Part shown: positions 1-64,000 of the stretch, in pieces
Layout: every line of letters starts with the position of its first letter
Position numbering within the stretch: position 1 is the first letter of the stretch
Assembly: GCA_021234155.1 (NCBI GenBank)
Contig: JAJEKV010000146.1
Location: 1 to 64,000, forward strand
From: Isoetes taiwanensis
Lineage: Eukaryota; Streptophyta; Lycopodiopsida; Isoetales; Isoetaceae
DNA length: 64,000 bases
Reading direction: 5' to 3'
Notes under the pieces: generated by a model
Told to the model about the DNA's origin: nothing
What the model saw: the letters and a program-made list of their open reading frames with translations, nothing else
The model's database searches: none
Position numbers and translations under genes: made by a program

Positions 1-3000
1 AGGTCAAAGGGTTAGCATTAGAGCAGTCGGGGCAGCGCGTTGCCGAGAACAGCAAGTGGCACCCTTCCCAGGTCAAGCAGAGACCCGAGGACCTTGCAGG
101 GGATCCCTCCTGAGAGGAGAGTGGGACTGAGGCGGATCCAAAAGTTCAAGGCAGCCTTCACAGCGGCGCTCCCACAGGGGTACGCACGCTAACCACCACC
201 ACCTCCGGGCCGGTTCCCCATCCGGCCAGATTTGGATCCTCCCGTCGGGGGCCCCTCGTGAGGCCCAAAGATTAGGATCAGTCCGGAGAACTTGTCAAAC
301 GCCAGCAGGCGTCCACGAAATTCGATCTTGTATGGGAATGGGAAAATTACCCTGGGGAGCAAGTTTCAAGGTCGGTTTTGCAAAAGAAAAAAGAAACACT
401 AAAATCTCCCTCCCATGGCAGTATCCGCACCCATCCCTGGGCCAGTTGACTACGAGGTGTGATGGAAGTGAGCTACTTTAGGCGCTTCTTGGAGGTCGGG
501 GGGGCCAAGACTTGGTCTCACACTTGGAACCTCGCCGAGAAGCCGCAATGAGAATACTTGAGCAAGGGGAACTGACGGAGCGGAGTTTGGGCCGATGTGG
601 CAAGTAAGTCTGGGGGCTTTTTGGTAAAGTTGGCAAGACATTCACAAATTTAAATTAATGCATTGTTTGAAAATAAATTCTTGATTTTTTGCCACCGGAT
701 TCCTTAATTCATCTCCAAAGACACACAGCCCAATTTTCAAATTTCGAGAAGGTCTAGGTCAAAGGTTAGCATTTTCGCCCGAGAATCTATTGGGCCCTTC
801 GCATTAGATTCTATTAGGTCTAGGCCCCTTCCCGGCAAGTAGCCCTTCCCCCGAGGGGGACGCTTGTATGAACCTCCCCGCCGGTTCCTATGTTTGGATC
901 CTCCCACCGGGGGCCCTCTAGGGAAGGCCCAAAAGATTCCAGATCAAATCCGGAGAACTTGTCAAATTAGCCCTAGGAGCTTGTATAAACCAAGTTTTGT
1001 TTCGCACCGGGAAAGAAAGCAAAAACACTCAAATCGTCCGGAATGGCGGTAAATTAGCCTAGGGAGCAAGTTACAAGGTTGGTTTTGCAAAGAAGATACC
1101 CGAAGATCCCGCACCACATCCTAGGCCAATTGACTACGAAAGTGTGATGGAAGTGAGCTACTTTGGCGCTTCTTGAGGTCGGGTGGTCTTCCGCCACTTT
1201 AACTTGGTCCCCTGTGGCAATGTCGACGTTTAAGTCCATTGGCAGAGCCAAATCGCGATTCCGAGAGGGAGGTCGCCCGTCCGGCCCCGTGGCCTTGGGA
1301 GAGGGAAATGGGGCAAACAGCTTCCGGGGATTTTAGGGTCCCCGCCTGCATCAACACTCCCACTCTACGTCAAGTCACGCCAAGAAGGTCCCTACTGAAT
1401 CGACAGGAGGAGGGCCTCCAAAACGTAAACCCCGTGGGTTGCCGTGTTCTAGAAGGGTTTGCATTTTGGGGCCAAGACTTGGTCTCTTGCACTTGGGACT
1501 CCGGCCGAAGCCGCAATGAGAATATGGAGCAAGGGGAACCGGGACGGCGGAGTTTGGGGCCTGTCCTCCCCGATGTGGCAAGTAGAAGTCGGGGGCTTTT
1601 GCGGGTGGCAAGACATTCATAAATTCGCAATTAATGCATTGTACTAAAATAAATTCTGATTTTTTGCCATTTTGGATTCCTAATTCATCTCCAAAGACAC
1701 AGCCCAATTTTCGAAATTTTCAGAGAAGGTCTAGGTCAAAGGGTTAGCATTAGAACGATCGGGCAGCCCGCTGCAGTGGCAACCGAAGCTGGCACCCTCC
1801 CCCAAGTCAAACGAGACCAGGACCTTGCGGGGATCCTCACAAGAGGGGAGAGTCCGGACCCCAAGAGGCGGGATCCAAAAAAAGTTCCCGAGGCCCTTCT
1901 GGCGGCGCTCCCCCGGGCCTGAGACGCTAATGACCACCCTCCCCGAGCCCTGCCCCTATCCGACCGCTGATCCTCCTGGCCGGGGCCCTCTTCGAAGGCC
2001 CAAAAGATTCCAGATCGGTCCGGGAGAACTTGTCAAACCGCTGGGGCCCCGAGGTCGGGCTTTGTATAAACCGCAGTTTTTGTCGCTAGGGCACCGGGAG
2101 GCTCGAATGGCAAATTGACCCCGCCAAATCGTCCGGAATGGCTAAATTAGCCTAGGGAGCAAGTTACAAGGTTGGTTTTGTAAAAGAAAGAAACACCCAC
2201 GCCTCCACTAAAGATCCCGCACCCACATCCTAGGCCAATTGACACGAGTGTGATGGAAGTGAGCTACTTTACGCTTCTTGGAGGTCGGGTGGTCTTCCGC
2301 CACGGAACTTGGTCCCTGTGGCAATGTCGACGCTTCGAGTCCATTGGCAGAGCCAAATCGCGATTCCTGAGAGGGAGGTTGCCCGTCCGGCCCCCGTGGC
2401 CTTGGGGAGAGGAAATTCGGGCAAGCAGCTTCCGGGATTTTAGGGTCCCCGCCGGGGCCAACACCCCCACTCCACGCCAAGTCACGGGCGCAAGGTCCCG
2501 GCCGAATCGACAAGAGAGGGCCTCCCAAAACGTAAAACCCCGTGGGTTGCCGTGTTCTAGAAGGGTTTGGCGCTTTGGGGGCCGGAGACTTGGTCCGCTG
2601 TAACTTGGGACCGCCGGGCCGAAGCCGCAGCGAGAATGCGGAGCAAGGGGAACCGACGGAGCGGAGTTTGGGCCTGCCCTCCTCCCGATGTGGCAAGTAG
2701 AAGTCCTGGGGGGCTTTTGCAAAGGGGCAAGACATTCACAAATTTGCAATTAATGCATTGTATGTAAAATAAATTCTCGATTTTTGCCACTGGATTCCTA
2801 ATTCATCTCCAAGACACAGCCCAATTTTTGAAATTTTAGGAGAAGGTCTAGGTCAAAGGGTTAGCATTAGAACGGGTCGGGGCAGCCCATTGTGAGGCAA
2901 CCGAGCTGGCACCCTTCCCCAAGTCAAACGAGACCAGTGACCTTGTGGTGGATCCCTCACAAGAGGGGAGAGTCCTGGGACCCCAAGAGGCGGATCCAAA

Positions 3001-6000
3001 AGTTCCCGAGGCAGCCCTTCCGGCAGCTTCCCCGGGGCTGCACGCTAATGACCATCCTCCCCGGAGCCCGGTTCCCCTATCCGACCGCTGGATCCTCCGG
3101 TCAGGGCCCCTCTTCGGAAGGCCCAAAAGATTCCAGATCGGTCCCGAGAACTTGTCAAACCGCGGGGGCCCCGAGGTCGGTCTTTGTATAAACCGCAGTG
3201 TTTTGTCGTCGCACCGGGGAGTCTCGGAATGGCAAATCGACCGCCAAATCGTCCGAATGGCTAAATTAGCCTAGGGGAGCAAGTTACAAGGTCGGTTTTG
3301 CAAAAGAAAGAAACACTCACGCCTCCACGGGCAAAAGATCCCGCACCCACATCCTAGGCCAATTGACTACGAAGTATGATGGAAGTGAGCTACTTTGGCT
3401 TCTTGGAGGTCGGGTGGTCTTCGGGCCACGGAACTTGGTCCCCTGTGGCAATGTCGACGTTTCGAGTCCATTGGCAGAGCCAAATCGCGATTCCGAGAGG
3501 GGAGGTTGCCCGTCCCGCCCCTGTGGCCTTGGGGAGAGGAAATTCGGGCAAAGCTTCCGGGGATTTTAGGGTCCCCGCCGGCATCAACACCCCCACTCCC
3601 ACGCCAAGTCAGGCGCAAGGTCCCGCTGAATCCGACAAGGAGAGGGCCTCCAAAACGTAAAACCCCGTGGGCTGCCGTGTTCTAGAAGGGTTTGCATTTT
3701 TGGGGCCGGAGACTTGGTCTGTTGCACTTGGGACTGGCCGAGAAGCCGCAGCGAGAATACGGAGCAAGGGGAACCGACGGAGCGGAGTTTGGGCCTGTCC
3801 TCCTCCGATGTGGCAAGTAGAAGTCGGGGGGCTTTTGCGCTGGCAAGACATTCATAAATTCGCAATTAATGCATTGTACGAAAATAAATTCTGATTTTTT
3901 GCCACCTGGATTCCTAATTCATCTCCAAAGACATGACCCAATTTGAAATTTTCAGAGAAGGTCTAGGTCAAAGGGTTAGCATTAGAACGATCGGGGCAGC
4001 CCGTTGCAGGGCAACCGAGCTGGCACCCTCCCCCAAGTCAAACGAGACCAGGACCTTGCAGGGATCCCTCACAAGAGGGGAGAGTCCGGACCCCAAGAGG
4101 CGGGATCCAAAAAAGTTCCCGAGGCAGCCCTTCCCGCGGGCTCCCCCGGGGCAGACGCTAATGACCACCCTCCCGGAGCCCGGTTCCCCTATCCGACCGT
4201 TGGATCCTCCGGTCAGGGGCCCCTCTTCGGGAAGGCCCAAAAGATTCCAGATCGGTCCGGGAGAACTTGTCAAACCGCGGGGCGTCCTGAGGTCGGTCTT
4301 GTATAAACCGCAGTTTTTTGTCGTTCGGGCATCGGGGAGGCTCCGGAATGGCAAATTGACCCTGCCAAATCGTCCGGAATGGCGAAATTAGCCTAGGGAG
4401 CAAGTTACAAGGTTGGTTTTGCAAAAGAAAGAAACACTCACGCCTCCACGCAAGATCCCGCACCCACATCTTAGGCCAATTGACTACGAGTGTGATGGAA
4501 GTGAGCTACTTTGGCGCTTCTTGGAGGTCGGGTGGTCTTCCGCCATGGAACTTGGTCCCTGTGGCAATGTCGACGTTTCGAGTCCATTGGCAGAGCCAAA
4601 TCGTGATTCTGGAGAGGGGAGGTTGCCCCCCCGGCCCCTGTGGCCTTGGGGAGAGGAAATTCGGGGCAAGCAGCCTTCCGGGATTTTAGGGTCCCCGCTC
4701 AAGGCCAACACCCCCACTCCACGCCAAGTCACGGCGCAAGGTCCCGCCGAACCGACAAGGAGAGGGCCTCCAAAACGTAAAACCCCGTGGGCTGCCGTGT
4801 TCTAGAAGGGTTTATGCTTTGGGGCCGGTGACTTGGTCTGCTGCACTTGGGACTCCGCCGAAGCCGAAAGCGAGAATGCGGAGCAAGGGGAACCGGACGG
4901 GAGCGGAGTTTGGGCCCGTCCTCCTCCCGATGTGGCAAGTAGAAGTCTGGGGGCTTTGCGCTGGCAAGACATTCACAAATTTGCAATTAATGCATTGTAC
5001 TAAAATAAATTCTGATTTTTTTGCCATTTGGATTCCTAATTCATCTCCAAAGACACAGCCCAATTTTTGAAATTTTCTGAGAAGGTCTAGGTCAAAGGGT
5101 TAGCATTAGAACGCCCGGGCAGCCCCATTGCGTGGCAACCGAGCTGGCACCCTTCCCCAAGTCAAACGAGACGGGACCTTGCGGGGATCCTCACAAGAGG
5201 GGAGAGTGTAATGATGGACCCCAAGAGGCATATGGATAGGGATCTAAAAAAGTTCCCGAGGCAGCCCTTCCTGGCGGCAGCCCCCTCGGGGGACGCTTAA
5301 TGACCATCCTCCCCGAGCCCGGTTCCCCTATCCGACCGTTGGATCCTCCCGGTCCGGGGGCCCCTCTTAGAAGGGAAGGCCCAAAAGATTCCAGATCGGT
5401 CTAGGGGAGAACTTGTCAAATTGCGCTCCGGAGAGGGGGGCGCCCCGAGGTCGGTCTTGTATAAACCGCAGTTGTCCGCTTTTGTCGCTCGCACCGGGAG
5501 TCTCCGAATGGCAAATCGAAATCGCCTAGGGAATGGCTAAATTAGCCTGGGGGAGCAAGTTACAAGGTCGGTTTTGCAAAAGAAAGAAAACACTCACGCC
5601 CTCCACGGCAAGATCCCGCACCCACATCCTAGGCCAATTGACTAAAGTATGATGGAAGTGAGCTACTTTGGCTTCTTGGAGGTCGGGTGGTCTTCTGGGG
5701 CCACCGGAACTTGGTCCCTGTGGCAATGTCGACGTTTCGAGTCCATTGGCAGAGCCAAATCGCATTCCGAGAGGGGAGGTTGCCCCGTCCGCCCCCGTGG
5801 CCTTGGGGAGAGGAAATTCGGGCAAGCAGCTTCGGGGATTTTAGGTCCCCGCTCAAGGCCAACACCCCCACTCCACGCCAAGTCACCACGCCAAGGTCCC
5901 CGCCGAACCCCGACAAGGAGAGGGCCTCCAAATGTAAACCCGTGGGTTGCCGTGTTCTAGAAGGGTTTGCATTTTGGGGCCAAGACTTGGTCTGTTGCAC

Positions 6001-8480
6001 TTGGGACCTCGCCGAGAAGCCGCAGGCGGAGGATACGGAGCAAGGGGAACCGACGGAGCGGAGTTTGGGCCTGTCCTCCTCCCCGATGTGGCAAGTAGAA
6101 GTTGGGGGCTTTATAAAGGGCAAGACATTCACAAATTTGCAATTAATGCATTGTACTAAAAATAAATTCTGATTTTTTGCCACCTGGATTCCTAATTTAT
6201 CTCCAAAGACATGACCCAATTTGAAATTTTTCGGAGAAGGTCTAGGTCAAAGGGTTAGCATTAGAACGGTCCGGGCAGCCCATTGCGGTGGCAACCGAGC
6301 TGGCACCCTTCCCCAAGTCAAACGAGACCAGGACCTTGGGGTGGATCCTCACAAGAGGGGAGAGTCCGGACCCCAAGAGGCGGGATCCAAAAGTTCCCGA
6401 GGCAGCCCCTTCGGCAGCCCCCGGGGCCAGACGCTAATGACCACCCTCCCCGAGCCCGGTTCCCCTATCCGACCGCTGGATCCTCCCATGCCGTGGGCCC
6501 TCTTCTGAAGGCCCAAAAGATTCCAGATCGGGTCCGGGAGAACTTGTCAAACCGCTGGGCGCCCCGAGTCTCGGCCTTGTATAAACCGCAGTTGTTTTGT
6601 CGTCGGGCACCGGGAGGTTCCCGGAATGGCAAACGACCGCCAAATCGTCCGGAATGGCGAAATTAGCCTAGGGAGCAAGTTACAAGGTCGGTTTTGCAAA
6701 AGAAAGAAACACTCACGCCCTCCACGGCAGTATCCCGCACCCACATCCTAGGCCAATTGACTACGAGTGTGATGGAAGTGAGCTACTTTGGCGCTTCTTG
6801 GAGGTCGGGTGGTCTTCTGGCCACGGAACTTGGTCCCCAGGGCAATGTCGACGTTCTGAGTCCATTGGCAGAGCCAAATCGCGATTCCGGAGAGGGGAGG
6901 TTGCCCGTCCGTCCCCAGGGCCTTGGGGAGAGGAAATTCGGGCAAGCCCGGGATTTTAGGGTCCCCGCCTCAAGGCCAACACCCCCACTCCACGTCAAGT
7001 CACGGCGCAAGGTCCCGGCCGAATCTGACAAGGAGAGGGCCTCCGAAACGTAAACCCTGTGGGTTGCCAGGTTCTAGAAGGGTTTGCGTTTTGGGGGCCA
7101 AGACTTGGTCTGTTGCACTTGGGACCTCGCCGAGAAGCTGCAGCGGAGAATACGGAGCAAGGGGAACCGACGGATGGAGTTTGGGCCCGTCCTCCTCCCG
7201 ATGTGGCAAGTAGAAGTCGGGGGCTTTTGCTGGCAAGACATTCACAAATTCGCAATTAATGCATTGTAATAAAATAAATTCTGATTTTTGCCACCTGGAT
7301 TCCTAATTCATCTCCAAACACATGACCCAATTTTCAAATTTTTGGAGAAGGTCTAGGTCAAAGGGTTAGCATTAGAACGGTCGGGCAGCCCGCTGCAGGT
7401 GGCAACCGAAGCCGACACCCTTCCCCAAGTCAAACGAGACCAGGACCTTGGTGGATCCTCACAAGAGGGGAGAGTCCGGACCCCAAGAGGCTGGATCCAA
7501 AAAAGTTCCCGAGGCAGCCCTTCCCGGCGCCGCCCCCCCGGGGCTGACGCTAATGACCACCCTCCCGAGCCCGGTTCCCCTATCCGGACCGCTGATCCTC
7601 GGGCCGTGGGCCCCTCTTGGGAAGGCCCAAAAGATTCCAGACGGTCCCGAGAACTTGTCAAACCGCTGGGCGCCCCGAGGTCGATCTTGTATAAACCGCA
7701 GTGTTTTGTCGTTCGGGCACCGGGAGGCTCCGGAATGGCAAATTTACCCTGCCAAATCGTCCGGAATGGCGAAATTAGCCTAGGGAGCAAGTTACAAGGT
7801 TGGTTTTGCAAAAGAAAGAAACACTCACGCCCTCTACGGCAGTATCCCGCACCCACATCCTAGGCCAATTGACTACGAGTGTGATGGAAGTGAGCTACTT
7901 TGGCGCTTCTTGGAGGTCGGGTGGTCTTCTGGCCACGGAACTTGGTCCCCAGGGCAATGTCGACGTTCTGAGTCCATTGGCAGAGCCAAATCGCGATTCC
8001 GGAGAGGGGAGGTTGCCCGTCCGTCCCCAGGGCCTTGGGGAGAGGAAATTCGGGGCAAGCAGCTTCCGGGGGGATTTTAGGGTCCCCGCCTCAAGGCCAA
8101 CACCCCCACTCCACGCCAAGTCACGCCTTGCAAGGTCCCTACCGACCGACAAGGAGAGGGCCTCCAAACGTAAAACCCCGTGGGTTGCCGTGTTCTAGAA
8201 GGGTTTGCGTTTTGGGGGCCAAGACTTGGTCTGTTGCACTTGGGACCTCGCCGAGAAGCTGCAGCGGAGAATACGGAGCAAGGGGAACTGACGGAGCGGA
8301 GTTTGGGCCTGTCCTCCTCCCGATGTGGCAAGTAGAAGTCGGGGGCTTTTGCTGCTGGCAAGACATTCATAAATTCGCAATTAATGCATTGTACTAAAAA
8401 TAAATTCTGATTTTTTGCCATTTGGATTCCTAATTCATCTCCAAGACACAACCCAATTTTCGAATTTTCTGGGAGAAGGT
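1..8480. repeat. Tandem satellite array, about 1.12-kb unit
   Basis: The phrase ctaggtcaaagggttagc recurs near 1, 756, 1731, 2848, 3963, 5088, 6241, 7352 and 8480, so full units are 1,115-1,150 bp; the first two are shortened. Every unit has the same order of blocks: the AGGTCAAAGGGTTAGC start, a GGATCC-rich section, a TTGTATAAACCGCAGT block, AAGTTACAAGGTTGGTTTTGC, TGATGGAAGTGAGCTACTTT, AATGTCGACGTTTCGAGTCC, and the AT-rich end AATTAATGCATTGTACTAAA. Copies are very close in AT-rich blocks and differ by many 1-3 base indels in GC-rich blocks. No reading frame persists across units, so I see no protein. The array runs off the left edge. It has no rRNA or telomere sequence; it is a satellite of unknown origin. 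Confidence 0.93.
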
Positions 8481-10165
8481 CTAGATCAAAGGGTTAGCTA
8501 AGGTCAAAGAAATGGAGTTTGTGGGATCGTTGTACTTGGGGTTGACCTTGGCTGGCTGGACGTTATACTTGGTCTAAGATTGCATTGAGAATATAAGCAT
8601 CATAACTATTAGAATGAAGATAAATGATTACGTAAAAAAGCATCATAACTACTAGAATGAAGTTAAATGATTATAGTAAAAGCAAAAAAGACCTGCGGGT
8701 TGGGGGGGGTAGATTTGGTTGCTTGTAATGATGGTTGTGTTTCAAAGATCAAGGCATATGGATAGAGAGAATGCCCTTGTTCAACGGACCGCTTCCTAAA
8801 GCTATTTGACATGGATGGCATAATTAACTCGTAATAAATGAATTCGGGGCAAGCGGCTTTGGGATTTTAGGTCACCGCCTCAAGGCCAACACCCCCACTC
8901 CACGCCAAGACACCGGCAAGCCAAGGTCCCGCCAAATCGGGACAAGGAGAGGGCCTCAAACGAAAACCCCGTGGAGTTGCCGTGTTCTAGAAGGGTTTTC
9001 GCTTTTGGGGGCCGAAGTGGTTTGGTCTAACTTGGCCCTAGGGCAATGTCGACGTTTCGAGTCCATTGGCAGAGCCAAATTGCAGTTCCCGAGAGGGAGG
9101 TCGCCTGGCCCGGCCCCGTGGCCTTAGGGAGAGGGAAATTTGGGGCAAGCAGCTCGGGATTTTAGGGTCACCGCCTCAAGGCCAACACCCCCACTCCACG
9201 CCAAGACACGACGCAAGGTTCCGCCAAACCGACAAGGAGAGGGCTCCTCCAAACGTAAAACCCCGCGGAGTTGCCGTGTTCTAGAAGGGTTTTCGCTTGG
9301 GGGCCGAAGTTTTGGTCTCCTCGCCACGTAACTTGGTCCCTAGGGCAATGTCGTATTTTCGGAGGCCATTGGGGAGCCAAATTATAGTTCCGAGAGGGAG
9401 GTCGCCCGTCCGGTTTTTTGCGTGGCCTTAGGGAGAGGAAATTCGGGCAAGCAGCAATTGGGGATTTTAGGGGGTCCGTTTTTCAAGGCCAACACCCCCA
9501 CTCCACGCCAAGTCACGACATAAAGGTCCCCAGCCGACCGACAAAGGAGAGAGCCTCCAAACGTAAACCATGTGGGTTGACCTTTTGGTGTTCTAGAAGG
9601 GTTTGCGCTTGGGGGGGGCCGAAGTCTTGATCTCAAGGTGGTTGGGACCGCCCGAGAAGCTGCCGGAGAAAGCGGAGCAATAGGAACCGAATGGAACGGA
9701 GTTTGGGCCTGTCCTCCTCCGATGTGGCAATTAGAAGTCGGGGCGCTTTTTTTTTTTGGCAAGACATTCATAAATTAAGTAATTAATGCATTGTACGAAA
9801 ATAAATTCTGATTTTTTGCCACTGGATTCCTAATTCATCTCCAAAGACACAGCCCAATTTTTTGGAATTTTTGGAGAAGGTCTAGGTCAAAGGATTAGTA
9901 TTAGAGCAGTTCGGAACAAAAGGGATTCGCTATGGGGCAACCAAGCCGGCACCCTCCCCAAGTCAAACGAGGCGGGACCTTGGGGATCCCTCACAAGAGG
10001 GGGAGAGTCCGGACCCGTGAGGCGGGATCCAAAAGTTCCCGAGGCAGCCTTTTGGCAGCCGCTCCCAGGGGCCGACGCTAATGACCACCCCCGAGAACTG
10101 GTTCCCTTTATCCGGACCGTTGGATCCTGGATTCGGGGGCCCCTCTTCGGGGAAGGCCTCGTGGA
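8481..10165. repeat. Degenerate right end of the 1.1-kb satellite
   Basis: The last regular unit stops about 8480. From 8481 to about 8840 the sequence is unrelated and AT-rich, with a short direct repeat (AAGCATCATAACTA..AGAATGAAG at 8597 and 8637). From about 8840 the satellite resumes, but its middle section (CGCCTCAAGGCCAACACCCC to the TTCTAGAAGGG block) is present three times, at about 8840-9010, 9110-9300 and 9430-9610, joined by partial AATGTCGACG blocks. A last partial unit starts at 9882 and ends near 10165. This is the decayed edge expected at the border of a tandem array. No gene is seen. Confidence 0.8.
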
Positions 10166-10506
10166 TCGTTTATCTAAATAAGCCTAGGGACAAACTTTAA
10201 TGAGCATCACATTTAAAAAGACGTCAAAAAAAAAAAATATATATATATATATAAAGTCCATAACGTCGCTATAACAAAATACGTCGCGGGAGACGTCGCA
10301 TAACGCCACGCCGCGTCGCCACGCCGACGCTCGTAATTTTTTAAACCGCTGGCCACGTCTTTTCCCCTCCTTTTCTTTTCGCTTCCTCTTCGAGCTTTTG
10401 GGCGCATTCTCCGGGGCGCTACTACCCCGACGACCTGCAAGCAACTATTCTAAGGTTAGTACATCATATTTTTTAGATTGAATAGGTTTTTTGGATTGAA
10501 AGGTGC

Positions 10507-11345
10507 ATGCCTAACCTAGGTTTTTTGTGTTCTTCATTTTTCTTCTTCTCTTATTTCCTCTCATTTCTTCTCTTCTATTCTTTCCCCTTCCTTTCTTCTT
10601 CCCTTCTCTACTTTCCTTCTCTTCTTTCCTTCTCTTCTCTTCTTCTTCTTCTTCTTCTCTTCTTCTCTTCTTCTCTCATTTCTTCTCATTTCTTCTCTCC
10701 TTCTCTCATTTCTCTTCATATTTCTCTTCTTTTCTTCTCTTCTTTCTTCTCATTTCTTCTCTTCTTCTCTCATTTCTCTTCATATTTCGTTTCCTTCCCT
10801 TCTTCCCTTCTCTTATTTCTTCCTTTCTTCCTTCTTCTATTCTTTCTCTTCCCCTTCGATTCTATTCTTCTCTTCTCTTATTCTATTCTTCTCTTCTCTT
10901 ATTCTTATTCTCTTATTCTCTTCTCTTATTCGATTCTATTCTTCTCTTCTCTTCGATTCTATTCTTTCTCTTCTTCCCTTCTTCGATTCTTTCTTCTTCT
11001 CTTATTTTTTTTATCTCTTCTCTCCTTCTCTCCTTCTCTTATTTTTCTCTTCATATTTCTTTTCCTTCCCTTCTTCCCTTCTTCCTCCTTCTATTCTTTC
11101 TCTTCCCCTTCGATTCTATTCTTCTCTCTCTCCCCCCCCTCCCCCATCATTTCTTCTTCTCTCCTTCGTGCTTTCCCTTCCCATCTTCGACCCTTCCCTT
11201 ATTTCTTCTTCCCCCCTTCTCTTGTTTCTCCCACCCTTATCTTCTTCTTCGATTATTTTTTTCTTTTCTTGATTTTCTATTTTTTCCGCTTTAATTTTTT
11301 TATTTTTTTCGATCTTCTTCTTTTTTTGTTCTTATTCTTTTAACT
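10507..11345 (+). repeat. Long CT-rich microsatellite tract
   Basis: About 840 bp composed almost entirely of C and T on the plus strand (TTCTTCTCTTC-type words, plus CATTTCTTCT and GATTCTATTCTT sub-repeats that occur several times). It is open in two frames, giving Ser/Phe/Leu-only peptides of 278 and 255 residues, which is a composition artefact. The tract ends TTTTTGTTGCAG, a good 3' splice signal, followed by GTTTGGCAGCTG, so it could also lie inside an intron of a transposon gene. Confidence 0.9.
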
Positions 11346-11477
11346 TTTTGTTGCAGGTTTGGCAGCTGTCCCTTTTTACTTGGGCCCGGCAGGATCTTGT
11401 CTGCACACGTTCTTCATTTGGTAAGTTCACCACACTTGCATTTTTTTATAGCTTTAAATAGGTTAAAAAAAATTGAC

Positions 11478-11960
11478 GGAGTCGCTTGTTCAAGGGCACG
11501 GGTCGGCTCCACCTAGAGTGGAGAGGACCATGTGTACCCGGGTTCGAAGTCCACTTCCACTATGATCAAATTTTATTTTCCTAGGTTAAGGAGTGGCTTG
11601 TTCAAGGGCACGGTCGGCTCCACCTAGAGTGGAGAGGATCACTTACCCGGGTTCAAGTCGACTTCGACTTGTTATTTGTTAGGTTTAAAATAAAATTGTA
11701 GTGGCTTGTTCAAGGGCACGGTCGGCTCCACCTTGCGTGGAGAGGACCAGATGTACGGGTCCAAGTCCACTTTTCTTCTCATTCTTAGGTAGAGGTGGCT
11801 ACGGCAAGGACATGTCGGCTCCACCGCGAGTGGAGAGGACCAGGTGTTCGGGCCTTAGTTCACGTTCATTGTCAGTTTTAGCTAGAGGTAGCTAGGGCAA
11901 AGACATGGTCGGCTCCACCATGAGTGGAGGGGACTGGATGTTGAGCCCCTAGTCCCACAT
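11478..11960 (+). repeat. Five tandem ~105-bp hairpin units, tRNA-like box
   Basis: Units start near 11480, 11590, 11700, 11795 and 11890. Each contains TTGTTCAAGGGCACGG (or a close variant), then CGGCTCCAC-loop-GTGGAGAGGA, a stem of six base pairs (CTCCAC/GTGGAG) with a 5-nt loop. The first two units then carry CCCGGGTTCGAAGTCC or CCCGGGTTCAAGTCG, close to the tRNA B-box/T-arm consensus GGTTCGANTCC. The last three units have decayed B-like boxes. A tRNA-derived (SINE-like) origin is possible, but no complete cloverleaf is present. I do not call these tRNA genes. Confidence 0.7.
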
Positions 11961-12034
11961 TCTTATTATTTTTGTTAGGTACATGACCTAGTCATAGTCT
12001 TGTTTTTATTATTTTAATATTGCGTTGATCTATC

Positions 12035-12734
12035 GATTTATGTCAAAGGCAAAGAGTGGTCAAGGAACGAAGATGACTTCTTGAAAAAGTTGGAGGCGAT
12101 TGGTCAAAAGTCCCTAAACCACTTAATCTCCACAAGGAAGATATCAAGGTATTTTTATTTTTTTGCCATTCGTTCACTTTTAACTTGTGATAATGTTGTG
12201 TGCCTTGCAATCAGATTGCATTCGAACGTGCAAAAAGGATCCGAAACATAGAGCTCGGACCAAACAAAGCAACTAAAAGTGAACGAAAGCCGTCTCATTT
12301 GGGCTCCAGCGGTCGGAAAGGGTTTCACCATAGATTCGTAAGAGCTATATTAGTTCACATTAATTTTAATAAGAACTTTAAATGTCATTAGCTAATACTC
12401 GTTATATTGTCATAGACCTGGCTATACGGGTTTTCCCCTAGCAAGCAGCACGTAAAAATAGCCACGGAACGTGGAGCTGTTTATCATACGAAGAGGGAAC
12501 TGTCCCACATCATGGGAATGTGGGGGTGCGTTGTAGAAAATTATTATAATTCTATGAACTACATTAATGCCATATTCTTTTGGTTTTTATAGGAAGCAGT
12601 GGCGGAGATGAATCAAGCCCTAGACGAGGACATGGGGCGCGGGGTCGGCGAGGGATCTGCAAACTATGATGGAGGGCCATCCAATCGCAACCCCGAATCG
12701 GATGACTACTCCACTGAATCTGACATAGATTAGC
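12035..12734 (+). pseudogene. Small split transposon-type gene, 3' exons only
   Basis: Four exon-like pieces with good splice signals: about 12045-12150 (SGQGTKMTS-like, donor AAG/GTATTT), 12212-12340 (IAFERAKRIRNIELGPNK.., with SHLGSSGRKGFHHRFV), about 12415-12535 (YGFSPSKQHVK..RELSHIMGMWG) and 12593-12734, ending in acidic ..PESDDYSTESDID and TAG. The H-x-G-S-x-G-R-K-G motif recalls the HtGSk signature of the plant Ptta/En/Spm transposase family, but I cannot identify it firmly. It lies inside the probable CACTA element and may be that element's second gene. No upstream exons were found, so it is a remnant or a very short gene. Confidence 0.4.
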
Positions 12735-12771
12735 TCTAGGCTAAAAGGGTGGATACTCCCCTTAACGAGTC

Positions 12772-12885
12772 TTTTGTGATTATTTAAAAATATAAATACA
12801 ATTCACTTTTGTGATTATTTAAAAATATAAATATAAAAATACTTTTGTGATTACTTTAAAATATAAATATAAAAATATAAATGCC
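12772..12885. repeat. AT-rich 3-copy tandem repeat
   Basis: About 35-bp units of TTTTGTGATTATTTAAAAATATAAATA occur three times in a row (12773, 12807, 12842). They are followed at 12914-12955 by a T-rich run. No gene here; it separates the split gene from the element's GC-rich subterminal region. Confidence 0.8.
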
Positions 12886-13139
12886 ATTTTGCTCCTTGTA
12901 CATCATATTGCAAACATTTTTTTATTTTTTTTATTTTTTTTTTATTTTTTTTTCATACACGTCGCATGCGACGTATCCACGTGGCTTTTTTATTGCCATG
13001 TGGCTTTTCGAATTACACGTGGATTTTCATAATTTTTTTGCGTGGCGCCGCATGCCACGTATACACACCGGATTTTACTACGACATCACGGGGATTTTTT
13101 GATATTCCCGTGTATATTCCCACGTATATTCCATGTCAC

Positions 13140-13319
13140 GCCGCATCGACGCCCGAAGTCACGCCGTCGTGTCACGCCGCGCCACGCCACGGCGACGTCT
13201 GCCGACGTCGCGTGCGACGCACGTCGCATGCGACGTGTCTGCAGCGACGTCTGTGCGACGCCGTCAGACGTCGCATAGACGTCGCACAGACGTCGCTAAA
13301 TGACCTTTTTCTTGTTGTG
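13140..13319. repeat. ACGTCGC-rich subterminal cluster with CACTA-like terminus
   Basis: ACGTCGC/GCGACGT words occur about ten times in 170 bp, including the perfect palindrome ACGTCGCATGCGACGT. The segment ends in the TTTTTCTTGTTGTG terminus (CACAACAAGAAAAA on the minus strand). This arrangement is typical of the subterminal region of a CACTA DNA transposon. A related but weaker cluster sits at 10255-10335. Confidence 0.65.
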
Positions 13320-13745
13320 ACCTTGGCATGTTTGAGCCTTAGTGGCATGTTGGTGCCTAGGCGGCATGCTTGAGCCACCTTGGCAGGTTGGAGCCTAAGT
13401 GGCATGTTGGAGCCCACATGGCATGTTTGAGCCATCTTGATATGTTGGAGCCTAAGTGGCATGAAGCCCACGTGGCATGTTTGAGCCACCTTGGCATGTT
13501 TGAGCCTAGGTGTCATGTTGAAGCCTAGGTGGCATGTTTGAGGCACGTTGGCATGTTGGAGCCTAGGTCGCATGTTGGAGCCTATGTGGCATGTTGGAGC
13601 CTATAGACGGCATGTAGGAGCCCGCGTGGCATGTTTGAGCCTAGGTGGCATGTTGGTGCCTAGATGGCATGCTTGAGCCACCTTGGCATGTTGGAGCCTA
13701 GGTAGTATGTTGGAGCCCATGTGGCATGTTTGAGACACCTTGGAT
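13320..13745. repeat. Minisatellite, GGCATGTTGGAGCCTAGGT unit
   Basis: Roughly 18-24-bp units built from GGCATGTT(T/G)GAGCC followed by TAGGT, TAAGT, ACCTT or CATGT occur about 18 times. The array begins exactly after the CACTA-like terminus and stops before the LTR element. No coding potential is credible, although minus-strand frames stay open because of the repeat. Confidence 0.9.
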
Positions 13746-13809
13746 CTAACCGTTGAAGGTATTTTTCATGAATGTAAAACAGTACGATACATTTCCAAAT
13801 TTGAGCACA

Positions 13810-14152
13810 TGTTAGTTGTGAGTTCTTGGCATGCACCCTGCAGCAGCAGTCTATGACTGCCGGATGCTACAAAGCTGCCATGCTCATGATCACAAAACAA
13901 GAACAAGACAAAGAAATATGTACAAAGAATGAAGGGGAACGTGGCCAAATGAGGCTCTCCAAATATGAGATCAAACCTAAGTACATCTAAAGAGGCTCCA
14001 GTCTAATAATATAGTGTAGACCGCAAATCTGAGCCCTACATCTAGCTAATCTAAGCCATACACTTAAGTTAACCTAAGCATGCCAAGTGTCAGTCTGCCA
14101 CCACTGACACCTAACATGTGCATGCACAATGTTAACTACTAGGTGGTTAACA
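13810..14152 (-). repeat. LTR (3' copy in element orientation)
   Basis: 343-bp terminal repeat, TG..CA bounded (TGTTAGTTGTGAG to GGTGGTTAACA). It differs from the other copy by a handful of substitutions and short indels, so the insertion is fairly recent. The terminal inverted repeat is TGTTA/TAACA. Confidence 0.85.
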
Positions 14153-14239
14153 CTGCCTCCCCCTAAAAGTTTTTAGCACAAAAACATGTACAGACTTTTA
14201 TAAGAGAAGTCCGACAATTACAACAGGGTGCCAAAAATA

Positions 14240-14880
14240 TAGGGGCGAAAATGATGGTAATGGTAATGGTAATGGTAATGGTTTGTTGTGTCGCCGAAAG
14301 ATCTTCATGAAGGCATTGATGACGAATAGGATCCAAAGGAATGTCGATGCAGAACGTGGATCAGAGGAACTGGGGCAAGAAAAATATGAAGTCTAACCCC
14401 TTATATCATGGGTAAGTCCATGTGAACAAATAGTGCCCAAAATTGCACTTAAAAATAATTATGATAGGGGGTCTTAAAAAACATAAGCACGAGGAAAGCA
14501 TCCCCCGTGATCAGCCATAGAAGAGCATGGCTATGTGTGACAATATGTGTGCATAGCGTGGATCTTGAGCAAGAAGCGTGGCCATGAGCATGAGCAAGCG
14601 TGGGTGCAGCGTGGCTCTGTGAGCTGGGCGTGAGTATGGCTGGTGAGGCGTGAGTGTGGGAAGAAGAAGCGTGAGCAGTGTGGTTGTGGCGTGGACATTG
14701 GATTAATAGCGTGGGCTGCGTGGGCCGTGAGCCGTGTCCCGTGGAAGAAAACTAGAGCGTGGGTGTGGGGCCCCATGAGCGTGACCCCGTGAGCCGTGGG
14801 TAAGCAATAAAGTTTGAGCGTGGGTCAACACATGAGCGTGGGCATGGGTGGGAGCGTGGGGCCATCGTGACCCGTGATCA
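14240..14880. repeat. GGTAAT microsatellite and GTG-rich degenerate repeat
   Basis: ATGGTAATGGTAATGGTAAT, about five hexamer copies, lies at 14252-14283. From 14540 to 14880 the sequence is a degenerate repeat around GCGTGGNNNTGAGC. Both are inside the non-coding LTR element. ORFs here are by-products of composition. Confidence 0.8.
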
Positions 14881-15489
14881 ACCCAAAGAGGCGGCAAGCC
14901 CTAAAGTTATAGTAAACCCTAAACGGCCGTTTCAGAGTTCTGCCGAGATGTGGTGCTGCTGCCTCTAATTTCTGCAGGCTCTGCTGATGTTTTGCCGAGA
15001 TAGTCTGCCGAGATGAGCAAATGGTAGGCCGAGATGGAGCGAAATATCTGCCTCCAATTTTGTAGGCTAAAGATAGTTTACAGAAAGAAGGGGATCCTGA
15101 TATGGTGCCGAAATGGGAGCTTCTATGAATAGGAACTAACCGGATATCCTGTAACTGAGCCATTTGATTGCATGAAGCGGTGCTGCCGGGTAGAATGATG
15201 CAGAGGGAAAATAGCTGCTTCCACTGTGAAGAAATCGATGAGTCGTGAAGGAATGCTGCTTAGTTTTGGATATTGGATTGTGCCCCTGAGACGTGCTGGC
15301 TTGGATAAAATATCTGACCCATAAAGATTTTTGAATAGAATCTAGCGTTGAATGATGAAAATGTTTACTTGTTTGCAGTACAGAAAGCTGGCCTGATGCT
15401 TCCAAGATCCACTGATAGATGAGCCTTCTGGGTGTGCAACCGGTATATGTTTGAACAGATGGATGGGGGCTAGCCCCAGTGCTGGCCCT

Positions 15490-15545
15490 CTGAAAGAATA
15501 GAATAGAATAGAATAGAATATGATTTTATCGTCCACGGAGACCAG
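15490..15545 (-). repeat. Retroposon 3' end with TATTC tail, reverse orientation
   Basis: Four copies of GAATA adjoin ATTTTATCGTCCACGGAGACC. On the minus strand this reads GGTCTCCGTGGACG then an A/T spacer and a (TATTC)n tail. The same arrangement occurs at 16266-16310, and a related one in plus orientation at 22246-22283. It looks like the 3' end of a LINE or LINE-dependent SINE that ends in a pentamer repeat. Confidence 0.55.
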
Positions 15546-16263
15546 AAGAATGCAAACGAATTTGAGGCTAAAAGACTTTAAGAAAATCCTTCTCTTTCCA
15601 TGTTCTGAAAAAAAACAGAGTGCCTGTGCTTGAAGTGGACGGGTGAACTAGATAGAGCGTCAGCAACTTAGAATATCGGTGTGATGCAGTGGGCTCTGCG
15701 GTAATGTATAAGCGCAAGAAACTTCTGAAACTCTTGTATTTGCAGGAGCTATGGAGACAAATTACTGGCTTTTGCAGAAGAAAACCTTGAAACTAAGCAG
15801 CCAGGAATGTGAACATATGGGTTTCAAGGGGGCTAGCCAAGTGCTGGCCCTCTATAAATAAACGGAAGAAGAAATGATAAAGAATATTTTTGGTGTGCAA
15901 GAGCACGATTGCTGATAAAAATGAGAGAAAAACAGAGGATAATGAAAAAGATCATGATATTTTGACAATTTTTTAGCAAATAGAAGAGAAAAGAGGATCA
16001 AACTGTTGATTTTTCTGAAAATCTTGCAGAGAGGAGTGCTGTCACCACTCCAGAAATCCTGGAACCGCAAACTGTGCTTGCTGCACTTGAAAAATAGAGT
16101 CTTGAGAACAGATTTACGAAATTAAATTTGATCAGCTGGCAGAATCATCAGCTGTTTGGAAAACAAAGGCCTCCAAGCGGATACATAAATCGACTTGGTT
16201 GGGCAACTAAGGAAACCTAACAAGGGAAGAATAGTATACAAGAAGTCTTCAAAACGGGGAAGA

Positions 16264-16312
16264 ATGAATAGAATAGAATAGAATAGTTTTTTTAACGTCC
16301 ACGGAGACCAAT
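16264..16312 (-). repeat. Second retroposon 3' end with TATTC tail
   Basis: GAATAGAATAGAATAGAATAG then TTTTTTTAACGTCCACGGAGACC; on the minus strand GGTCTCCGTGGACGTT plus pentamer tail. It is the same family end as at 15490-15545. Confidence 0.55.
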
Positions 16313-16624
16313 AGGTCATGGGACCCATACAATGGGCTAGTACAATCATTACTACTAGGATTAAAAAACCCCTGCCTCGAAAGGTTTTCAAGGGAAAAAC
16401 CTTTGCAGTAATGATGATACTAGACAAGCAGAGATAATGACTACTGAGGGCTCAGTAATTGCTGACGTTTATCTAGAACCTCAAGTATGTATAATGCCAA
16501 GTCATGCACAGATGGTGCTCTGAGAAGTTGTGGAAGTGTGGAATGGAATGCTAAGGTCACGAGACAACAGCAAACAGCAAGGGGAAGAAAGTGATCACGA
16601 GCGAACCCGGCATAACGACGCCAG

Positions 16625-16960
16625 TGTTAGTTGTGAGTTCTTGGCATGCACCCTGCAGCAGCAGTCTATGACTGCCGGATGCTACAAAGCTGCCATGCTC
16701 ATGATCACAAAACAAGAACAAGACAAAGAAATATGTACAAAGAATGGGAACATGGCCAAATGAGGCTCTCCAAATATGAGATCAAACCTGAGTACATCTG
16801 AAGAGGCTCCAGTCTAATATAGTGTAGACCGCAAATCTGAGCCCTACATCTAGCTAATCTAAGCCATACACTTAAGTTAACCCAAGCATGCCAAGTGTCA
16901 GTCTGCCACCACTGACACCTAACATGTGCATGCACAATGTTAACCACTAGGTGGTTAACA
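16625..16960 (-). repeat. LTR (5' copy in element orientation)
   Basis: 336-bp terminal repeat, direct copy of 13810-14152, followed by the right-hand GCACA duplication. Reading on the minus strand, the primer-binding-site candidate TGGCGTCGTTATGCCGGG starts one base inside the element. Confidence 0.85.
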
Positions 16961-16969
16961 GCACACAAA

Positions 16970-17505
16970 GAATATTCCAGGTGGTGGTGCTTTGCTTAAG
17001 AAATAGCCTCAAGAAAACCTCAAAAAAACCATACTTTCTTAAGAAATAGTTGCATAAAAACTATACCTAGTTATAAATCACACCACTTCAAAAAACCACA
17101 CTTCCTTAAAAAACAGCCACTTAAAAACTACACCTACTTAAAAACCACACCTAAAAAAACTATACTTACTTTAAAAAACAACTACTCAAAAACTACACCT
17201 AGTTATATAAACCACACCTAAAAAAATCATACTTCCTTAAAAATAACTTCTTAAAAACTACACCACTTCAGAAAACCATACTTTATTAAAAAACAACCAC
17301 TTAAACTACACCCGCTTATAAACGACACTTCGAAAAACCATACTCAAAAAACTACACCCACTTATAAACCACACCTCAAAAAACAACACCTCAATTAAAA
17401 AAATCACACCACTTCAAAAAACTATACTTCCTAAAAAAACAACCACTTAAAAACTATACCTCCTTATAAACCACACTTCAAAAAACTATACTTCCATAAG
17501 CCGAC
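16970..17505. repeat. AC-rich minisatellite
   Basis: Degenerate units of about 18-25 bp built from ACTTAAAAACTACACC, TTATAAACCACACCT and CAAAAAACCATACTTCC. The same family reappears at 20615-20815, with 3.1 kb of different sequence between. Confidence 0.85.
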
Positions 17506-20500
17506 ACCAACTGCTTCCGAAGCCATTTGAAGAGCATTTAAGGCAGTTGCTTGAATTCTGTAACTGGTATGATGTATCGCACCACACTCTTGCAGAATTT
17601 CTCTCACGAGCCTGGCAAATGGGAGACGGAATGACCATCTCGATTGCTCTTCCGATACTTCTTAATCTCGCTTTTTAATGCCAGGGGCTTCGTCTTCCGC
17701 TCAGGCCACTACCCTCACCCACCCCAGCATTTGGAGCCTGTTGCTCGGGAGACTCTTAGGCCGCCTCACCCCAAAGACATCTGCCCGTCGTTCCCTACCG
17801 ACTCTTCCGCTGTCTCCCTCCACATTCCAGGTCGCCTTCCCCTTTACGGGTTGGGCCTCCTCCTTTGATTTGAAGGTCCTGCACCTCCACAGGGAGGAAC
17901 AGGGAGGAGTAGGAAAGAGCAAGAAGAGGCGGCTGCCCAATAATTAATCCGGCGTCATATTCGCCCCGGTCTCTCACATTTTCATCCTCGTCTCCGAACC
18001 GAGTGCACCTCCCTACTTACTCGGGGCTGCTTCTCCGTCATTGTCATGCGGATTTCTTTTCCGGGTCTTCGTTAGGCATGGTGGGAGGAGGAGAATCTCT
18101 ATCAGAGACTTGAGTCGATGAAGAAGGCGGACTAATGTAATCACCGCCTTACACCACACGGATGGATCCTTGCATTTTGTTTAGTTCTTGCCATGGCTTC
18201 TCACGGATGGCGCTTTATACTACTTAACACCGACAAAAATAGACAAGCGGCAAGAGATAAATAGTAAAAACAGAAGTTAAAGTAAAATATGATGGTAACG
18301 TTTTTAAATAATTGTACGGAACCCTAAAAAAAAATATCGGACAAAATACGGAACCCTAAAAAACATCGATTTAAAACACAAATAAAAACCGAGATTCAAA
18401 GCACTAGCCCGATAGACAATTTCTTGTTGATCGCGAACTCACTAAACTTTACATTTCCCTCTTGCACAGAACCAACCCTAATGCCATCAATAAAATAATG
18501 GAAGTCGCCATCAATCTCCTCTGTCTCCATTAGCACTCTTAGCTTCGATAATGGCTATTCGCTTTCCATGGTGGCCGTATAAATGACTTCCTCCCTCTCC
18601 ATACTCGAATATCCACCGTGACGGAGTGTCTCATTATGGTCCTCAAACGGCTCCCAAAAAGTTGTGCGACCTCTCTTTTTACGTTTCCTTCGTTCTAGTT
18701 GACAATTAACATTATAAATATTGTTTTGGAAGAAAGTATCCGAACTTAAAGGAGGACTTAACTACGCTGGACCTCTGTTAGTTGACCGGATGATTCGTGG
18801 AATCGAACATCAGTCGGAACCAAAAATAAGCCATCCACAAAATCTAGGGGGGAGAAAGCACGATATGTCTTTGAGCTTTTGAACTTCCTGCGCCATCCGG
18901 AATATGTTAGCAAATACCTCAAGCGGTGTGAAGATTTTGAAACTCATCCCCACGCCTCCGTTTTCGGACATTCCGCTTGCACCTCGTCGACCATGCATTT
19001 CTTCATTGCAATTACATTGTTCTCATTAGTCGTGGCTTACAAAGTTCACTTAAAGGGGCAATTCAACCGCCTCAAGCTTCGGTTTCCACGGCCTTTACGT
19101 TATAATCATGTCCGTAAAACCGGATGCCTATACCCCGCAAGGTCACGGCATCCATACCTTGAAAAGGACAATTCCGATGTCTATGTGATACACGACAAGT
19201 ACACTACTAATACTTTTCGGTAGGAATGACATCCACGACGTCGATAAACATAAACCTCGCACAATAAATTTGTTTGTAAACACGTGTCAACGAAAGAAAT
19301 GAAAAGATAAGAAGATCACACGACGCCGAAACTATCTCTCTACGATTAAGTAGGCGCTTGACTAGCCCGGCGTCGTGTGATCCATTTAAGGTGGTTACCA
19401 TTTGCGGGCAATTTTGGGAAGTTTTTTGGTGGAGATTAGCTCTTTGGCCATATCGAAGGGGTATATGCATGTCGTATTGTTATACTTTCCACTTTTAGGC
19501 GCTAGAATTCAACTTGAACTCTTTTTATCCTACCTATCCAATGTGTCCGCATCGCCTGATCGCCTTTGTCGCTTAACTCTATGCTCGCCCTCGTTGATGG
19601 CGGCATACTCACCCACGAACCTATTGAGACAAAACCTCCCACTTCTTGACCTTGGGAGTTCTCGTAAATGGGGCAAGAACACGAAATTAAGGGAGACATG
19701 GATTGCGATGAGGAGTGAAGGCGAGAGGATGCACGAGAGGCCGGAGTGACAATACTGAAGTTTGGCGCCAAAATTTGACAAGGGAGTTGGTGACGCCGAC
19801 AAGAGGGCGGTCAAAGTCACCATTATTTTTTGGCGACTCCTCGAAAAATACGGGCCATTAAAATGGTTGCAATAAAAGCACTGTGCATCCCCTATGAAAA
19901 TACGCCATGTGGATGCCAAGTAAGCCTGCTCATCCTTCTACCTGCCAAGTAATACTGACTTTCGTAAAAAAGGCGCAAACCTGATTGGTCCTGGCGAATC
20001 TGACGTGGAAATCTTTAGCCCAAGATAAGGGCCATTTTCAGACCCCAAATCCGCCCTAATGTAAATTTAAAATACCCAGCGTATAAAATACCCCCACACT
20101 CTAATATCATATAACATAAGATTTTGTAAAATGGAGGCTGAATTTCCAAAACAAAGCAATCCTAATAAACTACACCCCAAACCTTAAAAAAGTTAGTCAG
20201 GAGTCTTGCTCCATACCAAACCTCCCTTGATTCGAAGAGGATTATAGGTATTTTAAACATAAAAAAATATATTTGTTGATCAAGCTCGTCTCACCATCTA
20301 ATAGTTTTGGTACTGTGGTTGCACCTTTTATAGTTGTAAATTTGTACTGAGCATCTTAATGTATGAGCTTGATTATGTAAGGTACTTAAAAATTTTGCCC
20401 AACTAATGTATTCAAGTATTGATAGTTTGAAGGAAAAAGATTGTAGATTTCTTTCAAATGTTGATAGCCTGAAGCGGTCCATATAAGAGTTGTGTAAATA

Positions 20501-20610
20501 CTGATCACTAAAAGACTAAGAGGAAATATGGTCAGATCAGATAAGAAAATGCACTCTATTATTTTGCCAAGTGGATCATTTCTGTAGAATAGGGCAATAG
20601 TCAAGGTGCA
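17506..20610. other. 3.1 kb with no recognised gene
   Basis: Short open frames exist (18879-19223 plus, 114 codons; 19530-19919 minus, 129 codons) but they show no domain, splice pattern or codon signal that I recognise. One clear structure is a perfect 15-bp inverted repeat, GATCACACGACGCCG at 19315-19329 and CGGCGTCGTGTGATC at 19368-19382, with about 38 bp between. Because the AC-rich minisatellite lies on both sides, this block could be an insertion into one original repeat array; no target duplication was found. Confidence 0.5.
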
Positions 20611-20614
20611 GAGG

Positions 20615-20815
20615 GGAAACTACTTAAAAACTACACCTAGTTATAAACTACACCTCAAAAAACAACACCCCCCTAAAAAAAAGCAACACCTCTTTAAAAA
20701 AAAATGACACCTCAAAAAAAGACACACCTTAAAAAAAAAAAAAAAAACTATAGCTCCGTAAAAAAAAACTACACCGCCTCCTTATCTTATCTTATCTTAA
20801 TAAACCACACCTCCA
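20615..20815. repeat. AC-rich minisatellite, second block
   Basis: Same word family as 16970-17505 (ACTTAAAAACTACACCTAG, AAAACTACACC), with A-runs and a TTATC trimer at 20783-20797. It is followed by 20816-21463, where I see no gene, only a perfect 11-bp inverted repeat ACATGACCTTT/AAAGGTCATGT (21399-21434) enclosing a telomere-like TTAGGGTTAGGG. Confidence 0.8.
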
Positions 20816-21463
20816 TATAACCACATGTAGATTTTTTGGAACAATGACATGTGGTCTTTTTATTACTGTTGTTTTTAGGTGTGGACCCAGAATTGGGGTG
20901 GTAGTGATTAATTGGGAATTAATGAGGCTATCTAGATACATCAATTACTGAGGCTTTCAGGGTCACTACCCCCCTTCCCAATACACAGGAGTGCGCATAG
21001 AATAGAACATCATCATCCATAGAACTGAAACATAGAATAACATCTAATCTATTTACCTAAACATACGTGGTTAGGTTCCTTTGTTCGGGATTGTGATCTC
21101 AGAATCTATAAGGCCTCTAAGGCTGGACTAACATGATAAACCAGCTCATTGCCAGACTAAAAGTTGGCATTGCACAACAGAATTGCTGTTTACCTAAACC
21201 TTGGCTTGCTCCAGCTCCTCTGAATGCGCACATGCTTTTGTTCAAGGCAAAGGCGACCGAATCTTTAAGATCTGTTGTGTAAAGCCGGCTTGGCAGCGTC
21301 TGGCAATGCGAAATAGCAGCTTAGCTTAGCCGGAATGGCTCTTGGAAGTTGGAATGTGAAAAGGGCAAAGGTTTAGGGTTTCCCCTTTTGTTCCTTTTAC
21401 ATGACCTTTTAGGGTTAGGGTTGAAAGGTCATGTGGGGTTTTGCCATGTGGCAAAGGGGTTAA

Positions 21464-22222
21464 ATGCACATGTTTATAGACATGTGCAACATAGAAAGTT
21501 GCTCCCTAGGGTGCAACCCTTTACGGTTTCCAAGTACATGTTGTCAAGGCGACAAGTACAAGTGGCGTGGTAGTATACTATACATATTCGTACCGTATAT
21601 TATGCTAGAATGTCACACATGGGCTAAGGGATGGTTTGCTGATGCCACTCAATGGATGGCACGATGGGGGATGAATATTTATGATTTAGCTTTGCATAAA
21701 GATGATATCCACACACGGGTCAAAATGAATGTTCTTCATAGGACATGGAGAGATGGAGCAGTAAAAAGAGAGTTTTATAGGGCCCATATTGATCCTACAT
21801 TGCAAGAGGCAAAGTATTTGGCAGAGGGGATTTCCACGAAGCATAGACATGCCATCTGCAGGATGAGACTGAGCTCAAATAGGCTTGGTGTTGAAGTAGG
21901 CAGGTGGAATGACATTCCTCACGAGTTTAGATTGTGTAAGATATGTGAGGCAGGGATACTTGAAGATGCAAAACATGTACTTCTACATTGCCATGCTTAC
22001 AGAGATATTCGAGAGAAGTATGATATATGTGCTGACACGTTAATGGCTTTCTTTGATTTTCCAGGGTCACGTATTGGGAGATGTATCATTGATATTTTAG
22101 AGCGTAGGGATGATGTTTTAAGAACCTTAAAAGTAGATGAGTTAGAGATAGGAGATACTAATGTATTACTATCAGAGGATGCATTAGATCATTTGTTTTA
22201 TAATGTTGAATGCACAAGTTGA
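21464..22222 (+). pseudogene. LINE ORF2 C-terminus with zinc-knuckle-like motif
   Basis: The last ~200 codons encode a segment typical of the C-terminal end of plant/animal-type LINE reverse transcriptases: RLSSNRLGVEVGRW.. followed by LCKICEAGILEDAKHVLLHC, a C-x2-C-x10-H-x4-C pattern (the zf-RVT-like knuckle). No RT catalytic core precedes it, so this is a 5'-truncated copy, the usual result of target-primed reverse transcription. The stop is at 22220-22222. The 3' UTR ends 60 bp later in an ATTTC repeat. The first ~50 residues may be unrelated flanking sequence. Confidence 0.7.
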
Positions 22223-22239
22223 ATATCTTATAGACCTGG

Positions 22240-22284
22240 CGGTCTCACAGACGTAATAATCAAATTTCATTTCATTTCATTTCT
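22240..22284 (+). repeat. LINE 3' terminus with ATTTC tail
   Basis: ACCTGGCGGTCTCACAGACG is followed by an A/T spacer and TTTCATTTCATTTCATTTC. The design (GGTCTC..GACG, spacer, pentamer tail) matches the reverse-oriented ends at 15490 and 16264. Confidence 0.7.
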
Positions 22285-22291
22285 CTGTCTC

Positions 22292-22836
22292 ATGGCACAG
22301 CAAAAGGAGACTATGTCGAAAAAAACAAAAGTGGGGACTTCTGATGCAGAAATCGATCCCAAACAAAAGGCCGAAAGTGATAGTGAATCGTATGAAGTCG
22401 AAATCTCCCTAGCAACTATTATGAAGGAGGAGCAGATCAAAAGTCTAAAATTAGAGAAGAAGCTCTTCGCTCTAATTTCCTACACTTGCAGGAAGAATTA
22501 AATGTGGTCAAAGAAGACATTATTGATCTAAAAGAAAAATTGTCTAATACTGTGGCAGAATCGGCGATGGATGGGATTATTAATTTACATTGCATTTGAT
22601 GAATTTGTAGAAATCCAGGAGCGAATTTAAAAGGCATTAAATCTCTGAATAGTGGGTTTGCCTGAACAGGAAAATGAGAATACCAAGGAAACAGTTGAAA
22701 AATTCTTGAAGGAGCATATGCTGGTAACTAAACTTGAAATTTCAGATGCCTATAGACTAGGGAAAAAGGGCTCTGGCACGCAGAGTATCCTGTTGAAGTT
22801 TTCTAACAGAGAGGCAAAGATCCAAGTATTGAAATA
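22292..22836 (+). pseudogene. L1-like LINE ORF1 (RNA-binding protein), broken
   Basis: An acidic/basic, coiled-coil-like N-terminus (EIDPKQKAESDSESYEVEIS.. and LEKKLF) leads into VGLPEQENENTKETVEKFL then ISDAYRLGKKGSGTQSILLK and FSNREAKIQVLK. This order (I/VxGxPE, helix, d-AyRxGk, PIxvkF, r..IL) is the L1 ORF1p/transposase-22 RNA-recognition layout. A stop at 22499 and a second near 22627 divide it. It belongs with the endonuclease frame downstream. It starts only a few bases after the ATTTC tail of the previous LINE, i.e. the two copies lie head to tail. Confidence 0.65.
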
Positions 22837-23713
22837 GAGGTTTTTTTTCAAAGGGAAATTCATTTGGGTGAATGACGACCTCACAAAAGAACAGGTTCAA
22901 AAGAAGAAGAAGGAGATTCTGAAATTTAAAGAAGCAAAGGAGAAAAATCAAAATGTTAAGTGGCTGAAAGGAAAAGTTGTTGTGACAGAATAGGATCAAT
23001 GTGAGGTCTTAGCATTGCCATATGGAATATTAATTGATTAATTGTTGACAAAGTAATAACAATACAGGAAACTCTTGTTGGGATAGATATAATTTGCTTT
23101 ACTGAGACCGAAGAACATGAGCTATATGCTCTCCCTGATGTATCGGGATTTGAATTGACTTATTCAGTGAAAAATAAGAGATTTAGAAACATGGATAACG
23201 GAAATGGTGGGCTTGCTTGTTATGTTAAAGGTCTTGTAAAAGGGGTTAGAACAGATAAAAATGGACAATACATGTGGATTGAGATATGTGGATCAATGGC
23301 CGTATATTATTTAGCTATTTGCTACTTTGCTCCCGGGCATAAGAAGGCTTATGTAGAAACTGATGCTTGTCAAGATGATTTGTTCTTTGCATTAGAACAA
23401 GATATAATATATTTTCGAAACAGAGGTGAGGTGATTCTATCAGGAGACTTCAATAATAGAATAGGGCATAGACAAGCATCGATGTACACATTTTCGAGGA
23501 TCCTCTTTGGCTGGAACAAATGGATAGAGATGATTTGATAGCTGAGGGATGGGACAGACAATCCTCAGATAGCATAGTTACAAAATCGGGTAGACAATTG
23601 CTCACCCTGTGCTGTAGCACAAACATGCTCATATGCAATGGCCTGCGCAGATTTCCAGAAACTCAAAGCAACACATGCAGAGCCAGGAGTACTGTAGATT
23701 ATGTGATTATGGG
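22837..23713 (+). pseudogene. L1-like LINE ORF2, endonuclease half (left part)
   Basis: After several stops the frame 23155-23538 gives an apurinic-endonuclease-like domain: NGNGGLACYVKG, then AICYFAPGHKK, FFALEQDI, and GEVILSGDFNNRIG, where the GDFN motif is the metal/DNA-phosphate-binding signature of LINE endonucleases. A second frame (23520-23712) carries LTLCCSTNMLICNG.. and STVDYVIM, the conserved D-Y-V motif near the domain's end. The frame is then cut by an LTR retrotransposon and resumes at 53715. The domain would nick target DNA for priming. Several stops and shifts mean it is inactive unless the consensus is wrong. Confidence 0.75.
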
Positions 23714-25390
23714 TGGACGTTCAAAGGCCGATTATCGCCCCGGGACGATACCGCATCGCCTGCCACGCCGCGTACCACGCCACTCGGTGGCGGTACGCGC
23801 TAGCGTGTAGCCAGGTGAGTAGCCCTAGGGAGCAACTTGCCAGAAATATGTGCAACAATTAATGTGCACATTTTCCAAGGTACCCATTAATGTGGGCACA
23901 CATTTCCAAGTGGACACTTCATGCCAAGTGGGCCACACCCATAGGTGCAATTAATGTGCACATTTTCCAATGTACACATTAATGTGGGCACACATTTCCA
24001 TGTGTGCACATTTGGCCACCTAGCCCTTAATGGCAAGTGGGCCCATTTCCAATTATCCCACATGCCAAAAGGGGATAATTGGAAACCCTAGCCAACCCCC
24101 TTGTCTATATAGGGTAGGAAACCCTAACTAGCCCAATTTTCGATTTTAGGGCTTTAGAACTCTGTTTTGGCTGCCTCAACAGCCAAAACCGCATCCCAGA
24201 CTCTGCCTGGGAGAATTGCATCCTTAGTTCCTCTAGATTCGAGCGTTTCAGCAGGATGGTCGAGCTCAGGTCAGGAGGAGCCCCTCAAGGATCAGGTATT
24301 TGGCCAATTAGATAGTCTAAACCTTATTTTAGTCCTAGAATCAGTAGGTTTAGCCTATTAGATTACCCATAGCAGCCCTTTAGATCTCTAGATAGCAGAT
24401 CCTAACTAAAGAACCTAACTCTATGTTGTAGATTAGATCTAGTTCTTTAGTTCTCTGTGAAGTATATGGATGATGCATCTCTATGAACTCCTTGTATTGG
24501 GAAGGGGGTAGAGACCTAACGCCGTGTAGTTGATGCTCCTAGAGTAGCCTCTCTAGCGCCTTTGTAGATTCGGCTGTGGCACAAGAGCCACACCGGGATG
24601 TGGGTGAAGGGGGGGACCGGGCCGAGGAAGAAGGAGGTTCATGTCGACTCTTGAACGGTTCCTCCGGTGTGTAAGGCCTAGGGAACCATTGTGGCTAGGT
24701 CCAATGGCTTGCCAGCTGCGTGCGGGCAAGGCATGGGCTCGACACCCGTGGGGTGGTGTTCACCTTCCAAGTGGGTTCGGGTCGAATCACACGGGAAGTG
24801 GCCCTCTAGCCACCTTGAGTCAGCATGTAGATCTCTCGAGGGAGTGATCCCTACACCCCCCATCGAATGGGAAGATGAGCCAGGAGTAGCCCTCTTGGCT
24901 ATGCATCCCGTGAGGGCTACGTCGTCCCGGACACTTTTTCGCACCACTCGCAAAGTGTGCACGGGAGGGGCGGATGGAGTGGACAACCCTAAGCCATGCT
25001 CATATGCCCGGCCAAATCCATTGCCATGAATTACATGCCCGAATGAACTCACGGAGACCCAAGCCGTCGGTCATCCCTTGAGTCCGAGCCTTGGGTAGGA
25101 TTCCCTATGTGATGTCGATCCTTGTCTATGCAGATATGTGGAGGACCATCCTTCGTGATGGTCATATGATGTTGATGTATGTACTCGCGACATGTATGTT
25201 TACGCTTCCGGCAGCTAGGTAGGCCCCGAGGGAGGCGGGGTGCAATGACCCTTCCACTCTTCCCTTTGGAACCCGTCACGCGTTGCGGTGTCATGTGGAG
25301 GGCCTCAGATAGCTTGAGGGAGCTGGTATGGGGATGAACTCCTGTTTGTATACGGTGAGTGCATCATTATCACGAGTGGGGGGGCGTCCA
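23714..25390 (+). repeat. 5' LTR of the chromovirus
   Basis: About 1.68 kb, near-identical to 52061-53714. The 5' end is TGGACGT (one base short of TGTGACGT in the other LTR) and the 3' end is GCGTCCA (ACGTCACA in the other). The U3 has an internal duplication of AATTAATGTGCACATTTTCCA (23858 and 23950) and of a TTAATGTGGGCACACATTTCC block. GTCTATATAGGGTAGGAAAC at about 24103 is the likely TATA box. Differences from the 3' LTR are mostly short indels at CpG-containing sites. Confidence 0.9.
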
Positions 25391-25393
25391 CGG

Positions 25394-25412
25394 TGGTATC
25401 GAGCTATGTTCT
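25394..25412 (+). other. Primer-binding site, initiator Met tRNA type
   Basis: TGGTATCGAGCTATGTTC starts 3 bases after the LTR. It matches the common plant PBS TGGTATCAGAGC except for one missing A, so first-strand synthesis would be primed by initiator tRNA-Met. Confidence 0.75.
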
Positions 25413-25590
25413 TGGAGACCAAGAGCAAAGCAATCGGCCATGTTCCCGTAGCACTAACTTGATAGGATCCTCAAACCTCGAAAAATGAGAAAATTTTTCT
25501 CATTTTGTAGTTTATGCTAAGCTAGCAACAGTTAAAATGAATAAAAACGTAAAAAGACTAAAATTGATGAGCCAACATCCAAAAAGTAGG

Positions 25591-25650
25591 GTGGTCTCAC
25601 CGCCGCCGCCGGTGACGATTTCTACATTCTAGAAACGGGTTTGGTAACGC
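25591..25650. promoter_or_regulatory. Palindromic module 1 (upstream of block A)
   Basis: GGTCTCACCG, then GATTTCTACATTCTAGAAAC, then GGTAACGC. It is a less perfect copy of the module seen best at 27470-27533: outer GTCTCAC/GTGAGAC arms around an inner GATTTCTA/TAGAAATC palindrome. Confidence 0.6.
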
Positions 25651-25780
25651 ATCTAGACATTCAATTTTGACACAAAAAAAAAAAGTTGTAAATTACGGTA
25701 AAATACCTTGATAATTCTAAATTTAAGCTAAGAATTAGTAGATTTAGCATGTTACATGTTAATTTAATAGTGGGCCCCAC

Positions 25781-25850
25781 CATGTCTCACCACGTCATAC
25801 GCCAGAGGGTTTCTAGATTCTAGGAATCGGGCTGGGCGCAACGGTGAGAC
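25781..25850. promoter_or_regulatory. Palindromic module 2 (upstream of block A)
   Basis: ATGTCTCACCACG, then TTTCTAGATTCTAGGAATCGG, then CAACGGTGAGACC. The outer arms GTCTCACC and GGTGAGAC are perfect inverted repeats. It lies 75 bp before the TATA box of block A. Confidence 0.65.
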
Positions 25851-25921
25851 CTTGCTTAATTAGGTGTTTTTAGGTGCTCTAGACAACCCAAAAGGTAGTT
25901 TAAAAGTAGACCTAAAATTGG

Positions 25922-25932
25922 CCCTATAAATA
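25922..25932 (+). promoter_or_regulatory. TATA box of block A
   Basis: CCCTATAAATAGAAC matches the plant TATA consensus TATAAATA. It is 75 bp after palindromic module 2 and about 45 bp before the first plausible transcript sequence. Module pair plus TATA is repeated at 27.46-27.92 kb. Confidence 0.6.
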
Positions 25933-25974
25933 GAACTGAGACCCTCCCATTTTTCTGTTCTTCCCTAGAACTTC

Positions 25975-27335
25975 ATTTCGTGTTGTCAAGGCGATCTTCC
26001 GGGCGCTTAGCTCCGATCGACAAACCGTAAGATGATGGCCGCCTGGAAGCGGTGCAAGGAAGCCTAGCCGAAGTGGATCCTCGGCGCGGGGGCTTCCGGC
26101 CTCTTTTCCGCGGGATAGCCGGGGAGCGCCTTCTCCATAGCGGCGAATCTTAGCCGTCAAGTGAGGAAGCGCGGTCCGGGGCCAGGAGGCGACCACCACG
26201 AGAAATCTTGGAGGGCGGCCGGCCCGGGGCGTCATGAGCGAGATCCTCGACGAAATTACCTGGCGAGGGCGAAGCCAGGCGGCCGGGAGCAACACGGGGG
26301 CGCCAACCCGCGAGGGAGGCGAGGAGAAGGTGGCGGACCCATCAACAGCCCAGAACAACCCGGGGCTGAGATCCACTGCGGGGAGGAGCAGGAAGAGAGG
26401 AGCATCAGCCGCGGAACTCACCCCGGAAGAAGAGGCCGACCTCGCCGCCCCGTCCACAATCACGAAGCCAAGGGCCCGGCCGGGAGCGAAGGACAAAGAG
26501 TCGGGAAGAGCGGCCCTCTTCTGACCCCGGACCCAAGAAGAGGAGGGCCAAAGCCGAAGGCGTGCAAGAGGAAGCCGGTAAAGGTCTGAAGGAAATAGCG
26601 GGCCACCGCCATCAACGAGCCATCTGAGGGGAGACCCAGCCCACCACCGACGACTTCTGGATGGAGACTACGCGGCGCGGGCGCAGACGGGCAAGCTCTT
26701 CAAAGCCCCTGGGCCAGAGGAAGAGGTCCCGTGAGCGACACGCCCAAGAACAGGAGGAGGCCGGGCGGTTTGGCATGGCCCCCACCATTTCCGACGTGGG
26801 ATAGGGTCAAGACCCCACCGAAACGAGGGTATATATGTGATAGACCCCTAAAGGTCTATCGAAGAGGATCGTGGAGCACAACGCCAGATATGGCAAAGTG
26901 GGAGGCCTACAATGCCTATTACCGGGAGCACCGGTGAGAACGATTGAAGGCGGACACCGACGAAGAGCCAGCGCTGAAGCCCCTCCACCAAAGCCCAAGC
27001 CTCCCCGAAAGCACCGTGGAAGAAGCGAACAAGAAGAAGAAGCTGGAAGACAGGGCACTCAAGGAGATCCGCCACTTCGGAAGAGTTACGGACTCGATTC
27101 CCGGGCGCTCCGTTCGGTCCTTTGGTCCGCTGGGTCATCCAAGAATACAACACGCATACGCGCCGCGGACCGATGAGAGATCCGCTTAGCTACGTGAGGG
27201 CGAAGCGCATATAGTAAAGCATTTTGAAGATTCAACTACCTGCACGCGGTGCACGCCAAGAGGGTTACCCTCATGAGGCGGGATATGTATCTTGCTGGGC
27301 ACATCAAGGAGAACGCCCTTGAACCTTGTAAATAA
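25975..27335 (+). CDS. Element-borne protein ending in a histone H3 fold
   Basis: The last ~95 codons are a divergent histone H3 core. In order: RALKEIRHFGRVTDSIP (H3 alpha-N, ALREIRKYQ type; 27052-27102), APFGPLVRWVIQEYN (alpha-1, LPFQRLVREIAQDF type; 27107-27151), EGEAHIVKHFED (end of alpha-2; 27196-27231) and FNYLHAVHAKRVTLMRRDMY then LAGHIKE (L2-alpha-3; 27231-27311), with stop at 27333-27335. The HAKRVT signature, FED and the spacing are those of H3. Three single-base frame changes (near 27104, 27190, 27231) separate these parts as read. The start was not fixed. The upstream frames are rich in Arg, Lys, Glu, Ala and Pro with several more shifts. Histone H3 packages DNA with H4; here packaging or marking element DNA is only a guess. 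AATAAAG follows at 27376. Confidence 0.7.
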
Positions 27336-27460
27336 CGAAAAATTTTGTTAATATAAAGAAAATTTTGTGTAAATAAAGTGTCAAACCCCTCGTTTAAATA
27401 GGTCAAGATATCGACCCCTAGCCTTCGCTTTTAATTAAATTGGAGTTTTGAGCAAAATTG

Positions 27461-27538
27461 AGGCGATGTCTCACACGTCGCGCCGGGACAGATTTCTACA
27501 TTTTAGAAATCGGGCTGGGCTAACGCGATGTGAGACCA
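27461..27538. promoter_or_regulatory. Palindromic module 3 (upstream of block B)
   Basis: GATGTCTCACACGTCGCGCC, then GATTTCTACATTTTAGAAATC (perfect 8-bp arms, 5-nt centre), then GGGCTGGGCTAACGCGATGTGAGACC. The outer GTCTCACA/TGTGAGAC arms are perfect. This is the cleanest copy. Confidence 0.7.
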
Positions 27539-27660
27539 TGCCCAAAAATGCCCAAAACAGCTCCAAATCGACCAAGTAAGGGGTCAGTGCGCCTCGATGA
27601 GTTTAGTGGAATTACGACCTTAGATCACCTAAATTGAGTAATCCTAGCCCAATTAGGACC

Positions 27661-27730
27661 TATGTCTCATACGTCGGCCAGATGATTTCTACATTTTAGA
27701 AATCGGGCTCATTTTTAACGCGGTGAGACC
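27661..27730. promoter_or_regulatory. Palindromic module 4 (upstream of block B)
   Basis: TATGTCTCATACGTCGGCC, then GATTTCTACATTTTAGAAATC, then CGGGCT..AACGCGGTGAGACC. The inner palindrome is identical to module 3. It lies about 178 bp before the block B TATA box. Confidence 0.7.
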
Positions 27731-27905
27731 CCGCACTCATTTCATCACCAAATGATCTCCCAAATTGCACAATAGGTTCAGTAGCTCTCCTTAGCATGCT
27801 CAAACCCTAGAAATATACGTCAAACTTGCAATTGCATCCCTTAATAGATCAGAATTGCCTAATCTCAGTAAAATCTAGGTCATCCAAAAATTAGGGTTTT
27901 CCCCT

Positions 27906-27917
27906 TTCTATAAATAA
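27906..27917 (+). promoter_or_regulatory. TATA box of block B
   Basis: TTTCTATAAATAAGTCCCCC, the same TATAAATA core as block A, again downstream of a module pair. Confidence 0.6.
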
Positions 27918-28029
27918 GTCCCCCATTTCTCAATTGGCACCCTGCAAAATTGCTCCCCACTGCTTAGGCGATCTTTCAGCTCCCTGAGGCGCTCGCATCC
28001 GTTTGATACTCCCTTCTTTGCTAGATCAA

Positions 28030-29539
28030 TGGCTATCGCTGATTTGCGATGATGGCAGGCCATGTTATCGATTGAGGCAGGATGTCAACGACATCTTCCA
28101 AGTCTTTGTGAAAGAAATCGACATCCAAGTTACGCTTAAATGCAACCCCGGCTTATAGGCAGATGTGCTAGCAGAATTTCAAGCTAGGGTAGGACCCTCC
28201 CTTGTTCAAGTTCCCCCTTGCATAGGATACTTTGTTCCCCGCCCATCCCTTCAAGCAGCCTTGGGCGATGTCCCCAACATCGCCAAGTACTTGACTAACA
28301 AGGCGCAGAGACTACCTGATTACATGGTCCTGACAGCCAACAGGACCAAGTACTTCTCTTACACCGCCGCCCTAGCCATCTTCTTATCCCACCGCGCCGA
28401 GAACCCGATGGGGGCAACCTCTATCCCTCCGATGGAGGTAGACCCCATAGCAGTGCAAGAGGAAGAGCAGATGCTGTTGCAGTATCAACAGGAACAGGAA
28501 GCAAGAGAGGATGAAGAGGAGTCGGACGACGAAGGATACACGGAGCTCGACTCGCATTTAAGAACGGGCGCCAAGGAGAGCAGGAGCTGATCAATTTCGA
28601 AAGCAGAGAGGGCATCGAGTTGCTCCCCCTTTCTGGCTAGGCATCACAAGCCTAGCCCCTATCATCATCGACGAGAGGAGTATCTACTCCTCACCGACAT
28701 CCGTAACCTTCCCAATGCGGAGAGGGAGCTCAGGTTGGACGAATCGCTTCCACCCAGCCGCGGGGCAGACCGACATGGACGACTTCATCGTCCGGGAACC
28801 TCGACTTCCGCTTCAAGTGAGGGAGTCCGACACCTACATGGGGAGACGACCTCTCCCGATATCCAGGCCTACGCTAAAGATCGGGCAATTGATGGACTGG
28901 CGGGAGTCGCCAACGAGGAGGAGTTCCTCGCCCTCCAAGAACAGATGGGGATCCGTGGGAAGACCACGAGCATCCTAATGCCGGGTCCTTCGATATCACC
29001 CCGCCAAAAGGAGAAGGAATCGACCTCGTGAGGCTCGACCGCGACAATTGAAGACTACGTGGGAGCTCACCGGGTTGAGGTCGACGAGTACGGGCGCACG
29101 TAGCCGAGGCCAAACAAGCGAGGAGAAGCTTCGGGCGACACCAACGACAGGTCGCCGATACTACTTGCCTGGCCGATGGATGGGAGAATAGCGGTAATTC
29201 ACCGCAAGTTCAGTCCCGCAGGCTAAGAAGGAGTGTTTATGCCGATTGCACTCAAGGCTTGGCAGCATGCTCGAATAGCAACAAATGTCGATTATCTTCG
29301 TCTTAGTCAAGAGGTCAATGGCACTCGACCTCTTCGACTTCGCCATCCCCCACCGACGTCAGGCGAGATTAGCAGTGACTGCGGCCCTTACATCCGACCG
29401 CAGGGTAGAAGACCTGGTGAGAGCCATCCAGGGAGGCTCGTCAGCAAGCATCATCAGGAACTTGGGTCACTCGGTAGGGACGGCCCAAGTTAAGAAGTTT
29501 CTTGAAGACAACCCGTCTTACCGGCGATTTCAAGACTAG
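28030..29539 (+). CDS. Unidentified element-borne gene (block B), frameshifted
   Basis: A chain of open frames with CpG-associated shifts: about 28075-28160 (DVNDIFQVFVKEIDI), 28165-28590 (LAEFQARVGPSLVQVPP.., DVPNIAKYLTNKAQRLPDYM, then an acidic EEEQ/DEEESDDE stretch), 28680-29031 (EEYLLLTDIRNLPNAERELR; IDGLAGVANEEEFLALQEQM) and 29285-29539 (RRVEDLVRAIQGGSSASIIR to FQD and stop). The head has its own TATA box and palindromic modules, like block A, so the two are probably sister units. I do not recognise the product. The C-terminal segment IPHRRQARLAV..VEDLVRAI has the look of a histone-fold third helix, but this is weak. Start codon not determined. Confidence 0.4.
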
Positions 29540-29705
29540 TTAGACTCTTGATCCCGGAGACTTTTTGTATTTAAAATATTATATGATATATAAATACAAT
29601 TCTGCTGCACTTTAAATGTTTTGTTGATGTAGTTTGCCCCACAATTATACCAACAAACATAAACAATGCAAGAAGAACAAATGGAACTAATCATATAGCC
29701 ATGAA

Positions 29706-30620
29706 TTGCTTGTGTATGCAGCCAGAGGCCTAAACGCAGGGGAACGACAACTGCGAGACCTTATAGAAGAACAAACCCCGCCCAGACCACCCCCGGCAAG
29801 AAACCTATTTGAAGATAGGGAACCCATGACCCCAGAGGAGGAGATAGCCCAGATGAGGACAGACCTGGAGCAGATAAAGGCATTACTGTCCGCGCAAGCA
29901 GGAGTGGGTTCGGTGGGCAATGCTCAGTTGCCGCAAGCATCAGCTCGGAGGGAAGGAAGGGACAAGAAGAGGAGCAAGAGAAGGAGATCCCCCAGTCCGG
30001 AATCTTCCGACTCAAGTTCAGACTCAGACTCCGACTCTGAGGAAGAGGAAGAACAGGCTCAGGAACGAACAGATGGAAGGCAGAGGAACACCCCAGAGGG
30101 ACGACAAAGAGATACCAGGGCCTCTGACTACCAGAAGAAGGTAGATTCCGCACTGGGCAATGTATGGAAGGCCCGGAAACTAGAACAGTTCTCAGGGGAG
30201 AGGCATGAAGGATAAGGACAAAGGCAGAGTTGCAACAGCCAACTTGAAAGGAGCCGCTCGGATTTGGTGGAAGGGTTATGCAAAGGCACACGGCTTAAGC
30301 GAGGGGATGCTTGTAAGTTCGAGAAAGTTTGCTAAAGCCTTCAAAGCGCCATTACGTTCCAAGGGAACATAAGTCCAAAGATGATGCAAAATAGTTTTGA
30401 GGTTGCGGCAAGGCAACAAATCAGTTCAGAAATATACGAGAGGAATTCATGAGGCTAAAATTTCGTATGTGCGGGTTGGGAGAGAAGCATGCGGTGGAAA
30501 GCTATATCGAGAAATTTGAATGAGGAGATCCGCAAGCTTGTGAGAGCAATAAACCCTAGGACGGTGATCGAAGGCGGAATCCAAGGCTATAAGCTTGCGG
30601 GGTCCGGGACCTCAGAATAG
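29706..30620 (+). pseudogene. gag: Chromovirus gag (Retrotrans_gag), broken
   Basis: The N-terminal part (29706-30215) is charged, with a coiled-coil-like MTPEEEIAQMRTDLEQIKAL and a Ser/Asp/Glu stretch. A change of frame then gives ATANLKGAARIWWKGYAKAH (about 30228-30290), the A.L.G.A..WW core of the retrotransposon gag family, followed by SSRKFAKAF, REFMRLKF and YIEKFE-like pieces to about 30520. About 30850-30900 has a possible degraded zinc knuckle (KAVCF..KRCFQPAI). Gag forms the particle that packages the RNA. It starts 4.3 kb after the PBS, far more than normal, because of blocks A and B. Confidence 0.65.
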
Positions 30621-31019
30621 CGGGCACAAGCAGCCCAGTACTTCGGGATAAAGGCAAGGCGACAGAAGCTATAGCCCCAGGGGCAGCGATCCAGGTCCGG
30701 CTAGAGCCCCATATGGTGGGAACCAGGGGAAGCGGCAGGAGAAGAAGCGGTGTCCTTCAAGGACAAGGGAGAGGTCAAACTACTCCAAAGCAAATTGCAA
30801 TCCTTTTGCAAAGCGATGCCCAAGGAAAAGAGGCAGGAGTCGCGAGAAAAGCGGTGTGCTTCTGTAAAAGGTGCTTCCAGCCAGCCATAGGGGGCAAACC
30901 GTCCCTTTACGCCATGAGTGCGGCTCTAGCGGAGTTGGGAGATTGGGGCGCGCCCTATCGGACGACGACGGCGAAGAGGCCCGCGACTACATCCAGGGTG
31001 AGTGTCACATCTTTGCCGC

Positions 31020-31288
31020 AATAGATACAGAGCAAGCAGAGAGCCAGTATAAGGTAATTTCCACAGTAGGGAAGGCTAAAGCTAAGTCCTTCATAGTCTT
31101 GATAGACTCAGGAAGTAGCCATAACTTTGCATCCCCCAGAATGGTTCAAATGTTGAAGTTGAAGCCGCTAAAGTCAAAGCCAAGACCCGTTGTTTTAGCA
31201 AGTGGTGCAGTAAGGCAGACGGAGGGCAAGAGAATTAACTTCGACATCGACTTGCCAGGGATTAATATCCAGATGGGGGCAGAAGTAA
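31020..31288 (+). pseudogene. pol: Chromovirus aspartic protease, cut by the CACTA insertion
   Basis: YKVISTVGKAKAKSFIVLID then SGSSHNFASPRMVQMLKLKP: IDSGSSHNF is the D-S/T-G catalytic loop of retropepsin-like proteases in plant gypsy elements. The frame runs to codon GTA at 31285-31287 and the CACTA terminus follows. Removing the CACTA and one TAA duplication restores the frame into YDLIIGMEYLGPAGAIIDC at 48028, the usual C-terminal half (LGMDWL type). The protease matures gag-pol. Confidence 0.85.
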
Positions 31289-31306
31289 CACAAGGCCCCC
31301 AAAATT
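31289..31306. repeat. CACTA left terminal inverted repeat
   Basis: CACAAGGCCCCCAAAATT, preceded by TAA. The following 800 bp (to about 32100) is AT-rich without gene signal and would hold transposase subterminal sites. Confidence 0.95.
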
Positions 31307-32144
31307 GAATTAGTATGATCTTTTTCTAATGATTTCATAGTAAAAACCAACTCCTAAAATCAATACCGGTATGTGGGCCAAAAAGTTTACAAATCATGTC
31401 TAGTTATACTATATAGTTCATCAATGCAGTTTAGTAACATGACATAAGAATAGTGTTTCTTCACATGGTATTGAAAGATGATAATTTATAGCTAGTTTTT
31501 GTGACAACTTGAATATATGATATGTGCTACTACTTAATTTATCACGTTTATCGGAATGATATTTGATCACATCTATTATCCTTGGTTTATTAACATTATA
31601 ATTTTATGCGTGTAATTAGTATGATATTTTACAACGATTAATCATCTTTGTTATTTTAGTGTATAATTATAGTGACTAATTATCAATAAAACTATGCTTG
31701 GTTTAGATATACCAGTATGATTTTGCTTCCACGATAATGTGAAAAACTAGTGTGTTTTTTTTTTCATGATATCAGCCTTACTGTGCTTCATGTGGCAAGT
31801 TTGATAATACGATTAGAGACCATAGTATTCAACCTTCATGTTTGAGCGTAATAAAATTTGAGGGTTCAGGTTCATGATTTTTTTACATGGTTCTAAATTG
31901 TGATATCTCCTAATTAATTGGTATATTTCAGCATATGGTTCATTTGAGCATTTTTATTTTATTTTTCCTTTTTTTTAATCTAAATTTGCTTATTATCGGT
32001 ATTTTGATTACAAAAGGGAAGCGTACAGAAGACCAAGATGCTGAAGTTTTTTTTCCATTGAATTTTGTCATCAGAGTACATTGAGGTCCTTCGCCTAGTA
32101 GTTAGGAACACATGTGACAGCGCAGACCATTAGTTTGTTTTGAT

Positions 32145-32580
32145 TGTCTTAATTTGCGCATTGTCCCTAGTCACATTGTACATGTAACCCACTTCTTCAA
32201 GAGTCTTAGACCTGCCACCAGCCAGACCAAATCGATGCCGTATAATCTCTCGCTTCCGGGGTTTTTAAAGTGTGCAAAACCTTGTCCACATCTTCTTTTA
32301 GCCACAATGCACTGGTAACTTTCTCAGTACATTCAGAAGTCTCATCTGCAAGTATCTCCTGCAATGTCAAGGCTATCAGCATCTGTTTAATAGCAGTTGA
32401 ATCAAACAGGATACAAGCTTACCGTAAAGGTTGTAGTGCCATCACCAATTAAAATGAAATGAAGCAGGCAACAAAAATAAAACTTTTCTTCCCTGCCCAT
32501 AATTTCTGCTGAAGAACAGTTCGCTCAATGGTCCCTGCAACTCTTGCCCATTTTTTCATTCTCTCCAATTTAAGGAGATC
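32145..32580 (-). pseudogene. Captured plastid sigma-70 factor fragment (SIG)
   Basis: Exon piece 32580-32494 encodes DLLKLERMKK joined to WARVAGTIERTVLQQKLWAG, i.e. a region 1.2/2.1 start with the usual intervening residues missing. After an intron (acceptor TTGCAG at 32359) comes EILADETSECTEKVTSALWL then KEDVDKVLHTLKTPEAR (region 3.2-4.1) and, one frame over, RFGLAGGRSKTLEEVGYMYN and VTRDN (region 4.2, where V-[ST]-R-E-R-I-R-Q is expected). Regions 2.2-3.1 are absent and the helix-turn-helix ends abruptly. Nucleus-encoded sigma factors direct the plastid RNA polymerase; this copy cannot. It lies wholly inside the CACTA element, with intron retained, which indicates capture from genomic DNA. 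Confidence 0.8.
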
Positions 32581-32646
32581 CTGCATTGACAAATAACATG
32601 ATGCAATGCAAACATGCGCAGAGCCAACTAATGCACGGAACAGGGA

Positions 32647-32721
32647 TAAGCGCTAAATCTGTTTGGCTTCCAACACTAGCACCAATTGCTCCAGCTGTTA
32701 GACCACACAGTGCCTTTGACC
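32647..32721 (-). pseudogene. Captured mitochondrial carrier (DTC) exon, AGAIGASVGS part
   Basis: SKALCGLTAGAIGASVGSQT then DLALI is the second-repeat start of the plant mitochondrial dicarboxylate/tricarboxylate carrier, where the family has KALCGLTAGAIGASVGSPAD. The P-x-D of the carrier signature is changed to QTD, so it would be non-functional. Downstream on the minus strand the carrier sequence breaks off, then the sigma-factor piece starts about 65 bp on. Confidence 0.85.
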
Positions 32722-32901
32722 TTAAACTGATTGTGGCTGCTTGTCTACTTGGCATTTTATCTCACCACAAAGTTTGTCTCAGTCGAGGAGAGTGCATTCA
32801 TTTGGACACAAAGTAATTTCATTGATGCTATGCCCCAAAATTGTAGATTAACTTGCCAAATTTCCTAACCTAGTTTTAAATGGCAATAGGTTATATCTTA
32901 C

Positions 32902-33022
32902 CTTGAACAGAAGCCTGGAACGTTCTTTAATATGATGTTGCAGCTAAAACACCCATAGTTACCCGAGAGCCACTTATTTTGACATTTCCGGACTTGAATA
33001 TTGAGATAGTTGGCATGTCCTT
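32902..33022 (-). pseudogene. Unidentified exon-like fragment
   Basis: Flanked by a good acceptor (CTGTTTGCAG) and donor (AAG/GTAAGATA) on the minus strand. One frame gives GKDMPTISIFKSGNVKISGS followed by RVTMGVLAATSY and a stop; another is open throughout. The SIFkSGnVkISGSr pattern faintly recalls a TATA-binding-protein repeat, but I cannot identify it. It lies between two DTC exons. Confidence 0.35.
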
Positions 33023-33156
33023 GCCCTGCAAACAGTCATATAGGGTTCTGATTAAGAATAATGGAAATTTCTCTGCCTTTTAAGCACGTAATTAGAATTA
33101 TCAATAACTAATACACCCAGTTTAACAAACATGATGTGTTCATCCAACAAAAGATG

Positions 33157-33211
33157 GTACAAAGGCAGTGGTCTGCCATCATTTGCTGCAGTGGCCTTAG
33201 CTGTCAAGAGC
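33157..33211 (-). pseudogene. Captured DTC exon, LLTAKATAANDGRPLPLY part
   Basis: Acceptor TTGCAG at 33212, then codons for LLTAKATAANDGRPLPLY, matching the carrier segment VLTNKAIEANDGKPLPLY. Its phase fits exactly with the DTC exon ending at 34155 (shared Arg codon AG|G), showing that both came from one gene with this intron position. The RGLG exons now lie between them. Confidence 0.85.
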
Positions 33212-33506
33212 CTGCAAGGAGTTCCACAATTTTCTGTTACTCCAAAAACATTTCTAACTGCCAAATGCTCGGCTACATTAAAAGCAGCTTATCTGTCAGC
33301 TATGAGCAAACTTGATATATTCGTGTGCAGATAAAATGAAATACAATGTTGCTGTACAGGGCATGGAAACTTTTTCAATCATAAACACTAGCTCAATGAT
33401 CAACTTTGGGCTATGTACAAAAGTGCAAATTACAAAGGTATTGTACAACATACCATGGAATGGATGGTTAAAATTTCATATGGTGGAAAGTTCCCTTGTT
33501 TGGAAA

Positions 33507-34010
33507 TCAATAAAGACGTATTCTCGTTTTGATCCTTTGGCGACATATTGGACAATTTTGCAAGCCGTCGCCACAATCCCTACAGGTCTGTTACAGACAG
33601 AAGTGCATTAAATAAAAATCAAGACTATCGTGTAGCGAACAAATCATAGCCCCACCTGATGGCCACAGCCAAATGCCATATCTTTTCTTGATGACATACA
33701 GACTGGACACATCTGAAGCACAGGTACAAATTATCAGCCCCAAACTTAATCTTAATTTTCTGCTAAAAGAAATGCAAATACCTGTCCTTCGGCTTGAGAG
33801 TGTACAGGTGCAGAGGGAGATCGAGAGCCAGCAGAATAATAACTATGTGAATCGAATTGTGGAGACCGTGCATACCGTGAGGCCGCTTCATCCGCCTCCA
33901 GAACAGCTTGTGGTGGCAGAAGAGGGGAGTTCACATTTCGAAATTGATGTCTCTGACTCCTTAAACCAGAAGAAAACATTGCTGCTTTGTGAGTAATAAT
34001 GCATTTAGAT
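33507..34010 (-). pseudogene. Captured RGLG-type RING E3 ligase, last three exons
   Basis: Exons 34010-33782, 33712-33656 and 33587-33507, with perfect GT-AG introns of 69 and 68 nt. The first codes for a Ser/Pro/Tyr-rich linker (PPQAVLEADEAASRYARSPQ); the second for MCPVCMSSRKDMAFGCGHQ; the third for TCRDCGDGLQNCPICRQRIK and ending RIRLY-stop. Together the last two are a complete C3HC4-type RING as in copine-like RGLG ubiquitin ligases (family: CPICL..KDMAFGCGHQTC..C...CPICR). The N-terminal vWA/copine domain is absent. All cysteines and the histidine are present, so a truncated RING protein could fold if expressed. The 5' acceptor is in phase with the DTC donor upstream. Confidence 0.88.
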
Positions 34011-34154
34011 CTGCAATACTGTGTTCCTTTACACACATTTTATGTTCCTGCTTTAAATTCCTTAGAAAGCTAATTATTCAAAAGGCTAGATGCCTCATGA
34101 AAATTGAGTCCATGCTTTAAGTATGTAAAAAAAAATCAATATTAATAATGTTAC

Positions 34155-34216
34155 CTAAATGATCCAAGTCTCGCAGTCATGTATGTTGCTTGCCTCAGCA
34201 GACCAGCAGACAAACC
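34155..34216 (-). pseudogene. Captured DTC exon, GLSAGLLRQATY part
   Basis: Acceptor TTTTAG, then GLSAGLLRQATYMTARLGSF and donor TTTAG/GTAACA. This is the conserved end of the first carrier repeat (family: GLSAGLLRQATYTTARLGSFR). No earlier DTC exon (MNGG..ATCVIQPIDM) is present upstream. Splicing to the next acceptor at 34010 would give an in-frame DTC-RGLG fusion. Confidence 0.88.
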
Positions 34217-34476
34217 CTAAAACAGTTGAAATAGCATAAACAATATTAACTATAAGAATGATTTGCAATGCCCATGATATTTACAGCCAAATTAAGAACT
34301 CAAACTGAACAGTCTTTATTCAATCCACTTAGTGAGCCATACAAAAGGGTGCTTTCTCCCATCTGCAGAAAGCTTTGGGTCTACAAGCGCCAAAATAACA
34401 AGAGAGGTCCATAGCATGCCTCTAGTAGCATTAAATCATCCGCAATTAACAGGAAAAAAGTAAGGAGAAGCAAAGC

Positions 34477-36640
34477 CTAACTAGCAGCAAGTTTCAACGT
34501 GGTCCGATCAAAAGTACGAGATGTCCATCCCTCCTTAGTAACCTCCACGATCTTTGTCTTAATGCAGGCCATAGCAAATTGCTTATACAAATCTGACCCT
34601 TTAGCTTTGGACTTAGCAAGAGCAAGAAATAAATTGTTGTTTTCTCGTTTGGAGTTGCTGCAGAAATTTAGGATCTCGAAAGGTGTAACCTCGTCCAATC
34701 TTTCTTTCCCCAATGCAACTAAACACACATTTTTATGTATTGCATACCCTAGTGAGGCAAAATCCTTTAAAGCTTGGCCTTTGATAACCTGCGCAATACA
34801 AAATTCAAGAATAATCATAAAAAACAGCTCAAACAACTAAAATTAAAGTACAACGCACATTACCTGCATCTTAGAGTCATGAATAATCTTGTTGGCTTCA
34901 GATTCTGTGAGAGGAGAAAGGCGATTGATTGGCCAACGTATGAACCATGCCCTCATGTCACTTCCCAAGTCTCCAAATGTGTCTACTCCAGCACATGGTG
35001 GATATGGCAGTGCGACCTCACCACAATCCTCATCCACAACTTGCACGTTTAAAGAGACATTGTCATCGCCAATCAATACACCATGGATAAGGCCTTCTGG
35101 ATCCACGCGATGGATTTTTCCCACTCCCATTGGTGTCCCATCCGTCACCAAAGATACAAACTGATTGTCGTGATAATTTGTGTCCTTCAAACACCAAAAA
35201 AGACAAACTTATTTTTGTTATTATTTAAAGAGCAAATCAATTGAAATATACCTCATTAAGAACATGTCGAGACAGCCATCCTGAATCCACGCTTCCATCA
35301 CTTTGTCGTTTTCTACCACATCGCGTTGGCGCTGGTGTGTCCTTTTCTGCATCATCATCAGACTCATCATCTTCCACACAAGAAAGTCTTTTATCAAGTG
35401 TTGAACGAGTCATGCATTCTGGCCACGATAATTCGTCCTACATAACAAAGACAACCAAGAAAAGGAATTAATGGAAGACAATAACAGCATATAAAATAAA
35501 CAAGTGGCAACTTATGGAATGCAAAAAAATACATGTACCCCTATTGACAGTCCTTCAATCTTCTTTTTTGCGTATACATGGTCCTTTTCAAAAGGGAGGC
35601 ACACATGAGCCATGTTAGCACCAAGACTTGAAATTTTAACAGTTAAGAGCTCATAGTCATTATTATCAACTTTGCCAATAACCTCAGCAGCCCCAATCAC
35701 GAATTCTTTATCATAGAAAAATGAAGGGCGTTGATAACCTGCAGATAAAAGTTTATTAAAAAATGACAGATCTGTCCTATCCAATGTCAGGGATGACGCG
35801 ACCAAGGAAACATGATCATCTTCTTCATAATTCCTAGGGAACTTGTTCTCCCTTAGTCTTAATCGTCTTTTTGCACCTGCAAGAAGTGAGTTAACTGTCT
35901 CCCTAACGAACCGTTCTGGGACTGGATAGGTCACGTTTGGCCAACATATTGGCTTTAAAGATCCATCCGCCATCAAACGGTCCACTAACTTGTCCCTCTT
36001 CTTTATCCATTTATTATTTCTGGTAGATATCCTCTTGAATTCTGGCAATGTAAAGTTTGGAAAAGCAGATGAAGTAGCAGCTCGAATTGCTCTATGATTT
36101 TCCATCATCAAAATCCATTGTGCATGATGTCCCGTTTTCTTCAAAGCTAATCTACCATTCTTTTCTCGATCCCCTACTCAAAGGCGTAAAACCAGCCCCG
36201 CGCATTTGGAATTGTATCGGCCGCATTTGTCCAAATTGCTCCATTATATGGCTGGTGTGCTTTTTATTTCTTTTTCCATCCGGACTTAAACTTGATGAAC
36301 AGATGGTCTTTGAATGATCGCCAGATGGTTCACCTCTAGAAGTAGAAATAGAAAAAATACCTTCATTGTTTGAAACAACTTGGGACTTGATTTCATCCCA
36401 TAAAGGCAACAATTCCAAAGAAACTATTCCAATCACGAGCCCCAACCGCCAATCGATGACTCCAAGTTGAGGAACGAAATCCCAAATATATGATTTTCGT
36501 TGATGCTACGCTCAATCTGTTCAGCAACAGAAGGAAATCTTTTAGCAATATAACAAGCAACCTGAGATGGCTCCCACTTAGATACTTCTGCCATGAACGA
36601 CACTTGTTCAACCATGTTTATGTTTGTGAGAAAACAGAAC
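34477..36640 (-). CDS. CACTA-borne spliced gene with DUF8039-like domain
   Basis: The last four exons join in phase with clean GT-AG introns: 36144(approx.)-35539, 35437-35252, 35184-34864 and 34788-34477 (stop). The third carries the segment QFVSLVTDGTPMGVGKIHRV.. LIHGVLIGDDNVSLNVQVVD.. RAWFIRWPINRL, the layout of the plant DUF8039 domain, which is common beside tnp2 transposases. The second exon is Asp/Glu/Ser/Lys-rich (VEDDESDDDAEKD). Upstream frames (36640-36155) give VSKWEPSQVACYIAKRFPSV.. and, one frame over, DWRLGLVIGIVSLELLPLWD, a SAM-like helical domain with one apparent shift. The short join near 36150 is uncertain. It is probably the element's accessory (TnpA-position) protein, DNA binding by inference. 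Strand is opposite to the transposase. Confidence 0.6.
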
Positions 36641-36699
36641 GAAAATAGGAAGGAGAATAACATACCTTATATGATCACAGACGGTATCCGTTGAAGAGC

Positions 36700-37490
36700 T
36701 GCAAAACAATTCCGCCGTCATATTTTATCTTGGCAGAGGCGTTTCTCCATACCGGATGCCTCAAAAATTTATTTCTGTTGTTATTTCGATGATTTCTGTT
36801 GTTACTTCGAACTTAGTCGAACTTAGGTTTAGAGAGCCTACGAAACAATGGTAGGTTTTGCCAAAAGAAAAAAAAAAAAATTTACACGTCTCCAGATTTC
36901 TTGGAGTATATTTCTGTTGTAATTGTACATTGAGGTCATCACATGTTGTTATAGTGGCAATAATATAGTTGTAAGCAGTTGCCAATATGCCGAGAATTTA
37001 AAGCTTCACAGATCGAGCTGCATTATTACAGTTCAATATCACTTGAGAATGCAGTTGAAAGACCTAGTATACTATGTGGGTCTTAATATATGACCATTGC
37101 ATATATTTGTTAATGGTTGTAAACGGTCGAGACATTTGAGATGAAATTCCTTTATTATCGAGGAGGTTACGGCTTAAACTGTGAAGGAAACAGCCAAAAC
37201 CATAACCGACGGACGACATAACAGTCATAAACCAAACTGTATAATAGTTGATCAACACGAAACATAAAATAACAGATTGAAGAATGATGTAGAGGAGCGA
37301 AGATCATCACCAAATCAAGGGATTTGGGTCAGTGCTGTCGAAGTAAAATATAAAAGCAAACAATGAGTTCAATGGTTTCTATAGTTTGCACTAAATGGTC
37401 TACTTTGTTTTAAGCTTATAGATAAGCATAACACCTTGTTGCATAAGTGAAGTAGAGAAAATTGCATCAACTAATAATAATATCTAGTTG
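36700..37490. other. AT-rich spacer without gene
   Basis: Between the head of the DUF8039-like gene and the degenerate repeats. Probably includes that gene's promoter on the minus strand; no domain-bearing frame seen. Confidence 0.6.
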
Positions 37491-37915
37491 ATCATTTCTA
37501 AATTCAACAATTTCTACTAAGTGCATTAATCCTGGAATTTTATTAAGGGAACCATAGTCTACTTCAAAATTCATTGTTCACGTTAATCCTTGAGTTTTAT
37601 TAAGGGAACCATAGTGTACTTCAAAATTCATTGTTCAGATGTTATTAGATGTTTTTAGAGGCAAAAGGGCTTTTCATGGGCTAAAGGTTCAACAACTTGC
37701 AAACATATCAAATTCAATGGCATTTATGCTTACAAGCAAATGCACAATCAACACCTATTTCTTGGAGTATATTTCTACTAAGACAATTAAAAATCCTGGA
37801 GTTTTATTAAGACAATCATAGTCTACTTCAAAATTCATTGTTTAGATGTTACTAGATGGTTTTAGAGGCAAAAGGGCTTTTATGGACTAAAGGTTCAACA
37901 ACTTGCAAACCAAGG
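37490..37915. repeat. Degenerate direct repeats
   Basis: The phrase CTACTTCAAAATTCATTGTT recurs at about 37559, 37617 (GTACTTC..) and 37811, and GATGTTA(T/C)TAGATG followed by TTTTAGAGGCAAAAGGGCTT recurs at 37637 and 37846, each followed by AAAGGTTCAACAACTTGCAAAC. The spacings are 58 and about 195-210 bp. Confidence 0.8.
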
Positions 37916-37929
37916 AAATTGGTTGCTTC

Positions 37930-40695
37930 GAATTCAAACACAAAGTCAAAACCCCATTTCAAGCTCGCTGGAGCTGCCAGTGGCACCTTGTCCAGTTTGT
38001 CATGAAGCATCGCAAGGGGCAACTTTGGAATAGGTGCCTCGGGAGGGTTTTTTTTATTCTCTCTCTTGGTTTCTCTCTTCAGACCCTTGTGGGAACCCTG
38101 CAGGCAAGCGCTCGACCACTTTAAAGGCAGGGAAGGCTACCAAAACCTAAACCCTACAGATTTAGTAGGGTTTTGGTTTTGGGGCACCAAAACCACTCCA
38201 TCTGCTAATCCCACCGTCCAAATGGTAGCTCGTGTTCCCTGAATCATCTCCAAAAAGAAAAAATGGACATCCATTGCACGGGCGTGCCAACCCCCAAATT
38301 ACCCCCTTTCCGACGTAGGGCCACGAGGTGGATGTATGGCGTGTTCCTCCAATTCGGCGGCTATACCGAGCTTGGAATGCAGTTTTGGCTTCATGCAAGA
38401 CCCCAAGGCAACCAATTTACTCTAGGGACCAGCTGTTGTGACCAACATAGCCAAACTCAACTTGCTATATGCAACTAGTCGAGCTTTCGCTAAAAGCACT
38501 CCTTTGCCTGTCAGAGGTTGGCGCTTAGTCTTAATTAAACGTAGCATGCAAAAAGGAAGTAGGGGCGCTTTTGATCTGGGGCAAGGCTCTCCATGCATGT
38601 GCCCTAGGGTAACCATGGCCTTCTAGAAGCAACGCCATATTCGAAATTTCGCGGACGTGCCTTTTACGGCATGGCCGCTGGCACCTTGTCCGGGCTTTGT
38701 CATGAAGCTCGCAAGGGGCAACTTTGGAATAGGTGCCTCGGGAGGGTTTTTTATTCTCTCTTGGGTTCTCTCTTCAGATCCTTGTGGGAACCCCCGCAGC
38801 AAGCTTTCGACCACTTTAAAAAGAGAAGGCTACTAGAAAACCTAAACCCTACAGATTTAGTAGGGTTTTGGTTTTGGGGCACCAAAACCACTCCATCCGC
38901 TAATCCCACCGGCCCAAATGGTAGCTCGTGGTTCCCCGAATCATCTCCAAAAAAAGAAAAATGGACATCCATTGCACGCGGGCGCTAACCCCCAAATTAC
39001 CCCTTCCGGACGAGGGGCCACGAGGTGGATGTATGGCGTGTTCCTCCATGGTGGCAGCCTATACCGAGCTTGGAATGCGCTTTTGGCTTCATGCAAGACC
39101 CCAAGGCAAACTAATTTACTCTAGGGACCAGCCATAGACCAACATAGCCAAACTCGACTTGCTACATGCAACTAGTCGAAAGGCCAATGCACTCCTTGCT
39201 CAGAAGCGGCGCTTAGTCTTAATTAAACGTAGCATGCACAAGGAAGTAGGGGCAGTTAATCGGGCAAGGCTCTCCATGCATGTGCCCTAGGGTAACCATG
39301 GCCTTCTAGAAGCAACGGTGATATTCGAAATTTCGTGGACGTGCCTTTTCTCGGCATGGCCGGTGGCACCTTGTCCAGCTTTGTCATGAAGCATCGCAAG
39401 GGGCAACTTTGGAATAGGTGCCTCGGGAGGGTTTTTTTATTCTCTCTTGGGTTCTCTCTTGAGACCTTTGTGGGAACCCCGCAGCAAGCCGACCACTTTA
39501 AAGGCGTGGAAGGCTTATCAAACCTAAACCCTACAGATTTAGTAGGGTTTTGGTTTTGGGGCACCAAAACCACTCCATCCGCTAATCCCACCGGCCCAAA
39601 TGGTAGCTCGTGGTTCCCTCGAATCATCTCCAAAATGAAAAAATGGACATCCATTGCACGGCGCGAAACAACCCCCAAATTACCCCTTTCCGACGAGGGG
39701 CCACGAGGTGGATGTATGGCGTGTTCCTCCAATTCGGCAGCCTATACCGAAGCTTGGAATGCAGTTTTGGCTTCATGCAAGACCCCAAAGGCAACCAATT
39801 TACTCTAGGGACCAGTTGTTAGACCAACATAGCCAAACTCGACTTGCTATATGCAACTAGTCGAAGCTTTTCGCCAATGCACTCCTTGCCTCAGAAAAGC
39901 GCGGCGCTTAGTCTTAATTAAACGTAGCATGCACAAGGAAGTAGGGGGCGCTTGATCGGGCAAGGCTCTCCATGCATGTGCCCTAGGGTAACCATGGCCT
40001 TCTACAAGCAAACAAGATATTCGGAATTTCGGCGGCGGCCTTTCGGCATGGCTGGCACCTTGTCCGCTTTGTCATGAAGCATCGCAAGGGGCAACTTTGG
40101 AATAGGTGCCTCGGGAGGGTTTTTTATTTCTCTCTTGGGTTCTCTCTTCAGACCCTTGTGGGAACCCCCGCAGCAAGCGCCGACCACTTTTAAAGGGGGA
40201 AGGCTACCAAACCTAAACCCTACAGATTTAGTAGGGTTTTGGTTTTGGGGCACCAAAACCACTCCATCCGCTAATCCCACCGGCCCAAATGGTAGCTCGT
40301 GGTTCCCTGAATCATCTCCAAAAGAAAAAATGGACATCCATTGCACGGGCGCAAGCCAACCCCCAAATTACCCCCTTCTTCCGACGGGGGCCACGAGGTG
40401 GATGTATATATGGTTCCTCCACCCGGCAGCCTATACCGAGCTTGGAATGCGTTTTGGCTTCATGCAAGACCCCAAGTCAACCAATTTACTCTAGGGACCA
40501 GCTGTTGTGACCAACATAGCCAAACTCGACTTGCTATATGCAACTAGTCGAGCTTTCGCTCAATGCACTCCTTGCCCTCAGAGTGCGTGGCGCTTAGTCT
40601 TAATTAAACGTAGCATGCACAAGGAAGTAGGGGCAGTTGATCGGGGCAAGGCTCTCCATGCATTGTGCCCTAGGGTAACCATGGCCTTCTACAAA
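37930..40695. repeat. Four-unit tandem array, about 690 bp each
   Basis: The phrase GGCACCTTGTCC marks units at 37982, 38680, 39365 and 40054 (spacing 698, 685, 689). Each unit holds ACTTTGGAATAGGTGCCTCG, CCTACAGATTTAGTAGGG (a hairpin), GGTTTTGGGGCACCAAAACC (a palindrome), a CATCCATTGCACG block, TTAATTAAACGTAGCATGCA and a CCCTAGGGTAACCATGGCC end. Frames on both strands stay partly open but shift in every unit, so no protein is supported. It sits between the DUF8039-like gene and the transposase, where an intergenic control region would be. Confidence 0.93.
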
Positions 40696-41086
40696 TGAAA
40701 TTAATTCTGTCTATGGCTGCAAATTATATCTGTGGAAATTAGTTCTGTCTATGTCTATGGAAGTTAAATACTGCAGACTTATGGCTGTCTATACAAGCAA
40801 TACAGATATAGGAGAATTAAATCTATTAACATATTATGATGTGCACTAGACAATGATGCGCCTACTTGTGAAGATTGCATTAAAGCAAGCAATGTTGTTG
40901 CAATCTTTTTATTAGCTTTCTCCAATTCTTTCCTTTGTTCTAGTGGCGTCATGCATTACATCATGTATTGTTAGATCCCAATACAATACATGATCCAATA
41001 AATGTTCTGGAGTAGTGCAGAGTGATGGTTGTCTGGATGAAGCAATAGATTAATAAGAAATTTGATTTTGTTTACGAATTATGATG

Positions 41087-41098
41087 TACTATATATAC
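41087..41098 (+). promoter_or_regulatory. TATA box of the transposase gene
   Basis: GTACTATATATACAGAGGC lies about 55 bp before the transposase ATG at 41148. A short out-of-frame ATGATG (41124) precedes that ATG. Confidence 0.5.
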
Positions 41099-41147
41099 AG
41101 AGGCATTTAAGATTCTTTGCAATGATGGCAGGTCACAGAGAGCAAGA

Positions 41148-44100
41148 ATGGGAGATCGACATCTCCCTCTCTTATGTAAGTGCACAATTTGTACAAGAAT
41201 AGATTCAGAAGGTTGTATATTGGGCAGAAGCACATATAGGTACCACAACAGACAGAGACACTGCAAAGCCAAAGCTCCTGTGAGTAAAATACAGGATGGA
41301 GAAACTGCTGTTTGTACATGTCCTTGTTGTTTATGTGAAGATAGCTCTGGTGTCACTTTCACTAGAGCAGGATACTTGAAGCACGTTAAACGTGCCAAAT
41401 ACAAAGATTCAAATGCTGCCTTGGCTGATCTCCAGCAACAAACACCCCAGTTTGAAGTTAGCATGGCTGGAGAGGTGTTAGCTACTAAGGGTGTAGAGGA
41501 TCAGTGCATCTCCTCATTTCTCAATTTACCTAATGTGCATGAGCAAGCAGATATTGGCGGCATTGGTCTAGACAATCATGAAGCTGGGCCATCAGTTAAC
41601 AATGAGGAACTTTTAGATGATGATAGGAAGCATGCGAGTCTGGACAACCAGTTTATTGCTTATTTGCTGGAGATGCAGGGTATTTTGGACATGCATAATG
41701 CATCAGAAGCACTTCAAGATGCACTGCTGGCTTTGCTTTTCCAGAATAGCAATGGTGGTTGTTTAGCATCGGTGATTGCTGAGAAAGGTGCATGGACTGG
41801 AATGGTAAATGGATTTCACGTTCCAACCAGCTTGAAGTGCATGAAGAATTTGTACATAAACATGGGCCTGCCTCCTTTGCAAAGGTACAGTGTTTGTTTG
41901 CATGAAGATGATGCATTTTACAATTTCAGAGTAATAGAAGATGGCACCAATGTGAATTGTAGTTGTAAAAGGAATAGGGATGGCCTTCTGATTAGCAGAT
42001 CTGATTGCATTGAGCATGAGGCATGCTCAATTTGTGACAAGACTAGAAAGGACGCTGTCACATTTTTATACAGTCCCATTGGCAGTATTATGAAACTTAG
42101 ATGTCAGAGCAAGACCATAGCATATAGTGATAACGAGCATTGGCGACAACGGCAATCATGGCTAGGCAAGGGAATTGATGAGCGGCCTTCCTCCATTTCA
42201 GAATGCTGGCATGCAAAGCGATGGAGAGAAATGCAATATTTCTGGGATCCACAAACAAAGTGGCAGTTACCGATAGTATGCAAGCACTGCAAAACCGTGA
42301 TCAAATCTTCATCTTCTGATGTACAAAGTCAATTTGCGGATTATGGAGAGACAATTGCTTTGACATGTCCCCAATGCATCCGACATGAAGCATATCAAAG
42401 GACACAATGTTTTGGAGATCCTAGAAATCTTGCTTTGATGTTGCATTGGGATGGATTCCAATCAACTCGAAGCACGATAAGGAGCAGTGGCGTTGTCCGG
42501 CTTATAGTGTTAAATGGTGGGAAGCACGTTGATGCCAAGGTCAGGGATATTACATTCCCAGTACTTTTTATTCCAAAGGAGAGCATTACTTCCAGCACTA
42601 ACAGCCTGGATCCCTTCCTACAACCATTGGTGGATGAACTTAGAGAGCTTTTTGTAACAGGTGTGAAGGTTAATTATGCACTTGAGAGTGAGTCCATTCA
42701 TTCAGGACTGCCACAAGTCTTTCACCAGCGGTGCTTCTTGTATGCTATAACGGCAGACCATCCAGCACAATGCGAAGTCTTAAAATTATCTTCAGGTGTG
42801 CATAATTTGGTAATTTGGTAATTTGAAGTCCCTTCCACGTGCACAAATAAATTAGCTTATGAATGGCTTGCTTTCTTCTTCATTCAGGAGGTAAGGTGCC
42901 ATGTAGAAGATGCGACATTGTGCTATCTGCGGCAGACGATGGGAAGTATTACTACGATGATTTATGGAAGAAAACAAGAGTTCCAGATACAAAGAAGACT
43001 ATGCAGCATGTACTTCAAAGCATTCAGCAACTAAATATGCTGCATGTGACACAGGTGTTCGAGGTACTAGCATGTTCTTGGGCCTGTTTCACCTCTATGG
43101 GTTTGACTTATTACATCATACTGTTCTGGACCTTATGCACACCCTAGCATTAAATCTTCTGCGCAAGTCCAATAAGCTTCTATTTGATCAGATAAAGGAG
43201 GAAGGTAATGAAAAGATTGCCATGGAGAGGCTGCAGGCCATGATTGACGTTAGGACACCCAGAATGAAATCTGGTAGGTGTCCAAAAGACCCATTCAAAC
43301 GACTTGGTTTCTTTAAGGCGCAAGAGCATCAGTTCTATAGCCAATGGTATGCAGATTACGTGGCAACGAATTTGGTGTCTTCTTCACACTTCAACATTTC
43401 TCAGATTGCTACTGATCTTACTAGAATATTCTACGATTTTGCAAGGACAAATGGATGGTCTGAGCAGACGATGAATGCCACTAAAAAGTTATTGCAGGCT
43501 TGGCGTCTCCAGTGGAATAAGCTTTGTGGCCATAATACAGCGCCCCTTGAGCACATGATTGGGGAAGGTCATGTCTTGGATGACATAGAAATGATAGGTC
43601 CACCTGATGCTACCTGGTGTTATTATTTTGAGAGCACCTTTGCTAAGTTAATTCAAAGGCATACAAATAAAAAAGAGATGGAGTTGACCTACGCTCGTGT
43701 AGAGAATCGTATCGTATTTTCTAAGATCTTTCGATTGAAGAGTCTAGACAATGATGGTTTATTGCCTCAAGAGCGTGCAGCTTTGCACTTACAGTCAGCT
43801 TTGAAGCATGATAATGAGAATATGGTGTCCACTGGTATACTTCATGCAAATTCTCAACCAACAACTATTGACTTATGGGAATCGTGCAATAGGTATGACT
43901 TGATTGAGTGGAAGGATTTGATTTCTAAGAAGGGAATTCTGATTGGGTTTCACCAAAAGAGGCAGTATACGATAGATGAAGCAAGGGCTGTCCAAGATAT
44001 TCATTTGCTTGTGGGCATTCCTTCTGAAGGTGAAGTTTCAGAATACAGGTCAATCCTTATAAGGTGTTGTGTATTTAGGGCCGGAGCCACAGTTGTAGTA

Positions 44101-44841
44101 AAAAATAAGGATACAGAGGTTGGTCAATGGTATGGAAAAATCAGGTACTTTTTTTTGCACAGAGAAGGCATTGAAACAAGTGTTTACTTTGCAGCAGATT
44201 ATTACAGGTACCACATCCAAGATAATAAAATCCAAGTCGATGAGGCAAGTGGGATGCCTATCCTTGCTTCGACTATGGAGCCATTCAATCATGAATCTAT
44301 TCTGCCAGTTCAATATATTCTTCGAGAAATATGTCTTTTGCCAATGCGAACGGCTAAAGACAAGAAAATGATTGCATTTGAGACTATCACAACAACATTG
44401 CCAGATAGGCTTCTTCAGTTGGATAAGTGTGGCCATATTCCAATCTGGCCCCTTGTAGATGATATTGTGGCAGTCCATGCTATAAAACGGAGCGTCGCAC
44501 CGCATCTAGCATCAAATGATGGTTGCTGGTATGCATGGATTAATGCAGTCAACGAGAAGGATAAGAAGGTGAAATTGACATGGCTGGAACCAAAAAACAA
44601 GAGGGGACGACAATGTTTAGCAATTTCATATGTGGAGAAAAAATGGCAGTCTTGGGATTCTCGAGCTGCGACTCGCATGACACAACAACGCCCATGGATG
44701 GGGCTTTTCTATTCATCCCAGCAGTGTAATTACAATGGTAGAGAGTGGGTAGCTGCATATCGCAAGCTACCCAAAAAACAAAAAATACAGGGAATATCCA
44801 GTCATAACACCTGGACCCCAAAATACAAAAATATATCATAG
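41148..44841 (+). CDS. CACTA transposase, tnp2 family
   Basis: Exon 1 41148-42797 starts with a Cys/His cluster (CKCTICTRIDSEGCILGRST..RQRH), typical of tnp2 proteins. It then has LMLHWDGFQSTRSTIRSSGV with LIVLNGGKHVDAK..FPVLFIP and LDPFLQPLVDELRELFVTGV, the tnp2 core (lyWDGf..; l.pL.d.L.eLw.G). A 110-nt intron ends CATTCAG at 42891. Exon 2 opens with GGKVPCRRCD; near 43030 a one-base shift leads to DTGVRGTSMF..TVLDLMHTLALNLLRK, the GvrG and D-x-M-H motifs. The C-terminal part (about 44040-44500) resembles the DUF4216/BAH-like tail (GQWYGKIRYFFLH..SVYFAADYYRY). It cuts and moves the element. With a single lesion, it may be active if the shift is a reading error. No family-wide DDE assignment attempted. 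Confidence 0.9.
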
Positions 44842-44862
44842 ATGTTTGGCTAGTGTACCTGC

Positions 44863-44937
44863 CTAGGGCTTATCGCCGGATTAAAAACCAGCCCTTTCGG
44901 GTTTTCGAGGAAAAACCCTAGCGATAAGCCCTAGGCA
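44863..44937. repeat. Stem-loop after the transposase
   Basis: CCTAGGGCTTATCGC and GCGATAAGCCCTAGG are perfect 15-bp arms about 43 bp apart, 22 bp after the transposase stop. The loop holds CCCTTTCGGGTTTTCGAGGA. It could serve as a 3'-end structure or be a small inverted repeat insertion. Confidence 0.75.
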
Positions 44938-45139
44938 ATTTGGGCTTAGACAACGCCGCTACCGCTAAACTTCCCAAAACCCACGCTCCAAAAGAAACCA
45001 ACGCCGGGCAACGCCGCAGACTGCATAAGACCACAAAACACAATAGAGAAGAACAAAACCTCAAAAAAAAGCGAGGGTTGATTAAAGCGCCGCGGCACGC
45101 GAACAACATATATAAACAAAATACTTAAGGGAGGGAGGG

Positions 45140-45870
45140 AGGGAGAGCATAGAACATAACTCAAACATCACGGGCTTAAGAGAAAGAAAGTCGATGAGAA
45201 GTTTTAATGCAGAAGAAATAGCGATCCCCTAACCGGATGAGAGGCCCTTAAATGCATGCAATGCATGCAGCAACGATGCAACTCTTGCATGCTCGTCTGC
45301 TCGAGAATCGCGATCCGCCGGATCGACCGCATTCTCGAAATAATCGCATGACACAACAACGCCTCGAAAGAAGAGAACTTCCCGCCGATCCGAGATGAAG
45401 GCTCAAGAATTGCCCCATAGTGGAGGAATGCCGAGGTAGAAGCTTAGACGAGAAGGATAGGAAGAGATACGAGAAAGATAGGAAACGCCAGGAAGGGATG
45501 CGCCAGGAAAGGTCAACGCAGCCAAGGTAGAAGAGAACCGAGAACGATAAGAAACGCCAGGAAGGGATACGCCAGGAAAGGTCAGGTCGAAGAGAAACAA
45601 GAATGATAGGAAATGCCACGAAAAGTCAACCCATGCAAGAGGAAGCCCCTCCTCTGCATGAGAGCATAGAACATAACCTGAAACATCACCGGGCTTAAGA
45701 GAAAGCGCCGATCATATTTCAAGGATTAATGCAGGAAGAAATAGCGATCCCCTAACCGGATGAGAGGCCCGAAATGCATGCAATGCATGCAGGCAACGCA
45801 TGCAACTCTTGCATGCTCGTCTGGCTCGAGAATCGCGATCCGTCGGATCGATCTGCATTGTATTTTAAGG
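45140..45870. repeat. Duplicated ~215-bp block with GCATGC palindromes
   Basis: The block AGCATAGAACATAAC..GGGCTTAAGAGAAAG..GCGATCCCCTAACCGGATGA..AATGCATGCAATGCATGCA..CTCGAGAATCGCGATCCG occurs at 45146-45343 and 45659-45862. Between them is a roughly 60-bp tandem motif (AACGCCAGGAAGGGATRCGCCAGGAAAGGTCA) at about 45483, 45551 and a partial 45608. No gene. Confidence 0.85.
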
Positions 45871-45874
45871 GTGT

Positions 45875-47990
45875 TGAACGTCAAGAAGGAAGGTGAGGGA
45901 AAACATCTCTGTTTCTTCTTGCTTGCTTGCTAATGCATAGCTAATACTGGTATAAATTCAATGTATTGGATTTAAGAAACAACATTTTGCAAATCTGGAT
46001 CAACAGTTTAAGCCTTTTATCAAGCGTCTGAGTTGCTGCAGTTTTGACCGGATTGACAGGCAGATTTGCGAACCACCTTTTTCTTTGCTGCAAGTTCTAC
46101 AAATTTGCTTGAAATTTTCATCTTCTATATACCATCTTTAGTTATGGAGATCCTCAAGTTGGACATCCATTTCAGAGTTTTTGGAGTCAAGAATGATGGC
46201 CTGACCTTGAGGAACTCAAGTTTGGCCTTCTGAAGCAGGTAAAGAAATAATAATTGAGAATAACATTTTCAGTTTGTGGTTAAGTCTTCAGAGATTTTAT
46301 TTTGCACGTATGTATGTATAGTTGTTGTTACCATCATTTTATTGTAGAGGTCTCATGTTTCAAGCTTTGAGATCCAACTTTGAAGCCACAAATAAATAAT
46401 CTCTTGGATCCTTATAACAAGAATCTTTGTCTGCATTTCGTGCAAGATAAGGAAGACAACAACATCACAGATGATGTTTTGTTGTAATGATGATGTTATG
46501 ATGTAGAAGAATAAAAGGGAGAGACAAAAGCAAGTTTATAGTTCATTTTTGGCATGGAAAATGGCACTAAAATGCTGGTTGGTTTAAAAATCCGATCTAT
46601 TTTAACAGGTGAAATTAGAATGAACTATGAAAGTGCACGAACAGGTGGCTACAAGAGTTTGTAATACTGCGTGAGCATTACTACAGGCACAACAACTTCA
46701 TATTTAAAGGATGTATTTGAAGTTCATTTAGTGTTTTTTATCTGTGGAATACCAATGAGACAGTGTAATAGATTGTAAGATATGCTTTTCTTCCTTCCCA
46801 TCTGATTGATAAATTGGTAGACTGGTATTCTCAACTGGAGCATTTATTACGATGGAGGGTTTAGGAAATATTATCATGTGTACATAGCAACGTCTCACTT
46901 CATTTGGAAATTAACTAAAAAGAGGTCAAAGTGTCATGGCCTTAAAGGTGTATATTAAACAAAATTGTTGCAATGATGACAATGAGTGCAGATTATACAA
47001 CCTAGAATTTCTACTCTCTCTTTCATAGGCATGTGGAGTTGAACAAGGAGAGGACATAGATTCAGACACAGAATAATGTAATTTGACAATGTGTAGACCC
47101 CTTAACCAAGCCCTAGGGCACCATGAAATATACGCATTTAGAATTATCATACTTTCAACGCATATTCCACATTCCTCCATCAATTCAACGCATAGGGAAT
47201 GAAATTTTTTTCTCATACTTCTTAGAACTGATGAATTTTCGAAATAGTGATTGCAATATCCTTACTCCATTTAACTATGTGTTTTGTAAGTTCACTTGAT
47301 CAATATGTATTATGTACTCCATCATACTACCAATATTTACAAACACTACCAATATTCATAAACAACTCCAACCATTTTGAACACTCTCTTACTGACATTT
47401 TAGCAAAACAACCTCACATTACCAATATTCACAAACAACCATTTTGAACACTCTAAGATGGAGTTTAAAAAGGATCATACTCTAAAAGTAGTGCAAAAAT
47501 AGATATAATAGTTGGAATTACTAGTTAATGTAAGAAATTATGCTCAAAGTCTATAATGACTTTAAGGATTGAAACAAATATATCAAAAAGACAACAACGT
47601 AAAACAATATAATAGACTACTAACATGCATAGTAAATAAGCATGTGCCAAAAACATATAGCAAACTTCCAAAATCAAATGTAGTTTTTGAACTAATAAGA
47701 AAAACTTGAGAGGATTGAAACCAGGTTAAAACCATGTATCTGATCATGCTAACTTGTATGTAAAATCATCTTACATTATCATATTGACAATGTAGGCTCA
47801 AAAATCACCTCCTAAACTAGCAATAATTTTAAGAAACTAGTGTAAGACATATAATTAGTATAAGAACTAAGATCAAACTAGTAGTGATATTACAAAACCA
47901 TGAAAGTCATCTAGTTTTCATTGACATTACGAGTTGCATGTATTAAATACCATCATTATACTAGTTTCCATAATGATTATGAATGCGAGT
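45875..47990. other. CACTA right subterminal region, no gene
   Basis: AT-rich, no domain-bearing frame. ACCAATATT(C/T)ACAAACA and CCATTTTGAACACTCT recur in 47328-47455, which may be subterminal binding repeats. The rest shows nothing I can name. Confidence 0.6.
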
Positions 47991-47991
47991 T

Positions 47992-48010
47992 AATTTTTGG
48001 GGGCCTTGTG
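47992..48010. repeat. CACTA right terminal inverted repeat
   Basis: AATTTTTGGGGGCCTTGTG, followed by TAA. Its reverse complement equals the left end apart from one extra A. Confidence 0.95.
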
Positions 48011-48013
48011 TAA

Positions 48014-49650
48014 TGGGCATTGGAAAGTATGACTTGATCATAGGAATGGAGTACCTTGGGCCAGCAGGGGCCATTATCGACTGTGGAAAGCGGAAGGTGA
48101 CCTTCCCAACGCCCGACGGCAAGATCATTGAGATAACAGGTAAGGAAGTTGTTCCCATCATGCAGTGTATGTCTTCTAAACGGCTGTTCAAGTGCATCAA
48201 GAGTGAGCAAGTGGCATACATCTTCAAGCTTGAGATTAGTGAGCCGGAATCCGAAGGAAGCAAAGAAGACAAGGTGCTCAAAGAAGTTGTCAAGCAAGTA
48301 GCTAAAGCCGATCACGCGGAGTTCCATGATCTCTTCCCGTGATGAGATCAAGCGGCAGCCCTCCTTATAGGGGAGTCGAAAAGTAGATAGCACTCGAACC
48401 AGAACAAAGCCAACAAGCAAGGCTCCATATAGAATGACAACGCAGAGAGTTGCCTGAGTCAAGAAGAAGCTAGTGAGCCGCCGACCTAGGTTTCATTAGA
48501 CCTAGTGTCTCGCCGTTTTGGAGCCCATTCTCTTCGTTAAGAAGAAGGATGGCAGTTTAAGGATGTGCATAGACTATAGACAGTTGAACAAGCACACCAT
48601 TAAGAACAAGTATGCGCTTCCAAGATCAGACGACTTGATGGATCAGCTCCAAGGGGCAAAGATCTTCTCCAAAATCGACTTAAGGTCAGGTTATCATCGA
48701 TCGGGATAAAGGAAGAAGATATCCATAAGACCGCCGCCGTAACGCGGTATGGGCATTATGAGTTCAAAGAATGCCTTTCGGCTTATCAAATGCCCCCGCA
48801 ACGCTCATGAGGCTCATGAACGACATCTTCAGGGAGTTTTTAGACACCTTTGTGATTGTTTTCTTTGACGACATTTTGGTGTATAGCAGATCCCTTGAAG
48901 AGCACGTACAACACTTGAGAAGAGTGCTAGAAAAGTTGAAGAGGCACCCGGTTATGCGCCAAGTTGTCGGCGCCGCCGCAATGTAAAAAGGTGGAGTATC
49001 TAGGTCATGTGATCTCAGCCAGAAGGCATCTCGACGGATCCCCGCAAAGATTGAAGCCGCTATTCAAAGGGCCGGGCCAAGAATGTGCATGAAGTCGAAG
49101 TTTTCGCCTAGTTGTGGTACTACAGAAGTTCGTGAAGAACTTTGCTAAGATAGCAGCCCCAATTAACGGACTGACGAGGGCGAGAAGGTGAAAGATTGGG
49201 TAGAGCATTGGCACAAGAAAGCCCAAAAGGGGTTTGAATTGTTGAAGGAAGCTTTTAACAACAGCCCAGTCTTAACCCCGCTCACGACCCGGAGAAAGAT
49301 AAGCTTGTAGCAACAGATGCGCAGTAAGATAGCTACAGTGCGGTGCTTATGCAAGAAGAGCGTGTGGTAGCGTATGATTCCGTGAAGATGAACGACGCCG
49401 AGACGCCGCTACCCAACGACGCATCGAGGAGTTGCTTTAGGTTGTCGGGGCATTAAGAATATGGAGGCATTATCTCTTGGGAAGGAAGTTCCAATTGATA
49501 CCGACCATCGAGCCTCCAATATGTATTCACGCTAAACCACACCTTAACTGAGGCAGCGGAGATGGATGGAGTTCCTCAAGAATATGACTTTGATATAGTC
49601 TACAAGTCGGGAAGCTCAATGTGGTAGCAGATGCGCTTTCAAGGCATCCC
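48014..49650 (+). pseudogene. pol: Chromovirus protease end, reverse transcriptase and RNase H
   Basis: From the CACTA target site: YDLIIGMEYLGPAGAIIDC (protease C-terminus), then after shifts [20 protein letters not shown] with [14 protein letters not shown] and [13 protein letters not shown] (48516-48705; RT motifs 1-3), [20 protein letters not shown] and [15 protein letters not shown] (48771-48905; the DD catalytic pair). RNase H pieces are VATDAQ..SAVLMQEERVVAY (49300-49375), and about 49440-49645 IWRHYLLGRKFQL, TDHRA- and NVVADALSRHP-like segments. The order is that of Ty3/gypsy pol. At least eight frame changes or stops make this copy inactive as read. Confidence 0.9.
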
Positions 49651-49779
49651 TTGACAACTAGAGTGCATTGCAATGCAATTTCGACGCCTCCAAATGACTT
49701 TGGTAAGAGGATTGAAGAGTCCTTGCCAACGGATGTGGATTTCGTGGAAGTATGGGCAAGCCTTTTCAAGGAGGCTAGA

Positions 49780-50660
49780 ACAGGATAAAGAGCGGGAGGC
49801 CTTCAAGCATTATAAGAAGGAAGGCAACCTGTTATACCATAAGAACAAGTTGTGCGTGCACTAATCATCGTGTAAGGAAGTTGATCCTCCATGACACGCG
49901 ACAACACCCCAATAGCTGGCCATGCGGGATTCATGAAAACATATTTCAAAAAGCGCAGCAGCCTATTATTGGCCGTGAATGAAGAAGCAAATAGCTCGCT
50001 ACATCAAGGAATGTCAGCTATATGCCAGCAGACGAAGGCGGAGCAGCTTCAATTCAGGGGCATTGGAGCCATTAGCGGTGCCAAACGCTAAGTGGGAGGT
50101 AATCAAAGATGGATTTTATCACGTGACTCCCAAGAACAAAGAAGAGGGAAGGATGCCTTGATGGTAGTGGTCGACAAGTTGTCGAAGATGGCACATTTTG
50201 TGCCTTGCGTAACTACGAGATACAGCCATGGATACAAAGAAAGCTCTTCACCAAAGAGATCTTCGTGCTTCATGGCATGCCAAGGGAGATCATCTCCGGC
50301 AGTGGATCCGGTTCATGAGCCTTTTGGCAAGACCTCTTTTGCATAATTCAGACGGTTATCCATGAGCACGGCATACCATCCTCGACGGATGGCCGACGGA
50401 GCGGACCAACAGATTTTAGAGGACATGCTACTAAACTATGTCCGAATAAGCAAAGTATGTGGGAAGAATTTATTCACTTGGTGGAGTTTGCATACAATAG
50501 CACCAAGCAGAATCATCCCAAATGTCGCCGTTTATGATCAATTACGGCTATCGGTGTTTAACCCGCACACTTGGCACAACCCCCGTGTCAAAAGTGGAAG
50601 TTTCGCAGCAGATGTTGGACGATATGCGCAGCTTTTGTGGAAGAAGTTCGAGGTTATCCG
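49780..50660 (+). pseudogene. pol: Chromovirus integrase
   Basis: A zinc-binding H-H-C-C region is partly seen (KKQIARYIKECQLYASRRRR at about 49979-50040). The core then has VPNAKWEVI, DALMVVVDKLSKMAHFVPC (50154-50210), a GMPREIISG-like stretch (50275-50300) and WEEFIHLVEFAYNS/MSPFMINYGYRC-like pieces (50460-50550). Integrase inserts the cDNA. The frame is broken many times. Confidence 0.85.
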
Positions 50661-50699
50661 CTAGCTGCAAGAAGTCGCCAAGAGCATCGCCGACAAGCA

Positions 50700-51120
50700 T
50701 CGAACAAAGAAGAGAGTTCAAAGTTGGAGATGATGTTTGGCTCAAGATCAAGGTGAAGCAGCGTAAGCTCGGGATCGGCAATTGCAAGAAGCTTGCTCCA
50801 AGGTGGGCTGGACCGCTCGTAATAGTCAAGAGAGTAGGTAATCAATCCTACAAGCTAGATTTGCCAAAGACACCTAAAGATTCATAAGGTCTTCCACGTG
50901 AGTTTGTTGAAGAAGCATACTCCAAATCCGCATTTAAGTCTTGGATTCGCCAACGTTGTTGGAAATGACGGAGGAGCGCTTGGAAATAGTTCCGTAATTG
51001 ATTCTTGATAAAGCTTTCAAGAAAACGAGGAGATCGTAATTCCTCCAAAGATTTGGTCAAGTGGAAACACTTACCGCTGGAAGACGCGACGTGGGTACTT
51101 AAGAAAGATTTAGTAAAGCA
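50700..51120 (+). pseudogene. pol: Integrase C-terminus and chromodomain
   Basis: REFKVGDDVWLKIKVKQRKL then KLAPRWAGPLVIVKRVGNQS and YKLDLP is the GPF/GPY-type integrase tail. After an intervening shifted stretch, DLVKWKHLPLEDATWVLKKD (51050-51110) matches the chromodomain core L(V/I)KWkg.p.eeaTWe. Chromodomains steer chromovirus integration to modified histones. A histone-like gene in the same element (block A) makes this pairing notable. Confidence 0.75.
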
Positions 51121-51129
51121 AAGATCCAC

Positions 51130-52047
51130 GCTTTATGGAGCAATGGGACGGCAAGGTCATCTCCCAAGAAATCGCCTGCATGTCGATTTGTGTAGGTTAA
51201 TTCTTGTGTAGTTAAGAGTAACCACGCATGCCACCCACGCTTAGTATGGGTCGCATGCGTTGTTACCGATGATGGGACCCACTACGGTGATCTCTAGGGC
51301 GTGGTGTAATGTCAATGTAGGCATGACCGCTGCTCGCTTTGGGAAAGTGGAAGGTAGATTAGAAAGTCTACTGGTCCCACGTAAGTAGACGACCTCGAGA
51401 GAAAGGAGGTCATGAAGGAATGCATTGATAGGGAAAGCACCTTTAGCCCCATATATGCTTTGATAGGAGGAATCTATCCTTCGCGCCCCACGCCGAGAAG
51501 GATATCCTCCATTTGGGGCAACTAGAGGTGTAGGCATGAGCTGCATATAGGCATATATCTTTGTCTCGGGGCCATAATGGAAGATTCACCCTCTTCCTAC
51601 GCGGGGAGATTAGCCATGCATCCATGTAGATAGGTGGGTGGTCACCATATAACCAAAATTTTATTAATAATTAAATGATACTAACGTAGTGTCGACCTGG
51701 CAGCCAGAGAGCGCCGGAGGGCAAGGAGGTCGAAGATGAAGACTTGCAACACAATTTTTTTGTTGGAATGTGTTGCAAGGAATGAAGAGTACCCTGACGT
51801 AATTTTAAAATTTTGATAAACTTAATCGTAATGTTAAGTGAATTTTGGAGTAACTGCTTAGTAATGTTGTGAATTGATAAGTTATTTCATAATATAATGA
51901 TGTGATAATGTCATAAAAACATTACCTTGAGGTAATTTTAATAAATGTGTAGGAATTAGAGTAGTAATCGTATGTATCGTGTTGATTGCGTGTTACGATG
52001 ATCCCAAGGTGGGGAGACCCACGATGCCTTTGGACAAAGATCATTTC
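51130..52047 (+). other. 3' non-coding region of the chromovirus
   Basis: From the end of pol to the polypurine tract. Includes an AT-rich stretch 51655-51975 with TAATTTTAATAAAT-like words. No gene recognised. Confidence 0.6.
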
Positions 52048-52060
52048 AAGGTGGGGAGAA
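52048..52060 (+). other. Polypurine tract
   Basis: AAGGTGGGGAGAA immediately precedes the 3' LTR (TGTGACGT). It would prime plus-strand DNA synthesis. A near copy (AAGGTGGGGAGA) at 52004 is probably a decoy. Confidence 0.9.
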
Positions 52061-53714
52061 TGTGACGTTTCCAAAGACAAAAGATACGCCAAAGACTATA
52101 CCGCATCGCCGGCCACGCCGCATTACCTTTACCCACCGACGGTACGCTTAGCGTAGCCGTGTGAGTAGCCCTAGGGAGCAACTTGCCGTAAATATGTGCA
52201 ACAATTAATGTGCACATTTTCCAAGGTACCCATTAATGTGGGCACACATTTCCAAGTGGACACTTCATGCCAAGTGGGCCACACCCATAGGTGCAATTAA
52301 TGTGCACATTTTCCAATGTACACATTAATGTGGGCACACATTCCATGTGTGCACATTTGGCCACCTAGCCCTTAATGGCAGTGGGCCCATTTCCAATTAT
52401 CCCACATGCCAAAAGGGGATAATTGGAAACCCTAGCCAACCCCTTGTCTATATAGGGTAGGAAACCCTAACTAGCCCAATTTTCGATTTTAGGGCTTTTA
52501 GAACTCGCTTTGGCCGCCTCAACATTAAAACCGCATCCCGCACTCGCCCGGGAGAATTGCATCCTTAGTTCCTCTAGATTCGAAGCGTTTCAAAGCAGGA
52601 TGGTCGAAGCTCAGTCGAGGAGCCCCTCAAGGATCGTATTTGGCCAATTAGATAGTCTAAACCTTATTTTAGTCCTAGAATCAAGAGGTTTAGCCTATTA
52701 GATTACCCATAGCAGCCCTTTAGATCTCTAGATAGCAGATCCTAACTAAAGAACCTAACTCTATGTTGTAGATTAGATCTAGTTCTTTAGTTCTCTCGTG
52801 GAAGTATATGGATGATGCATCTCTATGAACTCCTTGTATTGGGAAGGGGGTAGAGACCTATTTGTGTAGTTGATGCTCCTAGAGTAGCCTCTAGCACACC
52901 GTAGATTCGCGGGCCAGGCACAAGAGCCACACCGGATGTGGGTGAAGGGGCCAGATCGGCCGAGAAGGAGGTTCATGTCCCGACTCTTGAACGGTTCCTC
53001 CGGTGTGTAAAGCCTACCAGGGAACCATTGTGGCTAGGTCCAATGGCTTGCTGCGTCTTGGGCAAGGCATGGGCTCGACACCGTGGGGTGGTGTTCACCT
53101 TCCAAAGGTTCGGGCCGAATATGGGCAAAGTGGCCCCTCTAGCCACCTTGAGTCAAGATGTAGATCTCGGGAGGGAGTGATCCCCACCGCCCCATCGGAA
53201 CCGGGAAGATGAGCCGTGAGTAGCCCTCTTGGCTATGCATCCGCTGGCTCTGATCGGTCCCGACACTTTTCGCACCACTCGCAAAGTGTGCATGTGGAGG
53301 GGCGGATGGAGTGGACAACCCTAAGCCATGCTCATATGCCAGCCAAATCCATTGCCATGAATTTCGCCTGCGAATGAACTACGGAGACCCAAGCCGCCAC
53401 CATCCCTTGAGTCCCAGCCTTGGGTAGGATTCCCTATGTGATGTCTTGATCCTTGTCTATGCAGATATGTGGAGGACCATCCTTCGTGATGGTCATATGA
53501 TGTTGATGTATGTGCTACCGACATGTATGTTTACGCCCGCAGCCTAGGTAGGCCCCGAGGGAGACGGGTGCAATGACCCTTCCACTCTTCCCAATCGAAC
53601 CCGCCACGGTTGCGGTGTCATGTGGAGGGCCTTGTATTAGCAGGGAGCTGGTATGGGGATGAACTCTCGCTTTGTATACGGTGAGTGCATCGTATACGAG
53701 TAGGGGACGTCACA
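52061..53714 (+). repeat. 3' LTR of the chromovirus
   Basis: Starts TGTGACGT and ends ACGTCACA, a perfect 8-bp terminal inverted repeat. Near-identical to the 5' LTR over its length. The U3 shows the same GTGCACATTTTCC repeats and CTATATAGGGTAGGAAAC TATA region at about 52447. Confidence 0.93.
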
Positions 53715-55560
53715 ATGGCAGACAACACTATAAATCACGTGGTCAATTTTCAAATTGGTGAAGAACAATTGGAATCAAATCACTGCGCATTGTTGCTCAT
53801 ACTCCATGCTAGTAATACAAATCTGAAGCCGGACTGACACACGTGCCAAGGATATCACATGAAGGTCAGCTTGCGCAGTTGCTATCGGGCTAAGATAGAA
53901 TCTGAGTTACAATCCATTACTTGGGCTGCAGACATATCCACATCTAGCCAACAATTCAGGGCTTTGTTATCGGATGCCGCTAAAGAGGTTTTTACCTCAA
54001 AACGTGCTGTGAAAGGGCTTCCATGTAGATCATGATATGATCAGACATGCAGAGATTCTAAGCGGACATGGCAGAACAGTCAGGGACCTCCTAAAGACCA
54101 ATGAATAAAAGCTTATAGAAAAATAGTGAGGCAGACGGAAAGACAATTCACTATTCACGACAGGAGGAGCTTTGCCAAAAATACATATCAGATCGAAAAA
54201 GTTTTTGGAGCATGCTTTGGAAAGTTTGCCAGAGTATTTTCCTCTCTCAGCTGACACCCTATGAAAACATGTATGTGATCTATACCATCACCCAGCGATG
54301 TTGCACAGAGTAGGACATAGCATAAGATCAGATCTTATGTTCACTGCAGAGGAAGTGTTAGAATGCATCAACCGCTTAGCAAATGGGAAAGTAATGGACA
54401 TCCAAGGATTATGTGATGGGCATCTTAAATGGGCAGGACCGAAAGTGTGTCCTATCTTGGCAGATCTGTTTACAAGGGCTCTTGCGTAGGGATTTCCCAT
54501 AGCATGGCAAGCCAGTCGAGTAGTTCCAATCCATGAAGGTGGATCTACCAGTGACACCAACAATTACAGAACTATTCTAGTCAATAGTTTGTTGCCAAAA
54601 CTTCTTGCATCCATTCTGAAAACTAAAATCAGTACCTGGGTTAAAACCAATAACAAGAGGATCGAATCGCAAGCTGGTTTTAGGTCTGGATGCTCTACAT
54701 TAGATCATTTATTGGTGATGAAAACAATACTTGACACAGTGAAGGGGACAAAAAAGCCAGCATAGTTTGCCTTCGTTGATTTTAAAAAGGCCTTTGACAA
54801 AGTGTTTATATTTCAATTATGGGATAGAATGGATAAGCTCAATATACCGAAACCATTACAAGAAGCAGTATAGGTATTATATGAAAAAGTGCTCGTGTAG
54901 TTATCCTTCCCGTTGTCATTAGAGAACCGAGAATACATTGATAATAACATTGGAGTCTAGCAAGCTACCCACTGTCTCCCACTCTGTTTGGACTATTCAT
55001 TGATGGCCTTGAAAAATGGTTCCATGACAATTGTCCAGAAGGTACAGTGCTTCATGGTTTTGTAGTGCAAGTTGTTAATGTAGGTCATCTTTGCTCGCTC
55101 TTTGGAGTCCATGCAGCGGCATTTAGATGGACTTGCTCGCTTTTGCGACGCTACTGGGATGGAAGTAAATTTAGAGAAAAGAAACATTATGACAGTAAGA
55201 GCGCTCAAATAGGAATGTTCCTTCAGATACAAAAAAATTTGATAAATCCTTGTGATTCTTATAAATATCCAGGGCTGATTTTTTATAGAAATCACAGATG
55301 GAATACTTGCATTGCCCAGAGGATTGATGGCAGCCACAAGGCTCTTTATGCCATGCAGAGTTTGTATAGAGAAGCACACCTATGATCATGGAAACTTAAA
55401 AAAAGATTGTTTGGATCATTGATACAAAGTGTAGCACTACATGGCAGTGAGATTCGGGGGGCTAGTATATCAAAAGGTCTGTGGGAGGATCTTGAACAAA
55501 TGTCGTTCTATATTTCAACAAAGTGTAACCTAAAATGCTTTAGCATGCATATTATAGTGT
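53715..55560 (+). pseudogene. L1-like LINE ORF2, reverse transcriptase half (right part)
   Basis: Continues the endonuclease from 23712: VVNFQIGEEQLESNHCALLL (the S-D/N-H-c motif that closes LINE endonucleases). It then has RT segments: LECINRLANGKVMDIQGLCD (54355-54420), SRVVPIHEGG..NNYRTILVNSLLPKLL (54515-54605), SQAGFRSGCSTLDHLLVM (54670-54720), FAFVDFKKAFDKV (54770-54810, motif A), then LHGFVVQVVNVGHLC, where the FADD box is lost. In-frame stops at 54488, 54762, 54871 and beyond show an old inactive copy. The 3' end near 55560 lacks the ATTTC tail seen on the other LINE ends, so it is truncated or diverged. Confidence 0.8.
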
Positions 55561-55983
55561 ATTAGACTTGTGGCTACAAAAATTTTGCTATTAAGATCTC
55601 TATTTCTTCAAGTTCGTTGTTTTTAGGATGTTTCCTTGGTCAAAATCAACGTTGTAACATCTAAGAGCAACCCGAACACAATATAAAAAAAAAAAATTTA
55701 ACAATACACTATTGTTCAAAGAAGAAAAAATGACATCAAGTCATATTTCGTCAGATGGACAAATAACCTGCAAAAGCAAGGGAGTATTTTAATGAATCAC
55801 TACTATAAAAAAGGGATTACCCTTTAAAAAAACATAAAAATCGTTACAATACTCCAATGGCCTATTATCCTAAGAGAAACAATATATAAAACTTAATGCT
55901 GGTATGGGAACCTTCTGATGGATATTATGTAAAGTCAAAATTTATGCTCTAGATAAATACGAGTGAGATGAGAAATCTTTTGG
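55561..55983. other. Spacer without gene
   Basis: AT-rich, no recognised gene; contains an A-run at 55686 and 55823. Confidence 0.6.
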
Positions 55984-56262
55984 GACGTCTTTGTTGTAAT
56001 GGAGAACGGAATGGGGGAAGCCATTCTTGCTGCCCCATGACCTGCAGAATCAGGGAGCGCCGTTGAGGCGTGACCTGATTCTGCAGGTCATGGGGCAGCA
56101 AGAATGGCTGACCCCATTCTGTTCTCCAACGTCAAGCAAAGAGAAACCGGATTCTACCGGTTTCTGCAAGGCCATTTGCCATTCTTGATCAGAATGGCTC
56201 AAGATTTTTCAAGAACGCTCACCTACTTTGCTTGACGTAATAGAGAGGTAAGTTACATATAT
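55984..56262. mobile_element. Foldback/MITE with perfect 34-bp arms
   Basis: 56021-56054 and 56074-56107 are perfect inverted repeats of 34 bp (CCATTCTTGCTGCCCCATGA.. and its complement) with a 19-nt loop. Outer segments extend the stem imperfectly (GTCTTTGTTGTAATGGAGAA at 55987 against TTCTCCAACGTCAAGCAAAG at 56122). A smaller palindrome, CCATTCTTGATCAGAATGG, follows at 56176, and TTTGCTTGACGTAATAGAGA at 56231 repeats the terminal word. It is best read as a foldback element or MITE; the inner hairpin could also be a small-RNA precursor. Confidence 0.7.
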
Positions 56263-58000
56263 ATAACAAGGACACAATGGATGCAATTAGTATATTCTCA
56301 TAAGAAAACAAAATGTTGCATAAGCATAAACCACATTAGTTTAGGAAAGAAAAACGTCAAGTTTTTGTGATGATTTGTTTATTACATGTTGAACCTATGG
56401 TCAAATCAATAGGACATCTAGAATCTTAATGCTCGTCCATTTATGATGTTGATGTAGAATATCAACATCTATTTTGCCACCATTTCTCTCGCTTGTATTA
56501 CAAGCGTTTCTTCTCAAAGCTTTGTAATTGTTTAATAATGGATATCCATATAATAGGATCCAACAAGTATGGAAGTTGTTAGTATGATTAGTATGATTAT
56601 ATATAGAGATTATAATAAAAGCAAAACATCATAACAACCATGAGGTCCATGCAAACTCGCCACACAAAGTTCGTGGGTAGGCGCAATTATTTACTTTTGG
56701 AACACACTAACAACATGACCTTTTCTAATACTTGATTTTTAACATGACTATATAGAAATGATAGAAGTAACAAGCTATAAGGTGCATGCATGTAAACTTG
56801 TCACATAAAGTTCATGTTTGGATACAATTATTGTTTGCAATATGGCCCTTTTTATTGAGTGAAAGTGTGGCCTTCATTACTCAAAAAGCTCAAAATGGAG
56901 TGCTAAGTGCATTTTGTTTTATTAATCATTAGACAATCCTTGCAATTAGATCCATAAAATTTCTTTTTCCCATGCCTTGAAGTTATGAAAGCGTGCCCCA
57001 TCGATTCCAATGTAGACTAAAATAATACACCTCTCAATATAAGTATACATAGTCTATACTCTTTTAAATAAAGTGGCATAAGACAAGTATGTCCTTTTAA
57101 GTGTGGGCCACATCAAGAATATCACCATATTCTCTATTTTAATGGTATTGTTCTTGACCCCTTTGAAATCTATCTATGTAAAGACTGACCGACTACAAGA
57201 GGAGGAGTCCGGTATATTGTTGGTTTGGGTTTTGGATCCTAGTGTTATGAAAAGCTTTCGAGCTGACAAGAAAGTTATTCTTTTTCCCATGAATGTAAAT
57301 GTTATTACTTTTCATGGTCAGAGATAGCAGTTGATACAGACAAGCTCCCAATGGGTATGGATATGAATTGGACAAAAACTGACTATGACCACCATTCATA
57401 AAGACACGGTTTAAGTCCAATGGTACAAACTCAATGTAGTTCCATCAATGGTTAATGATAGAGATAAATTTGACTACGACCATGGAGATATGTGGTTAAG
57501 ACAACAGGGTAGAATGGCTTACATGGAGGCTAAGGTTGGCGAGTCGGCAATGCACAGCTAGTCAAAGATAGCAGATAAGGCAATGAAGTGAAACTTACTT
57601 CTAAAGATTGCGTGTTAAACTCATAAGTTTTATGTGATGCCACATTATCAATAGTCTATAGAATATATGATGATGCGAGCGGGTCAGTGGATATTAAATA
57701 TATGATGGGCAGATAGGCGACACTAAGATTGATTATAAGGTCCCATGGCCAATAATTTAGTGGGTTGAACGCGTTGAATAGAGACATATTTGTTCTTGGA
57801 CTAGTGTGTATTGCCGTTTGCATGGGGCTAAGGTGGGGACAAGTTTGATATGGGGGCAAAGGGACTAGGGGCAGAAGTCAGAAGATGTTGGGGAAGAGCT
57901 ATGTATAATTGAGTGAAGGCACCAGAATTATATTATTCCTGGTCGATGCGATTTTCTTATTTATTCTTTCTTTCCTCATTCAACTTTAAATCTTGAAATT
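56263..58000. other. Intergenic region upstream of YSL
   Basis: AT-rich. A pair of diverged direct repeats (CATGCAAACTCGCCACACAAAGTTCGTG at 56649, CATGTAAACTTGTCACATAAAGTTCATG at 56788) is the only structure noted. No gene supported; the frame 57103-57327 has no features. It should contain the YSL promoter; no convincing TATA box was found close to the transcript start. Confidence 0.6.
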
Positions 58001-58091
58001 GATGGTCCCCAACTCCAGCAATACAACAGAACAGAAACAGCTTTCGGCCCCTTCCTCTCCCTCCGCTCGGCTTCCTCCATTCCCATAGCGA

Positions 58092-58142
58092 ATGGCGCTG
58101 CCCGATCCCGACGGAAAACCCATTCCACAAATGTGCAGTTGA
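58092..58142 (+). promoter_or_regulatory. Upstream ORF in the YSL leader
   Basis: ATGGCGCTGCCCGATCCCGA.. encodes 16 residues ([16 protein letters not shown]) and stops at 58140-58142, 98 bp before the YSL start. It is the first good-context ATG (GCGAATGG), so it could reduce translation of the main frame. If an unseen 5' exon exists, this may instead lie in an intron or a different frame. Confidence 0.5.
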
Positions 58143-58240
58143 GCTCAATTTCTGGGCCTCACAACGACGATGGTGTTGACAAACATTGGAATCCCGAACA
58201 TGAAGAAGATGAACCTAGCAGAATCCGAGATTCTCCTTCA

Positions 58241-61063
58241 ATGGCAGCCTTTTCTGTTGAAGAATTGTTTTCTGATATCCCAGTTCCTCCTTGGAGGGAA
58301 CAAATCACTCTTAGGGCAGTGGTCGTTAGCGCGGTTTTGGGTGGATTCTTCAGTATAATCACCCATAAGTTGAGCCTTACAGTGGGAGTGATTCCGTCAC
58401 TTAATGTATCTGCAGGTTTATTAGGATTTTTCTTTATAAAGCTGTGGACGACGTTTTTGGCCAAGTTGGGCATCTGGAGCAAACCCTTCACCCGACAAGA
58501 AAACACTGTTATTCAAACATGTGTTGTTGCCTGCTACGGCATTGCTTTTAGTGGTTGGTATACTGACCCATTGTTTCTAAAAGAATGGTTTTGTCTTGCG
58601 GTATTAATCCTGGACATGCAGGAGGATTTGGGACGTATCTTTTGGGTTTGGATCATAAGACTTATGATCTTATTGGAAAAACCTACCCTGGTAATAAGGC
58701 AGAGGATGTTAAAAACCCTTCATTGGGATGGATTTTTGCGTTTATATTCACAGTGAGCTTCCTTGGGGTCCTTGTTCTTGTACCCCTTCGCAAGGTATGC
58801 ATTGTTGAAACGCTTTTTCCGTTTTGTCTCAGTGTATTTCTCTGCAGAGATGAAACATGTCTTTCATGCACAGATAATGATTCTCAAATACAAGCTTACT
58901 TACCCAAGCGGAACAGCAACAGCCGTTCTTATTAACAGTTTCCATACTCCACAAGGTGCCAAGATTGCGAGGTAAAGTTCTCTTTTAAGTACAGTTGGAT
59001 TCAAGTATGACTCACTTTTGGTGCAAGAGTTATTCTAACCACGTTTACTTCTTTATTATTTTAGGAAGCAAATAAAGTCATTGGGGAAAAGCTTCTGCTG
59101 TAGTTTTCTTTGGAGCTTTTTCAAGTGGTTCTATATGGGGCGAGGGGATGCAACTTGTGGTTTTGATAGCTTTCCTTCTCTTGGTTTAAAGGCATATGCG
59201 AACAGGTTAAATTTCTGCCCAAGCCATGAACTGCATGACTCCTAAACACGATTTATGTCTTATGACTGTCTTTTTGCAGGTTTTACTTTGATTTTAATTT
59301 GACATATATAGGGGCAGGAATGATTTGCCCACATATTGTCAATGTGTCTGTTTTGCTCGGTGCTATTGTTTCCTGGGGTTTTATGTGGCCCCTTATTAAT
59401 AACCGTGAAGGTGATTGGTACCCTGCTAACTTGCCCCGCAAGAGTTCAAACTTTGAAGGTCTATACGGTTACAAGGTACATTCATTTTATTTATGTTCTA
59501 GTTCTATTTGCATGTCAGCAGGGCTGCGCCACCAAATTAAAAGTTTGCTGATGTACATGTGTTACTTTTAGGTTTTTGTGGCCATTGCTTTGATCCTCGG
59601 AGATGGACTATACAATTTTGTGAAGATATTTATTATTAGCGTAAAGTCAATTTATCTTCAGTACTACAAGAGTGGAAAGCTCCCTATCGTTGGTGCTGAA
59701 AATTGTGAGTGTGCTCATGGTAGACGCTATTTAAGAAATGTATTAGAAACTGTGCGGAAGAATCGAATTATCAACAGTTTCGGCATGGTTTAAGAAACTT
59801 ACCCATTGAAGATACGTCGCGTAGAAATATCTAGCAGCATAGCTTTAGTAAGAAAATGAATAAAATAGATTCTGGAATTGCATTGAAGAAGAAGGAAAAT
59901 ATGATGCATAAAACAGTCTGAACTGCATTGCAGTGACCAAAATGAGTCAGTTTGATGTAGGCAGGATTTTGCCGTTGCCAACACTGCTTTTCCTTCATCT
60001 TTATCATGACTATTTATCTTCAATCTTATTTCCAATTTTTGTTCCTGCCAATTTTTAAATTTATATGGCTTGATAAACTGAATAGTGCATTGTTGCAGGT
60101 AATGTAGGTAGTGGAGAATTGATGTCAATAGATGAAAAGAAAAGGACAGCTGCATTTTTGCAAGACAGGATTCCAGTCTGGGTGGCAGCAGCAGGTTATG
60201 TTGCATTGGCTGCCATCTCAATTGGTGTGATGCCACAGATTTTCCCACCACTAAAATGGTATTATGTGTTCATATGCTACATCTTGGCCCCCGTCTTTGC
60301 ATTTTGCAATGCCTATGGGTGTGGATTGACAGATTGGAGCTTGGCATCTACCTATGGAAAATTAGGTCTCTTTGTATTTGCAGCATGGGCTGGTAGTCAA
60401 GGTGGCGTTATTGCTGGATTGAGTGCTTGTGGAGTGATGATGTCCATTGTCTCTACAGCATCTGACCTTATGCAAGACTTCAAAACTGGATATCTCACTC
60501 GTTCATCTCCACGCTCTATGTTTGTAAGTCAACTGCTTGGAACTTTACTAGGATGCATAATGGCTCCCATCACATTCTGGATGTTTTGGAAGGCGTTTGA
60601 CATTGGAAATCCAGATGGCCAATACAAGGCTCCATATGCTGTAATCTATAGGCAGATGGCAATAATTGGGGTCGAAGGATTCTCAGCTCTGCCTAGGCAT
60701 TGCCTTCAACTTTGCTATGGGTTCTTTGCCTTTGCGATTATTGTTAATGCAATGCGTGATATCATACCTCCAAAAATTTCTAAATATATACCAATACCCA
60801 TGGCAATGGCTATTCCATTTTACATTGGAGCTTACTTCACCATTGACATGTTTATAGGGACAGTCATTGTATTTGTTTGGCAGCTTGTGAACAGGGAAAA
60901 ATCAGAGATCTATGTTCCAGCTGTAGCTTCTGGGTTGATTTGTGGAGATGGAGTATGGTCAGTGCCATCTGCAATTTTGGCACTTGCTAAAGTGAACTCT
61001 CCCATTTGCATGATGTTTTATCCTTCAAAAATCGCAGCAGCCGTTCAAGAGAAGTTCCGTTAA
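58241..61063 (+). CDS. YSL: Yellow Stripe-Like metal-nicotianamine transporter
   Basis: Seven exons join in phase: 58241-58553, 58622-58794, 58874-58971, 59065-59205, 59280-59475, 59572-59704, 60099-61063. Introns are 68, 79, 93, 74, 96 and 394 nt, all GT-AG. The product is 672 residues, normal for YSL proteins (oligopeptide-transporter superfamily), which move Fe/Cu/Zn-nicotianamine across membranes. Landmarks: [170 protein letters not shown]. It is strongly hydrophobic throughout. The start is the first in-frame Met; the frame is open upstream but has no Met. No internal lesion: the one intact host gene here. Confidence 0.96.
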
Positions 61064-61525
61064 AAGAGTGTTATTGGGGTTGTACCCAGGTTGTGCTTGT
61101 TTATACAGGAAGATATAGTTTACCTTGTTGCGCTTTTGCAATGTACAACAGTTTACCTTGTTACGCTTTTGTCATGTAATGTACAAGGTAACAATAGTGT
61201 ATATAATAATCATTTTAACCTCGCATGAGTAGCTTTCTAGCATTTATTTATTTGTTTCTTGTTCTTCATTATCCAGCTATCTAGCTTGTTATTATCAGCC
61301 CTTGACTTTGCAGTTTTGCAATCTCTATTCTGCCTTGCAAAATAAGGTCATTTCCATAGCATTCCACAAGAGGGGAGTGGAGTAGTTCTGCCAATCAGAT
61401 TTTTGGCTATGGTGTCTAAGGGATGATATTTGAGTGGATGGCTTCGAAAATTTATTCGATTAGACGTGAGAAGGTTTGCAAATTATCTTTGAGTATGATT
61501 TTGGCAGTGGTTAACCGAGAAAGGG
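61064..61525 (+). other. YSL 3' UTR and spacer
   Basis: After the stop, TTTACCTTGTT..CGCTTTTGCAATGTACAA is partly duplicated (61119 and 61150). AT-rich sequence without gene follows. No clear AATAAA signal; ATAATAATCATT at 61203 is a possible weak one. Confidence 0.6.
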
Positions 61526-61621
61526 GGGTTAGGGTTTGAAGAAAAAATTCTCGAGGCTGTGCTCCATGGTAGCGGTTAGGGTTTGAAGAAAAAATTCTCG
61601 AGGCTGTGCTCCATGGTAGCG
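61526..61621. repeat. 47-bp tandem duplication
   Basis: GGTTAGGGTTTGAAGAAAAA.. to CTCCATGGTAGC occurs twice in succession (61527-61573, 61574-61620) with no differences. Confidence 0.9.
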
Positions 61622-61648
61622 TGATGTAAAATCGTGGCGGCTTTCCTC

Positions 61649-62104
61649 CTAGCATGTCGGGAGGCTGGTGTGTGCTCCCGTGAGTTTGGAGAGGTGGGAG
61701 CCATGCCGGCCGTCCACATGCTGATTTTGCTGCTTTGGATTGTGCTCCTCATATGGGATGCCAACAATAGCCCTTAATTTGTGGGTGATTGCGTGATAAA
61801 GAGTGGTGTGTGTGTTTTTAGATGGATACTCGATCTCGTGGAGCCATGGCTGAGCCGTCTTCTGCTGCAGGTATTGCTTGATGTGAGATATGTTTCTTCG
61901 TGAGGTCGGGTCGGGGGTGTGTCCAAGGGATGTGTAGATGCAGAAGGAAGGCCTCCGGGAGAGTAGTGTGATGGCGACATGCCGTGGTTTATGGAAAGGC
62001 TTCACACTCTCGAGGATGTCAATATACCATGAGATGTCAATATGCACAGGAGCAGTTTTGAAGAGGTTTCGTGCCATTGCTAACGATGGAGCCGGGATGC
62101 TCAT
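61649..62104 (-). CDS. Unidentified 151-codon ORF
   Basis: Open on the minus strand with ATG at 62104 (MSIPAPSLAMARNLFKTAPV..) and stop at 61649. It is Ser/Thr/His/Pro-rich, without signal peptide, membrane segment or recognised domain. Nothing in its neighbours supports a function. The plus strand here also has intron-like signals (CTGCAG/GTATTG), so this ORF may be a chance frame. Confidence 0.25.
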   Translation of the reverse strand: MSIPAPSLAMARNLFKTAPVHIDISWYIDILESVKPFHKPRHVAITLLSRRPSFCIYTSLGHTPDPTSRRNISHIKQYLQQKTAQPWLHEIEYPSKNTHTTLYHAITHKLRAIVGIPYEEHNPKQQNQHVDGRHGSHLSKLTGAHTSLPTC

Positions 62105-62162
62105 GATTTCGAGGTTGTAAATTCGCTTCGTGGTCCTGTTGTTCTTGGTGTAGACAAGGGCA

Positions 62163-62657
62163 TTGAATTCATTGGAGCCTCATCTTTGTTGGTGGTTGTG
62201 GAGAGAACCACAGTGCCTACACCGTTTGAAAAGCCAGAGGTGGCTCCAGGATTTCAGTTCACTGGGAAAGCTCCTGGGAGAGCTCCTGTTTTTGAAGACG
62301 CACGGCCCGGCAAAAGTTTGTTTTGCCGGGAATAAGAGGTTGCCAGTGAGAAAGAGAGTTATCACGAAGTCCCCAAGAGCCCCTGTTTCGCAGAGAGACC
62401 TGCCTTCCTCTTTGGATGTGAGTGTTACCGTGAGTATAGGTGGAGTGGATATATGGGATGAGATCTATAATCGTGTGTGTCGGGCCGGATACGTAATGCT
62501 TGATGGAATTGTCAGCTTGGAAAGAGGATCAGACTTGGATCATCTCCATGTCCAGTGCGTATTTAGGATTGCTCTGACAAGCCCTGTAGCAGTGAATGCA
62601 AAATTGAAGAAATACTTGGGGTGGGATACTCATGCACTACTTCAACATGGAATTTGA
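62163..62657 (+). pseudogene. ORF with HLHVQ (HUH-like) motif, possible Rep remnant
   Basis: The 164-codon frame has a basic middle (NKRLPVRKRVITKSPRAPVS) and then VSIGGVDIWDEIYNRV, GIVSLERGSDLDHLHVQCVF and SPVAVNAKLKKYLGWD. The arrangement E-R-G-x5-H-L-H-V-Q is like motif 2 of HUH rolling-circle replication nucleases, including those of eukaryotic replitron-type elements. No catalytic Tyr motif is seen downstream before the stop, so if real it is partial. The first ~60 residues may not belong to it. Recognition rests on a short motif only. Confidence 0.35.
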
Positions 62658-62734
62658 TATAGCTCAGAAGTTTGTTATATGCTTTATGTGCTTGGCCAAT
62701 GCCCTGGCTTGGAAACAACTTTATCATGGGAGAG

Positions 62735-62910
62735 CATTGTTTACTTTTAAGTGACAGTTTTACTAAATTGACGCGTTCCTTGAAAACCGCATACATATGG
62801 CTTGGTAAGCTATTGTTTAGTTTAAGTGGCGGTCTTACTAAATTGATGCGTAGTTTGGTTTAAGTGGCTGTCTTACTAAATTGATGCGTTCCACGTATAG
62901 CTTGGTAAAA
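62735..62910. repeat. Three-copy tandem repeat
   Basis: Units of about 55-75 bp containing TTTAAGTGGC(G/T)GT(C/T)TTACTAAATTGATGCGT and CTTGGTAA recur at 62743, 62819 and 62858, the last partly shortened. Confidence 0.8.
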
Positions 62911-63476
62911 TAAGATGGTCAAATTCCAAATAATGTGACGTTTTGAACTTCAAATTCCTGCGGTTTGATGAGGTTCCTTAATGCTTTACAAGGAGGAACT
63001 CATTTTCTTCCCTTTTTTTTTTTGGAAAAACCGTTAAATAGAGCATGTGTTTATTAACAGGCTTGTCTAACCCCGATATAAAGGTGTATCCCCATTAGCC
63101 AGCACCGGCTTTTATGCACCAATTTCACGGTCCCAGTTGCCGGTTTCTGAAGACCACCGTTTCTATGCACCTATGATGTGTTTTGGCCAGTTCTGAGGAA
63201 GAAGACAAACGAAATCAGGAAGAGGACAAATGAAATCTTGCTGGAGGACAAACTCAGTTCTGATTTAGGGTATTCAGAAGCTTTTGAATCCATCTGATTT
63301 GGAGTTCCAGGCCTGTGCCATATCAGCAAAATCACGTAACTTTCTTCTCGGGTGTCAGAATTTGATGATCTTTGGTGCGTTGGGAAGCTGATTTCGAGGG
63401 CTTTCCGAAGGTGTGCTGCATCAGGTATTCTTTGCTGTTAGACCTGCCGGATTTGCTGTTTTAAATCTCGGCCATT
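62911..63476. other. Spacer, possible 5' leader of the next ORF
   Basis: No gene. A direct repeat of GA(A)GAAGACAAACGAAATCAGG / GAAGAGGACAAATGAAATCTTG lies at 63199-63240. A T-run is at 63014. Confidence 0.5.
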
Positions 63477-63956
63477 ATGGCGTTGCGAGCTTCTTCTTCC
63501 GAAGTGGCTCTGCAGTCTTCAATTTCCTCACTGCCAGTGCCAGGTGAGTCTGTAGCGATGCACAATAATCCTTTCGCTCGTCTTGAGGATCCTGCGTATG
63601 AAGGAGGGGACTCTAGATTCTCTACAGATGATTTCCGTCAGTTGCCTCTACGCGGTCATGTTTCCGTTATTTCTGCACCTGTTGTTTCTACTGCGGGTCA
63701 GATTGCATCTTCTGGTAATGCTTCCATTCCCCCTGTTTCTCCACCTTCAGCCTCTCCGCCTGCCTTATCTTGGAGAGCAGTTGCCACTGCCAACAAAAAC
63801 ACACGAGAACGATTTGGTGAGTGGATTAAGAAAGACATGCCTTCAGCTGTTTCTTCTGCTTTCATCTCTGCTGTTATTGATATGATGGTTCAGAATAACA
63901 GGAAGGATATTGGTAGTTTGCTTAGTGAGCTTTCAGGCAAAGGAGAGTCAACTTGA
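63477..63956 (+). CDS. Unidentified Ser/Pro-rich protein ORF
   Basis: 159 codons, ATG in good context (CCATTATGGCGT) to TGA at 63954. The N-terminal two thirds is Ser/Pro/Ala/Val-rich and probably disordered. The C-terminal part is more ordered: LSWRAVATANKNTRERFGEW then IKKDMPSAVSSAFISAVIDM and a short amphipathic helix. The layout resembles the first ORF of some LINEs or a gag-like leader, and it lies near the window edge, so a second ORF could follow beyond 64000. I do not recognise the family. Confidence 0.45.
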   Translation: MALRASSSEVALQSSISSLPVPGESVAMHNNPFARLEDPAYEGGDSRFSTDDFRQLPLRGHVSVISAPVVSTAGQIASSGNASIPPVSPPSASPPALSWRAVATANKNTRERFGEWIKKDMPSAVSSAFISAVIDMMVQNNRKDIGSLLSELSGKGEST

Positions 63957-64000
63957 TTTTGAATTGCCTCCTGTGCATGTCTTCTATCAAACAGTGGTGC

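Follow-up and report, generated by a model that had tools for sequence, protein, structure and literature searches.

A Ty3/gypsy chromodomain retrotransposon family of Isoetes taiwanensis with a candidate histone H3 of its own

The window analysed here is a 64,000-nucleotide stretch of Isoetes taiwanensis DNA (assembly GCA_021234155.1, contig JAJEKV010000146.1, positions 1 to 64,000, forward strand). A 13.3-kb Ty3/gypsy element spans positions 23,714–53,714 of this window and is split by a 16.7-kb CACTA-like insertion. The following features belong to the element or are histone-like sequences:

17,470–18,193, minus strand: second, independent H3-like remnant, which starts with MARTKQ and runs from alpha-N to alpha-2 (score 101; E 3.7e-8)
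23,714–25,392, plus strand: 5' LTR, starting with TGGACGTT and preceded by ATGGG; 89–90% match to the 3' LTR
25,394–25,404, plus strand: primer binding site (PBS)-like TGGTATCGAGC, a pattern match that follows the 5' LTR
25,594–25,851, plus strand: two promoter-region modules, GTCTCAC...palindromic core...GTGAGAC, upstream of ORF1; the right end of the first is degraded
25,925–25,932, plus strand: TATA box upstream of ORF1, in the same place in L014 and L024
26,031–27,335, plus strand: ORF1 remnant, a charged N-terminal part followed by an H3-like domain; frames broken, the homologue in L014 being an open frame of 366 codons
27,055–27,335, plus strand: histone H3-like block, alpha-N to C-terminus, with its stop at 27,333–27,335
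27,468–27,730, plus strand: two further GTCTCAC...GTGAGAC-type modules, upstream of ORF2; the left end of the second is GTCTCAT
27,909–27,916, plus strand: TATA box upstream of ORF2
28,029–29,539, plus strand: ORF2 remnant; DNA matches of 69% (L014) and 75% (L024) over most of its length
29,706–31,288, plus strand: gag and the first part of protease (score 712 against L035 gag-pol)
31,289–48,010, plus strand: nested CACTA-like DNA transposon; it carries a tnp2-like ORF, its TIR is CACAAGGCCCCCAAAA and the duplicated target reads TAA
48,011–51,173, plus strand: rest of protease, RT, RNase H, integrase and chromodomain region; frames broken (scores 987 and 2084 against L035 pol)
52,048–52,060, plus strand: polypurine tract AAGGTGGGGAGAA, adjoining the start of the 3' LTR
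52,061–53,714, plus strand: 3' LTR, TGTGACGT...ACGTCACA, followed by ATGGC

The CACTA-like insert measures 16,722 bp, has matching TIRs and lies in the protease gene, whose two flanks continue in one frame; without it the element is 13,276 bp long. The right end of the 5' LTR was placed by comparison with L035, and four of the five bases of the target duplication, ATGG(G/C), agree. The PBS-like TGGTATCGAGC, which also occurs in L024 and L060, is one base shorter than the PBS TGGTATCAGAGC of L014, L034, L035 and L061; we take this site to be initiator-Met-tRNA-like.

Two units occupy the space between the PBS and gag: ORF1, which includes the H3 block, and then ORF2. Each has its own TATA box and modules of the GTCTCAC...GTGAGAC type. 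The modules start at 25,594, 25,784, 27,468 and 27,664 and are also present in L014 and L024. Their ends and the palindromic core are kept, and the letters of the core vary among copies (TTTCTA..TAGAAA, ATTTTGAG..CTCAAAAT, CAAAACT..AGTTTTTG), as if the inverted repeat counted more than its letters. The ORF2 remnant is possibly a relative of the ORF2 of L033, L034 and L061: its frameshift-tolerant score against L034 ORF2 was 69, compared with at most 60 for reversed ORF2 and up to 78 for other reversed proteins, and an ORF2 profile gave a sole match, in L014, at E 0.11.

The two LTRs (23,744–25,382 versus 52,094–53,706) differ by 81 transitions, 73 transversions and 35 gap events, and these differences are six times denser near CG than elsewhere (0.279 versus 0.046 per column). 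This clustering is weaker in the L035 LTR pair (0.180 versus 0.075). With respect to the broken frames of the window copy, the pattern fits assembly error at methylated sites, without proving it.

Outside the element, a tandem repeat of about 1.1 kb fills approximately positions 1–10,000 and recurs in L003, L016 and L019 of the same genome. Two direct repeats (13,810–14,152 and 16,625–16,960) that are 96.5% alike and about 2.8 kb apart probably represent a small LTR element. A piece of an OPT oligopeptide transporter gene at 60,086–61,060 (PF03169, E 2.5e-73) is likely a host gene, and the open frames upstream of it, from 57,917, look like its start.

A first-pass annotation made from the sequence alone had proposed that an H3-fold protein lies between the PBS and gag of an LTR retrotransposon, citing four peptides, and had suggested that this protein might package or mark the chromatin of the element or work with its chromodomain. 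Both the peptides and the placement stood up. ALKEIRHFGRV and EGEAHIVKHFED are in frame from 25,975, PFGPLVRWVIQEY is in frame from 25,976, and HAVHAKRVTLMRRDMYLAGHI, in frame from 25,977, closes at the stop at 27,333–27,335, so that the three plus-strand frames keep H3 order and spacing; the PBS-like TGGTATCGAGC lies at 25,394 and gag begins at about 29.7 kb. When the H3 core was aligned to the whole 64-kb window with tolerance for frameshifts, positions 27,055–27,308 gave the top plus-strand match with a score of 110, compared with a mean of 40.8 (sd 4.1; maximum 57) for 60 shuffled H3 queries. Full-length H3 scored 116 at the block, and reversed sequence did not exceed 58. Taken by itself, the C-terminal piece matched solved chains of CENH3 and H3 (best E 3e-4 against the PDB); among 2,644 six-frame pieces it also matched an H3 profile built for this analysis, at E 2.2e-5. 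The first piece, which contains alpha-N, had no histone match by itself. Since the block reaches only 18.8 and 20.1 bits against Pfam PF00125, below the curated cut-off of 26.4, this copy by itself shows a relic, and since its ORF1 frame is broken several times it cannot make the protein. Neither the H3 block nor the module pattern nor the N-terminal domain had a relative in the viral_contigs database.

The second H3-like remnant, on the minus strand, has a long tail, and its C-terminus is replaced by a GT-rich minisatellite. As an element-LTR-like fragment lies upstream of it (20,924–21,162, minus strand), this remnant may belong to another histone-carrying element lineage. Searches near it on the minus strand revealed neither a PBS pattern nor any match to ORF2 or gag-pol that exceeded the controls.

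Further copies of the subfamily to which the window element belongs, termed subfamily A, were sought in 20 sampled 10-kb stretches and one 2-kb stretch of the same genome. These yielded a second copy (L014) and one LTR (L011 with L023) that is the 3' end of a third, the 5' part of which is L024. The first-pass annotation had regarded confinement to a single copy as a sign that the block was spurious; it is clear in L024 (score 84–86), present as traces in L014, and open in the related elements described below. L014 has the PBS TGGTATCAGAGC and an open frame of 366 codons that spans the charged portion of ORF1 and reaches ALREI. Beyond ALREI there is a weak likeness to alpha-N through alpha-2, with a score of 45 that falls inside the shuffled range, and the H3 sequence from about residue 98 onwards is missing. 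Since the window copy is broken and the H3 of L014 is reduced to traces, subfamily A may be dead.

We then turned to the histone family across the window's own genome (1.658 Gb, 1,110 contigs), where a search gave 8,705 first-look candidates, a number that is not a gene count, of which the best 150 were scored. Fifteen of the 150 were host-like H3 (at least 164.1 bits), and the eight of these that were fetched are canonical MARTKQTARKS proteins. The other 135 scored matches, from the same 8,705 candidates, were not host-like; they lie on 70 contigs and scored 144.5–154.7 bits. Fifty-five of them sit in open frames of at least 300 codons and 36 in frames of at least 400, measured from stop to stop, and an internal stop was seen in five. 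Twenty-six of the 135 were fetched, hand-picked for long frames or for spread rather than drawn at random. All 26 contain a retro-type H3 core, with a stop inside the core in one (L059).

A tree was built from these 26 retro cores together with two distinct host cores and three outside rows; in it the retro cores form lineages B (14 cores), D (7), C (4) and E (one core, L057). An open ORF1 runs to about 400–460 codons. It begins with an N-terminal domain specific to the elements, some 200 residues long, which a linker of variable make-up joins to the H3 at the C-terminus. The Pfam histone scores of L034 and L033, 147 and 149 bits, compare with the cut-off of 26.4, and H3 is the top match, for L034 also against the PDB. 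A PBS followed by ORF1-H3 was found in L034 and L035 (lineage B), L061 (C) and L060 (D); in L033, also of lineage B, the PBS pattern had no match. The N-terminal domain is common to lineages B, C and D (34–39% identity; E 4e-32 to 9e-42), and those of L033 and L034 had no Pfam match at E 0.1. ORF2, whole or in pieces, follows ORF1 and precedes gag or the end of the stretch in L033, L034, L060 and L061, and L035 is without it. Downstream of ORF2 there is a third, similar coding piece (PPEQDYGQRYGEYPE...) in L033 (5767–6141), L060 (5113–5724) and L061 (5442–5936).

L035, taken together with L036, is a complete element of 11.2 kb, with LTRs at 315–1998 and 9727–11483 and the target site duplication CAATC on both sides. 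The PBS and ORF1-H3 are followed by gag, protease, RT, RNase H, integrase and chromodomain, all six identified by Pfam, and its gag-pol is in one frame except for one stop codon. The possibility, raised in the first-pass annotation, that the histone sequence came with an unrelated insertion is not borne out here, as the H3 of L035 lies inside one LTR-to-LTR unit bounded by a 5-bp target duplication. When the N-terminal domain was used as the query in the same genome, 2,912 first-look candidates were obtained and the best 150 scored; at least 47 of these 150 are followed on the same strand, no more than 2 kb downstream, by a scored H3. Among the matches listed, no other arrangement occurred for domain and H3 pairs within 3 kb.

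Three lineage B pairs (dS 0.34–0.57) gave H3-core dN/dS values of 0.064, 0.081 and 0.050, with 0.11–0.22 for the N-terminal domain and 0.13–0.19 for the linker and tail. Single pairs gave 0.155 for ORF2 and 0.086 for gag. The pairs compared thus show purifying selection, and an H3 both encoded by the elements and under selection is almost certain. Host H3 pairs that have amino-acid differences gave 0.005–0.020, which means weaker constraint on the H3 of the elements than on that of the host. Such data bear directly on the idea that host H3 pseudogenes came to lie in one element by chance and have no function for it. The broken window copy and the abundance of host H3 genes (15 host-like matches among the 150 scored) would agree with chance capture, but several sublineages carry H3 at the same position, the element domain and H3 occur in the same order at no fewer than 47 loci, dN/dS is 0.05–0.08, and 36 of the 135 non-host matches lie in frames of 400 codons or more. 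On these grounds we regard this idea as refuted and give it next to no credence.

Synonymous distance between element and host H3 is saturated, and capture was therefore not recent. One capture is favoured, though not proven, by the common residues I89 and A107, by the N-terminal domain that lineages B, C and D share and by the common position in the element; the deciding branch of the tree for a single origin has support of 77/0, on a short domain. Subfamily A may go back to this capture or to another: its H3 is far diverged, and its N-terminal part has no similarity to the domain of the open lineages (blastp E 2.8; no profile match).

The 26 fetched cores are identical to host H3 at 78–86 of 97 positions. 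R49, K56, R69, R72, R83, K115, R116, T118, C110, H113, D123, L126, R129 and I130 are unchanged in every one of them, and departures elsewhere in what we take to be the residues for DNA contact and the H3-H3 bundle are few: R42 is K in seven, R63 differs in two and K53 differs in one. K64 is R in 14 and K122 is R in one. Conversely, the host residue is absent from all 26 cores at positions 86, 87, 89, 105, 107 and 135, with I89 and A107 in every core. If alpha-2 is assumed to comprise residues 85–114, all five such sites before residue 134 fall within it (P 0.0025, treating positions as equal, which histone positions are not). L90 is kept. The recognition site reads FAIL in lineages B and C and HAIL in D and E, compared with SAVL or TAVL in the fetched host H3s.

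The tail of the element H3 is less readily compared with that of the host. H3 forms the C-terminus of a fusion and its tail is rearranged, so it does not have the free N-terminal tail, with K4, K9, K27 and K36 in canonical context, of an ordinary H3. Residue 36 is R in 20 and K in six of the 26 cores if the tail is aligned gap-free from the core, and a motif like (A/T)(R/K/Q)HPxT(G/A)GK lies near the core in lineages B, D and E. We considered a clean loss of K9 and K27, which would give an unsilenceable tail, and rejected it: most readable tails of lineages C and D keep RKSG about 55 residues upstream. As this makes the tail alignment ambiguous, loss of K9 is not claimed.

The cores also speak to whether ORF1 could be a histone of the CENH3 type, one that would direct the element to centromeres. 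This was hinted at by the window copy, in which ALKEIRHF and VTLMR-D resemble Arabidopsis CENH3 (score 95 versus 110 for H3) and the best PDB matches of the C-terminal piece are CENH3 chains. It was not borne out in the other lineages: all 26 fetched cores, from lineages B to E, are canonical-H3-like, without an insertion or a longer loop 1, and the 135 non-host matches are spread over 70 contigs. We consider a centromeric histone very unlikely.

Conservation of the DNA-contact residues would also be expected if ORF1 were a packaging or structural protein, whose H3 binds the element's own cDNA, alone or together with H4, inside the particle or the pre-integration complex, and whose N-terminal domain assembles the particle. 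ORF1 is conserved and encoded upstream of gag, and the histones of marseilleviruses, which infection requires, gather in viral factories rather than in the nucleus (PMC9145170). However, the pairing and tetramer surfaces of the element H3 are conserved at host level, which would be superfluous for a plain DNA binder, and H4, H2A and H2B queries found nothing clearly above reversed-query controls in the window (best 52 versus 49). A packaging role seems unlikely to us.

The clustering of fixed differences in alpha-2 suggests another function, that of a decoy or adaptor which binds host H3-H4 chaperones through the altered helix for nuclear entry or for steering integration, with no need for stable nucleosomes. 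Positions 86, 87, 89, 105 and 107 all lie in the helix of the chaperone-recognition site (PMC9145170), and L035 has a chromodomain. Since the DNA-contact and tetramer residues are likewise conserved, which argues against such a role, we judge it quite improbable.

Taken together, these data make it reasonably likely that the block in the window is the decayed ORF1 of a large Ty3/gypsy chromodomain family that encodes its own histone H3, and that this H3 joins host nucleosomes. Entry into nucleosomes, as read from the conserved surfaces, is itself probable. Confidence in these readings is unaffected by the state of L014, as it rests on lineages other than A. In the proposed mechanism, the H3 of ORF1 would pair with host H4 and be assembled into nucleosomes by an altered deposition route, and the fused element domain would thereby become fixed on chromatin, either on the element's DNA or wherever the histone is deposited. 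The alpha-2 site of histones sets the assembly pathway (PMC9145170), and in plants residues 87 and 90 are important for incorporating H3.3 (PMC3342937). With L90 retained and changes at 86, 87 and 89, such an H3 could serve as a durable placeholder resembling H3.3. The contacts of DDM1 with H3.3 lie at or close to variant residues, and ectopic H3.3 blocks methylation of transposable elements in ddm1 mutants (PMC10369972). A placeholder nucleosome of this kind might resist the remodelling and H3 exchange by which plants methylate and silence transposons, and we tentatively suggest resistance to silencing as the benefit to the element.

A bolder reading can be formulated, in which a retrotransposon clade ran its own histone variant through several sublineages, formed placeholder nucleosomes on the element's DNA that the host machinery for H3 exchange and DNA methylation cannot process, and bears in V89I, as in the H3s of three unrelated DNA viruses, a mark of histones put to selfish use. 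We hold this to be doubtful. The likeness of V89I to the viral H3s is suggestive, no more, and animal H3.3 also has isoleucine at position 89 (AAIG; PMC9145170).

Hosts silence transposons through histones, and a retrotransposon with its own H3 would counter them with the same material. It would be the retroelement counterpart of the DNA-virus histones. Such an element raises the questions of whether a parasite deposits its own nucleosomes, whether silencing is blocked, and whether this aids multiplication in a 1.66-Gb genome. A caution also follows, in that most scored histone matches in such a genome (135 of 150 here) need not be host genes. Among the literature matches listed, no paper described a retroelement that encodes a histone; most subscription journals and bioRxiv lay outside their coverage, and prior reports may exist. 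The word retrotransposon is absent from the main text of a review of viral histones (PMC9145170).

Plant LTR elements that carry extra ORFs of unknown function include those of the Ogre type. Retrosat2, with its ORF0, is another, and its listed record mentions no histone (PMC3485330). Orchid Ty3/gypsy elements also have an additional regulatory domain in a separate ORF, in that case an m6A RNA demethylase, and the fixation of extra conserved domains has been called a rare event (PMC9289625). Among captured histones, the H4 of bracoviruses is similarly of host origin, has an extended tail and joins host nucleosomes, but it is an H4 encoded by one gene of a wasp-borne polydnavirus rather than by a retroelement (PMC9145170). 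The single H3s of DNA viruses (xenomavirus, DSLPV1, sylvanvirus and phycodnavirus MAGs) are closer: they have a host-like fold, as here, some also have N-terminal extensions, viral single histones are mostly 73–89% identical to those of the host, compared with 78–86 of 97 positions here, and three of the H3s read SAIL or TAIL at the alpha-2 site, where FAIL or HAIL is found here (PMC9145170). Unlike these, the H3 described here is encoded by an LTR retrotransposon, has very many candidate copies and is fused to a 200-residue element domain. The Ty3/gypsy chromoviruses of non-seed plants resemble L035 in their LTRs, gag, protease-RT-RNaseH-IN order and C-terminal chromodomain (PMC2864245); to this plan the elements of I. 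taiwanensis add at least one ORF between the PBS and gag, the first of which ends in a histone H3.
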